Of a stretch of DNA of 64,000 nucleotides, positions 1-64,000 are shown piece after piece. The DNA is taken from contig NZ_OZ156465.1 in the NCBI RefSeq assembly GCF_964212655.1, forward strand, positions 4,526,001-4,590,000, given 5' to 3'. Every line of letters begins with the position of its first letter. Positions within the stretch are counted from its first letter, which is position 1. The stretch comes from Candidatus Thiodiazotropha sp. LNASS1 (GTDB taxonomy: Bacteria > Pseudomonadota > Gammaproteobacteria > Chromatiales > Chromatiaceae). A program made the position numbers and the translations under genes. The notes under the pieces were generated by a model. That model saw nothing but the letters and a program-made list of their open reading frames with translations. It ran no database searches and had not been told where the DNA came from.

Positions 1-2
1 GT

Positions 3-956
3 AAACACGAAATTGATGAAAAGGGGGGATTGATCAACACGGCTGAGACGCTTGAGGTTGAAGATCTGTTTACCGGTACCTTTGGTAAATCGTTACGCAA
101 TATTTTCTTTCTTGTGTTAGCAGGATTCTTCTTTTTAGCACTGTTTGTCATCAAACCTGAGCGCATTGATCAGGCCTGGAATGGGACAGTCGACAAGCTG
201 CAGTCGATGATCAACCCGACAGAAGATGGGCGTGAGACGGACCCGCCCTCTGCTGGGAATGGGCAGCAAATACCTGAAACAGATGAAAGTCTGCCCCTTC
301 AGATCGATGCAGATTCCAGTATCGAGACTTCGGCAGAACCCGAGGTGATTGAAACAGTACCGGAGAAAGTCGAAACCAGCGCAGAGCCAAATCTTGTGAT
401 TGTTGATACGGAAGCGGATAAAACAAAAGCAATATCAGATGTTGAGAGTGATGTTGAAACGAGCCCATCCTTGGAAAACATAGAGTCGACAATCGTGACG
501 GCGGATCCCGTTGAAAGGGCCAGCAAAGACTATATTGCAACCCAGTCGAGATATCAAAAAATTGAGATTGGTGAAGGCACAAAGGAAACAATAGACATTA
601 TCCCCACTATTCGGAAGTTTCAGATCTACTTTGAATTTGATAATCCAAAAATACCTGATCAATTCAAGGATATGTTGAATGACCTCTATATCGTCCTCTC
701 GCTAAACAAGGCATCCATAATGACTATTACGGGGTATACGGATGCAAGCGGTGATCCCATCTACAACATGCGTCTGTCGGTAGAGCGTGCAAATGCTGTA
801 TCCAACTACTTCACGGAAAGGGGTATCAGCTCAGAGCGTATTCAGGTCGAAGGCAGGGGCCCAGTACCGAAATCGACGACAGATGAACATGAAGAGCTGG
901 ATAAACGGTTCGGCAACAGGCGTGTAGAAATCGTATTACGCGAAGACGGTGAATAG
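3..956 (+). CDS. OmpA-family peptidoglycan-binding membrane protein (5' end uncertain)
   Basis: Membrane-anchored envelope protein with a periplasmic OmpA-like domain expected to bind peptidoglycan. The sequence shows one N-terminal membrane helix (LVLAGFFFLALFVI region), then a long acidic Glu/Ser/Thr/Pro-rich linker, then an OmpA C-terminal domain with the typical core (FEFDNPKIP, TGYTDASGDPIYNMRLSVERA, and NRRVEIVL at the end). A TTG at 30 could be the start, but the purine tract AAGGGGGG ends one base before it and the frame stays open back to base 3, so the true start is probably upstream of the window. It converges on cysC, with a hairpin between them. It may be an envelope partner of the neighbouring exopolysaccharide locus, but nothing in the protein proves that. 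Confidence 0.8.
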   Translation, partial: KHEIDEKGGLINTAETLEVEDLFTGTFGKSLRNIFFLVLAGFFFLALFVIKPERIDQAWNGTVDKLQSMINPTEDGRETDPPSAGNGQQIPETDESLPLQIDADSSIETSAEPEVIETVPEKVETSAEPNLVIVDTEADKTKAISDVESDVETSPSLENIESTIVTADPVERASKDYIATQSRYQKIEIGEGTKETIDIIPTIRKFQIYFEFDNPKIPDQFKDMLNDLYIVLSLNKASIMTITGYTDASGDPIYNMRLSVERANAVSNYFTERGISSERIQVEGRGPVPKSTTDEHEELDKRFGNRRVEIVLREDGE

Positions 957-1000
957 GGCAGGCGGTTACACCTCGCTCCCACGCACCGGTTTGATTCGTA

Positions 1001-1018
1001 CCCACGCTCCAGCGTGGG
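1001..1018. repeat. REP-like hairpin between convergent genes
   Basis: Perfect 8-bp inverted repeat, CCCACGCT and AGCGTGGG separated by CC, followed by AATGCAT. It lies between the convergent OmpA-family gene and cysC. The motif resembles the short REP-type palindromes scattered through many gammaproteobacterial genomes. It may also end transcription from either side, although there is no U-tract. I see only this copy in the window. Confidence 0.5.
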
Positions 1019-1037
1019 AATGCATAGGCCACTTAAA

Positions 1038-1646
1038 TCATACCACCATAGTTGGAATCACATCGAGAGACTCCAGTGATTCCAACAATGAGTCAATGCA
1101 CTCATCGATATCCCGGTCCTCCGTATCGATGACGATTTCAGGATTCTCCGGTATCTCATAAGGGGATGAGATGCCTGTGAAGTCGGGGATCTCGCCCGCC
1201 CGTGCCTTTTTGTAGAGTCCCTTCACATCCCGTGATTCACAGGTTTCTATCGATGCTTTCACATAGACTTCGATAAAATCGTTCTCTTGAAAAAGTCGGC
1301 GTACGTTATCTCTGTCTTTGCGTATGGGAGAGATAAATGCAGTCAGTGCGATGGTTCCAGCATCGACAAACAGCTTCGACATTTCGCCAATCCGTCGTAT
1401 GTTTTCTGTGCGGTCCTCGATGTTAAAACCAAGATCCCGGCAGAGGCCATGTCTTACGTTATCGCCGTCAAAGACATAAGTCCTGCATCCACGTTGGTGA
1501 AGTCGTTCCTCCAGGGCATGCGCCAGGGTGGACTTGCCGGAACCCGAGAGACCGGTGAACCAGAGCAGTTTAGCCCGGTGCAGATTCATCTTTTCCCGTC
1601 GTTCCCGGGTGACGGTGGCATGGTGCCAATAGATATTATCATCCAT
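1038..1646 (-). CDS. cysC: Adenylyl-sulfate (APS) kinase
   Basis: Phosphorylates adenosine 5'-phosphosulfate (APS) to PAPS, the sulfate donor used by sulfotransferases. The 202-residue protein has the full CysC signature: P-loop GLSGSGKST (residues 32-40), DGDNVRHGLCRDLGF, FISPIRKDRD, and the C-terminal block with VKGLYKKARAGEIPDFTGI. It is a free-standing kinase, not fused to an ATP sulfurylase. It sits 60 bp downstream of the EPS-initiating transferase on the same strand, so the two are probably co-transcribed. No other sulfate-assimilation gene is nearby, whereas two sulfotransferase genes lie in the same polysaccharide locus. I infer that it supplies PAPS for sulfation of the polysaccharide. 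Confidence 0.95.
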   Translation of the reverse strand: MDDNIYWHHATVTRERREKMNLHRAKLLWFTGLSGSGKSTLAHALEERLHQRGCRTYVFDGDNVRHGLCRDLGFNIEDRTENIRRIGEMSKLFVDAGTIALTAFISPIRKDRDNVRRLFQENDFIEVYVKASIETCESRDVKGLYKKARAGEIPDFTGISSPYEIPENPEIVIDTEDRDIDECIDSLLESLESLDVIPTMVV

Positions 1647-1706
1647 GTTGGTAGTCCTTAATTCACTATATTGAAATTGATTATCATCAAGCGTGCCAAA
1701 CCAGAC

Positions 1707-3152
1707 TCAGTAGGCATTGTCATTTTTGAGATTGAATGGGGTCCTCAGTAAAATAGACAGATCAAGCCACAAAGACCAGTTGTTGATGTACTCCAAATCA
1801 TATTTGACCCGTTTCTCCATCTGCTTTAGTTCTTTGGTCTCTCCTCGAAATCCCCGAATCTGAGCCAACCCGGTAATCCCTGGCTTGATACGATGTCGTG
1901 CCAGATAGGCCTCGATTCGTTTTGAATACTCCAGATTGTGCTGGAGTGCATGAGGTCTGGGACCGACAAGCGACATCTGACCCGCCAAGACGTTAAGCAG
2001 TTGAGGCAGTTCATCGATGCTGGTGCGGCGTATGAATCGGCCAATGCGGGTGATGCGCGGGTCATCACGGGTCGCTTGTTTCACTATCCCATCCTTCTCG
2101 GTATGCAACCTCATGCTGCGGAACTTCCAGATCCTGAAGTGCTTTCCATCCCAGCCGGTGCGTTCCTGCCTGAAAAAGATCGGGCCGGGGGATTCAACCT
2201 TTATCAGGATCGCGGTGATCAACATGATCGGGCTGGCTAGAATCAGAAACATCAACGCTAATACGCGGTCCTCTATCGCCTTGATCAAAAGGTGAGAACC
2301 GATCAATGGGGTTTCCGACAGAGTTAGGATCGGTATGCCTGCCAATTCCTTTACGCTATGGTTAATCAGATTCAATGCAAATATATTCGGTGCCCAGTGA
2401 ATATTGACATTTTCATTCAACAGCTCGAAATAGATTTGCTGGATCATCGGTGAACTATCCAGCGATACGGCGATATAGATGGTCTGGATATCGTAAACTC
2501 TGATCAACCGATTTATATCTTCCAACCTGCCGACAACAGGCATGGCTGACCGGCCTGAATGATCGGTTGTGTCGTCGCAATCCGTGGCGGATACCACACC
2601 GACAACCTCTTCAGGCATCCACGGATTGCTGTTGATGCGGTCGTACAAATGGTTTGCCAGTGCGCCGCAGCCAATGATCAACGCCCTAGTGTTGGTCTCC
2701 TGCGAGACCATGTGCCGCTGTATCAATCTGAACCCGAAATGGAGGCTGACCTGGGCGAGATAACCCAATACAAAGAGCAGCAGCACCACCGCCCTGGAGT
2801 ATGTTTCGGTATATTTGGTGACAAACGCCAACAAGAGCAGGAAGGCGAAGGCACTGCTCCATGCCTTGAAAAGCTTGAAGGCCTTTTTCGTCATCGTACC
2901 GTGATGACGGTATATGTTCATCCTGTCATAGATCACCGACATGCTACCCAGCAACGCCAGGGCCAGTATGATGTAGTGAGAGGTCAGCTTGCCATGAAAT
3001 AAGAGTGGCAGGGCAAGAATTAAAATCACCACAGCCAGGCCGTCGAGGAAGGCCTGAAGCGAAGTGGTCAGGCTATTGCGGCGCTGTAGCAGTGACCGAT
3101 CAGATTGTTTGACCTCGAGCAAATCCCTCTCCTCCAGAGCTACTGCGATCAA
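1707..3152 (-). CDS. Undecaprenyl-phosphate sugar-1-phosphate transferase (EPS initiating enzyme)
   Basis: Starts EPS repeat-unit assembly by moving a sugar-1-phosphate from a nucleotide sugar onto undecaprenyl phosphate at the inner membrane. At 481 residues it matches the polyprenol glycosylphosphotransferase layout of WcaJ/EpsE-type enzymes: four predicted N-terminal membrane helices, a central Rossmann-like CoA_binding_3 region (ALIIGCGALANHLYDRI), a further membrane helix (LALMFLILASPIMLITAILI), and a C-terminal Bac_transf catalytic domain with KFRSM, RRTSIDELPQLLNVL and MSLVGPRPHA. The proposed start is a TTG with no clear Shine-Dalgarno sequence and no nearby ATG, so the N-terminus is uncertain. 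The sugar (glucose or galactose) cannot be read from sequence alone. It heads a minus-strand pair with cysC. Confidence 0.92.
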   Translation of the reverse strand: MIAVALEERDLLEVKQSDRSLLQRRNSLTTSLQAFLDGLAVVILILALPLLFHGKLTSHYIILALALLGSMSVIYDRMNIYRHHGTMTKKAFKLFKAWSSAFAFLLLLAFVTKYTETYSRAVVLLLFVLGYLAQVSLHFGFRLIQRHMVSQETNTRALIIGCGALANHLYDRINSNPWMPEEVVGVVSATDCDDTTDHSGRSAMPVVGRLEDINRLIRVYDIQTIYIAVSLDSSPMIQQIYFELLNENVNIHWAPNIFALNLINHSVKELAGIPILTLSETPLIGSHLLIKAIEDRVLALMFLILASPIMLITAILIKVESPGPIFFRQERTGWDGKHFRIWKFRSMRLHTEKDGIVKQATRDDPRITRIGRFIRRTSIDELPQLLNVLAGQMSLVGPRPHALQHNLEYSKRIEAYLARHRIKPGITGLAQIRGFRGETKELKQMEKRVKYDLEYINNWSLWLDLSILLRTPFNLKNDNAY

Positions 3153-4355
3153 TACGATTTCGCAGTGGTGGATTATGGGCCAAAGAAGACCGCAAGGAAA
3201 GAGGTTGGTTACAAGTTATGAAATAAAGATATCAACTCTGCATTGTTCATACATATCATTGCATATCAGTCGGATTTTGATCACAAATAATTCAGGAAAA
3301 AGTTTGAGAGTCTGATTGAAAATTGCTAAAAAAATGTGATCTGTCGCAAAAAGTCGTCAAAGCAATTACGCCAGACAGGGAAACTATACCGTGTAAAAAA
3401 TATTTATCCTTTACAATGAATGCGTGCAATAAAGTCGATCAGATCTGACAGGTTATACCCAAGGATAATGGAGTATGCCCAGTAATAATCAACTGTGAAG
3501 CAGTAGTAGTCTCGATTAATGGCATTGTGAATTGATATCGTTAAATTTTCTTGGTTAATGGAAAACCATGTTTTATTTTTGCACAGTACCATGAACCCAG
3601 GACTGGAATGCATTTTATTAAGCAGTGATCAATTAACTTTACGATGTCGAGGTATTCAACATTCAAATCAGCGATACAGATCCCAGATACACGTATAGCT
3701 GGGTACTCTCACTTCACGGTGACACGTTAAGCAGTGTAACAATTGTTGACAATGAAATCGGTACATAGTTTGTTCCCATGCCCGATGTTCTGGTATTCAC
3801 TGTAGTTAGTGATGGGATTAGAAACAGATTCGCTGATCTAAAAAGCCGAATATTTACTTGGTATTCTGAGTACCAGTATTTACACTCTCAATCGAGATGA
3901 AACTACCAATGGTATTTGCCGGTATGGCATATGGTGGTAACAATCGATGTGGTTCCACTGCCTGCGGCTACGTGGATGATCGGTACAGCCCAGATCGGTG
4001 TTACGGTCTTTAGCGCGCGCCATTCTCTGTAAGGGGTTTCATAAATGACAGTTCGAGGGATGGAGTTTCTTTGCAGGTGCTGGGAATGCTCATCTTTCAT
4101 TCAGATTGAGCTTACCCTGCTGTGTGGCTTGCCACCAGCCCTTCCCACACGATAGCGTCTCCTCCCTACAGCGATACTATGTGGCAAAGCATTGAACGGT
4201 ACAGAGGATACGGGATACGTGACACAGAGCTTAAATGACGGAAATGTTATTTAATATAATAATTCAAGCGCAACGCAAACAGATGCGGTTGTATATTAGA
4301 GTTATCTACTTAAGGTTGATTGTTGTGATACAATTCTAGCTTCGGTAAATCGGAA
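3153..4355. other. 1.2-kb intergenic spacer between divergent EPS operons
   Basis: No intact gene is visible. The part next to the minus-strand transferase (about 3153-3420) is AT-rich and should carry its promoter, though I cannot assign boxes with confidence. The middle holds a decayed VPLPA-CTERM gene, listed separately. The last 300 bases before the chain-length gene are AT-rich upstream sequence with no motif I can defend. A minus-strand open frame at 3404-3613 has no recognisable protein features and I do not count it as a gene. Confidence 0.6.
3637..4032 (+). pseudogene. Decayed VPLPA-CTERM (PEP-CTERM-type) protein with a PKD/REJ-like domain
   Basis: A single reading frame, broken only by a TAG at 3766-3768 and a TGA at 3898-3900, still reads like the end of an exosortase substrate. 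Around 3664-3840 it gives SDTDPRYTYSW, then VTIVDN, then FVPMPDVLVFTVVSDG, a worn PKD/REJ-type module like those in the PIG-L gene at 55.7 kb. From 3946 it gives DVVPLPAATWMIGTAQIGV followed by TVFSARHSL and TAA at 4030-4032. That is the three-part VPLPA-CTERM signal: VPLPA motif, hydrophobic segment, then a short basic end. No start codon or 5' part is recognisable. An intact exosortase of the matching type lies at 18.2 kb. The match is by eye and the two stops make a working product unlikely. Confidence 0.6.
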
Positions 4356-4367
4356 GTGACAGGGATA

Positions 4368-5975
4368 ATGGAAGAGGAAGAGTTACTGGGGATTGGCGAC
4401 TATTTCGCCATCCTTAAACGACGAAAAATGCAGCTGATCGTACCGGCAGCAATCATAATGCTATTGAGCATAGGCTTGGCACTCGGCCTGCCTTCCATCT
4501 ACCGTGCCGAAGCCACGATCCTGATCGAACAGCAGGAAATACCAAGTGAACTAGTCCGTTCCACCGTAACCTCTTACGCTGGTGAGCGTATCCAGGTTAT
4601 CAGCCAACGGGTAATGACCACTGCGAATCTTGGTAAGATCATCGATGAATACGGGCTCTATGCAGACGAAAGGGAAGACACCAGTATCACGTTGTTGGCA
4701 GAGGCGTTGCAGGAAGATATAGAACTCGAAATGATCAGCGCCGATGTGGTTGACCCGCGAAGCGGCCGACCCACCACCGCGACTATCGCATTCACACTCG
4801 CATACAGCAATGAGGTACCGCGGATTACGCAAAAGGTTACTAACGAACTCGTCTCGCTCTACCTCGGTGAAAATCTCAGGCAACGTACACAGTCTGCTTT
4901 TGAAACCTCAAGTTTTCTAAGCGCAGAAGCCGAACGGCTCAACCAGGAAATTACCGAACTGGAGGCATCTCTTGCAGACTTTAAAGAGAAAAACGTCAAC
5001 AATTTACCGGAACTCCAGCAGCTCAATATCCAACTCATGGAGCGCAATGAGCGGGAGTTGTCAGAAACCATTCAACAGATTCGAAGCCTTGAAGAACGAA
5101 AAATCTATCTTCAATCCGAATTGATGCAGATGAGTCCCACAACTGACCTCTACAACTCTAGCGGTAACAGGGTCGTGGGAACGGAAGATCGTCTACGAGC
5201 TCTACAGACAGAATATCTGGCACTTGCGACACGCTATACTGATGATCACCCCACCTTGATCAAAATGAAAGATGAAATCGAGGTGCTTGAAAAAGAACTC
5301 GATACCAATCTGGAAGAAAAGAAAAAGAAAGCACAATCTGACAACCCTGCGTATCTGCAGTTGTCAACACAGCTTAAAGCAGCGGTGGGTGAGTTAGCTT
5401 CCCTCAATACGATGAGAGAGGAAATCAAAGGTAAGATCAAAGATTTTGAAGAGCGACTGATGCAAAGCCCGCAGGTGGAGCGGGAGTACCGTAATCTGAC
5501 ACGTGACTATGAGAATGCCCTGTTAAAGTACCAAGAGGTTAAAGCTAAACAACTTGAGGCACAATTGGCAGAGTCGCTGGAACGTGAGCGAAAAGGCGAG
5601 CGCTTCTCCCTCATTGAGCCACCCCAGTTGCCAGAGAAACCGGATAAACCCAATCGTATGGCGATTCTCTTTCTGGGTTTTGTTTTCAGCTTTGCCGGTG
5701 GCTTCGGCAATGTAGTCGTCAGAGAGAGTATGGATCAGAGTGTGTACGGAAGCAAAGGCGTCGCGGCCATTACCCATGCACCTCCCTTGGCTGTCATTCC
5801 TTATATTGAATGCAGTGAGGACCAGCGGCAGCATACAACAAATGGCGCGATAGCAATTTTTGGTTTAATCGCAGCGATGGCTATAACGGTGGTCTCTGTT
5901 CACTTGTTCTATAAACCCTTGGATGTCATCTGGTACATCGTACTGCGAAAACTGGGCATAGAGCTGGGTGTATGA
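4368..5975 (+). CDS. Wzz/GNVR-type polysaccharide chain-length determinant protein
   Basis: Inner-membrane polysaccharide co-polymerase that sets EPS chain length and works with the adjacent tyrosine autokinase. Layout: short cytoplasmic N-terminus (GIGDYFAILKRRKMQL), first membrane helix at about residues 26-46, a long periplasmic coiled coil rich in Glu, Leu and Gln, the conserved proline-rich block before the second helix (PPQLPEKPDKPNR), the second helix (MAILFLGFVFSFAGGF) and a further hydrophobic segment near the C-terminus. The length (about 535 residues) fits exosortase-associated GNVR proteins. ATG 4368 is preferred; an in-frame GTG at 4356 would add four residues. Its stop overlaps a tiny ORF, and the tyrosine kinase follows 94 bp later. 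Confidence 0.9.
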   Translation: MEEEELLGIGDYFAILKRRKMQLIVPAAIIMLLSIGLALGLPSIYRAEATILIEQQEIPSELVRSTVTSYAGERIQVISQRVMTTANLGKIIDEYGLYADEREDTSITLLAEALQEDIELEMISADVVDPRSGRPTTATIAFTLAYSNEVPRITQKVTNELVSLYLGENLRQRTQSAFETSSFLSAEAERLNQEITELEASLADFKEKNVNNLPELQQLNIQLMERNERELSETIQQIRSLEERKIYLQSELMQMSPTTDLYNSSGNRVVGTEDRLRALQTEYLALATRYTDDHPTLIKMKDEIEVLEKELDTNLEEKKKKAQSDNPAYLQLSTQLKAAVGELASLNTMREEIKGKIKDFEERLMQSPQVEREYRNLTRDYENALLKYQEVKAKQLEAQLAESLERERKGERFSLIEPPQLPEKPDKPNRMAILFLGFVFSFAGGFGNVVVRESMDQSVYGSKGVAAITHAPPLAVIPYIECSEDQRQHTTNGAIAIFGLIAAMAITVVSVHLFYKPLDVIWYIVLRKLGIELGV

Positions 5976-6082
5976 TGAGAAATAATCGGTACCAGCAACA
6001 AATAGAGAATGCGTACCAGAAATTATTTTTTAATGAGAAGTTCATGGCTAGATCCGCAGTGAGGCGATTATGGAAAAAATAA
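5972..6082 (+). CDS. Possible 36-residue ORF coupling the chain-length and kinase genes
   Basis: ATG at 5972 overlaps the stop of the chain-length gene in an ATGA arrangement, and the frame ends at TAA 6080-6082, thirteen bases inside the kinase gene. The peptide starts MMRNNRYQQQIENAYQKL and ends MARSAVRRLWKK; it is basic with no membrane segment. I recognise no family. It could simply be a path for translational coupling from the chain-length gene to the kinase. Confidence 0.2.
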   Translation: MMRNNRYQQQIENAYQKLFFNEKFMARSAVRRLWKK

Positions 6083-6888
6083 AACAAGCACTAGAGCGCG
6101 CCCGTGATGCTCATACAACAACAAAAAATGATGGCCATCGTCGTACACTAGTACGTCAAGTACCGGAGCCGGAAGTCACATCGAAGATAACCTATATCAA
6201 AACCAAATCAGTTGAAATATCAAAAGATCAGTTAAGAGAAAAGCGGGTCATCGCAGGTGATACCAATGATTCAATATCAGATCAATATAAGGTGCTTCGC
6301 ACCCATGTACTCCAGAGACTGAAGGCCAATCAGTGGAATTCTTTGGCTGTGACCAGTCCCAATGAAGGTTGCGGAAAAACCCTTACCTCAATCAATCTTG
6401 CCATCAGCCTGGCCAGGGAAGTCAATCATTCGGTGCTACTGGTAGATATGGATCTTAGGCGCCCCAGCATTCATCGTTACTTCTTCACGGATGAACAACC
6501 AGGGATCAGTGAGTACCTGACTGAAGACTTAGAGCTGAGTGAGATTCTTTTCAATCCAGATTTAGAGCGGTTAGTCATTCTGCCGGGTAACAAGCCTTTT
6601 TCAAATTCCTCGGAAATGCTCTCATCACCAAAGATGGTGCAACTGGTTGAAGAGCTAAAAAATCGATATCCGAATCGTATCGTTATCTTTGATATGCCAC
6701 CATTACTCTCTTGTGACGATATGATTGCATTCTCACCCTATATCGATGCAATTATGTTGGTTGTAGAAGAGGGTGGTACGCGTAAGGATGAACTTAAGCG
6801 GGCTTATGAATTAATCGAAAATACTCGTGTTATCGGTACTGTACTGAATAAATCTAAAGATAAAAGCTCATCCTACGGTTACTATTAG
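6070..6888 (+). CDS. Exosortase-associated tyrosine autokinase (BY-kinase)
   Basis: Cytoplasmic bacterial tyrosine kinase that controls EPS polymerisation through its membrane partner, the GNVR protein encoded just upstream. The 272-residue protein has Walker A SPNEGCGKT (96-104), Walker A' VLLVDMDLRRP (122-132), Walker B IVIFDMP (204-210) and a C-terminal Tyr cluster SSSYGYY for autophosphorylation. There is no fused periplasmic domain, so it is the split form known from XrtA-type EPS loci. The N-terminal MEKIKQALERAR is typical of that subfamily. The next gene begins about 110 bp downstream, where the AT-rich part of the locus starts. Confidence 0.93.
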   Translation: MEKIKQALERARDAHTTTKNDGHRRTLVRQVPEPEVTSKITYIKTKSVEISKDQLREKRVIAGDTNDSISDQYKVLRTHVLQRLKANQWNSLAVTSPNEGCGKTLTSINLAISLAREVNHSVLLVDMDLRRPSIHRYFFTDEQPGISEYLTEDLELSEILFNPDLERLVILPGNKPFSNSSEMLSSPKMVQLVEELKNRYPNRIVIFDMPPLLSCDDMIAFSPYIDAIMLVVEEGGTRKDELKRAYELIENTRVIGTVLNKSKDKSSSYGYY

Positions 6889-6917
6889 TTGTTGTGTTGT
6901 GATTACATGGCTGGTGT

Positions 6918-6931
6918 TTACACTAGTGTAA
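6918..6931. promoter_or_regulatory. 14-bp perfect palindrome upstream of the flippase gene
   Basis: TTACACTAGTGTAA is a perfect palindrome in the 110-bp gap between the tyrosine autokinase and the flippase gene. It could be an operator or the stem of a small hairpin. It has no U-tract and I see no second copy, so no function can be assigned. Confidence 0.25.
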
Positions 6932-6999
6932 CGTAGTAGTAGCTAGAAACCTTCTTTACATCTGCTTCCAACTGATTATGAAATAAACTGTAGATATTG

Positions 7000-8352
7000 A
7001 TGCCGAAAAGCTTAACAAAAATAGTATTTACAGGAGCAGTGTGGGCGCTAAGTATAAAGATGATAGGTGTTTTAAGCTCACTTTCAATTAATGTAATACT
7101 TGCGCGCATATTATCAACTGATGAGATGGGTGCTTATTTTATATTGACGAGCCTTGTATTATTTGGCTCGTTATTGGCACGCTATGGAATTAAGCAAGTT
7201 GTGGTAAAAATCGTTGCAGAATCACTTGCGGATAATAGGCCTGGCAGTGCTGCTGATGCAATATGGAAAATGCTGTTTATAATCACTATAGGTGTGATGG
7301 TGGTTTGCAGTATGTATTATCTAGTGATTGGGAGATTGATGGTTATAGATGTATTTGATATCCAGATTTTAGAAAATATTATAGGTGTTAGCGCGATCTG
7401 GATATTGATACTTGCTTACCAGACTCCATTAGCAGAGGTATTTAGGGGGGTGCATGATATCAGGTTAGCATCATTGTTTGATGGTGTGTTATTCAGTTTT
7501 ATGCTAGCGCTACTTCTGTTGGGAATATGGATGCTAGATTTGAACCTAACGTTTTTTCAATTGATAGATACATCCGTGTTCCTGGCTGGTTTCAGTCTTT
7601 TTATTACAATCGTTATCCTTGCTCGTAGAAGAGTGATGTTTGTTGGACAAGGAAAAACAAGCTTAAGAAATATAATAGAGATATCTAGCCCTTTATTTAT
7701 AACAAATGTTATCAATCAGATATTAACTAATTTTAGTTTATGGGTCGCCGCAATATTCCTGGTTACTGCAGATGTTGCATTATATGGAGCAGCATGGAAA
7801 TTAGTGATGTTGGTAACATTTCCTTTAATGATTGTAAATATGACTGTACAGCCGGTAATCTCTGAATTATATACAACTGGAAGGTATTACCATCTTCAAG
7901 CAGTTTTGCAAGGTATGGCTACTTTAGCATTTATACCATCGCTCCTGATACTTATTGTTTTTATAATTTGGAGTGGGGGAGTCCTTAATATTGTATATGG
8001 CCCAGACTACGTGAACGCAGCATTGGCTTTAGGTATCCTAAGTTTTGGCCAATTATTTAACGCATGGACTGGTTCATGCGGGATCGTTTTGGCCTTTACT
8101 GGGCATCATGATAATTTAATGAAAATAACAATAACTACAGGTGTATTATCCATGCTACTGGCTGTTCTGCTTGCCAATCAATGGGGATTAACAGGGATCG
8201 CGCTGGCTGTATCAATAGGTCGGATAATACACAATGGATATGCATGGATAGCAGTAAGAAAATATACTGGACTATGGACACATGCCTCATTTAATCCAAT
8301 ATTTATAGGTGATGCAATCAGAAGAGTATTGAGAGGTGATATCCATACTTAA
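7000..8352 (+). CDS. Wzx-type polysaccharide flippase
   Basis: Multi-spanning inner-membrane protein expected to flip the lipid-linked repeat unit to the periplasm. It has about 450 residues, is hydrophobic throughout with 12-14 predicted helices, and begins with the family's typical N-terminal block (MIGVLSSLSINVILARILSTDEMGAYF read as two stretches: a first helix, then the ARILSTDEMGAYF loop). The MOP/Wzx assignment rests on this block, the length and the context. ATG 7000 is preferred over the TTG directly before it. It is the first gene of the AT-rich stretch, suggesting that the variable part of the locus was acquired or exchanged separately from its flanks. Confidence 0.88.
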   Translation: MPKSLTKIVFTGAVWALSIKMIGVLSSLSINVILARILSTDEMGAYFILTSLVLFGSLLARYGIKQVVVKIVAESLADNRPGSAADAIWKMLFIITIGVMVVCSMYYLVIGRLMVIDVFDIQILENIIGVSAIWILILAYQTPLAEVFRGVHDIRLASLFDGVLFSFMLALLLLGIWMLDLNLTFFQLIDTSVFLAGFSLFITIVILARRRVMFVGQGKTSLRNIIEISSPLFITNVINQILTNFSLWVAAIFLVTADVALYGAAWKLVMLVTFPLMIVNMTVQPVISELYTTGRYYHLQAVLQGMATLAFIPSLLILIVFIIWSGGVLNIVYGPDYVNAALALGILSFGQLFNAWTGSCGIVLAFTGHHDNLMKITITTGVLSMLLAVLLANQWGLTGIALAVSIGRIIHNGYAWIAVRKYTGLWTHASFNPIFIGDAIRRVLRGDIHT

Positions 8353-8488
8353 GAAATGTGTTTCTGAAATATCAGGATTTTCTTTTGCGAAGAGATGATA
8401 TTTTTATTTAAAACAATTTATGCCAAGTTTAAATATGATTTACCTTAGTTCATAATTCCGGAATTTATTATATATCAATGTTATTAAA

Positions 8489-9526
8489 ATGAGCATTACC
8501 CTAGCGACTATCATATACGATGATAGATCAGGTTCAACTTATCTTTCATCGCTTTTGAATGAAATGCCATGTATTACCGTTACACTAGAAAGTAGTATCC
8601 TTACTATTCTAGCATGCCATGGTAATGATCTACGATCTAGAGAAGAAGTTCTCAGATTTCTCGGAATATTAAAAGAGGAGCAGAAGTTTAAGAACTGGCA
8701 ATTTAACGAAATCATGCAAGTCAATCTTTTGAATTCCCTGAGTTATCCACTGAGTGCAACTAACCTTTTGCATCAATTACTTACTATCATATTTCCAGAT
8801 AGTACAAATTGTACGAATATCGTATTTATAATTAAGCAAGTACAAATTGAATATATTGATCTAATAATAGATGTTGTACCGGGACTAAAATTTATATTGT
8901 TATATCGTGATGGTCGTGGAGTATTTGCATCAAAAAAGAGATCAAGACACTCTATATATGGTGTGCCGATGGCTATCAATCCTGTATCAGCCGCACAAAA
9001 ATGGAGAAATATCTTAGGAGCAAAGAGTTATATTAAAGACCAGAATAATATTCTGGAAGTAAAATATGAGGAACTGCTGGTTACAAAAGATAAAGTAATT
9101 GGGAATATTTCTGAATTTCTTTTCAATGAGACACGGGTAATCAGTCATCAAGATAACTATTCGGCGGACTTGGATGATAACCCAAGTAATAATAGATATG
9201 CACAAGCAATTCCTGCATCGCAACGCCACCTACATAAGAATGTTGGAAAGGTTGCGAATAAGGATAGAGCAGAGGCATGGAAAAATGAATTGTCAAGTAT
9301 AGAGATATGGTTGTATGAGAGAACAGTATCATCCTTACTAAAAGACCATGAGTACTTACTGTGTAACGAAACAGCACCAAAGAAAATTCATCTTTTTATC
9401 TTCTTTACGCATGTAAAACTAAGGGAAGTTACATACAGTATAAGGAGAAATATTATTTTGATAAAATCTATGATGAGATCACCAAATACTGTTATTGCAA
9501 AACTTTTACATAAACTGCAAAAATAA
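8489..9526 (+). CDS. PAPS-dependent sulfotransferase (first of two)
   Basis: Predicted to transfer sulfate from PAPS to a carbohydrate. The 345-residue protein has the 5'-phosphosulfate loop near the N-terminus (DDRSGSTYLSSLL, residues 11-23) and the 3'-phosphate motif (YRDGRGVFASKKRS, 139-152), in the usual order and spacing for carbohydrate sulfotransferases. A later WRN...VKYEELL block also fits the family. There is no signal peptide, so it should act on nucleotide- or lipid-linked sugars in the cytoplasm. It lies in the AT-rich part of the EPS locus between flippase and polymerase. The acceptor sugar is unknown. The same locus encodes CysC, the enzyme that makes PAPS. Confidence 0.82.
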   Translation: MSITLATIIYDDRSGSTYLSSLLNEMPCITVTLESSILTILACHGNDLRSREEVLRFLGILKEEQKFKNWQFNEIMQVNLLNSLSYPLSATNLLHQLLTIIFPDSTNCTNIVFIIKQVQIEYIDLIIDVVPGLKFILLYRDGRGVFASKKRSRHSIYGVPMAINPVSAAQKWRNILGAKSYIKDQNNILEVKYEELLVTKDKVIGNISEFLFNETRVISHQDNYSADLDDNPSNNRYAQAIPASQRHLHKNVGKVANKDRAEAWKNELSSIEIWLYERTVSSLLKDHEYLLCNETAPKKIHLFIFFTHVKLREVTYSIRRNIILIKSMMRSPNTVIAKLLHKLQK

Positions 9527-9535
9527 TTATGTGAA

Positions 9536-10852
9536 ATGAACTCATTACCTTCTAGGCTCGTTCAATTAACTATATTTGCGAATATAGCACTTGCGGCTGT
9601 ATATCTTTATTCCTATGTTGTAACTCCTGAGAGAATCCTGGCAGTAACAACAGTCATTAGTTTGCTATTATTTGTAAACAAAGTACGTCCTATTTCAAGG
9701 CAAACAAAAAAAGTCTTGATTGTTGGATTTAGTTTAATTCTATTTAAGTACTTAGTTGATTCAACAATTCACATTCAAAATATATTTGATCCAATAAAAA
9801 TTGCTTTAATAGAAATATTTGCGCTTGTATATTTACCCATTGTTGAGTGGAATAAAATATCGAACAAGGTGGTTTATAACACGATACTAATTAGTGCGAT
9901 ACCTGGAATCATTTTCGGAGTTATTCAGGCGCTTGGAGCTAACATAACTATTAAAAATTTAGTGCCAAACAATCCTATAGTAATATTTGAAAAAGAAAGG
10001 TTTGATTATTTTGAACATACTGGAAGAATTATCGGTACATTTACAACAGGTGTATTGTTTTCATTGTTGTTAGGTACACTGTTTATTATACTAATGGTTC
10101 GCCTTTGGGAAGGATCCAACTATTTAAGAAACTATATTAAGAAGATTTTATTCACGACTATATTATTATTAATATTCTTTTTGATTCTATACACGCAGAC
10201 ACGAAGTGCGATATATGGATTGCCAGCCTCTGTTATACTTGGATACTATTTGAGTAGTCGGCATTTTGTTAAAAAAACGTTTATTGTGTTACTAGCTGGT
10301 GTTATAGGAGTTATTTCTTTTGGTACCTTTCAAATGCTTGTTACTGGCGTGTCACAGAGAAGCACATTAGGAATAGATGCTAACACATACTATAAGCTAA
10401 CTTCTAATATATATGGAGTGTATGCGGCGCTTGCGAGAGATCCATTATTTGGTGTTCCTGTAAATAGACGTTTAGATAGAGGAGAAGGTTCTAATGACGA
10501 TATGATATTAGTCGAGGAAGGGAGACGTAAGCTAGGAAAAATTATTACAACAGGTGAATCCTATCAGCTTGTTGCTACTAACCATAATCAAATTGCTTAT
10601 TATATTAAATATTACGGGTTAATTGGATTTTCATTATTTATTTTACTTCTTTATGTAGTGTTCAAGAAAATTCAACAAAAGGAAGATAGTGCAACTAGGT
10701 TTATTTTAATGTGTGTATTTGTTTACCACATTCAGTTTTCACTACTACACAACAATCAATTATTAGAAACACTCTTGTTTTGGATATTGTTAGGATTAGG
10801 TGATGAGTATAAGTATACCAACCGTAAGCGTGCTAATGGCGACGTACAATGA
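9536..10852 (+). CDS. Wzy/O-antigen-ligase-like EPS polymerase
   Basis: Multi-spanning membrane protein of 438 residues with 10-12 predicted helices and one large periplasmic loop after the middle helices, the layout of the Wzy_C/O-antigen ligase family. Recognisable family features are the TQTRSAIYGLPASVILGYYL segment and the loop with RDPLFGVPVNRR and later NHNQIAYYIKYYG. In this position it most likely polymerises repeat units in the periplasm; a ligase role cannot be excluded. The gene begins 9 bp after the sulfotransferase and its end overlaps the next glycosyltransferase by 50 bases, so the three are co-translated parts of one operon. Confidence 0.82.
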   Translation: MNSLPSRLVQLTIFANIALAAVYLYSYVVTPERILAVTTVISLLLFVNKVRPISRQTKKVLIVGFSLILFKYLVDSTIHIQNIFDPIKIALIEIFALVYLPIVEWNKISNKVVYNTILISAIPGIIFGVIQALGANITIKNLVPNNPIVIFEKERFDYFEHTGRIIGTFTTGVLFSLLLGTLFIILMVRLWEGSNYLRNYIKKILFTTILLLIFFLILYTQTRSAIYGLPASVILGYYLSSRHFVKKTFIVLLAGVIGVISFGTFQMLVTGVSQRSTLGIDANTYYKLTSNIYGVYAALARDPLFGVPVNRRLDRGEGSNDDMILVEEGRRKLGKIITTGESYQLVATNHNQIAYYIKYYGLIGFSLFILLLYVVFKKIQQKEDSATRFILMCVFVYHIQFSLLHNNQLLETLLFWILLGLGDEYKYTNRKRANGDVQ

Positions 10853-11771
10853 CTATACTACTCTTGATGATGCAATAAAAAGTATCATTAATCAAACGTT
10901 CAAGGATTTTGAATTTATCATAGTTGATGATGGGTCGACTGATGGTTCATCAGAAATAGTAGAATATTGGTCTAAACAGGATGATAGAATACGAGTAATT
11001 TCGCAGAAAAATAATACTGGATTAACTATAGCATTGAATAATGGTTTAAACGTTGCTCGTGGGAAATATATAGCCAGACAGGATGCAGATGATATTAGTC
11101 TGCCAGAGCGTTTATCTATACAGATTACGACATTAAAAGAAAATAAAAAACTTGTACTTGTTGCGAGTGATTATGAGTGCATCCTAGATGATGGTGAATA
11201 CTTAACGACTATTAGAAATTCACAAAAGAGAAATATAAAGAAAAAGTTATTAAAACGAAATGAAATTGTTCATGGTACAGCAGTGTTCCCTCGTTTAATT
11301 GGAAATGCACAGGTAATGTATGACCCGCTATATAAAAGAGCGCAAGACTATGATTTATGGCTAAGGCTTACTGAATACGGTGATGTCGTTATATTACCAA
11401 ATGTACTCTATAAATTTAGATATAGAAGAGAAGGAATTACTGCAAAAAATACGGCCTTCTCAAAGGAATCATGTGCAATAAGAGCATTGGAAAATCGAAA
11501 ATTACGTGATTTAGGTAGCGCAGAAAATAGATGCCCTATAATAAATAAAGATGTTACTAAACAAACAAATATTAAATCGCAAACTGGTAATTACGATTTG
11601 AACTGTGCAATACGCTGTATGTCTGGATATGACTCCATAAATGCAAGAAAATATTCATACAAATCTTTAAAAATGATGCGAAATGACTACCGTGGGAAAA
11701 TACAGGCAGTTAAAATTATTATCATTTCATGGTTGCCTGTTAGCATATTACGAATAGTGAGACAGATATAA
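10803..11771 (+). CDS. Family 2 glycosyltransferase
   Basis: Cytoplasmic GT-A fold glycosyltransferase that adds a sugar to the growing EPS repeat unit. The N-terminus has the GT2 signature VSVLMATYNDYTTLDDAI and FIIVDDGSTDGSSEIV, followed by the ARQDADD metal-binding block and a QDYDLWLRL acceptor-side motif. The start is ATG 10803; a GTG three bases earlier is less likely. It overlaps the polymerase gene by 50 bp. Donor and acceptor sugars cannot be predicted. The C-terminal 80 residues are basic and of unclear role. Confidence 0.88.
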   Translation: MSISIPTVSVLMATYNDYTTLDDAIKSIINQTFKDFEFIIVDDGSTDGSSEIVEYWSKQDDRIRVISQKNNTGLTIALNNGLNVARGKYIARQDADDISLPERLSIQITTLKENKKLVLVASDYECILDDGEYLTTIRNSQKRNIKKKLLKRNEIVHGTAVFPRLIGNAQVMYDPLYKRAQDYDLWLRLTEYGDVVILPNVLYKFRYRREGITAKNTAFSKESCAIRALENRKLRDLGSAENRCPIINKDVTKQTNIKSQTGNYDLNCAIRCMSGYDSINARKYSYKSLKMMRNDYRGKIQAVKIIIISWLPVSILRIVRQI

Positions 11772-11914
11772 ATATTCAAACAACAAATACATATCACATG
11801 CATAGTATTGAGCAATTATTTATGATCATCTTATATACTATGAATTGATATTTTATCAACATATTATAATAGTATGGTCCTCAATAGAGTTTTTGTGTTT
11901 TATGTCTTTCAGTA

Positions 11915-12640
11915 ATGAATATTTATCATTCAACAGTGGACAAAATGATTAGATCGATTGTTAGAAATATAATTGTAGATATACCAGTTATATATTGGCC
12001 GATAGCTAGGATTTTTCGTAGTAGTAATATCGTAACAAAACAAACCGATCTGGTTATAGAAGGTTTCCCCAGATCTGGAAATACCTTTTCATGCCGCGCA
12101 TTCCGCCATGCCCAAATAGGAGAATATAAAATAGCATCACATTTACATTCTACTGTCCAGGTTAAAATGGCGTGTAAATGGAATATACCATGCTTAGTAT
12201 TAATACGAGAGCCTGAGGAGGCTATCATATCGTATGTACTTTATGAGGGAGATTGTGATATCGAAAAACTATATAAAATATATATAAAATTTTACTCTGA
12301 AATTGAAAACCTACAGAATAAGTTTGTTACAGCTGCATTTAGTGATGTTATTAATAATTTTGATATTGTGATTGACCGACTAAATAAAAAATATAATATG
12401 AACTACACTAGTTTTGAACACTCAAAAGAAAACGTAGCTGAGTGCTTTTCAGGAATGGAAAAGTCAATGAAAGAAAGAGGGACTTATCATGAGTTGCGAG
12501 TAAGTAGGCCACTAGAAAAAAGAGATAAATTAAAAAAGAGAATTAAGTTGAATATAGAGAAAAATGTTAATTGTGAATTAAAAAAAACGGCATCAAATAT
12601 TTATAAAAGGTACTTGGATCGTGTAATTCGTGATAACTAA
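11915..12640 (+). CDS. PAPS-dependent sulfotransferase (second of two)
   Basis: A 241-residue protein with both PAPS-binding motifs of the sulfotransferase fold: EGFPRSGNTF (residues 49-58; the phosphosulfate loop, with Asn where many members have Thr) and IREPEEAIISYVL (97-109; the 3'-phosphate site with conserved Arg and Ser). It is shorter than the other sulfotransferase in the locus and not closely similar to it, so it probably modifies a different position or sugar. The C-terminal third is rich in Lys and Arg. The coding sequence is strongly AT-rich, like its neighbours. The acceptor is unknown. Confidence 0.78.
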   Translation: MNIYHSTVDKMIRSIVRNIIVDIPVIYWPIARIFRSSNIVTKQTDLVIEGFPRSGNTFSCRAFRHAQIGEYKIASHLHSTVQVKMACKWNIPCLVLIREPEEAIISYVLYEGDCDIEKLYKIYIKFYSEIENLQNKFVTAAFSDVINNFDIVIDRLNKKYNMNYTSFEHSKENVAECFSGMEKSMKERGTYHELRVSRPLEKRDKLKKRIKLNIEKNVNCELKKTASNIYKRYLDRVIRDN

Positions 12641-12697
12641 ATCGAGTATCTCAGTATCTTAACTTGATTATATATAATGAATAACTGATATAATATA

Positions 12698-13873
12698 ATG
12701 GATATTCAAAGGAGATTGTTTTGCTTTTGTTTGCTATTTTCACCACTGATTAATTCAAAAGAAAATACAGCTCATAGTTGCCTCAAAGTAGATATTAAAT
12801 CTACCAATATATATTATGAAGTTAATACAGTAACTGATTTTAATAAGCAACATATACATAGTTATTTTGATCTAAATCCTGACAACCCAAGTGGAAATGA
12901 TTTATTGTGCTTTCGTTTTTCAGATCAAGTACCGGGAGTCGGAGATATAATTATTAACCGTGAATTTGACCCGAAAAAAGCACTCGTAATTGCAAAAGGA
13001 ATAAGCGGAACGGCACATGAAGCGGCTTTGCAACAGTGGCTAACGGATGAAATAATAGCCTATGTTGATAACAATAAAGAAAATGTTACAACTGAAATCG
13101 TGTCATCAAGTGGAAAGCACTTAATGAGAATTACAGGGGGATTGAGGTCAGCAAATTCAAGGACTATGCTGGGATTGTTTTCCAGCCATGAATTAAGACG
13201 ACCTGAGAAAAAGATTAAACAAGAGTTTGTAAGAGTCATAGATCTGAAATCAGGTGATATACACTTAAATATTGTGTTAGATGATCTCTTACAGGAAGAG
13301 GCACTAAATAAAATATTAAAAAACGCTACAGGATATAAAATTAAACATCCAAAGTGGTCACCAGACGGTAATCATTTCCTTTTTGTCTTGTTTAACAACA
13401 AAAGATTAGAGTATGGGCCAAGAAAAATATTGATATTGTCAGATAGAGATGGAAATAATATAAGTTATATTGGAGAAAATATACATCACCCTGTGTGGGG
13501 TCGAACTGGAAATAATATTTACTATTTCAAGGGAGAAGGTAAAGAACAAACATTATATAAATATGATCTCACACTGAGATATTCAGTAACTGTGATGACG
13601 AGAATGACAGGAGATCATATTAATGTTCACCCATCTGGTAAGCTGTTTGTTGTGGATAAGGTTACTAGATCTAAATCTAGGGATGGACAAATATTATTAT
13701 TAAATGACGCAGGGGAAATATTAACTAGACTCAGCTACAAGGGGGATAATATTAGCTATAGAAAAAGACTTCATTCACATCCAATTTGGTCAAGAGACGG
13801 GTGCTCAGTCTTTGCGAACATTATCGAGAATGGTGTAAGAGGAGTTGTCAAGATAGATTTTAATTTGGCATGA
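12698..13873 (+). CDS. Secreted TolB/oligogalacturonide-lyase-like beta-propeller protein
   Basis: A 391-residue protein with a short hydrophobic N-terminus (LFCFCLLFSPLINS) that looks like a signal peptide. The rest has spaced propeller-blade motifs: IHSYFDLNPDNPSGNDLLCF, HPKWSPDGNHFLFV, HHPVWGRTGNNIYYF, NVHPSGKLFVVD and HPIWSRDGCSVFA. These recall the PD40/TolB repeats and the propeller of oligogalacturonide-lyase-type enzymes, but I cannot identify catalytic residues. It lies among the sulfotransferase and glycosyltransferase genes and shares their AT-rich composition. It may bind, trim or monitor the finished polysaccharide; that is inference. It may equally be a structural propeller without activity. 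Confidence 0.6.
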   Translation: MDIQRRLFCFCLLFSPLINSKENTAHSCLKVDIKSTNIYYEVNTVTDFNKQHIHSYFDLNPDNPSGNDLLCFRFSDQVPGVGDIIINREFDPKKALVIAKGISGTAHEAALQQWLTDEIIAYVDNNKENVTTEIVSSSGKHLMRITGGLRSANSRTMLGLFSSHELRRPEKKIKQEFVRVIDLKSGDIHLNIVLDDLLQEEALNKILKNATGYKIKHPKWSPDGNHFLFVLFNNKRLEYGPRKILILSDRDGNNISYIGENIHHPVWGRTGNNIYYFKGEGKEQTLYKYDLTLRYSVTVMTRMTGDHINVHPSGKLFVVDKVTRSKSRDGQILLLNDAGEILTRLSYKGDNISYRKRLHSHPIWSRDGCSVFANIIENGVRGVVKIDFNLA

Positions 13874-14044
13874 ATATAGTGGCGAGTATTCAGCCCTAAG
13901 ACAATGAAGATATTCTTATCAGCTTAATATCACAAATATCTTAAGTTTTATAATATTTAAATACATACAGCCCTGAACTCATAAAGTATTTATAGGTTTA
14001 CGACTTATCTCTAATCAATAAATCTATAAGAACAGGCAAATATA

Positions 14045-15217
14045 GTGTCATATAAAATACTCATTGTACATAACAAATATCAACAATATGGCGGTGAAGA
14101 TTCTGTAGTTGAAGCTGAAATTAAATTACTTCAAGAGAATGGACACATTATCGAACTATATACTAGAGATAATAGTGAGATTGGTAGATTAAGCAGTATA
14201 AAATTGCTACTAGATGCTATTTGGTCAAGAAAAAGTACATTAGAAATTAAAGAAATAATTTCGAAAGTAAGACCTGATATTATGCATGTACATAATACAT
14301 TCCCACTCATATCTCCATCTATTTATTGGGCAGCATCAAAGTATAACGTTCCAATAGTTCAAACAATTCACAATTTTCGACTTTCTTGTATACAAGCGAT
14401 GTTCTTGAGAGATAAAAAAATCTGTGAAGATTGTCTTGCTAAGTCACCTTGGAGAGGCATCATAAGAAAATGTTATCGAGAATCTCTGCTAGCTAGTATG
14501 TCTGCTGCTGCTATTCTGCAGTTTCATAGGATAATTGGTACATATCAAAGAAAAGTAAATGCATATATAGCACTGAATAATTTCTGTAAAAATAAACTTG
14601 TCGAAATAGGCTTGCCTGAGGATAAAATATGTATCAAACCGAATTTTGTTTCGCTTACAAATAAGAGTAGTAGGAATGAGAGGAGCGGTAATCCACTATT
14701 TGTAGGCAGATTATCTGAAGAAAAAGGAATTGCTACTCTAGTGCAGTCAATAAAATCGCTGCCTAACCAAATGTTTGATATTGTAGGTGATGGTCCAGAA
14801 AGGTATATTTTTGAGAATATCACTAATGTAAAGATGTTTGGATCTATTAACCAAGATAGTGTTTATGAGTTAATGCAAAAAACACCTTTTTTAGTTCTAC
14901 CTAGTATATGTTACGAGAGCATGCCAAGAACGCTTGTAGAGTCGTTTGGAAGCGGTGCTCCAGTAATTGCGAGTGACATAGGAGCCCTTGCCGAATTAAT
15001 AGAACATCGTAGAACTGGACTATTATTTAAACCAGGATCATCTTATGAACTAACGCGAGTAATTACTTGGGCGCTTAATAATTCGAAGGAAATGGAAGAA
15101 ATGGGTATAAATGCAAAAGATGTATACGATAGAAATTATACTGACAGTATTAACTATCAAATGTTATTAAAAATAATAAAGAGAGTAGTTCAGAAAGCAC
15201 GTGAAACAAATACTTAA
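14045..15217 (+). CDS. Family 4 glycosyltransferase
   Basis: Cytoplasmic GT-B glycosyltransferase for EPS repeat-unit assembly. N-terminal domain: ILIVHNKYQQYGGEDSVV and the HVHNTFPLISPSIYWAA / VQTIHNFRLSC block. C-terminal donor-binding domain: FVGRLSEEKGIATLV, IVGDGPE, and the CYESMPRTLVESFGSGAPVI segment with the conserved E-x7-E. The GTG start at 14045 has only a weak Shine-Dalgarno sequence, but the next residues (SYKILIVHNK) are what the family begins with. The donor sugar is not predictable. AT-rich like its neighbours. Confidence 0.9.
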   Translation: MSYKILIVHNKYQQYGGEDSVVEAEIKLLQENGHIIELYTRDNSEIGRLSSIKLLLDAIWSRKSTLEIKEIISKVRPDIMHVHNTFPLISPSIYWAASKYNVPIVQTIHNFRLSCIQAMFLRDKKICEDCLAKSPWRGIIRKCYRESLLASMSAAAILQFHRIIGTYQRKVNAYIALNNFCKNKLVEIGLPEDKICIKPNFVSLTNKSSRNERSGNPLFVGRLSEEKGIATLVQSIKSLPNQMFDIVGDGPERYIFENITNVKMFGSINQDSVYELMQKTPFLVLPSICYESMPRTLVESFGSGAPVIASDIGALAELIEHRRTGLLFKPGSSYELTRVITWALNNSKEMEEMGINAKDVYDRNYTDSINYQMLLKIIKRVVQKARETNT

Positions 15218-15293
15218 AAGGATTGTTTATCATACATCAATTCTAAAAAATGACTGTAAATACTAAACTTGATTATCTAAAGGCAATATCTTT

Positions 15294-16061
15294 GTGAATC
15301 CATCATTTAACCACAAATACATATTAGGAATGCGAGTCGATGAAATTTCTATTGACAAGTCACTCGCTTTGATTATTGATTGGGCGAATAGAAGAGAAAG
15401 CAAGTATATCTGTGTATCTAATGTCCATATGTGCATGGAAGCATTTGACAAATCATCTTTTCAAAATATTGTAAATAGTTCAGATCAGGTTGTGCCCGAT
15501 GGTATGCCATTGGCTGTAGGCATGAGATTACTTGGAAGTAAATATAGTCAGCAAATTAGGGGGGCGGACCTAACGCGTTCAATTCTAGAACATGCAAATA
15601 ATAAAGGGTTAGTCATTGGATTATATGGTGGAACAGAAGAAGCGGTAGCAAAAATAGTATCTATCATAAAGAAAGAGTATCAAAGTATTACAGTTGGCTG
15701 TGGAATATCACCGCCTTTTCATGCATTGAGTGAACAACAGGATAATCAGTACGTGAAAATAATTAATGATGCAAACGTGCAAATCCTGCTTGTAGGTTTA
15801 GGTTGTCCTAAACAGGAAATATGGATGGCCAAGCATAAGGGAAAAGTAAATGCAGTTATGGTGGGTGTTGGTGCAGTATTTGATTTCTTGAGTGGAACAA
15901 AAATGGAAGCACCACGATGGATCCAAAATATAGGATTAGAGTGGCTGTTTCGATTGCTTTCAGAACCTAATAGACTTTGGAAGCGGTATGCAATCCATAA
16001 TCCTAGATTTATCATATATTTTTTTAAACAACTCTTAAGTATTCGATTGGGAAAAGCATGA
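15294..16061 (+). CDS. WecG/TagA/CpsF-family glycosyltransferase
   Basis: GT26-family enzyme that typically adds the second sugar onto an undecaprenyl-diphosphate-linked sugar. The 255-residue protein shows [18 protein letters not shown], the GLYGG motif, [14 protein letters not shown] and the [21 protein letters not shown] signature, with the C-terminal [17 protein letters not shown] block that associates it with the membrane. GTG 15294 is the proposed start, preceded by AAAGGCA. Its stop overlaps the gmd start in an ATGA junction, so the AT-rich glycosyltransferase stretch is transcribed into the GDP-fucose genes. Confidence 0.92.
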
Positions 16062-17167
16062 AAAAGGCATTTATAACAGGAATAACCGGACAGGATGGCG
16101 CGTATTTAGCTGAACTCCTTCTAAAAAAAGGCTATGAAGTACATGGATTAAAGCGCCGTGCCTCCTCATTCAATACAGATCGAGTAGACCATCTGTATCA
16201 AGACCCACATGCAGAAAAAAGGGATTTCATACTGCACTATGGTGACTTGACTGATTCAACAAACCTCATTCGTGTCATACAGGAGATACAACCGGAAGAG
16301 ATCTATAATCTTGCTGCACAGAGCCATGTTGCTGTCTCATTCGAAACACCGGAATACACCGCCAATGCAGATGCGATTGGCACCCTAAGACTACTTGAAG
16401 CCATTCGAATTCTTGGTCTTGAGAAAAAAACTCGTTTTTATCAGGCATCAACTTCTGAACTGTTTGGTGAGGTACAAGAGACGCCGCAGCGGGAAACCAC
16501 TCCCTTCTATCCTCGTTCTCCTTATGCTTGTGCAAAACTCTATTCCTATTGGATTACAGTCAACTATCGAGAGGCTTACGGGATGTATGCCTGTAACGGC
16601 ATCCTGTTCAATCATGAGTCTCCGGTAAGAGGAGAAACATTTGTAACACGCAAGATCACCCGTGCCATGGCGCGTATCCGTCTCGGTTTGCAGGAATGCC
16701 TCTATCTGGGAAATATGAATGCACTGAGAGACTGGGGTCATGCCCATGACTATGTGAAAATGCAGTGGTTAATGCTGCAGCAGGAGCAGCCTGATGATTT
16801 CGCTATCGGTACAGGTGAACAGCACTCAGTGCGCGAATTTGTAGACGTTGCTGCTAAGGAACTTGGTATCTCGTTGCGCTGGGAGGGAGAGGGGCTGGAT
16901 GAACAGGGGATTGTTGAATCAAACACAAACGATAAGGGTCCGCAACCTGGAGTGGTGATTGTACGAGTTGATCCACGTTATTTCCGCCCAACAGAGGTGG
17001 AGACACTGCTTTGTGATCCCAGTAAGGCTAAGAGTGAGTTGGGCTGGGAACCTGAGATTACTTTCACAGAACTGGTTTCTGAAATGGCCAGAGAAGATCT
17101 GGCCCTTGCTCAGAAGGATGTTGCAATTGAAAAAGCCGGTTTCCGCTCTTACCGCTATTTCGAGTGA
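16058..17167 (+). CDS. gmd: GDP-mannose 4,6-dehydratase
   Basis: Converts GDP-D-mannose to GDP-4-keto-6-deoxy-mannose, first step to GDP-L-fucose. Short-chain dehydrogenase fold: N-terminal NADP-binding [14 protein letters not shown], the HYGDLTD motif, [13 protein letters not shown], and the catalytic Ser/Tyr-x3-Lys region (STSELFG and [15 protein letters not shown]). Length 369 residues is normal. The start overlaps the wecG-like stop by four bases. Codon and base composition return here to the normal level of the genome after the AT-rich stretch. The substrate is made by manB and manC about 11 kb downstream. Confidence 0.96.
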
Positions 17168-17181
17168 TAGGGGGTTAAGGA

Positions 17182-18123
17182 ATGGAAGCGGATACAAAGA
17201 TCTATGTCGCCGGTCACCGTGGGCTTGTGGGTGCGGCCATCGTTGAGCGGTTGAAAAAGAGTGGATTTACCAACCTTCTTTTGCGTACTCATGGAGAGCT
17301 CGACTTAATAAATCGTGATCAAGTTGAAGGATTCTTTAATAGCGAAAAACCGGACTATGTTTTTCTTGCGGCAGCTAGAGTAGGCGGCATACACGCAAAT
17401 AATACCTACCCGGTAGATTTTATTGTTGATAATCTTGCGATAGAGCTCAATGTCATCTCGGCAGCTTATGCCAATCACGTGAAACGATTGATGTTTCTTG
17501 GCAGCTCCTGCATCTATCCAAAGCTTTGTCCACAACCCATGAAGGAAGAGTATCTCCTGACAGGGTCGTTGGAGCCGACAAATGAGCCTTATGCTGTTGC
17601 CAAGATCGCCGGTATCAAGATGTGCGAGGCCTATAACCGCCAGTATGGGACAGAATTTATCTCAGTCATGCCTACCAATCTCTATGGTCCCAATGATAAC
17701 TTCGATCTGCAAAATTCACATGTTTTGCCCGCCCTGATTCGCAAATTTCATGATGCGAAGGAACGGGGTGATGAAAAGGTTGTTGTCTGGGGAACGGGTA
17801 CCCCACGTCGGGAGTTTCTCTATGTGGATGATATGGCCGATGCTTGTGTCTATGTCATGAACAAGAGCGGTTTTACCGATAGGGTGAATATCGGTGTGGG
17901 GGATGATATTTCTATCGGAGAGCTTGCTGAATTGGTTGGTGAAGTGGTTGGATATCATGGGCGCTTGGAGTTCGATACAAGTAAGCCGGATGGAACACCC
18001 CAAAAGCTATTGGATGTTGGTCGCCTCACTTCTCTTGGTTGGCAGGCTGAAACATCCTTGAAGGACGGGATTCAGCGTACCTATCAGTGGTTCCTGGAAA
18101 ACAGGGCGCATTTACGAATATAA
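17182..18123 (+). CDS. fcl: GDP-L-fucose synthase
   Basis: Epimerises and reduces GDP-4-keto-6-deoxy-mannose to GDP-L-fucose. N-terminal NADP-binding motif [16 protein letters not shown], the [15 protein letters not shown] block, the catalytic [16 protein letters not shown] and [20 protein letters not shown] region (Tyr-x3-Lys), and [10 protein letters not shown]. Length 313 residues is typical. It follows gmd by 14 bp with a GGGGTTAAGG leader. Together with manB-manC-gmd it gives a complete route from mannose-6-phosphate to GDP-fucose, so fucose is very likely a component of the polysaccharide. Confidence 0.95.
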
Positions 18124-18146
18124 AACAGGGAAGAATTAGATTCGGC

Positions 18147-18175
18147 TTGACACATGGATTGATGGTATATATACG
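18147..18175 (+). promoter_or_regulatory. Sigma-70-type promoter for the exosortase gene
   Basis: A perfect -35 box TTGACA (18147-18152) is followed at 15-17 bp spacing by TATATA (18168-18173) or TATACG (18170-18175). The exosortase ATG is at 18200, giving a short leader. This suggests that the exosortase can be transcribed separately from the upstream EPS genes. Confidence 0.5.
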
Positions 18176-18199
18176 CTGAATTACAAAACAGCGATTAGC

Positions 18200-19777
18200 A
18201 TGTCGACAACTACAACGCCTACAGGCTGGAGCAGTCCCCCGGTGATCTGGGGATTGGTTGGTATTTCTACAGTGCTCCTGACTTACGGGTTTTGGGACGG
18301 CATTACAGATATGCTCGGCCGTTGGAGTAGCATGGAGGAATATGGCTATGCCTATTTTCTTCCTTTTATCTCCGCCTATTTGATCTGGCAGCGCAGGGAT
18401 CGTTTGATCGAGGTGGAGTTCACTCCCTCCTGGTTTGGCGTTGCTGTACTGCTGGTCGCTGGTTTTCTTTTCTTCTTAGGGGAGATCGCCACTACTTTTA
18501 CTTTGGTCCAGTATGCTTTGGTACTTTCAGTATTGGGTTTTGCCTATGCGCTAATGGGGTGGCAGGCATTCAAGTTGGTTGCCGGTCCCCTTTTTCTACT
18601 TTTTTTTATCGTTCCGCTTCCTACGTTTATCTACAATAGTCTTTCAGGAAAATTGCAGCTCATCTCCTCGGAACTGGGGGTGGAAGTGATCCGCTGGTTC
18701 GGTATCAGTGTCTTTCTTGAAGGCAACGTTATTGATCTGGGTGATTACAAGCTCCAGGTGGTTGAAGCCTGTAATGGTCTGCGTTATCTCTTTCCATTGG
18801 TAAGTCTGGCCTTTCTGGCGGCTTATCTCTATCGGGTTGAGTTCTGGAAGAGAGTGGTTGTCTTTCTCTCAAGCATCCCAATCACCATCCTTATGAATAG
18901 CTTCCGGATTGGTGTTATCGGTGTGCTGGTCGAGAATTGGGGCCAGGAACAGGCCGATGGCTTCCTGCACTATTTTGAAGGTTGGATCATCTTCATGGCC
19001 TGCTTTTTTATTCTGCTGTTGGAGATGGCGCTACTGGCCCGAGTGGGTGGCACCAGGCGTCGATTCTCAGCGGTGTTCGGACTGGAGTTTCCCAAGGCAT
19101 TGCCAATAGGTATTGAATACCGTACCAGGCCGGTGACGGCCGTACACTACGGTATCCTGGCTTCGGTTGTTCTGATTGGGTTGAGTTCAGTCTACATACA
19201 GACACAGCAGGAGATTCAGCCTGAACGCCAGGCCTTTAGCGAGTTTCCCCTGCAGGTGGGTGAATGGAAGGGCAGTGATCGGCGTTTGGAGGAGATCTAC
19301 CTTGATTCGTTGAAACTGGATGACTATCTGATCGGGGACTATATCAATCCGGTGGGGTCAAGGGTCAATTTCTACGTGGCTTACTATGCCTCCCAGCAAG
19401 CGGGTTCTGCAGCCCACAGTCCGCGCTCCTGCATACCGGGTGGCGGCTGGAAAATTGAGGAAGTGACCCAAGTTGATATTCCCGGTTTGGAGATGAATGG
19501 ACAGCCATTACAGGCCAACAGATTGGTTATCAAGCGAGGCGAATTCAAGCAGCTGGTCTACTACTGGTTTCAGCAGCGCGGGCGTGTGATGACCAATGAA
19601 TGGCTGGTGAAATGGTATCTGTTTTTCGATGGGTTGACCAAGCGTAGAACGGACGGTGCCCTGGTCAGGTTGACCACATCGATCGGTGTGGGTGAGGAGT
19701 GGGCCGATGGAGACAAGCGTCTGGTGGATTTCAGCGGGAAGGTCGTACCGCTTTTGGATCAATATATTCCTGACTGA
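18200..19777 (+). CDS. Exosortase fused to an EpsI domain (XrtD-like, VPLPA-CTERM type)
   Basis: Inner-membrane transpeptidase-like enzyme that recognises and cleaves PEP-CTERM-type C-terminal signals. Residues 1-285 form the exosortase domain with about eight membrane helices and the three catalytic residues: Cys191 in EACNGLRYL, Arg236 in NSFRIGVIG, His257 in DGFLHYFEGW. After one more membrane helix, residues 310-520 form an EpsI domain (FSEFPLQVGEWKG, then HSPRSCIPGGGWKIE). Fusion of the two domains in a 525-residue protein is the form I associate with XrtD, the type paired with VPLPA-CTERM substrates. A decayed VPLPA-CTERM gene lies in this locus at 3.6-4.0 kb. The type call (D rather than A) is less certain than the exosortase call. 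Confidence 0.88.
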   Translation: MSTTTTPTGWSSPPVIWGLVGISTVLLTYGFWDGITDMLGRWSSMEEYGYAYFLPFISAYLIWQRRDRLIEVEFTPSWFGVAVLLVAGFLFFLGEIATTFTLVQYALVLSVLGFAYALMGWQAFKLVAGPLFLLFFIVPLPTFIYNSLSGKLQLISSELGVEVIRWFGISVFLEGNVIDLGDYKLQVVEACNGLRYLFPLVSLAFLAAYLYRVEFWKRVVVFLSSIPITILMNSFRIGVIGVLVENWGQEQADGFLHYFEGWIIFMACFFILLLEMALLARVGGTRRRFSAVFGLEFPKALPIGIEYRTRPVTAVHYGILASVVLIGLSSVYIQTQQEIQPERQAFSEFPLQVGEWKGSDRRLEEIYLDSLKLDDYLIGDYINPVGSRVNFYVAYYASQQAGSAAHSPRSCIPGGGWKIEEVTQVDIPGLEMNGQPLQANRLVIKRGEFKQLVYYWFQQRGRVMTNEWLVKWYLFFDGLTKRRTDGALVRLTTSIGVGEEWADGDKRLVDFSGKVVPLLDQYIPD

Positions 19778-19786
19778 TTACTGGTT

Positions 19787-19806
19787 GCCCAACTATTTTG
19801 TTGGGC
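19787..19806 (+). terminator. Hairpin after the exosortase gene
   Basis: GCCCAAC and GTTGGGC form a 7-bp stem around TATTTT, ten bases after the exosortase stop. There is no run of T after it, so it may be a Rho-dependent end or an mRNA-stabilising hairpin rather than a classic intrinsic terminator. It separates the exosortase from prsT, 190 bp downstream. Confidence 0.35.
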
Positions 19807-19998
19807 CTGGAAACTAGTGTATATCTGGCTATCAGGATCTCCGAACACTGGATATTGAACATGGAGTGCTAAATGTAAACCTTATGTTAAGGCTTTCACA
19901 AATAGTTCATAAAGCAATAGATTTAGTTGCAACGACTCGGTTAGCCTGCGGATGACACGAGTAAGCAGGATTGTTGTAAAACAATTAGGAATGTGTAC

Positions 19999-22407
19999 AT
20001 GAAAATGAATCTGCGAAATCTATTCCCAAGGAAAAGATACATCTCATTGGTTCTCGTTGGTTTATCTTTGTTCCTTGTCGCTGCCTGTGCGAATAAGGAT
20101 GAACGGAAGCAGAAATATTATGATCGTGGTATGACGCTGTTTAATCAGGGTAATTTCACCAAGGCGCGTCTTGAATTCAAGAACGTGCTGCAAATCGATC
20201 CCAAAGATGCCAATGCCTATTACATGTTTGGGCGAATCGAGGAGAAGGATGAGAATTGGACCAAGGCCTATGCACTCCATTTAAGGGCTACAGAACTCGA
20301 TCCCATGCATGTTGATGCTCAGGTGCATCTTGGAACTATTTTTGCTCTTGCCGGCGAAAATGAAAAGGCCCTCGCTGCAGTCGACGCCGCAATGAACGTT
20401 AAACCGGATAACCCTTCAGCGATGGTGCTCAAGGGCTTTATCAAGGCGAAGATGGGAGAGACGGATGCCGCTATCGATGATGTCCTCGCCGTTATCGAAA
20501 CTGATCCGGCGAATGTCGAGGCGGCTTCTTTACTGGCGTCACTCTACGCGGATCAGGGCGAATTGGCGCGAGCGATCCGTATTGCGAAGGATTCACTGGC
20601 ACGGCATACCGATCGGGCAGCCTCTTACCTCTTGCTTGCCCGTATCTACGCGCAGGCAGATAAGCATGATGAAGTCGTCAGGGTCCTCTCCGACTTGATC
20701 AGGACCAAGCCGGAAGATTTGGAAAACCGTTTGCATCTGGTCACTTATTTTCAAAAGCAGGGTGATAATGACCAGGCTGTACAGGTGCTGCAACAGGCGA
20801 TTGCTGATCTGCCCGAAAGTCTGGACGCTAAACTTGCGCTGATCGCACTCTATAAAAGTCAGGGAGTGATGGACCAAGCGGAGGCGGTACTGGAACAGTA
20901 TGCCGCCGAGGCTCCTGAACATACCAAACTGAAACTCGAGCTGGCGAGGCACTATCTGGTCAGCGGACGCAAGGTCGAGGCCGATAAAACCCTCTCCCAG
21001 GTCATTGAGCTGGCCGATAGATCGGCGGACGGACTCGCTGCCAGAACTATCAAGGCGAGTGTCATGATCAAGGAGCGAGCCCTGGATGAAGCCGTGGCCT
21101 TGCTGGAAGAGGTCCTGGAAGCCGATCCTAAATACAAGGATGCACTTTTTGTCAGGGCTGGTCTGGCACTAGTCAGTGACGATCCCGATAAGGGGATTGC
21201 GGACCTGCGAACCCTGTTGCGGGAAGATCCCAGTTATGTCAAGGCTTATCGCCTGAAGGCCCGTGCCCACCTCAAGAAGGGTGAGATGGCGTTGGCAAAA
21301 CAGAGTCTAGAGGATGCGATAAAGATCCGGCCTGAAGAAGTTGCAGCCAATTTCGAACTGGTCCAGTTGTTGATCAACACCCGGGATTTCGATGGGGCCG
21401 TTGGGATTCTGCAGAAGATGCGTCGCTTCGCTCCTGGCGATATCAAGGTATTGCAGTCCTTGGCACTGGTCCAGGAAAAACTCAAACGTTGGGATGAAGT
21501 GACTAATGTAGCCGAGCTATTGATTTTGAAGCATCCGGGGAGCCCTGTTGGCTACTACTACAGGGGGTTATCCCAACTGAATCGCAACATGGCTTCCTCG
21601 GGCATCGCGGATTTTGAAAAAGTGCTTGAATTGCAGCCCAACTCCATCGAGGCCCTGATTGGATTGGCGAAAGGTTTGTTTGTTTTGAAGAAGCCGGAGG
21701 GTGCCCTGCAGCGGATCGAGAAGGTTGTGGAGGCCAATCCCGAACATTTCGCGGCCCTGAATCTCAAGGGCGAGGTGCTCCTTTCACAGAAACAGTGGGA
21801 TCTTGCTGAGGAGGCCTTCAGAAAGGCCCTGATACTGCGTCCGGAGTGGTCGGTTCCCTATCGGAACCTGGTCAATCTCAATACTCTCAAAGGCGACCAG
21901 GAGGGTGTTCTGGGTTTGTTGGAGGAGGGCTTCGAAAAGACGGGTGATCCGGTAATAGGTGTCGACCTGGCCAATAACTATTCCCGTATAGGCCGCAGGC
22001 AGAGTGCTATAAAAATCTATCAAGAGATCCTGGATAAACACCCCAAGCACCTGTTGGCCTCCAACAATCTTGCAATGCTGCTACTCAATGATGAATTAGA
22101 TCAGGGGGGGCTCGATAAGGCATTGCGGTTGGTTGAGGGCTTCGAGCTGTCGGAGAATCCTATTATTCTGGACACCCTTGGTTGGGTGCACCTCAAACGG
22201 GGTGAGATCGACAAGGCTCTCCCGATCCTGCAACGAGCGGCCAGAAAAGGTTCGGGGGTTCCGGATATCGATTATCACCTCGGGGTGGCCTATTATCGGC
22301 AAGGCCGTATGGATAGCGCCAAGCGTCATATCAATACGGCGCTGGCTACAGATAAACCTTTTGAGGGTATCGAGGAGGCGAAGAGGTTGTTGAATAAGCT
22401 CCAATAA
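19999..22407 (+). CDS. prsT: PEP-CTERM-system TPR-repeat lipoprotein PrsT
   Basis: Large envelope lipoprotein of exosortase-type EPS loci, presumably a scaffold for export or assembly. It has an N-terminal signal with lipobox LFLVAAC (Cys about residue 30) followed by some twenty TPR-like repeats to the C-terminus; clear examples are GMTLFNQGNFTKARLEFKNV, IKAKMGETDAAIDDVLAVI and GVAYYRQGRMDSAKRHINTA. ATG 19999 is preferred because AGGA lies eight bases upstream; an in-frame GTG sits six bases earlier. The length (803 residues) is in the expected range for PrsT. The gene stands between the exosortase and the dTDP-rhamnose operon, each separated from it by more than 150 bp. Confidence 0.88.
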   Translation: MKMNLRNLFPRKRYISLVLVGLSLFLVAACANKDERKQKYYDRGMTLFNQGNFTKARLEFKNVLQIDPKDANAYYMFGRIEEKDENWTKAYALHLRATELDPMHVDAQVHLGTIFALAGENEKALAAVDAAMNVKPDNPSAMVLKGFIKAKMGETDAAIDDVLAVIETDPANVEAASLLASLYADQGELARAIRIAKDSLARHTDRAASYLLLARIYAQADKHDEVVRVLSDLIRTKPEDLENRLHLVTYFQKQGDNDQAVQVLQQAIADLPESLDAKLALIALYKSQGVMDQAEAVLEQYAAEAPEHTKLKLELARHYLVSGRKVEADKTLSQVIELADRSADGLAARTIKASVMIKERALDEAVALLEEVLEADPKYKDALFVRAGLALVSDDPDKGIADLRTLLREDPSYVKAYRLKARAHLKKGEMALAKQSLEDAIKIRPEEVAANFELVQLLINTRDFDGAVGILQKMRRFAPGDIKVLQSLALVQEKLKRWDEVTNVAELLILKHPGSPVGYYYRGLSQLNRNMASSGIADFEKVLELQPNSIEALIGLAKGLFVLKKPEGALQRIEKVVEANPEHFAALNLKGEVLLSQKQWDLAEEAFRKALILRPEWSVPYRNLVNLNTLKGDQEGVLGLLEEGFEKTGDPVIGVDLANNYSRIGRRQSAIKIYQEILDKHPKHLLASNNLAMLLLNDELDQGGLDKALRLVEGFELSENPIILDTLGWVHLKRGEIDKALPILQRAARKGSGVPDIDYHLGVAYYRQGRMDSAKRHINTALATDKPFEGIEEAKRLLNKLQ

Positions 22408-22562
22408 TTGTCCCGATAGTGCCTGTTACGGGTAGTATTCCGGTAATCAATAATAAATATCAAAAAAAACATTATGTTAGGAATACCCGCACTCTGTATA
22501 ATGCCGCTTTGATACTCCCCCGGATTTTTATTTAACCTATTGTATTTATTGGCAAATATAGA

Positions 22563-23618
22563 ATGCAGACGATAATTGTGACCGGTGGGGCCGGTTTCAT
22601 TGGCGGTAATTTCGTTCATCATCTGTTGACCAGGCAGGGTGTACAGGTGGTGAATCTCGATGCACTGACCTACGCGGGAAACCTGGATACGCTCCAGACA
22701 ATCATGGAAGATCCACGGCACCACTTCATCCAGGGACAGATTCAGGATAGGGAATTGGTCGCAGGCCTGTTCGAGCGTTTCAAACCCAATGCAATTGTAA
22801 ACTTCGCTGCCGAAAGTCATGTGGACCGCTCCATAGACGGCCCCTCCGAATTCATCGACACCAATATTGGCGGTACCTTTAATCTGCTGGAATGCGCACG
22901 TGCCTATTGGGCGGATTTGTCGCCAGACGTGGCAGATGCGTTTCGTTTCCTGCATGTTTCCACTGATGAAGTGTACGGCTCCCTGGGTGACGAGGGGAAA
23001 TTTACAGAAACCACTCCCTATGCGCCGAATTCCCCCTACTCGGCTTCCAAGGCCGCTTCGGATCATCTGGTTCGCGCGTGGTACCACACCTATGGCTTAC
23101 CGGTGCTCACCACCAACTGTTCCAACAACTACGGTCCCTATCAATTCCCTGAAAAGTTGATCCCGCTTTTTATCCAAAAAGCGCTGGCGGGGGAGGATCT
23201 GCCCATCTATGGAGATGGTAGCAATGTGCGGGATTGGCTCTATGTGGAGGATCACTGTAGGGCGATCTGGCGGGTACTCGAGGCGGGCAGACCGGGTGAG
23301 GTCTACAATGTGGGGGGCAACAACGAGATGAGCAATCTCGAAGTTATCGATATGCTTTGTGCTCTGCTGGACGAACTGGTGCCCGATTCACTCTTCAGGC
23401 CCCACACTCAATTGAAAAAATTTGTCAAAGACCGACCGGGACATGACCAGCGCTATGCCATCGATGCTACAAAGCTGCATCATGAGCTGGGATGGATACC
23501 GGATGAGACCTTTGCCACAGGTCTGAAAAAGACAGTCTCCTGGTATCTTAACAATGAGACTTGGTGTCAAAGGGTGATGGATGGCAGTTACCGCGGTGAG
23601 CGCTTGGGGCAGGGATAA
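22563..23618 (+). CDS. rfbB: dTDP-glucose 4,6-dehydratase
   Basis: Second step of dTDP-L-rhamnose synthesis. NAD-binding [16 protein letters not shown], then [15 protein letters not shown], the STDEVYGSL motif with the catalytic Asp-Glu, and [14 protein letters not shown] with Tyr-x3-Lys. Length 351 residues is standard. A TATAAT box at 22497-22502 may be the -10 of the promoter for the rfbBACD operon; its -35 is poor. The stop overlaps the rfbA start by one base (TAATG). Confidence 0.97.
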
Positions 23619-24508
23619 TGTCGGATAAACAGGTAAAAAAGGGTATTATTCTGGCCGGTGGTTCGGGAACCCGTCTTCATCCACTCACCCTGACGATCTC
23701 GAAACAGCTGTTGCCTGTGTATGACAAGCCGATGATCTACTATCCGCTAACCACATTGATGTTGGCGGGAATCAGAGAGATTCTTATCATTACCACACCG
23801 CAGGATGCCACCTTGTTCAAGGGGCTGCTGGGTGATGGAAGTCAGTGGGGGATAACCATCCAGTATGCGGTACAACCGGAGCCCGGAGGATTGGCCCAGG
23901 CCTTTATCATTGGAAGGGCTTTCATCGCCGGCGAGCCTTGTTGTTTGATTCTTGGCGACAACATTTACTATGGACAAGGCTTGGTGGAATCACTGAAACG
24001 TGCTGCTTCAATGACCACTGGGGCCACGGTTTTTGGTTATTGGGTCAAGGATCCGGAACGCTATGGCGTGTTTGAGTTTGATCAGGATGGCCAGGTAATA
24101 GGCATCGAGGAGAAACCGGCTGATCCTAAATCCAATTATGCGGTTACAGGACTCTATTTCTATGATGAGCAGGTCACCGAACTGGCGGCCTCACTGAAAC
24201 CGTCCACGCGAGGTGAATTGGAGATCACAGACCTCAACAAGCTCTATCTTGATCAGGGTTCGCTGCAGTTGGAGAAGATGGGACGGGGTATCGCTTGGCT
24301 CGATACCGGGACCCATGAAAGTCTCATTCAAGCCAGTAATTTTATCGAGACCATTGAGTTAAGGCAGGGTTTGAAGATAGCCTGTCCGGAAGAGATTGCA
24401 TTCAGTCAGGATTGGATCGACATCGCGGCGCTAAAGCGTATGGGTGATGCACTGAGTAAGAATGGTTATGGGCAATATCTGCTCAGTTTGTGTGAGAGAA
24501 AGATGTAA
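23618..24508 (+). CDS. rfbA: Glucose-1-phosphate thymidylyltransferase
   Basis: Makes dTDP-glucose from dTTP and glucose-1-phosphate. The nucleotidyltransferase signature [16 protein letters not shown] is at the N-terminus, followed by [29 protein letters not shown] and the [19 protein letters not shown] block. Length 296 residues is standard. One-base overlap with rfbB, and two bases before rfbC, show a tight operon. It is usually the feedback-controlled step of the pathway (family knowledge). Confidence 0.97.
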
Positions 24509-24510
24509 CT

Positions 24511-25089
24511 ATGGATGTGACACCGACAAAGATCCCGGAAGTGGTGCTGCTGAACCCCCAGCGTTTTGGCGATCAACGGGGATGGTTTATGGAGAGCTGG
24601 CAGGCTGAACGTTATCAACAACTGGGTGTACCCAGGGATTTTGTGCAGGATAATCAGGCCTATTCCCAAAAGGGCGTATTACGCGGCCTGCATATCCAGA
24701 ATCCCTATGGCCAGGGCAAGCTGGTGCAGGTTATCCGTGGCGAAGTGTTCGATGTCGCTGTGGATGTGCGTCAGGGGTCGCCCTGGTTTGGTCAATGGGT
24801 CGGCGTACACCTGTCTGAAACAAATCACCATCAGCTCTACGTACCTGTTGGATTTGCACATGGCTATCTGGTGTTGAGTGAGGATGCGATCTTCACCTAT
24901 AAATGCACTGATTACTATCATCCGGAAACACAGTTTTCCATACGTTGGGATGACCCGCAGATCGGTATCGAGTGGCCAGAGACGTTAAGCCCGGTGCTGG
25001 CCGAAAAGGACCGTAATGCCCCTTTATTGAGTGAGATCTCCAAGGAGCAGCTGCCGCCCTATCAACTTGACAGGCAATCAACAGCATGA
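24511..25089 (+). CDS. rfbC: dTDP-4-dehydrorhamnose 3,5-epimerase
   Basis: Cupin-fold epimerase, third step of dTDP-rhamnose synthesis. The sequence has the N-terminal GDQRGWFMESW segment, FVQDNQAYSQKGVLRGLHIQ with the catalytic His, the VFDVAVDVRQGSP strand, VPVGFAHGYLVLSEDA and the CTDYYHPETQFSIRWDDP block near the active site. Length 192 residues is normal. It overlaps rfbD by four bases (ATGA). Confidence 0.97.
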   Translation: MDVTPTKIPEVVLLNPQRFGDQRGWFMESWQAERYQQLGVPRDFVQDNQAYSQKGVLRGLHIQNPYGQGKLVQVIRGEVFDVAVDVRQGSPWFGQWVGVHLSETNHHQLYVPVGFAHGYLVLSEDAIFTYKCTDYYHPETQFSIRWDDPQIGIEWPETLSPVLAEKDRNAPLLSEISKEQLPPYQLDRQSTA

Positions 25090-25985
25090 TTGACAATAAA
25101 CCGAAGGTACTTCTTCTAGGTAGCGATGGTCAGGTAGGCTGGGAGCTGCAGCGCACGCTGGGTGTGATAAGCGAGGTTGTCAATACAACCCTTTCCGGAC
25201 AGGGTGGTTTGCCGTTGGATCTGCTGGATGCAAAGGCCGTTAGGGAAACTGTTAGGCAGATTGCTCCCGATTACATTATCAACGCAGCGGCCCATACGGC
25301 GGTGGACAAGGCTGAAACCGAAGTCGATCTCTCCCGCCGATTGAATGCAGATGCGCCTGAATTGCTTGGCCAACTGGCCGTGGAACTGGGCGCCAAAGTA
25401 ATCCACTACTCGACCGATTTTGTCTTTTCCGGTACCAGCGACAGACCATACAGGGAAGAGGATGCGGCATCGCCACTCAGTGTCTATGGCCAGACCAAGT
25501 TGGAGGGTGAGCAACGACTTCTGGCGACAGGTGCCGATGCCCTGGTGTTGCGTACCAGCTGGGTATACGGCAATTATGGACATAATTTCATGCTGACCAT
25601 GATGCGCCTGTTCAGGGAAAAGGGGCAGCTTTCAGTGGTGGATGATCAGATCGGCGCGCCAACCTGGAGCCGGATGATTGCGGAAGCCACCGCGCAGATC
25701 GTGCATCAACTGCGAATGTCTGCTGAAGGGGCAGCCCCGCAACTGGGTCTCTATCACATGACCGCGGCAGGTGAAACCAGTTGGTTTGGTTTTGCACAGA
25801 GCATATTGGAATTGATGGATGTCTCGTGCAACGTGCAGCCGACCTCGACGGAGAACTATCCGACACCCGCGAAACGTCCTGCCTATTCTGTGCTCGATAA
25901 CAGCAAACTGAATCAGGCGTTTGGTCTGCAGCTGCCCGATTGGCAGGATTCGTTACAACAGTGCATGGCTGATCGATTAACCTGA
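25086..25985 (+). CDS. rfbD: dTDP-4-dehydrorhamnose reductase
   Basis: Final step giving dTDP-L-rhamnose. N-terminal NADPH-binding LLLGSDGQVGWELQR, INAAAHTAVDKAE, the YSTDFVFSGTSDRPYREED region, YGQTKLEGEQ with catalytic Tyr-x3-Lys, and LRTSWVYG. Length 299 residues is normal. Last gene of the rfbBACD operon; a 234-bp gap follows with no motif I can identify. Rhamnose is therefore probably another component of the polysaccharide, although it could also go to LPS. Confidence 0.96.
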   Translation: MIDNKPKVLLLGSDGQVGWELQRTLGVISEVVNTTLSGQGGLPLDLLDAKAVRETVRQIAPDYIINAAAHTAVDKAETEVDLSRRLNADAPELLGQLAVELGAKVIHYSTDFVFSGTSDRPYREEDAASPLSVYGQTKLEGEQRLLATGADALVLRTSWVYGNYGHNFMLTMMRLFREKGQLSVVDDQIGAPTWSRMIAEATAQIVHQLRMSAEGAAPQLGLYHMTAAGETSWFGFAQSILELMDVSCNVQPTSTENYPTPAKRPAYSVLDNSKLNQAFGLQLPDWQDSLQQCMADRLT

Positions 25986-26219
25986 CTGGTCAACGAGGTC
26001 AAGGCCAGGCGGGGTAGTCAGGCTTGATTTTGGGGTTGGTGGTAGGCTCATGCATTATTTCCCCAGGTTGCTTGTTGAATGGTTGAATGCGCCTTAAAAT
26101 CAAAGCTTTACTCTGGTTTTTTGGTGCCGGACAAGGCATTGCTTGATCTTATGATGGCATGAGACAATAGACGGACTACCCATTGATGGAAAAATGTAAA
26201 CCCAGGGATTGTAGAACGG

Positions 26220-27194
26220 ATGTATGAAAAGTTTTATGGATTAACCGAAAAGCCATTCAGCCTGCTCCCGGATCCCGAATTTTTGGTATTAGGGAAAAAG
26301 CACAGCGCCGCTTATACCGCATTGGAGTATGGCCTGGTCAGTCAGGCGGGCTTTACCGTGGTTACAGGCGAGGTCGGCAGTGGCAAGACTACCCTGATTC
26401 GTCACTTGCTCAATCAGCTTGATGAAGATATTACCGTTGGACTCGTCAGCAGCAGTCATCACGACATGGGGGAGTTGCTGCAATGGTTGCTTTATGCCTT
26501 TAATCTCGATTACAGGGAAACACAAAAAGTCGGCCTGTACGATCTCTTCACCCAGTTTCTCATCGACCAGTATGCCAGCAATAAAAGAACTGTACTGATC
26601 ATAGACGAGGCGCAGAATCTTCAACCTGATGTGCTGGAGGAGCTGCGACTGCTATCCAATATCAATGCGGACAAGCACCAGGTGCTACAGATAATCCTGG
26701 TGGGGCAACCGCAGCTTCGGTCACTACTCAAGCACAGGGATCTGCTCCAGTTTCAGCAGCGTATTTCGGTGGATTACCATCTTCAAGGGCTGAATGAAGA
26801 TGAGACGCGATACTATATCTTTCAGCGTCTCAAGTTTGCCGGGCGTAACAGGCCGCTGTTCACCCGCAATGCGATAAAGCTTATCTATCAGGCCAGTGAT
26901 GGCATCCCGCGTATCGTCAATACCCTTTGCGATACCTCGCTTGTGTATGGGTTTGCCGATCAGAAACTGCTGTTGGATAGTGCCCTGATCGCCAATGTGC
27001 TGAAGGATAAGCATGCTGCCGTAGAACAGCCTGACGAGAAGCCTGCGGCTAAAGGCGCGCATCCATTCAATCAACAGCCATCTGTTGCATCGGAACATCA
27101 ACATTCAGCTGCCGATGTCAACGATCACAGGATCACCAGCTTCAATCGTGAGTCCGCAAAACTTCTTTTTAAAAAATACTACAACAAGAAATAG
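26220..27194 (+). CDS. Exosortase/PEP-CTERM-associated AAA ATPase (ExeA-like)
   Basis: Cytoplasmic ATPase of the GspA/ExeA type that regularly accompanies exosortase EPS loci; its exact job is not known. N-terminal MYEKFYGLTEKPFSLLPDPE is the family hallmark. Walker A is GEVGSGKTT (50-58), Walker B TVLIIDEAQ (124-132), with a sensor-like ILVGQPQL and the GIPRIVNTLCD motif at 280-290. The final 60 residues are low-complexity with many His, Gln and Pro and may be flexible. The gene stands alone between rfbD and manB. Confidence 0.9.
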   Translation: MYEKFYGLTEKPFSLLPDPEFLVLGKKHSAAYTALEYGLVSQAGFTVVTGEVGSGKTTLIRHLLNQLDEDITVGLVSSSHHDMGELLQWLLYAFNLDYRETQKVGLYDLFTQFLIDQYASNKRTVLIIDEAQNLQPDVLEELRLLSNINADKHQVLQIILVGQPQLRSLLKHRDLLQFQQRISVDYHLQGLNEDETRYYIFQRLKFAGRNRPLFTRNAIKLIYQASDGIPRIVNTLCDTSLVYGFADQKLLLDSALIANVLKDKHAAVEQPDEKPAAKGAHPFNQQPSVASEHQHSAADVNDHRITSFNRESAKLLFKKYYNKK

Positions 27195-27328
27195 CATCCA
27201 CTGCAGGCTGTGATATGCTGCAGATTGTCTATATCGATCTATGGCCTGCCCCATATCCCTGAAAATCGCCTAAAATTGCTTACTCATGGTCTCAATTTTT
27301 CAATCAGACTGAGTAACTATCGATAGAT

Positions 27329-28825
27329 ATGAATAATAAGAACCTCTCTATCGCCACGCTGATGGAACAATCGGGTGTGAAGTTTGGTACCAGCGGCGCC
27401 CGCGGTCTGGTGGATGCAATGACGGATCGGATCTGTTTTGCTTACACCTGCGCCTTTCTCAACTACCTGAATGCCGAGGGCATGATCTCAACCGGTGATT
27501 CCGTGGCTTTTGCAGGTGATCTTCGTTCAAGCACACCAAGAATCATGGCGGCGGTGTGCAAGGCGGCCATTGAGTGCGGATACAAACCGGTCAATTGCGG
27601 TTTCATCCCTTCACCGGCGATTGCGTTGTATGGTCTGCATCAGGGCATAGCGACCATCATGGTGACTGGTAGCCATATCCCTGATGACCGTAACGGTATC
27701 AAATTCAACAGACCGGATGGCGAGATTCTGAAACAGGATGAAGCGGGGATTCGGCAACAGCTGATCGTGCTTGATGAATCCCTGTTTGATGGGGATCGGT
27801 TTGTACAATCACCGCGGCTACCTGAGGTGGATGATTCGGCCAGTGAGTTCTATGTCCAACGGTATCTGAACTGCCTCGGGCATGATGCGCTTTCGGGTCT
27901 GTATGTGGGTGTGTATGAACATTCCGGCGTGGCCCGTTCCCTTTTGGTGCGGATCCTTGAGGGGTTGGGGGCAAGGGTTGTCCGTTTAGGGTTCTCGGAT
28001 GCTTTTGTACCGGTCGACACGGAAGCCATCAGATCCGAGGATGTGGCGCTGGCCAGACGATGGTCCAAGGAACATGCCCTCGATACCATCGTTTCCACCG
28101 ATGGTGATGGTGATCGTCCCCTGATAAGCGATGAACATGGTCAATGGCTGCGTGGGGACGTTGCCGGTATTCTCTGTGCCGACTATCTGAAAGCCACCTG
28201 GGTCGTGACCCCTGTCAGCAGTAACAGTGCGCTTGAGTTATCGGATAAATTCGCCGGTGTAAAACGTACCCGAATAGGCTCGCCTTTTGTCATCGAGGCG
28301 ATGCAGTCCCTGTTGCGGCAAGGCAGGAATGCGGTGGTTGGCTATGAGGCCAATGGCGGATTTCTCACTGCCGACAGTCTGCTGCTTGATGGTGGTGAAC
28401 TTGCTCCGTTGCCTACCCGCGATGCCATGATTGTTATCCTGACCATACTGCTGCATGCGAAACGACAAGGTTTGAGGATATCGGAACTAGTCCGGCAACT
28501 GCCGCCACGTTATACCTACAGTGATCGGTTAAAGGCATTTCCCACTGAGCTCAGCCAGCGTATGTTGGCACGTTTTCAAACAGGTGAGCCCGCTGCCGAT
28601 ATACAGACTGTTGAGAGTGAGTTCAAGAACACATTCGGCAGCGTTTCAACAATAGACCATACCGATGGTGTGCGTATTACCTTTTTCGATGGTGATATCG
28701 TGCACATACGGCCATCAGGGAACGCGCCTGAAATGCGTTGTTATACTGAATCTGTCAGTGAGGCGCGAGCACAAGAAATGAATAAAATCTGCATAAACCT
28801 TCTCGAAGGTTGGAGAACACGATGA
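27329..28825 (+). CDS. manB: Phosphomannomutase
   Basis: Interconverts mannose-6-phosphate and mannose-1-phosphate for GDP-mannose synthesis. It has the alpha-D-phosphohexomutase domains in order: KFGTSGARGLV at the N-terminus, the phosphoserine loop TGSHIPDDRNGIKF, the metal-binding STDGDGDRPLI, GYEANGGFLT in the sugar-binding domain and RPSGNAPEMRCY in the phosphate-binding domain. Length 498 residues is slightly longer than average. Its TGA overlaps the manC start by four bases. Phosphoglucomutase activity is possible, but the pairing with manC makes mannose the likely substrate. Confidence 0.9.
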   Translation: MNNKNLSIATLMEQSGVKFGTSGARGLVDAMTDRICFAYTCAFLNYLNAEGMISTGDSVAFAGDLRSSTPRIMAAVCKAAIECGYKPVNCGFIPSPAIALYGLHQGIATIMVTGSHIPDDRNGIKFNRPDGEILKQDEAGIRQQLIVLDESLFDGDRFVQSPRLPEVDDSASEFYVQRYLNCLGHDALSGLYVGVYEHSGVARSLLVRILEGLGARVVRLGFSDAFVPVDTEAIRSEDVALARRWSKEHALDTIVSTDGDGDRPLISDEHGQWLRGDVAGILCADYLKATWVVTPVSSNSALELSDKFAGVKRTRIGSPFVIEAMQSLLRQGRNAVVGYEANGGFLTADSLLLDGGELAPLPTRDAMIVILTILLHAKRQGLRISELVRQLPPRYTYSDRLKAFPTELSQRMLARFQTGEPAADIQTVESEFKNTFGSVSTIDHTDGVRITFFDGDIVHIRPSGNAPEMRCYTESVSEARAQEMNKICINLLEGWRTR

Positions 28826-30243
28826 TTATCCCTGTCATTTTATCAGGTGGATCGGGAACCCGGCTGTGGCCCCTCTCAAGAAGCGCCTATCCTAAACAGT
28901 TTATTCCGCTCAACGATGAAAAATCCCTCTTTCAGCAGACGTTGGAGCGTATGTCAGGAATATCTGGTGCAGGGGATGCGCTAATTGTCTGCAATGAGGA
29001 ACATCGGTTTATGGTTGCGGAACAGATGCGTCAACTCGATATAACATCGCTTGGTATTATGCTGGAACCGATCGGTAGAAATACTGCACCTGCTATCGCC
29101 TGTGCCGCACTTTATGCCTTATCAAAGGACAAGGATGCAGTGTTGGTGGTAACGCCTTCCGACCATGTGATTCGAGATAATAGGCAATTCGTGGCGGCGA
29201 TGTCGCAAGGCTTAGAGAGTGTGGATGACGGTAGCCTGGTGACATTCGGCATTGTGCCCGATAAACCTGAAACCGGTTACGGCTATATCCGCAAGCAGGA
29301 TACATCCTTATCTTCCGGGGCCTTCCCGGTTGCCGAGTTTGTTGAGAAACCTGATCTGGAAACGGCGAAAGGCTATCTGGCCTCGGGTGATTTCTATTGG
29401 AACAGCGGTATGTTCGTGTTCCGGGCCGATGCCTATCTGCAGGAGCTTGAACAGTTCCACCCTGATATCCTGCAGGCTACCACCCGGGCATGCGAGCTGA
29501 TAAAAACCGACTTGGACTTTCTACGTCTCGACAAGGAGGCCTTTAACGCCTGTCCCGCGGAATCGATTGATTACGCGGTGATGGAGAAGACGGCGAAATC
29601 CGTAGTCGTTCCCATGGATGCCGGTTGGAGCGATGTAGGGTCCTGGTCGGCTTTGGCGGATGTCTCGGTGGAGGAGGGAAACAATGGTAATGTGCTCCAG
29701 GGCGATGTGCTGATAAAAGGGGTCAGCAACAGCTATCTACGCAGCGAGAACCGGATGATCGCTGGCATTGGTCTTGATAATGTGATCGTCGTTGAAACCG
29801 CTGATGCGGTCCTGGTGGCGGATAAATCTCATGTCCAGGATGTAAAAGGGATTGTGGAGGAGTTGAAGGCTTCGGGCAGATGCGAGTACATCAGTCATGT
29901 CAGGGTCTACCGGCCGTGGGGAAACTACGAGACGGTGGATGAGTGCGATCGATTCAAGGTCAAACGCATTGTCGTCAATCCAGGCGCCAGTCTCTCACTG
30001 CAGCAACACCATCATCGGGCAGAGCATTGGGTGGTCGTCAAGGGAACGGCGCAAATCACTAAAGGGGAGAAGGAAATCTTACTGACAGAGGATCAGTCGG
30101 TTTATATCCCGTTAGGCACCAAGCATCGATTGACCAATCCCGGTTTGATCCCGCTTGAGATCGTCGAGGTGCAGACCGGCAGTTATCTGGGCGAGGACGA
30201 TATCGTCAGATTTTCGGATGAGTATGGCAGGGACAACTGCTGA
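28822..30243 (+). CDS. manC: Mannose-1-phosphate guanylyltransferase / mannose-6-phosphate isomerase
   Basis: Bifunctional enzyme: type II phosphomannose isomerase plus GDP-mannose pyrophosphorylase. The N-terminal half has the pyrophosphorylase signature ILSGGSGTRLWPLSRSAYPKQF, PSDHVI and FVEKPD; the C-terminal half is a cupin with RPWGNYETVD, FKVKRIVVNPGASLSLQQHH and the HRAEHWVVVKGTA motif. ATG 28822 overlaps the manB stop (ATGA); a TTG four codons earlier is less likely. 473 residues is standard. It supplies GDP-mannose for gmd/fcl and perhaps mannose directly. Confidence 0.96.
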   Translation: MIIPVILSGGSGTRLWPLSRSAYPKQFIPLNDEKSLFQQTLERMSGISGAGDALIVCNEEHRFMVAEQMRQLDITSLGIMLEPIGRNTAPAIACAALYALSKDKDAVLVVTPSDHVIRDNRQFVAAMSQGLESVDDGSLVTFGIVPDKPETGYGYIRKQDTSLSSGAFPVAEFVEKPDLETAKGYLASGDFYWNSGMFVFRADAYLQELEQFHPDILQATTRACELIKTDLDFLRLDKEAFNACPAESIDYAVMEKTAKSVVVPMDAGWSDVGSWSALADVSVEEGNNGNVLQGDVLIKGVSNSYLRSENRMIAGIGLDNVIVVETADAVLVADKSHVQDVKGIVEELKASGRCEYISHVRVYRPWGNYETVDECDRFKVKRIVVNPGASLSLQQHHHRAEHWVVVKGTAQITKGEKEILLTEDQSVYIPLGTKHRLTNPGLIPLEIVEVQTGSYLGEDDIVRFSDEYGRDNC

Positions 30244-30334
30244 AGCAATCGCTCATGGTCTGTGATCATTGCACATTTAGGATATTGCCTCATCATAAAT
30301 TACTTATATCCCGATCTGCCCATATACTGCGAAG

Positions 30335-30359
30335 ACCGCTTTTCTGAAAAAAAAAGCGG
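30335..30359 (+). terminator. Possible intrinsic terminator after manC
   Basis: CCGCTTTT (30335-30342) can pair with AAAAGCGG (30352-30359) around a short A-rich loop. It lies about 90 bases after the manC stop and could end the long EPS transcription unit. No T-run follows on the plus strand, so termination efficiency is uncertain. Confidence 0.35.
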
Positions 30360-30507
30360 CCATTCACCTGTAAAAGGGAAGTGATAATCGGCTTGTTTAT
30401 GACACTGCACGCTACCCGTTAGCTTTAGTCAGGGTGAGGTGTGCGGTAGTGTGTGAAATTAATCACAAAATTACTTTTTTGCCCCAAAATTGATATTCGA
30501 CCTTCAG

Positions 30508-30550
30508 CAAATCTTAAGATTTGTTTAGTAGTTTCAATCCCGCCTAATGT
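30508..30550 (+). promoter_or_regulatory. Promoter-like boxes with an overlapping 16-bp palindrome
   Basis: CAAATCTTAAGATTTG (30508-30523) is a perfect 16-bp palindrome. Its last three bases form the start of a -35-like TTGTTT (30521-30526), followed after 18 bp by a -10-like TAATGT (30545-30550). A small gene with a good ribosome-binding site starts at 30578. The layout suggests a repressor operator over a promoter. Confidence 0.4.
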
Positions 30551-30577
30551 ACGTGAAAAGACTACCTGGAGGCGAAT

Positions 30578-30751
30578 ATGAACTACGTGAAACTCTTCGC
30601 TATCTCGTCTGATGATCGACGTGACTATTATGAAAAAAGGATCTCTGAGCACACGCCGCCAATCAACGAACACGACAGGGAAATGATTCGTATGTATCAG
30701 CGTTTTCTGGATGTGAACAAACTGGAGAATGTACTGATCAGCCATCACTAA
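30578..30751 (+). CDS. Small 57-residue charged protein, unknown function
   Basis: ATG 30578 is preceded by a strong GGAGG five bases upstream, and the frame runs 57 codons to TAA. The product is hydrophilic and rich in Asp, Glu, Arg and His; it begins MNYVKLFAISSDDRRDYYEK, contains a predicted helical segment (DREMIRMYQRFLDVNKLENV) and ends ISHH. There is no signal peptide or membrane helix. I recognise no family. It stands alone between manC and the SnoaL-like gene, with its own promoter-like region and an operator-like palindrome, which argues for a real, regulated gene. Confidence 0.55.
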   Translation: MNYVKLFAISSDDRRDYYEKRISEHTPPINEHDREMIRMYQRFLDVNKLENVLISHH

Positions 30752-31011
30752 CTTTTTATACGCATGATGGCATGATTGCCGAACGCCCTGTTATCGTGCT
30801 GATTGCGATGGATTGAATGGTAGGTTAGAGTCTGACCAAGCGGGCAAGTGTGGTATTCGGAATTTGTGCGGCAGTTGGCGGAATATCCGATTGATGGGTC
30901 ACGGGTATTCCAGTCATTCCGCCTCATCGTTCACGAAACTACAATGCGGTTGTTTATACCAACCGTACAAGGAAGTCCGGCATGGATCCTTGGATACCCT
31001 GGATTGATGGA

Positions 31012-31422
31012 TTATTGAAGGGTATGTTGAGATCGTCCAGCCTGGACCATTGAAGCATGATGCTGGACCATCAACCAGCCACCCTCGAACTTTTGATAGA
31101 CATTGGTGGCCAATATCAATGCATATGCCTCATCGCCGGTTGAAATCTCCTCGGTCACAAGGTGTACCGCCAGGTCACCCGAGAGTGCAGTTTTAACCAC
31201 TTGGTATCTTATATCTGGACGCTGCGCACCACTAAAGATATTCGACCAGCTACGCACTACCTTTTCATGGCCGACAATTGCGCCGGCGCCGGGATGGATG
31301 CAGACCACATCCCCATCGGCCCACAGTGCCGCCATCAATTGCTGATCACAACGCATAAAGGCCTCGTAATAGATGATCTCAGCCTCATCCGGCGTTCTCA
31401 GTTCCAGTTTATTGCCGATCAT
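31012..31422 (-). CDS. SnoaL/NTF2-like (DUF4440-type) protein
   Basis: Small alpha+beta barrel protein with an NTF2/SnoaL-like fold; members bind or turn over diverse small molecules and the function here is unknown. Typical elements are EAEIIYYEAFMRCDQQLMAALWADGDVVCIHPG (read as a helix, then WADGDVVCIHPG), the GHEKVVRSW helix and LATNVYQKFEGGWLMVQHHAS near the end. ATG at 31422 is preferred because AGGAAG lies just upstream on this strand; an in-frame ATG at 31458 would add twelve residues. It is a lone gene with no close neighbours on its strand. Confidence 0.8.
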   Translation of the reverse strand: MIGNKLELRTPDEAEIIYYEAFMRCDQQLMAALWADGDVVCIHPGAGAIVGHEKVVRSWSNIFSGAQRPDIRYQVVKTALSGDLAVHLVTEEISTGDEAYALILATNVYQKFEGGWLMVQHHASMVQAGRSQHTLQ

Positions 31423-31458
31423 GATCTTCCTGTATATGTGATGTGTACATCCGAACAA

Positions 31459-31809
31459 TTAAAGAAGTATCGTTCGATGGGACTCATCATTTTCTGCGAA
31501 CCACATGGGCAACCCGACAAGTGACTACTGGATAATTGCAAACAGGCTGTTGCCATTCTGAAATCGCTGACGGTTTAATCGAGCCACTGTCGGCGAGTCA
31601 TCCGCATAGAGAGCTGTATGTCGATATATGTGACGGCATTCAGGTTTATTATCCGATTTGCCCTTACAGATAATCACACCCATCCTGTGAGCACGAGTGT
31701 CTTACCCTAATAATGCCGCTGACATTTGCTGAGGTGACACTGAAACTACACTGTAATGTGTAATATTTGGGGCAGTCTCAATGGATTGTGTAGCACAAAA
31801 TATAGATAC
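31459..31809. other. Intergenic region between the SnoaL-like gene and ssrA
   Basis: About 350 bp with no supported gene. It should contain the promoter of the SnoaL-like gene near 31460-31530, but I cannot pick boxes with confidence. Short frames here have no good start or protein features. The ssrA terminator lies just beyond its right end. Confidence 0.6.
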
Positions 31810-31832
31810 AAAAAAACCCGTATTGCACGGGT
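31810..31832 (-). terminator. Intrinsic terminator of ssrA
   Basis: Read on the minus strand, ACCCGT and ACGGGT form a 6-bp stem with a 5-base loop, followed at once by seven T residues. It lies 35 bases past the 3' end of the tmRNA and is a textbook Rho-independent terminator. Confidence 0.85.
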
Positions 31833-31867
31833 ATATGGACGTTATCGATTATATTTAGATAGTGATT

Positions 31868-32233
31868 TGGTGGAGGCGGGCGGATTTGAACCGCCGTCCG
31901 CGAGTCCTCTGCCCAGAGTTCTACATGCTTAGCCCTGTCTATTGTATTTAACCGGTCACTACCCGATGGGCAGGGTATGTGACAAGCGATCCCGGTAAGG
32001 TTTTAACATCTCCGCCCCGGACGAGCTTCAATGCGATCCTATGAGATATGACGCCTGAAATGCTGGACGCATAGGCACGGCTCCAGTCAGACGGCACCCT
32101 ACTGGGTATTAAGCAGCGAGTGCGTAGTTGTCGTCGTTGGCAACTATAAGTTTGCAGTTGGATTTACGAGGTACTCTGCGCCTCGGCATGCACTATAGGT
32201 TTTGCAACCCCCGTCGAAGCCTACGTCGCCCCC
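31868..32233 (-). ncRNA. ssrA: Transfer-messenger RNA (tmRNA)
   Basis: Rescues stalled ribosomes together with SmpB. The 5' end GGGGGCGACG pairs with the 3' CGCCTCC to make the acceptor stem, and the CCA end is encoded (31870-31868). The T-arm GGTTCAAATCC is present next to the 3' end. The resume frame at 32141-32109 encodes ANDDNYALAA then TAA, a typical gammaproteobacterial degradation tag. It is the one-piece form, about 366 nt. smpB lies just upstream on the same strand. Confidence 0.97.
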
Positions 32234-32298
32234 ATACGGTAAGTGAATAGACATTATAAGTGAGTGGTTAGTTCCTTGTATACCTTGAAGACAGAAGC

Positions 32299-32778
32299 CT
32301 AACCTTTCTTGAACAGGCGCTCCTTTTCCCGTTTCCAGTCACGATCTTTTTCAGTGGTGCGCTTATCGTGCATTTTCTTGCCCTTGGCGAGACCGATCTC
32401 CAGCTTTGCCAAGCCCTTTTTCCAATACATGGCTGTGGGTACCAGGGTGTAGCCTTTACGCTCGACCAGACCGATGAGCTTGTTCAACTCACTGCGGTGG
32501 AGCAGCAGTTTCCTGGTACGGGTCGGGTCCGGGTGGATATGGGTGGATGCAGTACTCAGTGGGACGATATGGGCGCCAAACAGGAAGGCCTCACCCTCTT
32601 TGATGGTGATATAGCTCTCCTTGATCTGTACCCGACCCTCGCGCAGGCTTTTTACCTCCCATCCCTGCAGGGCGATACCCGCCTCATAGCGCTCTTCGAT
32701 GAAAAAGTCATGCTTGGCTTTTTTGTTCAGCGCGATTGTGGCGCCACCGGAATTTTTCTTTTTCGCTTTTTTAGCCAT
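32299..32778 (-). CDS. smpB: SsrA-binding protein SmpB
   Basis: Binds tmRNA and brings it to stalled ribosomes. The 159-residue protein has the OB-fold signature with [46 protein letters not shown], and the basic C-terminal tail ([20 protein letters not shown]) that enters the mRNA channel. It is followed by ssrA 65 bp downstream on the same strand, the usual pairing. A Lys-rich N-terminus ([12 protein letters not shown]) is normal. Confidence 0.98.
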
Positions 32779-32916
32779 GCGGTCATTTTAATCGTGACGG
32801 GAGGTTCTCACCAGAGGTGGCTTGTTAAACGATGGTATTTTACGGAAAATGGTTCACTTTCATGCGTATAGCATGGTATTGATTGTGCGTTATATGCAAT
32901 AGACAAGGCGGGTTTC

Positions 32917-34317
32917 ATGGCTGAAAGACAATCCATCCACGGTCAATGGTCCTCGAGACTGATCTTTATTCTTGCTGCAACCGGTTCGGCCGTTGGGCTG
33001 GGTAATGTCTGGAAGTTCCCTTATATAACAGGTGAAAACGGTGGTGGCGCATTTGTCATCATCTACCTGCTCTGTATCGCTGTGGTGGGCATTCCGATCA
33101 TGATGGCGGAAGTCATGCTGGGTCGACGGGGCAGGCAGAGCCCGATCAACACCATGACCACCCTCAGTGCGGAAGAGGGTGCCAGCAGGGAGTGGTCTCT
33201 GGTCGGATGGAGCGGTGTGCTGGCCGGTTTTTTGATCCTGTCATACTACAGCGTGATAGCCGGGTGGGCACTCGCTTATGTCGTCAGGGCGGCCTCAGGG
33301 GGATTCGAAGGGGTGGATGCAAGTGGCGTTCAGAGCCTGTTCAACGGTTTGGTGGGGGATCCCGAGCGGCTCATGGCCTGGCACACGCTGTTTATGCTGA
33401 TGACCATGTTCGTTGTGGCCAAAGGGGTCAAGGCGGGTCTGGAAAAGGCCGTGACCTATCTGATGCCTGCACTCTTTATCTTGCTGGTTGTGTTGGTCGG
33501 TTATGCCATGAATACCGGCTTTTTCACCCAAGGCCTCGATTTTCTTTTCACCCCCGATTTCTATAAATTGCTATACAGCTGCCAGGTTGTGGATGGTGTG
33601 GAGCAGTGTGAGGTGAGCGGCAGTCCCATATTGGTCGCCATGGGGCATGCCTTTTTCACCCTCAGTCTGGGTATGGGGGCCATCATGGTTTATGGCTCAT
33701 ATATGCCGAAAAAGGCCTCGATTGCCGGTTCGGCTATCTTGATTGGCCTACTCGACACCCTGGTGGCATTGGTGGCCGGAATGGCCATATTCCCCATCGT
33801 ATTTGCCAACGGTCTGGAGCCGGGGGCCGGTCCGGGCTTGATCTTCCAGACCCTGCCTATCGCATTTGGCGCCATGCCCGGTGGACAGTTTTTTGGCACG
33901 CTCTTCTTTGTGCTGCTTGTGTTTGCGGCCTGGAGTTCGGCAATCTCGCTGATTGAGCCTGCCGTCGCCTGGCTGGTCGAGAACCGCAATATGACCCGGA
34001 TCAGGGCAGCCGTGTGGCTGGGTTTGGTGACATGGGTTCTGGGCCTTGGAACGGTATTCTCATTCAATATCTGGTCAGATGTTAAATTTTTCGATAAGAC
34101 CTTCTTTGATCTGCTCGACTACCTGACGGCCAATATCATGTTGCCTCTGGGCGGTTTGCTGATAGCGATATTCAGTGGTTGGCTGATGAAAAAGGAATCC
34201 AGCCGGGATGAGTTCGCCATGCGGCCTGCCGGTTATAGTGTCTGGTGGACGCTTATTCGATACGTTTCACCCCTGGCGGTGATCGTGGTCTTTCTCAACG
34301 CCATAGGAATACTCTGA
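32917..34317 (+). CDS. Sodium-dependent transporter, neurotransmitter:sodium symporter (NSS) family
   Basis: Inner-membrane Na+-coupled importer, probably for an amino acid; the substrate cannot be read from sequence. N-terminal SSRLIFILAATGSAVGLGNVWKFPYITGENGGG carries the Na+/substrate site of helix 1 (key GSAVGLGNVWKFPY), and later GHAFFTLSLGMGAIMVYGSY is the unwound helix 6 region. About eleven to twelve helices in 466 residues. The ratA start follows the stop by two bases, so the two genes may be co-transcribed although functionally unrelated. Confidence 0.92.
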   Translation: MAERQSIHGQWSSRLIFILAATGSAVGLGNVWKFPYITGENGGGAFVIIYLLCIAVVGIPIMMAEVMLGRRGRQSPINTMTTLSAEEGASREWSLVGWSGVLAGFLILSYYSVIAGWALAYVVRAASGGFEGVDASGVQSLFNGLVGDPERLMAWHTLFMLMTMFVVAKGVKAGLEKAVTYLMPALFILLVVLVGYAMNTGFFTQGLDFLFTPDFYKLLYSCQVVDGVEQCEVSGSPILVAMGHAFFTLSLGMGAIMVYGSYMPKKASIAGSAILIGLLDTLVALVAGMAIFPIVFANGLEPGAGPGLIFQTLPIAFGAMPGGQFFGTLFFVLLVFAAWSSAISLIEPAVAWLVENRNMTRIRAAVWLGLVTWVLGLGTVFSFNIWSDVKFFDKTFFDLLDYLTANIMLPLGGLLIAIFSGWLMKKESSRDEFAMRPAGYSVWWTLIRYVSPLAVIVVFLNAIGIL

Positions 34318-34319
34318 AG

Positions 34320-34763
34320 GTGCCGGTTGTCAGTAAGAGCGCGTTGGTGCTGCACTCCGCACAACAGATGTATGATTTGGTCTGTGACTTCGAGGCATAC
34401 CCGGATTTCCTTCCCTGGTGCAGCGACAGCCGGTTGATCTCCCGTTCGGCGGAAAAGCTGTGTGGTGAACTCGAGGTCTCGCGGGTTGGGATACGACAGC
34501 GTTTTGCCACCTGTAATTATCTGGTGGAAAACGAAAAGATGGATATTGAGCTGTTGGAAGGCCCGTTTCGCAAGCTGCATGGCGGTTGGCAGTTTACCGA
34601 GCTCCAGCCCGGGGCCTGTAAAGTGGAGCTGTTGCTGGAATTTGAGTTTGCCGGAAAGTTGATCGATGCCGCATTCGGCCGTGTTTTCAGTCAGGTTGCC
34701 AATTCCCTGGTAGATGCTTTCTGTAAACGGGCCGATGAGGTCTACGGAAATGGTGTGAAATGA
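34320..34763 (+). CDS. ratA: RatA/START-like ubiquinone-binding protein
   Basis: START/coenzyme Q-binding fold protein of the RatA (YfjG) family. In E. coli RatA has been reported as a toxin that blocks ribosome subunit joining, whereas mitochondrial relatives (Coq10) bind ubiquinone; which applies here is open. Key segments: ALVLHSAQQMYDLVCDFEAYPDFLPWC and the C-terminal helix FGRVFSQVANSLVDAFCKRADEVYG (key positions VANSLVDAFCKRA). GTG 34320 is preferred because family members begin at this point, with AGGA ten bases upstream. The gene overlaps rnfH by four bases (ATGA). Confidence 0.9.
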   Translation: MPVVSKSALVLHSAQQMYDLVCDFEAYPDFLPWCSDSRLISRSAEKLCGELEVSRVGIRQRFATCNYLVENEKMDIELLEGPFRKLHGGWQFTELQPGACKVELLLEFEFAGKLIDAAFGRVFSQVANSLVDAFCKRADEVYGNGVK

Positions 34764-35062
34764 TATTTGAAGTTGCATTCGGCAGGCTTGAAGAACAGGC
34801 GATATTATCGATCGAATCGGCAGAGCCATTAACGGCTGAACAGGCCATTGAAGCCTCCGGTATCCTGCAGATGTTTCCAGAGATCGATCTCAAAGCAAAT
34901 AAGATTGGGATCTTCGGCAAGGCAGCAAAACTCGATACGGTTCTGAGTGAAGGTGATCGGGTGGAGATCTACCGTCCATTGATCGCCGACCCGAAGGAGG
35001 CCCGCAAGAAACGCGCGGCGGAAGGCAAGGTGATGCGCAAAGGTGGTGGGGAGAAAAAGTAG
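34760..35062 (+). CDS. rnfH: RnfH family ubiquitin-like protein
   Basis: Small beta-grasp protein of the RnfH/UPF0125 family; function is not established. The 100-residue sequence shows the family core EVAFGRLEEQAILSI, AIEASGILQMFPEIDL, GIFGKAAKLDTVLSEGDRVEIYRPL and the basic tail DPKEARKKRAAEGK. It is paired with ratA through an ATGA overlap, the arrangement seen in many gammaproteobacteria (family knowledge). The encoded YRPL-DPKE motif is diagnostic. Confidence 0.93.
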   Translation: MIFEVAFGRLEEQAILSIESAEPLTAEQAIEASGILQMFPEIDLKANKIGIFGKAAKLDTVLSEGDRVEIYRPLIADPKEARKKRAAEGKVMRKGGGEKK

Positions 35063-35180
35063 AGCCTCGGTAATGTGACTGGCTGTTAGTGAACACCGAT
35101 CACCAATGATAAACGTATAACGGCAATCATGTTTTTTCGAGCCCGAGCCCTATCGGATTTGGCGATCCCCAGGGTCTGAT

Positions 35181-35630
35181 CTACTCATCTTCGCCGAGTC
35201 CCAGCGAGTACCAGAGTCTTTCCAATATACCCAGATCACCATCGTAATCGGGTACATTGACAAGCAGCTCTTTTTTCTCCAGATTGGAATCGCTGTCACT
35301 GGCGGGCTCGATATCTCCACCGAAACGAGACAGTCGGTCACCCTCGAAGTAGAGGCTGTAATGCTTGATCTCCATCGGTTCGTTACGTCGTTTGACGGTG
35401 AACAGATAGTCCCAGCGCTGTTGATGGAAGACATCGATCAACATCGGTGTGCCGAGGGCGTATCGCACCTGGCGTTTACTCATGCCGGGCTCCAGTAAGG
35501 CAACCATCTCAGGCGTGACGATGTTCCCTTGCTCGATGTCCGGCGAGTGGACCAGAGAGAAGTCCTCCCAGGAGCTGCAGCCAGTGAGCATGGGCAGGAG
35601 TGAGAAAATGATGATGAGAATCTTTTTCAT
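35181..35630 (-). CDS. bamE: Outer membrane assembly lipoprotein BamE (SmpA)
   Basis: Lipoprotein subunit of the BAM complex that folds outer-membrane proteins. Signal peptide with lipobox MLTGC (Cys18), then the SmpA/OmlA domain: SPDIEQGNIVTPEMVALLEPGMSKRQVRYALGTP (read as two runs: DIEQGNIVTPEMV and GMSKRQVRYALGTP), RWDYLFTVKR and YSLYFEGDRLSRFGGD. The C-terminal extension after the domain (about 40 residues, acidic) is longer than in E. coli. It is divergent from fur with an 85-bp gap, the common arrangement. Confidence 0.93.
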   Translation of the reverse strand: MKKILIIIFSLLPMLTGCSSWEDFSLVHSPDIEQGNIVTPEMVALLEPGMSKRQVRYALGTPMLIDVFHQQRWDYLFTVKRRNEPMEIKHYSLYFEGDRLSRFGGDIEPASDSDSNLEKKELLVNVPDYDGDLGILERLWYSLGLGEDE

Positions 35631-35715
35631 TACGAGTACAATCCGAAAGCAGCCATAATATTAACGCATTCACAGCGAATCAGCAGCCCTGTTTTTTTTA
35701 GGCTGGAGAACTTGG

Positions 35716-36135
35716 ATGGATAACCAGGATATACGTAAAGCCGGTCTCAAAGTCACGCTCCCCAGGGTCAAGATCCTGGAGCTGCTTGAAAACTGCGATC
35801 AACGACATGTCAGTGCTGAAGATGTCTATAAGCTACTCCTGGACAATGGAGAGGAGATCGGCCTGGCCACTGTCTATAGGGTTTTGACCCAATTCGAGAG
35901 CGCGGGTTTGGTCACACGTCACAATTTCGAGGGCGGCCATGCGGTGTTCGAGCTCGAGCGGGGCGGCCATCATGATCACATGGTCTGCGTGGTCTGTGGC
36001 AAAGTCGAGGAGTTTATCGATCCTACCATTGAGAAGAGACAGCACGAAATAGCCAAAAAACATGGCTTCGAGATGGTGGATCACTCGCTGATCATCTATG
36101 GGCACTGCGGCAATCCCAAATGTAATGTGGGTTGA
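35716..36135 (+). CDS. fur: Ferric uptake regulator Fur
   Basis: Iron-responsive transcription repressor. N-terminal winged helix (KAGLKVTLPRVKILELL, then EEIGLATVYRVLTQFESAGLV) and C-terminal dimerisation domain with the metal ligands GGHHDHMVCVVCGKVEEF; the pair of Cys in CVVCGK and the final HCGNPKC match a zinc site. 139 residues is typical. Strong GGAG just before the ATG. No obvious Fur box in the 85-bp bamE-fur gap. Confidence 0.97.
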   Translation: MDNQDIRKAGLKVTLPRVKILELLENCDQRHVSAEDVYKLLLDNGEEIGLATVYRVLTQFESAGLVTRHNFEGGHAVFELERGGHHDHMVCVVCGKVEEFIDPTIEKRQHEIAKKHGFEMVDHSLIIYGHCGNPKCNVG

Positions 36136-36152
36136 GTGCTGACCGGCTTCAG

Positions 36153-37829
36153 TTAGTTTGGACCTGATGCCATGTTTATCATCTCCTGGGCATGTGCCAG
36201 TGTCTGTTCCGTGATCTGAACGCCGCCAAGCATTCGTGCGATCTCCTGAATCCGCTCCTCCTCCTGGAGTTTGGCAATCGCTGTCCAGGTGGTCTTTTTT
36301 TGGGTTGTCTTCAGCACCTGGAAATGATGCATGGCCTGGGCGGCAACCTGTGGCAGATGGGTAACACAGAGGATTTGCCGATTGCCGGCAAGGGCGCGTA
36401 ACATCTGACCAACGATTTCGGCCACCCCACCACCGATGCCCACATCCACCTCATCGAACACCAGGGTGGGGGTTGAGCCGCAGCGGATGGTGGCAACCTG
36501 AATGGCGAGACTGATCCGGGAAAGTTCGCCGCCTGATGCGACTTTGCTCAATGGCTGAAGAGGCATGCCCGGATTGGCGGATACCATAAACTCCACCTGT
36601 TCGAATCCGTCGGCGGTGGCCTGGTCTTGCTGCAGTTCACGCAGCGAGACCTTAAACTTACCCCCGGGCATCCCCAGTTTTTGCATCGCCTGGGTGATCT
36701 CGCCGCTGAGGCGTTGCGCCACATCTTTGCGTTTTACGCTGAGTTCTCTCCCCAGTTCCAGATAGGCGGCGCGTTGTTGATCCACAATCCGCGTCAGTTC
36801 CGCCAATTCAACCTCACTGTTTTCCAGTGATTTCAGGTCCTTCTCGATATCAGACAGTTTGTCTGTCAACTGCTGCGGTTTGACGCGATATTTACGCGCC
36901 ATGTCGTGAATCGCGCTCAATCGTTCCTCCAACTGCTGCAGGCCTGCGGAATCGTGCTCCATATCGTTCAGATAATTTCGCAGAGACGCCAGGGTTTCAT
37001 CCACCTGGATCAAGGCACTGTCAAGCAACTGTTGTGGTTCGCTGAGGGTCTCGTCGAGCTGCGTCGCTTCGGAGAGACGCTCCACATAGCTGGAGAGTCT
37101 GCTGCGCATGGCCAGCTGCTCATCATCCAATCCATTGATGATCACCCTGCAGGTATCACCCAATTGCTCCTGATGGCTCAGTCGTTTGTGCTCATGCTCC
37201 AGGTTGAGCCATTCGTCGCGTGAGAGATTGAGACTGTTCAATTCATTGGCCTGATATCTAAGCAGATCCATGCGGGAAGCCCGCTCCTCTGCCGCGTCGG
37301 TCAGACTCTCTAATTTGTTCAATTCCGATTGATAGCGCCGATACTGCTGCGCGAGTTGTTGCGCCGGTTCGAGAAGCCCGCCATAGGCATCCAGCAATCT
37401 GCGCTGATGGCTGTTCTTGAGCAGGGATTGGTGGGCGTGCTGTCCGTGAATCTCCACTAAATGGGAACCCAGTTCCTGTAACTGTTGCAGGGGAACATTG
37501 CGGCCGTTGATATAGGCCTTGGAACGACCCTGCCGATTGAGGCTACGGCGCAAGATACACTCATCCGCCTCGTCAAGCTCCTGATGCTTCAGCCATTCGG
37601 ATGCCTCCGGAAGATTTTTCAAGTCAAAGACGGCAGTAACTTCAGTGCGGTCGCTGTCGGCCCTGATCAGGCTGTTGTCGGCACGTTCGCCAAGCGCCAG
37701 CCCCAATGCATCGATTAAAATGGACTTCCCGGCCCCCGTTTCGCCGGTAAGCGCGGTCAAGCCATCCAGCAGTTCGAGCTCCATACTGGATACTATCGCC
37801 AGATTGTGTACCTGTATCTCAATCAGCAT
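36153..37829 (-). CDS. recN: DNA repair protein RecN
   Basis: SMC-like ATPase acting in double-strand-break repair. The N-terminus has Walker A ALTGETGAGKSILIDALGLALG, a long coiled coil in the middle (residues about 150-370), then the ABC signature LSRISLAIQVA after VASGGE and Walker B TLVFDEVDVGIGG, and the RQILCVTHLPQVA segment. Length 558 residues is normal. It overlaps the nadK end by seven bases on the same strand, a common pairing. Confidence 0.97.
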   Translation of the reverse strand: MLIEIQVHNLAIVSSMELELLDGLTALTGETGAGKSILIDALGLALGERADNSLIRADSDRTEVTAVFDLKNLPEASEWLKHQELDEADECILRRSLNRQGRSKAYINGRNVPLQQLQELGSHLVEIHGQHAHQSLLKNSHQRRLLDAYGGLLEPAQQLAQQYRRYQSELNKLESLTDAAEERASRMDLLRYQANELNSLNLSRDEWLNLEHEHKRLSHQEQLGDTCRVIINGLDDEQLAMRSRLSSYVERLSEATQLDETLSEPQQLLDSALIQVDETLASLRNYLNDMEHDSAGLQQLEERLSAIHDMARKYRVKPQQLTDKLSDIEKDLKSLENSEVELAELTRIVDQQRAAYLELGRELSVKRKDVAQRLSGEITQAMQKLGMPGGKFKVSLRELQQDQATADGFEQVEFMVSANPGMPLQPLSKVASGGELSRISLAIQVATIRCGSTPTLVFDEVDVGIGGGVAEIVGQMLRALAGNRQILCVTHLPQVAAQAMHHFQVLKTTQKKTTWTAIAKLQEEERIQEIARMLGGVQITEQTLAHAQEMINMASGPN

Positions 37830-38728
37830 CGATTGTTTTTCGGATTTTCCGACCAGCCCAATTTGGCGCGCAGAATACTGTAATAGTCGTAGCCCTGTGG
37901 ATGAATCAGACGCACCTGGTGCACAGCCTTGCGGATCTTTATCACCTCTCCGGGCATTGCAGGGAAGGTAGCCTGACCGTCACAGGTAATCTGCACATCC
38001 TCAGCGTGAGCCGGGTGGAGATGAATTTCAATCGTACTGTCACCATCCACCACAATCGGGCGATTACTCAGAGTGTGGGGACAGATGGGCACCATCACCA
38101 CGGCATTCAACGTGGGATAGAGCAGAGGGCCGCCACCGGAGAGGGCATAGGCCGTGGATCCGGTCGGGGTGGAAACGATCAGTCCGTCGGAGCGCTGGTC
38201 GTTGACCAGTTGATCATCCACGTAGGTCTCGAATTCAATCATACGGGCAATATTCCACTTGTGCAGTACCACATCATTGAGCGCAAGGATATTTTGATGG
38301 GGTGAGGATTCATCGCCCATGCTGACTTCCAGCAGGAAGCGGCACTCCTGCTCATATTGACCGTTAAGAATCTCCTCAAGCTTGGCTGTCATCTGGTCGG
38401 GTGACAAGTCAACCAAAAAACCGAGCCGGCCCAGATTGATACCCAGGATGGGAATATTCTGACTGGCGAGTACCCGGGCTGCATGCAGCAGCGTACCGTC
38501 ACCACCGACGACGATGACAAGATCACTGTGGCTTGCCAGTTCAATTTGAGGGACGCTGGTGAGCGGTTTCCCCTTCAGAAGGCGGCAGGTGGCCTCTTCG
38601 AATATAACCTCCTTGTTCTGGGATAGTAGAAACTCATACAGCGTAAGCAGCGTCTCTTTTACCGTGGGGTCGCCATGCTTGCCGATTAATCCAATCTTTT
38701 GGAAGCGTGTGTATCTGCTATCTGACAT
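37823..38728 (-). CDS. nadK: NAD kinase
   Basis: Phosphorylates NAD to NADP. Contains the GGDGT motif (VVVGGDGTLLHAARVL), LGRLGFLVDL, the NDVVLHK motif, and the DGLIVSTPTGSTAYALSGGGPL block with the conserved tetra-residue motif for NAD binding. 301 residues, typical of the family. First gene of a nadK-recN unit, divergent from the heat-shock operon. Confidence 0.97.
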   Translation of the reverse strand: MSDSRYTRFQKIGLIGKHGDPTVKETLLTLYEFLLSQNKEVIFEEATCRLLKGKPLTSVPQIELASHSDLVIVVGGDGTLLHAARVLASQNIPILGINLGRLGFLVDLSPDQMTAKLEEILNGQYEQECRFLLEVSMGDESSPHQNILALNDVVLHKWNIARMIEFETYVDDQLVNDQRSDGLIVSTPTGSTAYALSGGGPLLYPTLNAVVMVPICPHTLSNRPIVVDGDSTIEIHLHPAHAEDVQITCDGQATFPAMPGEVIKIRKAVHQVRLIHPQGYDYYSILRAKLGWSENPKNNRC

Positions 38729-38875
38729 CGGAAAAATATCGTGTAAAGCTTGACCGGTACGGATTTGGCATAGGGATACGCAACGTTAGCATGCCGATAG
38801 GGGCAATCCAAGCATCCCATATCCGGCATCGCAATGCTTGACTACCCAGATGTGAGTTGCTAATTTCCTTATCAA

Positions 38876-38902
38876 TTGGCACTCATTTGGATAGAGTGCT
38901 AA
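38876..38902 (+). promoter_or_regulatory. CIRCE operator for HrcA
   Basis: TTGGCACTC, nine bases, then GAGTGCTAA: the CIRCE inverted repeat with a single mismatch in the left arm (TTAGCACTC is the consensus). It lies 25 bp before the hrcA start and should be bound by HrcA, giving autorepression of the hrcA-grpE-dnaK group. Confidence 0.93.
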
Positions 38903-38926
38903 CAACGGTTTCGGAGATTCCCATAG

Positions 38927-39982
38927 GTGGCAAACAAATCGGTCAGTGATAGCGTTGTCAACGAGCGTGCCCAGCACTTCCTCAAGGCGCTGATCGAGCG
39001 CTATATCCGCGATGGCCAGCCTGTGGGTTCCCGCACCCTGGCGAAAGATACCGGTCTTGATCTCAGTCCCGCCACGATCCGCAATGTGATGGCCGACCTG
39101 GAAGATTTGGGTCTGGTCTCCTCTCCCCACACCTCTGCAGGCAGGGTACCCACAATAACCGGTTATCGGATGTTCATCGACTCGTTGTTGACGGTACAAA
39201 ATCTTAATAATCAAGAGGTTGAGAGGATACGAAAGGAACTTATGGTGGGAGGGGAAGAGAGTAGTGATGTCTTGAAATCCGCCTCCAAACTCCTCTCCGG
39301 CGTCACCCATATGGCAGGCGTGGTGACCCTGATCCGCAAGGACAAGAACAACTTTCGCCAGATTGAGTTTCTTCCTCTCTCCGATCGCCGGGTACTTGCC
39401 ATACTTGTCACCGAAGACGGTGAGGTACACAACCGGATTCTGCATACTCACCGTGACTTCATACGCGCAGAACTCGATCAGGCTGCCAATTTCCTCAACA
39501 AATCCTTCGCCGGATACGAGATGGAACTTGTGCGTCAGCGGGTACTACAGCAACTAAACGATGCTCGAGACCATTTTGACCAGGTCATGACCCAGGCACT
39601 GACCATGGCGGGTGAGATGGTCAATGCCAGCGAAACCAAAGAGGACTGTGTCATCGCCGGCCAGACAAACTTGATGGAGTTTGCCGAACTATCCGGTCTC
39701 GAACAGCTACGGAAGCTGTTCGATGCCTTTACAGAAAAGAGAGAGATTTTACATCTGCTGGATCAGTTCCTGGATGCCGAAGGAGTGCAGATCTTCATCG
39801 GTGAGGAGTCTGGGTATCAACTGCTCAATGGGTGTTCAGTGGTCACCGCTCCCTACCAAGTCAATGAAGAGGTGGTCGGTGTATTGGGTGTTATCGGACC
39901 TACCCGCATGAATTACGAGCGTGTCATTCCGGTGGTGGATATCACGGCAAAAATTCTCGGTGCCGTATTGAAAAAACACTGA
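38927..39982 (+). CDS. hrcA: Heat-inducible transcription repressor HrcA
   Basis: Represses heat-shock genes by binding CIRCE elements; one lies directly upstream. N-terminal winged helix with LIERYIRDGQPVGSRTLAKDTGLDLSPATIRNVMADLEDLGLV (key SRTLAKDTGLDLSPATIRNV) and HTSAGRVPT; the C-terminal dimer/GAF-like region ends with GVLGVIGPTRMNYERVIPVVD. 351 residues. The GTG start is preceded by GGAG ten bases upstream. Presence of HrcA in a gammaproteobacterium shows CIRCE control, probably alongside sigma-32. Confidence 0.97.
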   Translation: MANKSVSDSVVNERAQHFLKALIERYIRDGQPVGSRTLAKDTGLDLSPATIRNVMADLEDLGLVSSPHTSAGRVPTITGYRMFIDSLLTVQNLNNQEVERIRKELMVGGEESSDVLKSASKLLSGVTHMAGVVTLIRKDKNNFRQIEFLPLSDRRVLAILVTEDGEVHNRILHTHRDFIRAELDQAANFLNKSFAGYEMELVRQRVLQQLNDARDHFDQVMTQALTMAGEMVNASETKEDCVIAGQTNLMEFAELSGLEQLRKLFDAFTEKREILHLLDQFLDAEGVQIFIGEESGYQLLNGCSVVTAPYQVNEEVVGVLGVIGPTRMNYERVIPVVDITAKILGAVLKKH

Positions 39983-39998
39983 TCATCCCCATTTACAG

Positions 39999-40026
39999 AG
40001 GATTGTACGCCGTAGGGCGTAATCCT
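39999..40026 (+). other. Hairpin between hrcA and grpE
   Basis: AGGATT-GT-ACGCC pairs with GGCGT-AATCCT around GTAG: eleven base pairs with a 2-nt GT bulge. It is in the 72-bp hrcA-grpE gap without a T-run. It may tune mRNA processing or readthrough. Confidence 0.35.
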
Positions 40027-40054
40027 GTTCCATCTATAATAGAGGTCAAACGAA

Positions 40055-40672
40055 GTGATTGAAAAGGATCAAGCGCAAAATCAAGCAGAAGCCGTAGATG
40101 AGACGGAAGCAGCTGAAGCTGAACCGGAAAGCGAGCATGAGACAACCGAAGAAGTAGATAACTCTCAAGAGGAACAGCAAGAGCTGACCAAACTGCTGGA
40201 AGATGCGCGGGCCAAGGCGGATGATCACTGGGATCAGCTGATGAGAACCCGTGCGGAACTGGAAAACATCCGCAAGCGTAACCAGCGGGACCTGGAAAAT
40301 GCGCATAAATTTGCGCTGGAGAAATTCTCCATGGATCTACTTCAGGTGTGGGACAGTCTTGAGTTGGGCCATCAAGCCGCCCAGGATGAGCTGGTCGATG
40401 TGGACAAACTTCGTGAAGGCACCGAACTGACCCTGAAACTCCTGGTTGATGTCATGCAAAAGCATGGTATCGAGCAGGTTGATCCTGATGGTGAGCCGTT
40501 CAATCCGGAATTTCATCAGGCGATGTCGATACAGGAGCGCGATGATGTTGCACCCAATACCGTGGTGGCCGTGGTGCAAAAAGGATATCTGCTGAACAGC
40601 CGTTTGCTGCGTCCGGCGATGGTGATGGTCTCCAAAGCCGGATCTGGGGCGGCGATAGACGAAGAGGCTTGA
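40055..40672 (+). CDS. grpE: Nucleotide exchange factor GrpE
   Basis: Co-chaperone that releases ADP from DnaK. Very acidic N-terminus (about 45 residues, mostly Glu), then the long dimerising helix with [21 protein letters not shown] and the C-terminal beta domain ending [18 protein letters not shown]. 205 residues is typical. Start is GTG 40055. It lies between hrcA and dnaK in the usual order. Confidence 0.97.
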
Positions 40673-40755
40673 ATCGAGGCTACTTGACCCCACATTAGGG
40701 ACAGTCAGCAAAGAATTACATATTTTCAATACAAGATTTCGGAGACACAAACATC

Positions 40756-42699
40756 ATGGGTAAGATCATCGGTATCGATCTGGGAACCACCAACTCCTGC
40801 GTAGCAGTGATGGAGGGGAGTTCCACGAAAGTGATTGAAAACAGCGAGGGTGACCGCACCACGCCTTCCATTATTGCCTATGCCAATGATGGTGAGATCC
40901 TGGTCGGCCAGTCCGCCAAGCGTCAGGCTGTGACTAATCCGCAAAATACCCTGTTTGCCATTAAGCGTCTGATTGGAAGGATGTTTAACGATGATGTGGT
41001 GCAGCGCGATGTGGACATGGTGCCCTACAAAATTGTCAAGGCGGACAATGGTGACGCCTGGGTTGAGGTGAATGGCAAGAAGATGGCGCCGCCGGAGATC
41101 TCCGCCAAGATCCTGCAGAAGATGAAAAAGACCGCTGAGGACTACCTGGGTGAAGAGGTGAAAGAGGCGGTTATCACTGTGCCGGCTTATTTCAACGATT
41201 CCCAGCGTCAGGCTACCAAGGATGCCGGTCGTATCGCCGGCCTTGATGTGAAACGCATCATCAATGAACCGACAGCCGCGGCGCTGGCCTACGGCATGGA
41301 CAAAAAGCGGGGTGATCAGACCCTGGCGGTCTATGACCTGGGCGGCGGTACCTTCGATATCTCTATCATTGAAATCGCAGAAATCGATGGCGAGCATCAA
41401 TTCGAGGTACTCTCCACCAATGGTGACACCTTCCTCGGTGGTGAAGATTTCGATATGCGCGTCATCGACTACCTGGTGGATGAGTTCAAGAAAGATCAGG
41501 GTTTTGATCTGCGGAACGATCCCCTGGCGCTGCAGCGCCTGAAAGAGGCGGCTGAGAAGGCCAAGATCGAGCTGTCATCCAGCCAGCAGACAGATATCAA
41601 CCTGCCCTATATCACGGCAGATGCAAGTGGTCCCAAGCATCTGAACCTCAAGCTGAACCGCTCAAAGCTGGAATCGCTGGTGGAAGATCTGGTGACACGC
41701 ACCATCGAACCCTGCAAGATTGCCCTGAAGGACGCCGGGATTACAGCCTCCAAGATTGATGAGGTGATCCTGGTCGGTGGTCAGACCCGGATGCCTAAGG
41801 TGCAAGAGGCGGTGAAGGCGTTCTTTGATAAAGAACCTCGCAAGGATGTCAACCCGGATGAGGCTGTCGCCATTGGCGCCGCGATACAAGGCGGTGTACT
41901 GGGCGGTGATGTCAAAGATGTACTACTTCTTGATGTGACTCCGCTCTCCCTCGGTATCGAAACCCTGGGCGGCGTGATGACCAGGCTGATTGAGAAGAAC
42001 ACTACCATTCCCACCAGCGCCTCGCAGGTATTCTCCACGGCGGACGACAATCAGACGGCGGTAACCGTGCATGTATTGCAGGGTGAACGCGAACAGGCGG
42101 GGGCCAATAAATCCCTGGGACGCTTCGATCTGAGCGATATCCCGCCTGCACCGAGAGGGGTACCGCAGATCGAAGTCAGCTTCGACATCGATGCCAACGG
42201 CATTCTCAATGTCTCCGCCAAGGACAAGGCGACCGGCAAGGAACAGTCGATCGTCATCAAGGCCTCTTCCGGGCTGAGTGACGATGAAGTCGATCGTATG
42301 GTCAAGGATGCTGAAGCCCATGCGGATGAGGACCGTAAGTTCCACGAACTGATCGGCGCCCGCAACCAGGCGGATACTATGATTCACGCCACCAAGAAAT
42401 CGATGGAAGAGCTGGGCGATGATAAGCTTGAAGCCGGTGAAAAGGAAGCGATCGAGGGTGCAATCAAGGATCTCGAAGAGGTCATGAAAGGCGATGACAA
42501 GGATGCCATCGAAGCGAAAACCAAGGTGCTGGCGGAAGCCTCTGGTAAGATGGCGGAGCGGCTCTACGCCCAGAAGGGTGCAGAGGGTGAAGCCGCGGCC
42601 GCTGACGCGGGTGCGTCTGGTGCGGAAGCATCCTCTGATGCTGCCGGGGATGACGTTGTCGACGCTGAGTTCGAAGAGGTTAAGGACAACAAAAACTAA
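40756..42699 (+). CDS. dnaK: Chaperone DnaK (Hsp70)
   Basis: ATP-dependent Hsp70 chaperone. The first residues [20 protein letters not shown] are the actin-like ATPase signature; also [12 protein letters not shown] and the linker/substrate domain region [17 protein letters not shown]. The C-terminus ends in an acidic tail with [10 protein letters not shown]. 647 residues is standard. A strong stem-loop terminator follows within 25 bp of the stop. Confidence 0.99.
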
Positions 42700-42720
42700 T
42701 CAAGGATTCCAGTCCTGCAA

Positions 42721-42754
42721 ACCGTGCATCGGCAGCCCTGCCGATGTGCGGTTT
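42721..42754 (+). terminator. Strong hairpin terminator after dnaK
   Basis: A 15-bp stem with two G-U pairs: the left arm runs from ACCG at 42721 to CGGCAG at 42735, two-base CC turn, the right arm from CTGCCG at 42738 onward, then TTTT at 42751-42754. It should reduce transcription from dnaK into dnaJ, so dnaJ may have its own promoter. Confidence 0.75.
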
Positions 42755-42777
42755 TGGCGTTATACGGGCATGAAACT

Positions 42778-42808
42778 AGCGCCTGTTGAATGAGTGTTGA
42801 CAGGCCCT
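42778..42808. repeat. Palindromic intergenic repeat, copy A
   Basis: 31-nt element starting AGCGCCTGTTGAATGAG and ending TGTTGACAGGCCCT. The ends GCCTGT and ACAGGC are inverted repeats. By eye it is 25/31 identical to copy C at 53081 and similar to copies at 49135 and 52911. It lies between the dnaK terminator and dnaJ. Confidence 0.7.
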
Positions 42809-42869
42809 ATTCAGACAGCTGGACAAATGATGTATCTCAACAAATAACAGTAGTAAAAGATAAAAAACC

Positions 42870-44838
<1,969 letters not shown>

Positions 44839-44847
44839 TTTGTGGGA

Positions 44848-45324
44848 ATGAAGAGCATACACAGTCTCGGTATCTTACTGGTCATTGTCAGTTTCCTGTC
44901 TGTCGGTTGCAGTGAAACTCCTTTGAGTCCGGAGGAACAGCTCCGAAATCTCATCAGTGAGGCTGAAACCTATCTCGAATCGCGGGATCTCTCCTCAGCA
45001 ATGGCCTTTGTCGATCCGGCTTATAGGGATGAGAGCGGACGGGATTTCAGGGGGCTGAAGGCAACGCTGCTGGGCTATTTCATGCGTCACAAATCGATTC
45101 ACATTATATCAACGATTGATCAGATCGATTTACGCTCCGAGAATGAGGCCGAAGTTGTGCTCTTTGCCGGACTTGCCGGGTCTCCACAGGAGACGGATAT
45201 GACGCTCTCCCAATGGCGCGGGGAGCTGCTGCGTTTACAACTCATGTTTACTCGTAGTGATGATGACTGGCGTTTGCAGAAGGCGCAGTGGCGCCGCGCC
45301 ACACCACAGGATTTTGCTCTCTAG
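44848..45324 (+). CDS. Putative lipoprotein of unknown function
   Basis: A 158-residue protein with signal peptide and lipobox (LSVGC, Cys about residue 21), so probably anchored in the envelope. The mature part has a helical LRNLISEAETYLESRDLSS segment, then alternating strands ending WRLQKAQWRRATPQDF. The shape suggests an NTF2-like fold but I cannot confirm this. It follows dapB by 9 bp. ATG 44848 is preferred; an in-frame GTG is six bases upstream. Function unknown. Confidence 0.72.
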   Translation: MKSIHSLGILLVIVSFLSVGCSETPLSPEEQLRNLISEAETYLESRDLSSAMAFVDPAYRDESGRDFRGLKATLLGYFMRHKSIHIISTIDQIDLRSENEAEVVLFAGLAGSPQETDMTLSQWRGELLRLQLMFTRSDDDWRLQKAQWRRATPQDFAL

Positions 45325-45468
45325 GACCATTCGGTTCAACGGATCTCACAAAATTTCGATACTTAAGCTCCGCCGGCGAAGCAATTTATCGATAGACCGG
45401 AATACCACCTTCTCCTTCGCTCGAGGGGAAAGGAAAAACGGGCCAAGAAGGGTGGGGTGTCCTAAACC

Positions 45469-45484
45469 TGGCCCGGAACCTGCA
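45469..45484 (+). promoter_or_regulatory. Sigma-54-type promoter upstream of the fliK-like gene
   Basis: TGGCCCGGAACCTGCA matches the -24/-12 consensus TGGCACG-N4-TTGCA with the correct GG-to-GC spacing and only two mismatches. The ATG of the fliK-like gene is 41 bases downstream. A short hairpin (TTGTCG/CGACAA, 45491-45510) lies near the expected transcript start. Sigma-54 control is common for flagellar genes. Confidence 0.6.
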
Positions 45485-45524
45485 TTTATCTTGTCGACTG
45501 AAAGCGACAACAACAGGTTTAGCC

Positions 45525-46520
45525 ATGGTACAGATAGCACTCATGCCCCAGATTCAGGGGGATAAGCTCAAATCCGCAATCCCTGCAGAAGGGGGCGATC
45601 TTGTCACACAGATCAGTGCAAATGGGGAGATTATAGGGGCTACATTCGACCAGGCCCTACAGGAAATGCTGATGGCTCAGGGTGAACAGGGCGTTCTGTT
45701 TCTCTCGCTGGCGACGTCAACAGCAGATCCCCTTCAACCACAGACTATAACGCCTCGGGATGGCGGGGTTTTGCCGCTGCAACTCCAGTTGGACGGCAAG
45801 CCTTTGCCGCTTCTGATATCCCAACAGCAGGCTGCATTGACCGAACCGGTGCTAGACGGTGCAGTACAACTGAAGCCGCTTCAGTCACAACCACAATTGA
45901 TGCAACCAGAATTCCTGATCCAGCGACTGATCGAAAACGGTCAATCTCAGCCACTGAAACTGCAGCTGCGTGAATTGGGTGCGCAGCTGTTGGAATCCGG
46001 ACGACCTGTTGAGAGCGCCGGTCAGCTGTCCGCACTTTCACTGCAACTGCCGGTCAACTCATCCACAGGTATGCGGCCATCTATCGTCATGCCTCTGGAT
46101 ATTCCCGTCGGTCAGGCGGGATGGGACAGAGCGGTGGGAGAGCGAATCCAGTGGATGGTCGGTCAGAACATCCAACAGGCGGAAATCAAGTTGAATCCAC
46201 CCCATCTTGGGCCGCTGGAGATAAAGATATCACTACAGAATGATCAGACCAGCGTCACCTTTGTCGCCTCTCAAGCCCCTACGCGAGAAGCCCTCGAGGC
46301 ATCGATTCCGCGACTACGGGAGCTGTTTGGTGAAATCAATCTCAATCTCGCCAATGTGGATGTGGGACAGCAGCAGGCAGGTGAATCGGCCCATGACAGG
46401 AGAGCCGGATCTGGCAGTAACGGTACGATTGGCAGTGATTCGTTAAGCCCTGACCAGACTCGGGAACAAGGCCAAACATGGATAATGGGTGGTGATGGCC
46501 TTTTGGATACCTACGCCTAG
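45525..46520 (+). CDS. FliK-like flagellar hook-length control protein
   Basis: Predicted secreted ruler that measures the flagellar hook. The N-terminal two thirds are Gln/Leu/Pro-rich, with little conservation. The C-terminal domain is the Flg_hook type: WDRAVGERIQWMVGQNIQQAEIKLNPPHLGPLEIKI (key residues W..A..ER..WM and LNPPHLGPLE) followed by VTFVASQAPTREALEASIPRLREL. The final 60 residues are Ser/Gly/Asp-rich. 331 residues. No other flagellar gene is in the window, so it is an orphan, between a dapB-linked lipoprotein gene and lapA. The sigma-54-like promoter upstream supports a flagellar role. A remote alternative is a FliK-like domain with another function. Confidence 0.75.
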   Translation: MVQIALMPQIQGDKLKSAIPAEGGDLVTQISANGEIIGATFDQALQEMLMAQGEQGVLFLSLATSTADPLQPQTITPRDGGVLPLQLQLDGKPLPLLISQQQAALTEPVLDGAVQLKPLQSQPQLMQPEFLIQRLIENGQSQPLKLQLRELGAQLLESGRPVESAGQLSALSLQLPVNSSTGMRPSIVMPLDIPVGQAGWDRAVGERIQWMVGQNIQQAEIKLNPPHLGPLEIKISLQNDQTSVTFVASQAPTREALEASIPRLRELFGEINLNLANVDVGQQQAGESAHDRRAGSGSNGTIGSDSLSPDQTREQGQTWIMGGDGLLDTYA

Positions 46521-46796
46521 CATCTACCCTCTGCCCATCTACCGACGACGAATTCCTCTGTTGTGAGGATATTCGCGGTTATGCTGTGACAAAAACAGGA
46601 TACGAACCGTGTTATCTCCAGGATATTCCCTCAATATCGCTATTTGATAGGTTATCAATCCAATCAAAGGGGGGAGAGGTCCGTGAAAATATGAAAACAG
46701 CCGCATCTACACCCCTGTTCTTACATTTTGGCTATTTCAAACTGGACTGCAGTAGGCGAGAATGGGTGACTGAGAGGAGGAACTACGGAACGTCTG

Positions 46797-47084
46797 ATGC
46801 GATTCATAAAACTCTTTATAGTCATACTGATCATGATGCTGGGTGCAGTCTTCACTGTACTCAACGCCGACCCTGTAGAAATTAATTACTATTTTGGTCA
46901 TCGGGACCTCCCTTTGTCGTTGATACTGACCATCGCCTTGGGACTGGGTGTGATTTTGGGTGTCCTGGCCGGAATGGGTAGAGTATTGGGTCTTAAGCGG
47001 GAAATACACTCTCTTAAAAGGCGCAGTCAAATGGTGAGTGAAGAGGTCAACAACCTTCGCGCCTTACCCTTGAAGGAGCAGTGA
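46797..47084 (+). CDS. lapA: Lipopolysaccharide assembly protein LapA
   Basis: Small inner-membrane protein (DUF1049) that works with LapB in regulating LPS synthesis. It has two membrane helices, FIKLFIVILIMMLGAVFTVLNADPV (key: MMLGAVFTVLNADPVEINYY) and LSLILTIALGLGVILGVLAG, then a basic coiled tail. 95 residues. GGAA six bases before the ATG serves as ribosome-binding site. Usually preceded by ihfB; here the upstream gene is fliK-like. Confidence 0.92.
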   Translation: MRFIKLFIVILIMMLGAVFTVLNADPVEINYYFGHRDLPLSLILTIALGLGVILGVLAGMGRVLGLKREIHSLKRRSQMVSEEVNNLRALPLKEQ

Positions 47085-47174
47085 GGGTTGCAATGTACTT
47101 TACATGCTATGTCTTAACCCAAGCAGTAACCCATTATCGGCATTACGCTGCCGGTGTGGTTGTTGAGGTGTCAG

Positions 47175-48362
47175 GTGATTGAGCTGCTGCTCTTGTTGCT
47201 GCCTGTAGCCGCTGCCTCCGGTTGGTATACGGCACGGCGCGGCATGCCCAGAAAAAAACAGAAGCAGCAACCGCAGATCGCGCCGGTCTATTTCAAAGGT
47301 CTCAATTATCTGCTGAACGAACAGCCCGATAAGGCAATCGATCTGTTCATCGAATTGCTGGATGTGGACAGCGATACGGTAGAGACCCATCTTGCCTTGG
47401 GTAACCTGTTTCGTCGGCGGGGTGAAGTGGATCGAGCCATCCGTATTCATCAAAACCTGATAGCCAGGCCCAGTTTGAATCGCGAACAGCGAGCACAGGC
47501 CTTGCTTGAATTGGGTCAAGACTATATGCGGGCAGGCCTGTTCGATCGTGCCGAAAACCTGTTCCTCGAATTAACCGAACTCAAAATCTACAACGAGCAG
47601 GCCTATATCTATCTATTGGAGATCTATCAACAGGAGAAAGAGTGGCAACGATGCCTTGATGTTGCTGATAAGATCTCTGTATCCCACTTTCCCTCTCTAC
47701 CGAATGCGGTTGCCCACTTCTATTGTGAATTGGCTGAGCAGATGTTGAGCCAGCAGAATATCTCCGCAGCGGAGGGTTATCTCAAGCGTGCTCAACAGGT
47801 TCAACGAAACAATGTGCGCGCTTTACTTTTACAGGCCGAGATCGATTATACCCGGGGTGATTGTCGATCGGTGGTAAAGTTGCTGCAGCAGGTCGAGGAG
47901 AACGAACCCATCTATCTTTCCGAGGTTCTGCCCAGGCTTGTCGAATGCTATAAGCAACTCGGCAGACAGCATGAATTGTTCGAATACCTGCAACAGTTGT
48001 ATCAACGTCACCACTGCACGGAAGCAATGATGATTCTCTCCGAGATGATTGTCGAAAAAGAGGGTGAGAGTGCGGCTGTGGATGCGATGCTCAGACATCT
48101 GGAAGAGGCACCTGATCTAAAAGGCCTGGAACGTTTAGTGAGACTGAATCTGCAGCGAAGCGAGGAGAGTCCCAAGGAGGCTTTGGAGGTCCTGTTGATA
48201 TCAGTGATGAAACTATTGGAAAAACAACCGGCCTATCAGTGTGATCACTGTGGCTTCACGGCAAAAAAACTGCATTGGCACTGTCCCAGCTGCAAGAGAT
48301 GGGGCGAAATAAAACCCCAGCAGGGGCTGACGCGCAGCTTTAAGGCCAACGCAGTGACATGA
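47175..48362 (+). CDS. lapB: Lipopolysaccharide assembly protein LapB
   Basis: Membrane-anchored TPR protein that brings LpxC to FtsH for degradation and so balances LPS synthesis. The N-terminal anchor is MIELLLLLLPVAAASGWYTARR; about nine TPR-like repeats follow, and the C-terminus is a rubredoxin-like zinc domain (CDHCGFTAKKLHWHCPSCKRWG: CxxC...CxxC). GTG 47175 is chosen because the protein then begins like E. coli LapB and GAGG lies upstream. About 395 residues. Confidence 0.94.
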   Translation: MIELLLLLLPVAAASGWYTARRGMPRKKQKQQPQIAPVYFKGLNYLLNEQPDKAIDLFIELLDVDSDTVETHLALGNLFRRRGEVDRAIRIHQNLIARPSLNREQRAQALLELGQDYMRAGLFDRAENLFLELTELKIYNEQAYIYLLEIYQQEKEWQRCLDVADKISVSHFPSLPNAVAHFYCELAEQMLSQQNISAAEGYLKRAQQVQRNNVRALLLQAEIDYTRGDCRSVVKLLQQVEENEPIYLSEVLPRLVECYKQLGRQHELFEYLQQLYQRHHCTEAMMILSEMIVEKEGESAAVDAMLRHLEEAPDLKGLERLVRLNLQRSEESPKEALEVLLISVMKLLEKQPAYQCDHCGFTAKKLHWHCPSCKRWGEIKPQQGLTRSFKANAVT

Positions 48363-48413
48363 CAATCGATCCGAATCCACGGATCCCGCATAAAGATAGA
48401 AGGTGGAATATAC

Positions 48414-49121
48414 ATGAACAGCAGTGATTCCAGGGTCATTGTGGCACTCGACTATTCGGGGCAGGATAGGGCTCTGGCTCTTGTCGATCGCTTGGATCCC
48501 TCACTCTGCCGACTCAAGGTGGGTAAGGAGATGTTTACACGCATCGGTCCCTCTTTCATCGAGGTGTTGAGGGGGCGTGGTTATGAGGTCTTTCTCGATC
48601 TGAAGTTTCATGATATTCCAAATACTGTGGCGGCAGCCTGTGATGCGGCAGCCGATCTTGGTGTGTGGATGATGAATTTACATGCGTCTGGTGGCCGCAG
48701 AATGATGGAGGCGGCCAGGGAACGTCTGGAGTCCAGAAGTAATCGTCCACTCCTGATTGCGGTTACCATTCTTACCAGTTTGACCGGGGAGGAGATTCAT
48801 GAGGTCGGTTTTTCAGGCGATCCCGCAGATAATGTCTCACGCCTGGCGAAGCTGACACAACAGTCTGGGTTGGATGGTGTTGTCTGTTCTCCCCGGGAAG
48901 CTGGAATGCTGCGTGGGGATCTGGGGCATGATTTTCTCCTCGTCACTCCCGGTGTCCGCCCCAAGCAAGCGACCCAGGACGATCAACGGCGCGTGATGAC
49001 TCCCGCGGACGCGATAAACGCCGGATCGAGTTATCTGGTGGTGGGCAGGCCGATTACCGCCGCTGCCGATCCCATCAAGGCACTGCAATCGATCAATCTG
49101 GAGATTGCAGCCAACCTGTGA
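48414..49121 (+). CDS. pyrF: Orotidine 5'-phosphate decarboxylase
   Basis: Last step of UMP synthesis. Begins [17 protein letters not shown]; catalytic motif [16 protein letters not shown] (Asp-x-Lys-x2-Asp) and the phosphate-binding VTPGVRP and [14 protein letters not shown] segments. 235 residues is normal. It follows lapB by 51 bp, the classical lapA-lapB-pyrF order in gammaproteobacteria. Confidence 0.98.
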
Positions 49122-49134
49122 ATGTCCGATGACT

Positions 49135-49164
49135 GGGGCCTATTGAATAGTGTTAAGAGACCCT
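49135..49164. repeat. Palindromic intergenic repeat, copy B
   Basis: 30-nt element GGGGCCTATTGAATAGTGTT continuing to GAGACCCT; aligns with copy A with one single-base gap and about six differences. Located between pyrF and galU. Confidence 0.6.
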
Positions 49165-49306
49165 AGGTTGCTCAGTTTCATATTTATATGGAACCCTTTC
49201 AAAGAACCTCTATGTTAGGATGCCTTGTACCATATTGAATATGGTGGTTCATCTGAACGCGGGTAATTGAATGGCACGTTTTATATAAGGACCTATAGGA
49301 GTGGTA

Positions 49307-50188
49307 ATGAAAAAGATACGCAAGGCGGTTTTTCCTGTTGCTGGGATGGGCACCCGTTTTTTACCCGCGACCAAGGCCAACCCCAAAGAGATGCTGCCGA
49401 TAGTCGACAAGCCTCTGATTCAATATGCCGCTGAGGAGGCGGAGGAGGCAGGCGTAACATCTCTGGTATTTGTCACAGGCAGGAACAAGCGCTCCATTCC
49501 CGATCACTTCGACAAGGCGTATGAGTTGGAGAGTGAACTGCAGGAGGCAGGGAAGACCACGCTGTTACAGAAGGTGCAAAATGTCCTGCCAGTGGATGTG
49601 AGCTGCATCTATCTCAGACAGGCGGAGGCCCTTGGGCTTGGGCATGCGGTGTTGTGTGCAGAACCGGTGGTAGCGGATGAGCCATTTGCGGTCATCCTTG
49701 CAGATGACCTGATCCGTGGCGAAGATGGTGTTGGTGCTATCGCACAGATGGCCAAGGTTTATGAACGTTACCAATGTAGTGTGATACTGGTTGAAGAGGT
49801 ACCACAAGAGGAGACTGGCAAATACGGTATCGTGGAAGTGGAGAATGATGATGGTGAGACCGCAATCATGACCTCCATTGTGGAAAAGCCAAAACCGGAG
49901 GATGCGCCATCCAACCTTGCAGTGGTCGGCCGCTATATCCTCACGCCTCGCATCTTCGAGCTGATCAAGGAGACTGGACGGGGCGCCGGAGGCGAAATCC
50001 AGCTGACTGACGCCATTGCCGAGTTGTTGAAATACGAAAAGGTTCGGGTCTATCGGGTGAAAGGCAAGCGCTATGACTGCGGAAGTAAGCTCGGTTATCT
50101 TGAGGCGACTGTCGAATATGGCTTGTCACATCAGGAGCTTGGTGATGATTTTCGTCAATATCTCAATGAGTTATCAAAAGAATTGTAA
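49307..50188 (+). CDS. galU: UTP-glucose-1-phosphate uridylyltransferase
   Basis: Makes UDP-glucose for EPS, LPS and other glucans. N-terminal [26 protein letters not shown] with the pyrophosphorylase motif, [18 protein letters not shown], and the [21 protein letters not shown] (key [11 protein letters not shown]) block. ATG 49307 is preferred because AGGAG is five bases upstream; the GTG at 49301 is inside that ribosome-binding site. 293 residues. Confidence 0.97.
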
Positions 50189-50190
50189 AA

Positions 50191-50212
50191 AAAAGGCCGC
50201 CTTGCAGCGGCC
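50191..50212. terminator. Bidirectional terminator between galU and tRNA-Glu
   Basis: GGCCGC and GCGGCC form a 6-bp stem around CTTGCA. On the minus strand it is followed by eight T residues and is a strong terminator for the tRNA gene. On the plus strand it is followed by ATTTCTCT and is a weaker terminator for galU. Confidence 0.85.
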
Positions 50213-50223
50213 ATTTCTCTAGC

Positions 50224-50298
50224 TGGTACTCCCTAGGGGATTCGAACCCCTGTTACCGGCGTGAGAGGCCAGCGTCCTAACCACTAGACGAAGGGAGC
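50224..50298 (-). tRNA. tRNA-Glu (anticodon CUC)
   Basis: On the minus strand: acceptor GCTCCCT pairs with AGGGAGT (one G-U pair), D-arm GTCTAGTGGTTAGGAC, anticodon stem around loop CTCTCAC giving anticodon CUC, T-arm AGGGGTTCGAATCCCCT, and an encoded CCA. It is followed by a strong terminator and is divergent from pcnB. Confidence 0.96.
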
Positions 50299-50370
50299 AG
50301 TTTCTCACGAAAGGCGGTATTATACTGACTTGGTTGCCAGGCTCAATCACCTGGTTAAAAAAATAGTTCA

Positions 50371-51771
50371 GTGGTCGTACCCTTGAAACAAGCTGCCAAG
50401 TGGCTGAAATCAAAGTTCTCCGGATTGATCAGCAATTCCACTCTCCCTGCCGGATCGGATAGAAGAGGCTCAGCGATGCCTACCGTCATTGCGCGGGATG
50501 ATCACACTATCTCCCGTGCGAATATCAGCCGAAACGCGATAAGAGTCCTCACGAAGTTAAAAAGTGCCGGTTACGAGGCTTACCTGGTGGGTGGGGGTGT
50601 GCGTGATCTGCTGCTTGGCCGGGAACCCAAGGATTTCGACGTAGCTACCAGCGCCCTGCCGGAGGAGGTCAAGTCGGTTTTTAAAAACTGTCGGTTGATT
50701 GGCAGACGTTTTCGTCTGGCCCACGTCTACTTCGGTCGGGAGATCATCGAAGTGGCAACATTTCGCAGTAACCAGCAGCCTTCTCAGGATGGAGAGCGCC
50801 AGTTAGAGAACGGTATGATATTGCGTGACAATGTCTACGGCACCCTTGATGAGGACGCCCAGCGACGGGATTTCACCATCAATGCACTCTACTATGATGT
50901 GGGTGATTTTACGGTGATAGATTTCGCCGATGGCATGTCGGATCTTCAACATGGAGTGATACGTCTGCTGGGTGATGTGGAGAGTCGTTTCAGGGAAGAT
51001 CCGGTACGTCTGCTGCGAGCTGTGCGATTTGCCGCCAAACTGGGATTTATCGTCGATCCGGCAACTGAATCCCCAATGCAAAGATTGGCACCACTGCTTA
51101 AGGATGTACCCTCAGCCAGGCTCTATGAAGAGGTGTTGAAACTCTTTCTCGGTGGTTCAGCGTTGGAATCCTTTGAGAAGCTACGCCACTACGGACTGTT
51201 TGGGCAACTCTTTCCAGCGACCGAAGAAGCGCTTTCCCACGAAGATCACGATTTTCCCATTACCTTCGTCAATCGGGGGTTGAACAATACCGATACGCGT
51301 TTACAACAGGATAAATCTGTCACCCCGGCCTTCCTTTTTGCGGTGCTGTTATGGGAACCGGTAAGACTTGGCTACGAGGCGCTGCTGGCACAGGATGTTC
51401 AACCTGTGGAGGCACTGCAGACAGTGGCCAACGATGTCTTGAGTGACCAGCTCAAGCATGTATCCATACCCAAGCGATTCAGTTATCCGATGCGCGATAT
51501 CTGGCAATTGCAACCACGCTTTGAGCAACGCCAGGGAAAAAGACCCTATCGTCTTTTAAGCCATCCCAGATTTCGTGCGGCATATGATTTTCTCCTGCTC
51601 CGCGCCGAGGCGGGTGAAGTTGAACTCGAACTCTCCAATTGGTGGACTGAATTCCAACGTGCCAATAGTCAACAAAAGCAAAGTATGACCGAGCAGGGTC
51701 GGCGTGGCAGAAGACGTCACAGGAAAAGGCGATCCAGTAAAAACAAGAGCAACAAACCGGGCGATGAGTAA
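50371..51771 (+). CDS. pcnB: Poly(A) polymerase I
   Basis: Adds poly(A) tails to RNA and so promotes decay. Nucleotidyltransferase core: LVGGGVRDLLLGREPKDFDVATSA, then RRFRLAHVYFG, EDAQRRDFTINALYYD and EDPVRLLRAVRFAAKLG. The C-terminal 25 residues are very basic (RRGRRRHRKRRSSKNKS), as usual for PcnB. The GTG at 50371 gives a 35-residue N-terminal extension; ATG 50476 (MPTVIARDDHTISR) would start at the conserved region, so the start is uncertain. It overlaps folK by eight bases. Confidence 0.95.
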   Translation: MVVPLKQAAKWLKSKFSGLISNSTLPAGSDRRGSAMPTVIARDDHTISRANISRNAIRVLTKLKSAGYEAYLVGGGVRDLLLGREPKDFDVATSALPEEVKSVFKNCRLIGRRFRLAHVYFGREIIEVATFRSNQQPSQDGERQLENGMILRDNVYGTLDEDAQRRDFTINALYYDVGDFTVIDFADGMSDLQHGVIRLLGDVESRFREDPVRLLRAVRFAAKLGFIVDPATESPMQRLAPLLKDVPSARLYEEVLKLFLGGSALESFEKLRHYGLFGQLFPATEEALSHEDHDFPITFVNRGLNNTDTRLQQDKSVTPAFLFAVLLWEPVRLGYEALLAQDVQPVEALQTVANDVLSDQLKHVSIPKRFSYPMRDIWQLQPRFEQRQGKRPYRLLSHPRFRAAYDFLLLRAEAGEVELELSNWWTEFQRANSQQKQSMTEQGRRGRRRHRKRRSSKNKSNKPGDE

Positions 51772-52264
51772 GGGCCAATCAGTAATTGCCTATATAGGTT
51801 TGGGCAGTAATCTGGACAATCCCACGCAACAGGTTGAGATTGCACTGCGGGAACTCACTGCATTAAAGCACTCGACCTTGCTTGCGCAATCATCATTGTA
51901 TAAAACACGACCGATTGGTCCACAGAACCAGCCATACTACATCAATGCAGTCGCTTCGTTGGCAACCACACTGGATGCCGAAGAACTGCTGGATCAACTG
52001 CAGGCGATTGAACAGACCCATCGACGGGTTCGTGGAACTGAGCGCTGGGGACCGCGTACCCTCGACCTCGATTTGTTGATATTCGGCGAGGCGATGATCG
52101 ATACACCTCGCCTGAGGGTCCCCCATCCTGAGATGGCTGACAGGGCCTTTGTCCTGTGGCCGTTAAGTGAGATAGCCCCGATCGGTATGGACATACCTGG
52201 CATGGGTAGGTTGCAGGATATGTTGCGGATACTGTCGGGAGAGGGTATTGAACGATTGGATTGA
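51764..52264 (+). CDS. folK: HPPK, 6-hydroxymethyl-dihydropterin pyrophosphokinase
   Basis: Pyrophosphokinase of folate synthesis. Signature: AYIGLGSNLDNPTQQVE, SLYKTRPIGPQNQPYYINAVA, and the RWGPRTLDLDLLIFG motif; then VPHPEMADRAFVLWPLSEIAP. ATG 51764 (MSKGQSV) is the right start and overlaps the pcnB stop by eight bases; the longer frame upstream lies inside pcnB. 166 residues. Confidence 0.96.
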   Translation: MSKGQSVIAYIGLGSNLDNPTQQVEIALRELTALKHSTLLAQSSLYKTRPIGPQNQPYYINAVASLATTLDAEELLDQLQAIEQTHRRVRGTERWGPRTLDLDLLIFGEAMIDTPRLRVPHPEMADRAFVLWPLSEIAPIGMDIPGMGRLQDMLRILSGEGIERLD

Positions 52265-52907
52265 AAAGCCAAATTTCATTGTTGTTGAAGGGCCGATCGG
52301 AGTTGGAAAGACCAGCCTGGTACATCGGCTGGCAAACCATTTTGGCAGTGACATGTTACTTGAAGGGGCGGAAGAGAATCCTTTTCTGCATCGTTTCTAC
52401 AAAAATCCGCGGGAAGCCGCATTACCGGCGCAACTCTTTTTTCTGTTTCAGCGCAGTCGTCAATGGAATAATTTGTCACAGGGCGATTTGTTCCGGCAAT
52501 ACTTGATCGCAGATTTTATGCTTGAAAAGGATCGCCTTTTCGCACAAATCAATCTTGACCACGATGAGCTGCAACTCTATGAGCAGGTATATGAGCGACT
52601 GACACTGGAGGCGCCGCCACCTGAACTGGTCGTCTATCTTCAGGCGCCTGTTGATGTGCTGATGAAGCGTATCAAACAGCGCGCCAGGCCAGTGGAACAA
52701 AAAATCGAGTCCGGTTATTTACAACAACTGTGTGATGCCTATGCCGATTTCTTCCACTATTACGATCGTTCACCGATACTGATCGTAAATGCTGCCGAGA
52801 TCAATCCACTGCAAAATGAGGAACACTTTCAATTGCTGCTGCAGCATATCTGTGAAAGGGGTGCGGATAGGCGCCGCTATTTGAATCTTACCGGCTTTTC
52901 CCTCTGA
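52248..52907 (+). CDS. Deoxynucleoside kinase (dGK/dAK-type)
   Basis: Phosphorylates deoxynucleosides; family members in this position are usually annotated as deoxyguanosine/deoxyadenosine kinase, and specificity is not clear from sequence. P-loop IVVEGPIGVGKTSL near the N-terminus, then FLFQRSRQW, DFMLEKDRLFA, the LQAPVDVLMKRIKQRARPVEQ LID-like block, and the C-terminal end. Start is TTG 52248, overlapping folK by 17 bp. About 219 residues. It sits between folK and panB in the conserved pcnB-folK-dNK-panBCD neighbourhood. Confidence 0.9.
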   Translation: MNDWIEKPNFIVVEGPIGVGKTSLVHRLANHFGSDMLLEGAEENPFLHRFYKNPREAALPAQLFFLFQRSRQWNNLSQGDLFRQYLIADFMLEKDRLFAQINLDHDELQLYEQVYERLTLEAPPPELVVYLQAPVDVLMKRIKQRARPVEQKIESGYLQQLCDAYADFFHYYDRSPILIVNAAEINPLQNEEHFQLLLQHICERGADRRRYLNLTGFSL

Positions 52908-52910
52908 ACC

Positions 52911-52940
52911 AGGGCTGTTGGATCCCAGTTGACAAGCCCT
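52911..52940. repeat. Palindromic intergenic repeat, copy D
   Basis: AGGGCTGTTGGATCCCAGTT followed by GACAAGCCCT; with flanking bases it makes an 8-bp stem (CCAGGGCT/AGCCCTGG, 52909-52942). It is the most divergent copy but keeps the same ends and the TGTTG...GTTGACA core. It begins four bases after the kinase stop and may serve as its terminator. Confidence 0.5.
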
Positions 52941-53026
52941 GGGGATAGTCCCACTGCAAACACTTCACGAACAGTGCCAACAAACTATATACTGAATTCG
53001 ACTGCCTGGTTATCACAGATCTTAAG

Positions 53027-53043
53027 TGTTGAGACACTCAACA
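53027..53043. other. Short hairpin in the panB upstream region
   Basis: TGTTGAG-ACA-CTCAACA: a 7-bp perfect stem with three-base loop. It lies between repeat copies D and C in the 241-bp gap before panB. Role unknown. Confidence 0.3.
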
Positions 53044-53080
53044 TTATAGTGATTGTTGGTGTTGACGTACCTATAATTCT

Positions 53081-53111
53081 AGGGCCGATTGTATTAGTGT
53101 TTACAGGCCCT
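53081..53111. repeat. Palindromic intergenic repeat, copy C
   Basis: 31-nt element AGGGCCGATTGTATTAG then TGTTTACAGGCCCT; AGGGCC and GGCCCT are perfect inverted ends. It differs from copy A at six positions. A TATAAT (53072-53077) lies just before it and may be the panB -10, in which case the repeat is in the panB leader. Confidence 0.65.
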
Positions 53112-53148
53112 GGTACGAGCCAGTTTTGAGTGAGCTTAGCGAGACAAT

Positions 53149-53949
53149 ATGAGCAAAAAAAATATAACCGTCAGAAGTTTGCTGGAGATGAAATCTGCCG
53201 GTGAGAAGATCTGTGTATTGACCAGCTACGATGCCAGCTTCACCCGTCTTATTGAAGATGCGGGAGTCGAGGTGATTCTCGTCGGTGATTCTCTCGGTAT
53301 GGTGATCCAGGGGCAAGAGAGTACCCTGCCGGTGACCTTGGATGAGATGATCTACCATACACGCAATGCGGCAAGAGCCAGGGAAAACTCCCTGCTGGTG
53401 GCAGATATGCCATTCATGAGTTATCGCTCTCCGAGTTTGGCCATGGAATCCGCGGGCAGGCTGATGAAGGAGGGCGGCGCCCATATGGTCAAACTTGAAG
53501 GTGGTACGCCTCAACTGGAGGCGATTCGCCAGCTTGCATCCCAGGGAATCCCTGTCTGTGGACACCTTGGTCTGTTACCGCAATCCGTACATAAGCTTGG
53601 TGGGTATCGTGTGCAGGGACGGGAACAGCGGGATGCAAGCCTGATCCGTGAAGACGCCAGACTTTTGCAGGATGCGGGTGTCGATATGCTGGTTCTGGAG
53701 TGTGTGCCGGATCAGTTGGCTGCGCAGGTCGCTACCGAGTTGAGCATACCTGTGATCGGTATTGGCGCAGGCCCCGATTGTGATGGGCAGGTATTGGTGC
53801 TGTATGACATGCTGGGTATCAATCCGCATCCACCCCGTTTCGTGAAGAACTTTCTACAATCCGGCAGGACCATCCAAGAGGCACTCAAGGCCTATGTGGA
53901 TGCCGTTAAATCGGGTGATTTCCCAACGGCTGAACACAGTTTTAAGTGA
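53149..53949 (+). CDS. panB: 3-methyl-2-oxobutanoate hydroxymethyltransferase
   Basis: First step of pantothenate synthesis: makes ketopantoate. Key blocks are VLTSYDASFTRLIEDAGVEVILVGDSLGMV (read around TSYD and VGDSLGMV), MPFMSYRSP, KLEGG, PVCGHLGLLPQSVHKLGGYRVQG (key CGHLGLLPQS) and GIGAGPDCDGQVLVLYDMLG. 266 residues. The panC start overlaps or follows directly, giving a panBC unit; panD comes 130 bp later. Confidence 0.98.
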   Translation: MSKKNITVRSLLEMKSAGEKICVLTSYDASFTRLIEDAGVEVILVGDSLGMVIQGQESTLPVTLDEMIYHTRNAARARENSLLVADMPFMSYRSPSLAMESAGRLMKEGGAHMVKLEGGTPQLEAIRQLASQGIPVCGHLGLLPQSVHKLGGYRVQGREQRDASLIREDARLLQDAGVDMLVLECVPDQLAAQVATELSIPVIGIGAGPDCDGQVLVLYDMLGINPHPPRFVKNFLQSGRTIQEALKAYVDAVKSGDFPTAEHSFK

Positions 53950-53957
53950 GGCGCGGG

Positions 53958-54803
53958 ATGGAGACGATTACCGACGTTGAAGCATTGCGCAAACGCATTG
54001 GAAGCTGGCGCAGGGCCAGCAAGAAAATCGGATTTGTGCCAACCATGGGAAATCTGCATGAGGGGCATCTGGCGCTGGTTGAAGTGGCCGGAAACCGCTG
54101 TGATCGAAGTGTGGTGAGCATTTTTGTCAATCCAATGCAGTTTGGTGAGGGCGAAGATTATGAAAGTTACCCTCGCACCATGGAACAGGATCAGGGCAAA
54201 CTTGAAGAGGCCGGTGTGGATCTGCTTTTTGCCCCATCGGCGACAACCATCTATCCCCAGGGGAACCAGGCGCAAACCCGGGTGGAGGTGCCCGAAATCT
54301 CCGATATCCTTTGTGGTGCCAGCCGTCCAGGCCATTTTGTCGGCGTCTCTACAGTCGTTTGCAAACTCTTCAACTACGTACAACCGGATATAGCGGTGTT
54401 TGGGGAGAAGGATTATCAACAATTGATGGTGATCCGGCGTATGGTTGCCGACTTGGCGATACCTGTCGAAATCCTAGGATTGCCGACTGTCAGAGAGGCG
54501 GATGGACTGGCCAAGAGCTCCCGCAACAGCTATCTTTCAGCGGATGAGAGGAAGCAGGCGCCGCAACTCTTCGAAATCCTCAAGAAAACTGCAAAGTTAT
54601 TGAGGGATGGTGAACGAAATTACGGTCTTCTGGAGGAAAATGGTCTCGATCTGCTGCGATCTGCAGGTTTTCGGCCGGATTATTTCACTATTCGCCAGGC
54701 ACAGGATCTGACGATCCCCGCCCGGGATGAGCTGAACTTGGTGATTCTGGCGGCTGCATATATGGGAACTACACGACTGATAGATAATCTAAATGCTGCA
54801 TAG
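53958..54803 (+). CDS. panC: Pantothenate synthetase
   Basis: Condenses pantoate with beta-alanine using ATP. Contains FVPTMGNLHEGHLALV (HIGH-like), SIFVNPMQFGEGEDYESYPRT, FGEKDYQQLMVIRRMV and READGLAKSSRNSYLS (KMSKS-like). ATG 53958 with GAGG upstream is preferred to the GTG at 53946 inside panB. 281 residues. Confidence 0.97.
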   Translation: METITDVEALRKRIGSWRRASKKIGFVPTMGNLHEGHLALVEVAGNRCDRSVVSIFVNPMQFGEGEDYESYPRTMEQDQGKLEEAGVDLLFAPSATTIYPQGNQAQTRVEVPEISDILCGASRPGHFVGVSTVVCKLFNYVQPDIAVFGEKDYQQLMVIRRMVADLAIPVEILGLPTVREADGLAKSSRNSYLSADERKQAPQLFEILKKTAKLLRDGERNYGLLEENGLDLLRSAGFRPDYFTIRQAQDLTIPARDELNLVILAAAYMGTTRLIDNLNAA

Positions 54804-54935
54804 CAACATATTTTTATTGATAGGTGGGGCAAGATTGCGGATAATTGGCCGTTCCCTTGTTCGGGTAGCCTCGGGTCGATCTGAATCGGGACAATGGTTA
54901 ACATAGACATTCATCCAAAATAGGGCACGAAATCC

Positions 54936-55316
54936 ATGCAGCTGACAGTACTTAAGTGCAAGCTACATCGAGCATGTGTGACTCACTCCGAGCTTGATTA
55001 TGAAGGCTCGTGTGCCATTGATGCCGATTTGATGAAGATGGCGGGTATCCATGAGTACGAACAGATCCAGATCTATAACGTGACCAATGGCGAACGTTTT
55101 ACAACTTACGCCATACTTGCGGAGGCGGGATCGCGCGTGATTTCCGTCAATGGTGCGGCGGCACACAAGGCCGAACCGGGAGATCGAGTCATTATCTGCG
55201 CCTATGCCGGCCTGGATAGCGATGAGATGTCCACATTTAAACCCACCCTGGTCTATCTCGATGAAGAGAACAGGGTAACCGGTACTGGCGACGCTATACC
55301 TATTCAGGCTGCTTAG
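54936..55316 (+). CDS. panD: Aspartate 1-decarboxylase proenzyme
   Basis: Makes beta-alanine from aspartate. Self-cleaves at Gly24-Ser25 in [14 protein letters not shown] to give the pyruvoyl cofactor. Other family blocks: [58 protein letters not shown]. 126 residues is standard. Completes the panB-panC-panD set. Confidence 0.98.
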
Positions 55317-55729
55317 GGCCTTATTACACAAACCACCACCGATTGCTCTCCGAATCATCTGGCGCGCTGAGTGGCTGCGTAGTATAGCGCCATCAAAACA
55401 GACTCAGCTGTATATCGCCGGAAAGCCTGGTTTTCCCAATCGGCACTACCAACAATTACATCGCACCCCAAAAAGCGGTTCGAATATCGCTGCAGTGATG
55501 GTTGAATCATACACTTATCGATAATCGTCGGACTTTTTTACAATTGTTTGCATTTCATATATGGCGGTTGGATGCCCTTTCTAACAACGCATTGATAATC
55601 CTGACATAAAAACCAAATGGCATAGTAATTGCAAAATTTAGATGCAGTAGGCAATAGACCTGCATGCATGCACGCATAAATAGTGAGTTTTGAATTCGTC
55701 TTAAAAAAGGTTCTTAGGAGGATCTTTAA
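55317..55729. other. Intergenic region upstream of the PIG-L-type deacetylase
   Basis: 413 bp without a supported gene. Its right half contains a near-perfect sigma-54 promoter, listed separately, about 95 bp before the deacetylase start, and a strong AGGAGG at 55715-55721. I see nothing specific in 55317-55560. Confidence 0.65.
55618..55633 (+). promoter_or_regulatory. Sigma-54-type promoter for the PIG-L-type deacetylase gene
   Basis: TGGCATAGTAATTGCA fits TGGCACG-N4-TTGCA with exact spacing and two mismatches. It is 97 bp before the ATG. Genes of PEP-CTERM/exosortase systems are often controlled by sigma-54 with PrsK/PrsR regulators (family knowledge), so this gene may belong to the same regulon as the EPS locus. 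Confidence 0.65.
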
Positions 55730-58700
55730 ATGACTGTATTCACTGCACGTAAATTATGCACTGCATATTTTTTGCTGGTCATCTTATCGCTTCCGCAAAT
55801 GGGCATGGCTTCCATCCTGGTTGTCGCTCCCCATCCTGACGATGACATTATCACTGCTTCAGGTGTCATAGCCGATGCGGTGGATCGTGGTGAACAGGTC
55901 ACAGTCGTCTATGTGACTAATGGCGATATATCTGGTATCGCTCAAGGATTGGTCAGACAATCAGAGGCGGTTGATGCACAGGTCGGATTTCTGGGGACAA
56001 CAGAAAGCGATCTGATTTTTCTTGGCTATCCCGACGGCAGTCTCGACGTGATCTACCGGTTTTATCCGGATGAAACCGATGTCTACACGACCGCCTTCGG
56101 TCAATCCACAACCTATGGAAACAGAGGGCTGGGCGGAACGGACTACCATACTTTTCAATTCGGCAGTCCCGCCAACTACAACCGCTTCAATATCATCAGT
56201 GATTTAACGAGCATAATCGACACATATCGACCGGATCACATATTCACTACATCGGAATTCGATAATCATACAGATCACTCCACAACCTATGAGTTGATCC
56301 TGTTGGGACTGCAGAATGTCTTTGACGCGGATCCTAGCTATACACCAAGTCTACACAAGACCGTAGTTTGGTCATCGCAACCGTCTATCTGGCCAGAGCC
56401 CCTGGATCCGACCACGTTTCATGTCGAGATTCCTGATTTGAATCAAACTGCATTGGACTGGGCTGACAGAGAGAGCCTAAATGTGCCTTTATCAATGCAG
56501 GACACATTGCTGTCAAACAATCTGAAGATCAACGCCATCGCTTCGCATGATACGCAAGGTGGTATACAAGGGTTTCTCGGTAAATTCATTCATAAAGATG
56601 AGATTTTTTGGATTGAGAATCCTTTAACGGCCAATACTCCTCCGGTTGTGGATGCCGGGCCAAGCATTGCAGTGGCGATGGGTGAGACAGTCCAACTCGA
56701 TGCCAGTGGCAGTTTTGATATAGATGGTGCACAGCTCGCCTATCAGTGGTCACAGCTATCCGGACCCGGCGTCACTTTGTCCGATCCGACTTCGGAAACC
56801 CCGTTTTTTACTGCGCCGAGCGGATTGCAGGAAGATACCGTTTTGCGTTTCCGACTGGTGGTGTCTAACAGCAACTATTCCACTATTCCGGATCATGTTG
56901 AAGTGACAGTACAAACCCTGGATCAAAACATTGCGCCGATTGCCAGCAGCGTTACCGCATCGTCAGAAAATGCCGGTTCAACTCAAACTGCACAGAAGGC
57001 AATCGATGGTATAGCTACAGGATGGCCCATTGACTACACCCGTGAATGGGCCTCTTCAGGGGAAGGAACAGGTGCATGGATCGAGTTAACCTGGGATCAG
57101 GTCTATGCAGTCAATCGGATCGTGTTATATGACCGACCAAACTCGGCAGATCAAATCAGCTCAGCGACTCTCAGTTTCAGTGATGGTTCAACGCTGACTG
57201 TCGGTCCGTTGGATAATGATGGTTTGGCAACGGCCTATTCGTTCCCGGCAAAATATATCAATAGCTTGAGGATGACTGTAGACCAGGTGGGCGGATCCAC
57301 TATAAATGTGGGACTGGCGGAAATAGAGGTGTTTGGTTCACTGGGTACGGGCGTCAACCTGCCGCCATCGGCGGATGCCGGCCAGGATCAGATCGTACTG
57401 GAAGGCGTATCTGTCCAATTGGACGGGTCGGGGAGCAGTGATCCCAATAACGATCCGTTGAATTACCTGTGGACGCAGGTGTCAGGCAGCAATGTGCTTT
57501 TATCGGATAACACGCTGATCAATCCAACGTTCACTGCACCAACCGGCCTTCTGCAGAATGAACAATTGGTTTTCGAACTGGTTGTTGATGACGGTAGTTT
57601 GGTGAGTAGTGCAGATTCCGTAACCATTACGGTATCAAGCAATCAATATAGCAATATTGCTGCGAGTGCGATCGTTTCGGCATCCTCTGAAAACACATCG
57701 ACCACACAAACCGCTGTAAAGGCGATTGATGGTGTTGCGACTGGTTATCCTGTGGATCACACTCGTGAATGGGCGACTGTGGGTGAAGGCGCTGGAGCAT
57801 GGCTCGATCTGAACTGGAGTGATGCCTATACCATCGACCGGGTCGTCCTCTACGACAGACCGAACGGGGCGGATCATATCCAGTCCGCGCTCTTGAGCTT
57901 CAGCGATGGATCTACTGCGGCTGTGGGGGCACTCGATAACGCAGGCGGTATGACTGAGGTCGTGTTTGCTCCTCGCACTGTGACGAGCATGCGATTGACG
58001 GTGGGGCAAACCGGTTCCGCCAGTACTAATATCGGACTGGCAGAAATCGAGGTATACGGCACTCGTGATGATGGTGTTAACCTAAGACCTACTGCAGACG
58101 CTGGTCCGGATCAGTCTGTATTGGAAGGTGATTTAGTTAATCTCGATGGATCCGACAGCAGTGACCCGAATGGCGATCCGATCAATTATCAGTGGGTTCA
58201 GGTATCCGGTATACCAGTCACCCTTTCCGGCAGTACGACAGTGAGCCCCAGTTTTGTCGCACCGTCAGGCCTGACCCAGAGCGAAGTGCTGGTGTTTGAA
58301 CTGGTGGTGGATGATGCTATCGATAGCAGTCTGCCTGACACTGTGAATATCACGGTGACTTCACTGCAAAACATCAATGTTGCGCCGACTGCGTCTGTTA
58401 CGGCGTCATCGCAGAATACATCAACCAGCCAGACCGCCGTTAAAGCAGTTGATACCGTCCCCTCGGGGTATCCGAACGATCATACCCGGGAATGGGCGAC
58501 CACTGGCGAGGGCGCCGGTGCGTGGATAGAGTTGGCATGGAGTAGTGCGCAAACCGTGGATCGTATCCTGCTCTATGATCGGCCTAACGGAAATGACCAG
58601 ATAGTGTCAGGCACATTGGCCTTTAGCGACGGATCGACAGTTGCTGTTGGTAGCCTTGATAACAGCGGTGGTGCAACTGAGATTTTTATAACACCCCGAA

Positions 58701-58792
58701 GTGTATCCAGCCTGCGATTGACTGTAGACCAGGTCAGCCCTGCAACACTTAACGTGGGGCTCGCAGAGATTGAGGTGTTTGCCACCCCATGA
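55730..58792 (+). CDS. Secreted PIG-L-family deacetylase with three PKD + discoidin-like modules
   Basis: Predicted zinc-dependent N-deacetylase exported from the cell. Residues 1-27 are a signal peptide. The PIG-L domain (28-300) shows the metal motif PHPDDD (His35, Asp38) and the second His pair in DNHTDHS (His180, His183). Then three repeats of about 240 residues follow (302-540, 541-781, 782-1020), each a PKD/REJ-type domain (NxPPxxDAG...YQWxQxSG...FTAPxG...LVFELVVDDG) plus an F5/8C or DUF7402-like discoidin domain (TREWATxGEGAGAW, LYDRPN, FSDGS, GLAEIEVFG). No VPLPA/PEP-CTERM signal is at the end. 1020 residues. The modules probably bind carbohydrate and hold the deacetylase on a polysaccharide; substrate unknown. 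It has a strong AGGAGG and a sigma-54-like promoter. Confidence 0.85.
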   Translation: MTVFTARKLCTAYFLLVILSLPQMGMASILVVAPHPDDDIITASGVIADAVDRGEQVTVVYVTNGDISGIAQGLVRQSEAVDAQVGFLGTTESDLIFLGYPDGSLDVIYRFYPDETDVYTTAFGQSTTYGNRGLGGTDYHTFQFGSPANYNRFNIISDLTSIIDTYRPDHIFTTSEFDNHTDHSTTYELILLGLQNVFDADPSYTPSLHKTVVWSSQPSIWPEPLDPTTFHVEIPDLNQTALDWADRESLNVPLSMQDTLLSNNLKINAIASHDTQGGIQGFLGKFIHKDEIFWIENPLTANTPPVVDAGPSIAVAMGETVQLDASGSFDIDGAQLAYQWSQLSGPGVTLSDPTSETPFFTAPSGLQEDTVLRFRLVVSNSNYSTIPDHVEVTVQTLDQNIAPIASSVTASSENAGSTQTAQKAIDGIATGWPIDYTREWASSGEGTGAWIELTWDQVYAVNRIVLYDRPNSADQISSATLSFSDGSTLTVGPLDNDGLATAYSFPAKYINSLRMTVDQVGGSTINVGLAEIEVFGSLGTGVNLPPSADAGQDQIVLEGVSVQLDGSGSSDPNNDPLNYLWTQVSGSNVLLSDNTLINPTFTAPTGLLQNEQLVFELVVDDGSLVSSADSVTITVSSNQYSNIAASAIVSASSENTSTTQTAVKAIDGVATGYPVDHTREWATVGEGAGAWLDLNWSDAYTIDRVVLYDRPNGADHIQSALLSFSDGSTAAVGALDNAGGMTEVVFAPRTVTSMRLTVGQTGSASTNIGLAEIEVYGTRDDGVNLRPTADAGPDQSVLEGDLVNLDGSDSSDPNGDPINYQWVQVSGIPVTLSGSTTVSPSFVAPSGLTQSEVLVFELVVDDAIDSSLPDTVNITVTSLQNINVAPTASVTASSQNTSTSQTAVKAVDTVPSGYPNDHTREWATTGEGAGAWIELAWSSAQTVDRILLYDRPNGNDQIVSGTLAFSDGSTVAVGSLDNSGGATEIFITPRSVSSLRLTVDQVSPATLNVGLAEIEVFATP
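56633..58789 (+). repeat. Three tandem ~720-bp coding repeats
   Basis: Coding units 56633-57349, 57350-58072 and 58073-58789 each encode one PKD plus one discoidin-like domain. At protein level long stretches are shared between units (for example TREWA..GEG.GAW and LYDRPN). Units 2 and 3 look closer to each other than to unit 1. This indicates internal duplication and is a site where recombination could change module number. Confidence 0.85.
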
Positions 58793-58811
58793 GGTAATTG
58801 CGGAAATTGCC
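58793..58811. terminator. Hairpin between convergent deacetylase and glgA genes
   Basis: GGTAATT and AATTGCC form a 7-bp stem with one G-U pair around GCGGA, immediately after the deacetylase stop and 20 bp before the glgA stop. No clear T-run follows, so termination is only plausible. Confidence 0.4.
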
Positions 58812-58830
58812 GACACCCGGTTGGATTAGT

Positions 58831-60291
58831 CTAGAGGCCAGGCTCATCAATGGCCGTCTGGTAAAGTTCCAGATAGTGTTGAGCGCTGGCCTCCCAACTG
58901 AAATCTTGCTGCATCCCTGTTCTGGCAAGAATTTCCCAGTCTGTGGCCGAGCGTCGATAGAAATTGATTGCATGTTCCACGGCTCCCCACAAGCTGCTGC
59001 CATCTGCATCGTCGAAGACGAAGCCTGTTGCGCTGCCATTTACGAGGGTTGTTGAATTGACGTCAACCACAGTATCGGCGAGACCGCCAGTGCGGCGAAC
59101 GATGGGGACAGTACCGTATCTCAAGCTGTACATCTGATTCAATCCGCAGGGTTCGAAGCGGGAGGGCATGATGAATGAATCGCACCCTGCCTCGATACGG
59201 TGTGACAGGCCTTCATCATATCCGATAAATACCCCGACACGGCTGTGATAGCGGTTGCTGATTTTCTCCAGTGCGTGCTCAAGATCTTTGTTGCCCGAAC
59301 CCAGCATGACCATTTGAGCCCCGGCATCCATAATGCCGGGCAAAACCTGGAGAATCAGGTCGACACCCTTCTGATCAACCAATCGGCCGATATAACCGAA
59401 TAGTTGGATATTCTCATCCTCGGGAAGTCCGTATTCCTGTTGCAATGCCAGTTTATTGTTGCGTTTGTCGGCAAAGCATTCAGCGGAGTAGGGGGTGTCG
59501 ATATGCCGGTCGTTAAGCGGATCCCACTCGTGGTAATCGATCCCATTGAGAACCCCGCTGAAATGGTCTTTTCGATGGTTCAGCAGTCCCTCAAGACCAT
59601 AACCGAACTCGGCTGTCTTTATCTCTGCTGCATAGCTGGGGCTGACCGTGTTTACCCGGTCTGAGAGTGCGATTCCCCCTTTGATAAATGAGAGCTGGTC
59701 ATGAAACTCCAGATGATGGTATGACCAAAGTTCATCCGGGAGCCCGAGGCGCAGAAAGGTGGCATGATCGAAGAGGCCCTGATAGGCCAGATTATGGATT
59801 GTAAACAGGGTTGCGGGTCGATTTTCCTGTGTGGAGAGCAATGGTGCGATGAGACCGGTCTGCCAGTCATTCGCATGTACAACATCGGGTTGCCAGTCGT
59901 GATCTATCCGGTTCAGGGCCAACTCTGCCACCGCATGACAGAAGAGGCTGAAACGTTCCGCATTATCGGGCCAGTTCATACCCTCGGGGGATAGATAGGG
60001 ATTACCTGCACGGTTGAACCGGTGGGGAGCGTCGATCACATACAGCGGTACCCTGTGAGGACCGCAGCTCCCCTGTAATAGTCGGACCGGCGAAGTTTCG
60101 CCAGTAATTTCCAGTTGTGCCAGGCTTTGTAGATTGTCCGCTTTTTCCAGCACATCTGGATAACCAGGGAGAATCAGGCGACAATCCTGGCCTATGTTAT
60201 TAAGTGCGGCAGGCAAGCTACCTGCAACATCAGCCAAGCCACCTGTTTTGATTAACGGTGTGGCTTCACTGCTGGCAAAGAGGATTTTCAT
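58831..60291 (-). CDS. glgA: Glycogen synthase (ADP-glucose dependent)
   Basis: Elongates alpha-1,4-glucan from ADP-glucose. GT5 family: N-terminal ILFASSEATPLIKTGGLADVAGSLP with KTGGLADV, VHANDWQTGLIAPLL, TIHNLAYQGLF, and the C-terminal domain with YIGRLVDQKGVDLIL and PSRFEPCGLNQMYSLRYGTVPIVRRTGGLADTV (key EPCGLNQMYSLRYG). 486 residues is normal. It is divergent from pgi with a 202-bp gap. Confidence 0.97.
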   Translation of the reverse strand: MKILFASSEATPLIKTGGLADVAGSLPAALNNIGQDCRLILPGYPDVLEKADNLQSLAQLEITGETSPVRLLQGSCGPHRVPLYVIDAPHRFNRAGNPYLSPEGMNWPDNAERFSLFCHAVAELALNRIDHDWQPDVVHANDWQTGLIAPLLSTQENRPATLFTIHNLAYQGLFDHATFLRLGLPDELWSYHHLEFHDQLSFIKGGIALSDRVNTVSPSYAAEIKTAEFGYGLEGLLNHRKDHFSGVLNGIDYHEWDPLNDRHIDTPYSAECFADKRNNKLALQQEYGLPEDENIQLFGYIGRLVDQKGVDLILQVLPGIMDAGAQMVMLGSGNKDLEHALEKISNRYHSRVGVFIGYDEGLSHRIEAGCDSFIMPSRFEPCGLNQMYSLRYGTVPIVRRTGGLADTVVDVNSTTLVNGSATGFVFDDADGSSLWGAVEHAINFYRRSATDWEILARTGMQQDFSWEASAQHYLELYQTAIDEPGL

Positions 60292-60493
60292 GGCCTTTTA
60301 TTGTCCTTATTTTTTTGGGGCTGTTGACAGGCATGCGCTTAAATCGGCAGATTCTGCATCGACAGTCGTTTTGTTGCGCTATTTTATCATTTACCTTCAC
60401 AGCTTTACGATACGTCATATGGTATCTTGCTATACCTGCCGCCTTTTGTATAAAAACTGGAACTAATATTCAAATATATAACGCATTTAGATC

Positions 60494-62140
60494 ATGACCG
60501 AGATAAATCAGACAGACGAATGGATGGCCCTCGAAAAGCACTGGGCCGAGGTCGAGCCACTCCAGATGCGTGACCTGTTTCAACAGGGGCCGGAGAGAGT
60601 TGAGCAGATGTCTATTCGGCAATGCGGGATCATGCTCGATTATTCAAAGAACCGGATTAACGCAAGATCGATGAATCTTCTGCTGGAGTTGGCGCAGGCT
60701 GTCGATGTTGACGGTTGGCGCCGCCGCATGTTTTCCGGCGAACGGTTGAATATCACCGAGAATAGAGCGGTGCTGCATGTGGCCTTGCGGAACCGTTCCA
60801 ACCAACCCATCTGGTTCGACGGTGAGGATGTGATGCCATCTGTCAATGCCGTACTGCAGAGAATGGAGGCATTTTCCGAATCGGTGCGCTGCGGTGATTG
60901 GAAAGGCTATACAGGAAAGCCGATTAGCGATGTGGTCAATATCGGCATCGGCGGCTCCAACCTGGGACCACTGATGGTCTGTGAAGCGCTCAAACCTTAT
61001 CAGAAACCAGATCTGAGGATGCATTTCGTTTCAAATGTGGACGGTACCCATATCGTTGATACCGTTAGTGCGCTGGACCCGGAAACCACGCTGTTTATCA
61101 TTGCGTCAAAAACCTTTACTACACAAGAGACTTTGACCAATGCGGTAACTGCTCGAAAATGGTTGTTGGATGAACTTCATGATGAAGCGGCCGTGGCTCG
61201 CCATTTCGTTGCTGTTTCGACGAATGCTGAGGAGGTATCTCGATTCGGTATAGATACCGCCAATATGTTTGAATTCTGGGATTGGGTTGGCGGACGCTAT
61301 TCACTCTGGTCAGCGATTGGCCTGCCCATCGCAATTGCAATCGGCATGCAGAATTTTTTTGAACTGCTGGAAGGCGCCCATGAAATGGACCAACATTTCC
61401 TGCATGCCGATCTCTCTGAAAACATGCCGGTCATCATGGCGCTGTTGGGTATCTGGTATCTCGATTTTGCCAAAACGCGTACTCATGCGATTCTCCCTTA
61501 TGACCAGTACCTGAGGTATCTGCCTGACTATTTGCAACAAGCGGATATGGAGAGCAACGGTAAGCGCGTCACCCGCTTCGGACGGCCTGTCGATTATCCT
61601 ACCGGTCCTGTTGTATGGGGTACGGCCGGTACCGACGGGCAACATGCCTACTACCAACTCATCCATCAGGGAACGCAGCTCATTCCCTGCGATTTCATTA
61701 TTCCGGTCAACAGCCATAACGAGACAGGGGATCATCACGAGAAACTGTTTGCCAACTGTCTGGCGCAGACTGAGGCATTGATGCTTGGTAAGACACGTAC
61801 CGAAGCGCGGGAGGAGATGGAACAGGCAGGTCTGGATCCTGAGCAGATCGTGGATCTTCTGCCTCATCGGATCTTTCCCGGAAATAGACCCTCAAATACC
61901 CTGCTTGTGGATAAGATGACCCCATCACGACTGGGATCACTAATCGCTTTGTATGAACACAAGATCTTCATCCAGGGCGTCATCTGGCGGATCAACTCCT
62001 TTGATCAATGGGGGGTGGAATTGGGGAAACAGCTGGCTGGCGTGATTTTACCTGAGCTGTTGGACGAACAGCAGTCCTCCCGGCACGACAGCTCCACTCA
62101 GGGGTTGATTACATACTTCCATCGACATAGAAAACGCTAG
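60494..62140 (+). CDS. pgi: Glucose-6-phosphate isomerase
   Basis: Interconverts glucose-6-phosphate and fructose-6-phosphate. Contains [42 protein letters not shown] and the C-terminal signature region with [21 protein letters not shown] and [11 protein letters not shown]. 548 residues is typical. Placed between glgA and glgB, so linking hexose phosphates with glycogen. The 3' end converges on glgB with a 36-bp gap. Confidence 0.98.
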
Positions 62141-62176
62141 TCAGTCTGTTTCATTTCAATGTCGAGGTGTTTTGCT

Positions 62177-64000
62177 TCAACCCTCTTGCTTGTGTAACAG
62201 GATCGCCCCCAGAGGCGGCAGGGTCAATGCTATCGACTGGCTGCGTCCCATCCAGGGGATATCCTCGGAGATCAATCCGCTGCCGTTGCCCATGTTGCTG
62301 CCCCCGTAAAATTCAGAATCGGAATTGAAGATCTCCGAATAGTTTCCGGGGTAGTTGACGCCTATCCGATAGTTCTCGCGCGGTACCGGAGTGAAATTCA
62401 GGATGATCAGTATTTCATTACCGTCCCGATCTTTTCTCACATAGCTGAGAATCGACTGTGAGCTGTCATGACAATCGATCCAGTCGAAACCGGGATATTC
62501 GAATTCAATCTGGTGCAGTACCGGCTGTTCTCGATAGAGCTTGTTGAGATCGGTCAGAAGTGCGGTTATCCCTTTATGGGAAGGGTGCTCCTGCAGGAAC
62601 CAGTCCAGGGCCTCACTATCGTTCCATTCGCGGCCCTGGGCGAACTCACTGCCCATGAACAGGAGCTTTTTCCCGGGGTAGGTGAACATATAGGTATAGA
62701 GAAGACGTAAATTAGCAAATTTTTGCCAATCATCCCCGGGCATTTTGTCGATCATCGAGCCTTTGCCGTGGACAACCTCATCATGAGAGAAGGGCAGCAC
62801 GAAATTCTCGGTGAAGGCATAGAGAAGCCCGAAGGTCAGCAAATCGTGGTGATAGTGGCGGTAAATTGGATCCTGAGAGGTGTAAGAGAGCGTATCGTGC
62901 ATCCAACCCATGTTCCACTTCATGCTGAAACCCAGTCCTCCCAGCCAGGTTGGGCGCGACACCTGAGGCCAGGCAGTGGACTCCTCCGCGATCATCAATG
63001 TTCCCGGGTGGAAGTCATGGGTGACGCTGTTGAGTTCCCGCAGGAAGTCAACCGCCTCAAGATTCTCCCGTCCCCCGTACTGATTGGGCACCCAGTCTCC
63101 GGGTTCTCGGGAGTAATCGAGATAGAGCATGGAGGCAACCGCATCGACACGTAAGCCGTCGATGTGAAACTCCTCCAGCCAGTAGATGGCGCTGGAGATG
63201 AGAAAGTTTCGTACTTCGTTACGGCCGAAATTAAAGATCAAAGTGCCCCAATCCCGGTGCTCACCCTTGCGGGGGTCCTCATGTTCATACAGTGCAGAGC
63301 CATCGAATCTGGCCAGGGCATATCGATCACGGGGGAAATGGGCGGGGACCCAGTCGAGGATGATGCCGATGCCGTTTTGATGCAGGTAATCGATGAAATA
63401 GCGGAAGTCATCGGGTGCGCCGAATCGACTGGTAGGGGCGAAGTAGCCAGTTGTCTGGTAACCCCATGAGCCGTCCAGGGGGTGCTCGGTTATGGGCAAT
63501 AGCTCGATGTGGGTAAAGCCGATCCTTTTGGCATGGTCAGTAAGTTGGTGGGCAAGGTCGCGATAGTTCAGGAATCCTCCCTGGTCGTCTCTCCGCCAGG
63601 ATCCCAGGTGGACCTCATAGATAGACATCGGTTCCTGTTGCCAGTTGGAAGTGGCTCGGTTGTTTATCCACTCCCCGTCACCCCACTCATAGTCACTGTC
63701 AGAGACCACGATGGCCGCTGTGTCAGGGCGGTATTGAAAAAAATTCCCATAGGGGTCTGTACGCAGTGAAATGTGTCCGTCCTGAGTGCGGATTTCGAAT
63801 TTGTACAAACTGCCATGCTCCAGTTCGGGAATGAACAGCTCCCAGACACCGGAGCCTCCCCTTGATCGCATGGGGTGAACCCGTCCGTCCCAATGGTTGA
63901 AATTACCCACCACGGAAACTCTGGCGGCGTTCGGCGCCCAGACGGCAAACAGTATCCCGCTTATCCCGACTGTTTCATACGGGTGGGCGCCAAAGAAGCG
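62177..64000 (-). CDS. glgB: 1,4-alpha-glucan branching enzyme (N-terminus beyond the window)
   Basis: Introduces alpha-1,6 branches in glycogen. The frame continues to the end of the window: bases 64000 to 63914 encode [15 protein letters not shown] then [13 protein letters not shown], the start of the CBM48 domain, so the gene is cut here (about 607 of roughly 730 residues are visible). GH13 catalytic motifs are seen: [23 protein letters not shown] (nucleophile Asp), [10 protein letters not shown] (acid Glu) and [13 protein letters not shown]-terminal all-beta domain complete. Pairs with glgA for glycogen synthesis. Confidence 0.97.

Follow-up and report, generated by a model that had tools for sequence, protein, structure and literature searches.

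A probable PAPS-dependent sulfation step in an XrtD exosortase-type exopolysaccharide locus of Candidatus Thiodiazotropha

The window, a stretch of 64,000 nucleotides from Candidatus Thiodiazotropha sp. LNASS1 (contig NZ_OZ156465.1, positions 4,526,001 to 4,590,000), contains an exopolysaccharide (EPS) locus, the features of which are listed in Table 1. The bacterium is a relative of clam symbionts. Open reading frames (ORFs) are present at every coordinate given by a first-pass annotation of this DNA, and profile searches with the curated cut-offs of Pfam and NCBIfam confirmed its gmd, fcl, rfbBACD, manC and exosortase genes, all over their cut-offs, the exosortase being XrtD. With XrtD and PrsT both above cut-off alongside EPS genes, the locus belongs to the XrtD exosortase EPS loci. 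On the other hand, the gene called manB falls under the cut-off of every model that it matched, and can only be termed a phosphohexomutase, its sugar not being specified. For the polymerase ascribed to the locus, a hydrophobic candidate lies at the cassette position, but it has no family match in Pfam or NCBIfam.

Table 1. Features of the EPS locus, with positions in the window and the evidence for each assignment.
Feature	Position	Strand	Evidence
cysC, EPS-linked third APS kinase gene of the genome (type a)	1038..1646	-	NF003013 311 bits (cut-off 163), TIGR00455 269 bits (cut-off 138.7), PF01583 227 bits
WcaJ-type undecaprenyl-phosphate hexose-1-phosphate transferase	1707..3152	-	TIGR03023 481 bits (cut-off 410.75)
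Decayed remnant, small protein with VPLPA-type C-terminus (named by motif)	3664..4029	+	Resembles intact congener proteins; two in-frame stops
Chain-length determinant, XrtA-system type	4356..5975	+	TIGR03007 253 bits, below cut-off (278.85)
Tyrosine autokinase	6070..6888	+	TIGR01007 119 bits, above cut-off; TIGR03018 192 bits, below cut-off
Wzx-type flippase	6997..8352	+	PF01943 43 bits, above cut-off
ST1, PAPS-dependent sulfotransferase (Sulfotransfer_3)	8489..9526	+	PF13469 42.7 bits (cut-off 27), PF00685 24.6 (cut-off 22)
Candidate Wzy polymerase	9536..10852	+	Hydrophobic make-up by eye; cassette position
GT2 glycosyltransferase	10800..11771	+	PF00535 125 bits
ST2, probable sulfotransferase of unnamed family	11915..12640	+	PAPS motifs in family alignment; predicted fold
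TolB-like protein, possibly secreted and glycan-active	12698..13873	+	Weak TolB-type match
GT4-type glycosyltransferase	14045..15217	+	Matches below curated cut-offs
WecG/TagA/CpsF glycosyltransferase	15294..16061	+	TIGR00696 169 bits, above cut-off
gmd	16058..17167	+	TIGR01472 592 bits, above cut-off
fcl	17182..18123	+	NF047922 518 bits (cut-off 500)
XrtD exosortase with EpsI domain	18200..19777	+	TIGR04152 563 bits (cut-off 400)
PrsT TPR protein	19993..22407	+	TIGR02917 324 bits (cut-off 312)
rfbB, rfbA, rfbC, rfbD (dTDP-L-rhamnose)	22563..25985	+	Each of the four above a cut-off
PEP-CTERM system ATPase-like protein	26220..27194	+	TIGR03015 296 bits, below cut-off (324.5)
Phosphohexomutase	27329..28825	+	Below the cut-off of every model matched
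manC, GDP-mannose pyrophosphorylase/PMI	28810..30243	+	TIGR01479 711 bits, above cut-off

The gene for the VPLPA-type protein is open in the eight congener loci that were fetched and decayed in the window, where no intact protein of this type was found within the locus. On scanning, two of the eight congener proteins hit a PEP-CTERM model, with scores under the cut-off. This small protein is probably the local target of XrtD.

As claimed in the first pass, cysC lies directly behind the EPS-initiating transferase, 60 bases from the WcaJ-type gene and on the same strand. The P-loop and the conserved APS-kinase residues of the encoded protein align with those of solved APS kinases (3uie, residues 3-176). 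A cysC of this locus type adjoins WcaJ in 10 of the 13 XrtD-bearing congeners, as compared to none of the 8 without XrtD (one-sided Fisher 0.0008). The ten copies form one clade (SH-aLRT 97) and are under purifying selection, with dN/dS values of 0.02-0.09 for pairs from nine of the ten, where dS was computable. In G008, the locus-type copy is the only cysC found. The genus-wide arrangement of cysC with EPS genes exceeds chance.

The window genome carries three cysC copies, the locus copy and two more, so the locus copy may be redundant, which weighs against the proposed sulfation step. It could instead be a housekeeping duplicate that was relocated and came to border the EPS genes by chance, any EPS sulfation then drawing on the other two CysC copies. 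Consistent with such an origin, a second cysC type, 73-81% identical to the locus copy, is kept in 20 of 21 congeners (G008 excepted), and in 11 of these 20 it is flanked as in the window genome (the site was compared in 11). However, the locus copy constitutes a separate conserved clade confined to XrtD-bearing genomes, and a relocated duplicate is an unlikely explanation for it.

The first-pass annotation had described two unlike sulfotransferases among the glycosyltransferases, and both were recovered: ST1 is a Pfam sulfotransferase, and ST2 represents a separate family with PAPS motifs and a matching fold. The family profile of ST1 matches tyrosylprotein sulfotransferases and CurM. In Pfam and NCBIfam, ST2 had no match at E-values up to 0.01, and is therefore not filed in their named sulfotransferase families. 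In the ST2 family alignment, R53, S54, R98 and S106 are invariant in 23 of 23 sequences, and we take these residues to be the 5' and 3' PAPS-binding motifs. An assignment through PDB sequence profiles was discarded, as the single sequence had no match and the profile gave chance-like matches (helical proteins etc.); a fold model was therefore used instead. The model has a pLDDT of 87, and among the structure matches listed, 50 of 50 were sulfotransferase-fold entries. Judged by family motifs and modelled fold, ST2 is probably a PAPS-dependent sulfotransferase. Its family is conserved and found across many phyla. No general link between the ST2 family and cysC was seen, the latter being present at 1 of 69 ST2-family loci, and a search of ten ST2-family genomes for APS kinase, with incomplete contig-to-locus matching, revealed no clear linkage to the ST2 loci. 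Neither ST1 nor ST2 has a signal peptide by eye, suggesting that both are probably cytoplasmic. The genome lacks a PF00884 sulfatase, which fits the synthesis, rather than the breakdown, of a sulfated glycan.

Substrates of the ST1 and ST2 families are not predictable from sequence, the genus genomes also carry sulfotransferases outside the XrtD locus, and the ST1 profile resembles tyrosylprotein sulfotransferases; a target other than EPS, such as a lipid, glycolipid or protein, would be compatible with all three observations. Nevertheless, the two genes sit amid the flippase, the polymerase candidate and the glycosyltransferases, and vary among congeners jointly with these, and we consider such a target improbable.

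The cassette between the fixed flanks differs among congeners. Its genes, from Wzx to WecG, have a GC content of 31-37%, and XrtD and the genes after it one of 51-52%. Sulfotransferases were identified with phmmer, starting from known members and requiring the motif, and were afterwards compared with Pfam; of the 10 congener cassettes that were resolved, 7 contain them. L120:11364 (G019) has a Pfam score of 21.4, and L123:6837 (G003) belongs to the ST2 family and has no useful match in Pfam. As for the possible glycan-active role of the TolB-like protein, cassettes other than that of the window encode GH71, GHL15 or pectate-lyase-like proteins. G002 retains the locus cysC with no sulfotransferase detected (none among the 8 cassette ORFs scanned with Pfam), while G006 shows the reverse, with two cassette sulfotransferases and no locus cysC. 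Both genomes speak against a sulfation step served by the locus cysC and for the relocated duplicate. The within-genus link between cysC and sulfotransferases likewise lends the sulfation step no support, as it is not significant (6/1/1/2, p 0.18).

The proposed survey of cysC, sulfotransferase and exosortase co-occurrence was run on other Gammaproteobacteria. Among 42 XrtD places outside the genus, a PAPS synthase is present at 9 and sulfotransferases lie inside the locus at 6; 19 of the 42, with less than 27 kb of upstream sequence and no Sat-CysC seen, were left out of the count. A fused ATP sulfurylase-APS kinase (Sat-CysC) occurs at all 6 XrtD loci with sulfotransferases, 12-27 kb upstream, as compared to 3 of the 17 without. 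G270 was kept with only 19 kb upstream because Sat-CysC lies inside that stretch; its removal gives p 0.0021. Since G156, G270 and G367 belong to one family and G114 and G342 to another, the p-values overstate independence. One G367 sulfotransferase (L172:5548) scores 25.8 against a cut-off of 27, and the second scores 78. Counting against the association with sulfation, Sat-CysC is present in G116, G128 and G342, where no sulfotransferase was detected (none among the 2 ORFs of G128 and the 1 ORF of G342 scanned with Pfam), and G344 has the opposite, two TPR-sulfotransferases 28-30 kb upstream and no Sat-CysC; counted as a positive, it gives p 0.005. The occurrence of PAPS synthase near XrtD loci of other families further argues against a chance relocation of the locus cysC.

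The first pass had predicted a sulfated polysaccharide with fucose and rhamnose, reminiscent of sulfated fucans, and the product might specifically be a sulfated fucan. Outside the genus, gmd-fcl is found in 5 of 6 XrtD loci with sulfotransferases and 4 of 17 without (p 0.018, or 0.039 with G270 removed, in a test chosen after the data were seen). Moreover, gmd and fcl (>50% identity) accompany 8 of 69 ST2-family loci, as compared to several rml genes in 1 of 69 (L027), and in L080 ST2 lies between gmd and fcl. However, among the seven sulfotransferase-bearing congener loci, gmd-fcl was seen in three and not in four. Of these four, G015 and G019 were viewed to either side of XrtD, and G006 and G016 in part; at least two such loci of the genus lack the pair. 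Rhamnose and mannose precursors would be made as well, and most ST2-family loci, many of them incomplete, have neither gmd/fcl nor an rml set. We thus regard a fucan in particular as a doubtful identification.

Apart from cysC, there are no sulfate-assimilation neighbours among the 46 window ORFs scanned, a set that left out some ORFs of at least 150 aa, mostly overlapping scanned ones; in this respect the first-pass annotation was right. Its description of the module as self-contained does not hold, since the locus has no ATP sulfurylase, cysC exists in three copies, and a single Sat and AprA lie elsewhere in the genome. Among the findings that it had named as refuting was a second cysC or cysN elsewhere whose loss alone abolishes PAPS; of this condition, one half applies, in that further cysC copies do exist. 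Sat (432 bits), the only ATP sulfurylase found in the genome, is at genome position 4467336, 59 kb from the locus; AprA scores 925 bits. A genome search for CysD gave nothing over cut-off, the one candidate being a cysH cross-match below it. The APS is probably derived from sulfur oxidation, as AprA is present, or from the single Sat.

Taken together, we consider it likely that the locus, which has a Wzx-type flippase and is of the XrtD exosortase kind, includes a PAPS-dependent sulfation step fed by the cell's own APS. The APS would be made outside the locus, either in sulfur oxidation, where APS reductase forms it from sulfite, or by Sat, and would be phosphorylated to PAPS by the locus CysC. 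ST1 and ST2 would then use PAPS to sulfate sugars of the repeat unit while it is linked to undecaprenyl, ahead of flipping by Wzx, after which the candidate Wzy would polymerise the flipped units, and the chain-length/kinase pair would govern export. The sulfotransferases would form part of an exchangeable low-GC cassette, and cysC part of the conserved frame around it. As read from its genes, the organism probably coats itself with sulfated slime. More tentatively, and as a possibility that we do not favor, APS from sulfur oxidation may be diverted into sulfated EPS by a CysC duplicate dedicated to this purpose, before Sat converts it to ATP and sulfate, with cassette swapping rewriting the sulfation pattern within the fixed exosortase frame of a clam-symbiont-type chemosynthetic bacterium. 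In that case, a surface sulfation code could differ from strain to strain and play a part in contact with the host.

If correct, the proposed sulfation step would connect the sulfation of polysaccharides with exosortase-type EPS loci, a connection not found in the open-access literature searched, and would provide a sequence signature for sulfated-EPS producers, namely a PAPS synthase and a sulfotransferase near XrtD. ST2 would add an unnamed sulfotransferase family. The feeding of surface sulfation by energy metabolism in sulfur-oxidising symbionts would become testable.

XrtA/XrtD exosortase-associated EPS loci comprise XrtD, PrsT, a chain-length protein, a kinase and an ATPase, all of which are shared by the window locus. 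As proposed for this locus, the rhizobial NodH/NodPQ system links PAPS supply with a sulfotransferase for a glycan; it differs in making a lipochitooligosaccharide signal, in its CysN/CysC-type fusion and in that it is not known to involve an exosortase.

The view that such sulfated polysaccharides are mostly known from algae and animals does not take into account that marine Vibrio and Cobetia have sulfated capsules, with PAPS genes and sulfotransferases in the capsule clusters, according to the portions of the two reports available (PMC11641403, PMC11766843). As described there, Vibrio sp. KMM 8419 has second copies of cysC, cysN and cysD together with sulfotransferases and rhamnose genes, and its sulfated product was examined by NMR (PMC11641403). 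The window locus resembles it in combining cysC, sulfotransferases and rhamnose genes inside a polysaccharide cluster; the Vibrio capsule is of the ABC-transporter type with ATP sulfurylase genes included, whereas the window locus has cysC only and is of the Wzx and XrtD types. That report was not among the open-access papers found to name both exosortase and sulfotransferase. Cobetia marina KMM 1449 similarly clusters PAPS genes and a sulfotransferase with dTDP-Rha and GDP-Man genes, but, as far as the available text goes, differs in its cysN/cysC fusion, cysD, cysQ, sulfate permease, ABC transporter and wcb lipid carrier genes (PMC11766843). The synechan xss cluster of Synechocystis 6803 likewise serves EPS synthesis, encodes two sulfotransferases that are unlike each other, XssA and XssE, and has a product reported as sulfated, but is cyanobacterial (PMC8205485); the available main text of that paper contains none of the terms 'PAPS', 'APS kinase' and 'exosortase', although 'exosortase' is counted twice in the full text. 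Given that capsule clusters with PAPS genes are already published for Vibrio and Cobetia, the new part here is the exosortase linkage.

An extra cysC (APS kinase) tracks the exosortase locus within the genus. XrtD (model TIGR04152) scored over cut-off in 13 of the 21 congeners, the window's genome counted in, and an additional cysC adjoins the gene for the EPS-initiating transferase WcaJ in ten of these 13 and in none of the eight others; in one genome (G008) this copy is the only cysC found. The ten copies form one clade (SH-aLRT 97, quick tree), and dN/dS is 0.02-0.09 among nine of them for pairs with computable dS, dS being saturated in many pairs.

The window is part of a single complete contig of 4.75 Mb, and this genome carries AprA, an APS reductase subunit (925 bits), a single ATP sulfurylase, Sat (432 bits), and three copies of cysC, while no CysD was found over cut-off. 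The sulfation module described in the first-pass annotation is therefore not self-contained. As CysD was not found, the APS source should be Sat or APS reductase. In Allochromatium vinosum, Sat is dissimilatory and CysDN is used for assimilation (PMC3779200). The closest named relative of the sulfotransferase ST1 is 97% identical and comes from the MAG 'gamma proteobacterium symbiont of Clathrolucina costata' (taxid 2860259); the organism is probably of the Ca. Thiodiazotropha kind.

Features with coordinates in the window or in extracted loci (L), and cysC copies of the window's genome
Feature	Location	Coordinates	Remark
ST1	window	8489-9526	Sulfotransfer_3 protein
ST2	window	11915-12640	sulfotransferase, unnamed family
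VPLPA-type protein gene	window	3664-4029	decayed, two in-frame stops
TolB-like protein	window	12698-13873	possibly glycan-active
Polysaccharide pyruvyl transferase	L119	8624-9655	congener cassette
Polysaccharide pyruvyl transferase	L123	5615-6667	congener cassette
Short ORF	L009 (genome 2.44 Mb)	8738-9268	beside cysJIH-cysC cluster; start sulfotransferase-like by eye; no NCBIfam match
Sulfotransfer_3 protein	L011 (2.28 Mb)	9696-10850	window's genome, outside EPS locus
Sulfotransfer_3 protein	L012 (0.77 Mb)	9850-10860	window's genome, outside EPS locus
Type I phosphodiesterase-like protein	L166 (G128)	2990-4504	XrtD locus with Sat-CysC, no sulfotransferase detected
cysC copy 1	EPS locus
cysC copy 2	separate chromosomal site		flanks recur in 11 congeners
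cysC copy 3	beside cysH, cysI, cysJ

Across the congeners, the genes for CysC, WcaJ, chain length, kinase, XrtD and the TPR protein PrsT form conserved flanks around a variable middle, the cassette from Wzx to WecG. The GC content of the cassette is 31-37%, that of cysC, WcaJ, XrtD and the genes after XrtD is 50-52%, and the chain-length gene (48%), the kinase gene (42%) and gmd and fcl (47%) lie in between. Ten congener loci were readable across the cassette, those of G001, G008 and G011 being broken over contigs. Both cysC and a sulfotransferase are present in six (G000, G003, G009, G015, G016 and G019, the last with four sulfotransferases, three of them scoring above a Pfam cut-off and one under it); G002 has cysC with no sulfotransferase detected, G006 a sulfotransferase without locus cysC, and G007 and G010, whose cassette resembles that of G002, have neither. 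Over these ten loci, the association inside the genus is not significant (p 0.18). The pyruvyl transferases predicted in two cassettes suggest that swaps may change other acidic decorations too. A probable glycan-active protein differs among cassettes L118, L120, L124, L126 and L176 (pectate-lyase-like, GH71, GHL15, GHL10), and each cassette possibly has its own dedicated EPS-cleaving enzyme. A second glycan locus of a congener (L220; G011 contig C20) has several sulfotransferase matches.

The gene of a small protein whose C-terminus is of the VPLPA type sits between WcaJ and the chain-length gene. Its ORF is open in eight congener loci (L118, L120, L122, L123, L124, L125, L142 and L144); in G009 (L119) and G016 (L126), similarity is retained at the site, with no ORF picked up.

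Among 369 genomes of the class, 42 gave a TIGR04152 score over the cut-off; 40 of these lie outside the genus and together have 42 XrtD places. Of these places, 23 could be judged from upstream sequence of up to 39 kb, and 19 were dropped. Sulfotransferases lie within the locus at six of the 23 (G114, G156, G171, G189, G270 and G367). All six have a Sat-CysC fusion (PAPS synthase) 12-27 kb upstream, as compared to three of the 17 loci without sulfotransferases (G116, G128 and G342; p 0.0008, or 0.0021 without G270 and 0.005 when two distant TPR-sulfotransferases of G344 are counted in). Sulfotransferases were the reason for choosing three of the six (G114, G156 and G367), and where their APS kinase lies became known only afterwards. 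In all seven genomes searched whole (G114, G128, G156, G171, G270, G342 and G367, but not G116 or G189), the fusion near XrtD is the sole full-length APS kinase. G171 has Sat-CysC along with manC, gmd and fcl, and two sulfotransferases, one of which belongs to the ST2 family. The gene order chain-length protein, kinase, ATPase, Wzx, sulfotransferase, ST2 is found in L021, which also extends to XrtD, and in the truncated L026.

The first-pass annotation had also predicted fucose and rhamnose in a sulfated polysaccharide. Outside the genus, gmd-fcl is present at 5/6 sulfotransferase-bearing XrtD loci versus 4/17 others (p 0.018 in a test made after the data were seen; p 0.039 with G270 removed), and both genes are present in 8/69 ST2-family loci. 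Among seven sulfotransferase-bearing congener loci, gmd-fcl was seen in three and not in four, of which G015 and G019 were viewed on both sides of XrtD and G006 and G016 only partly. Fucose is a reasonable, if unproved, EPS component; the sulfated sugar may be another one.

The product of the EPS locus is probably a sulfated EPS. The arrangement is notable for a duplicate cysC tracking the locus, for exchange of the cassette, for a PAPS synthase that recurs close to XrtD, and for ST2. In the open-access literature searched, as far as its text was accessible, no link of exosortase to sulfotransferase, adenylylsulfate kinase or sulfated polysaccharide was found, and other papers may hold one; in the available parts of a polyketide-cluster paper and a paper on polysaccharide breakdown in Planctomycetota, exosortase was seen only in the reference lists. 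The clusters for the sulfated capsules of Vibrio KMM 8419 and Cobetia KMM 1449 hold PAPS genes and sulfotransferases, a combination termed a hallmark in the Vibrio paper, and synechan involves two sulfotransferases. Sulfated capsule clusters with PAPS genes are already known, and the arrangement in the window is a new, exosortase-linked variant.
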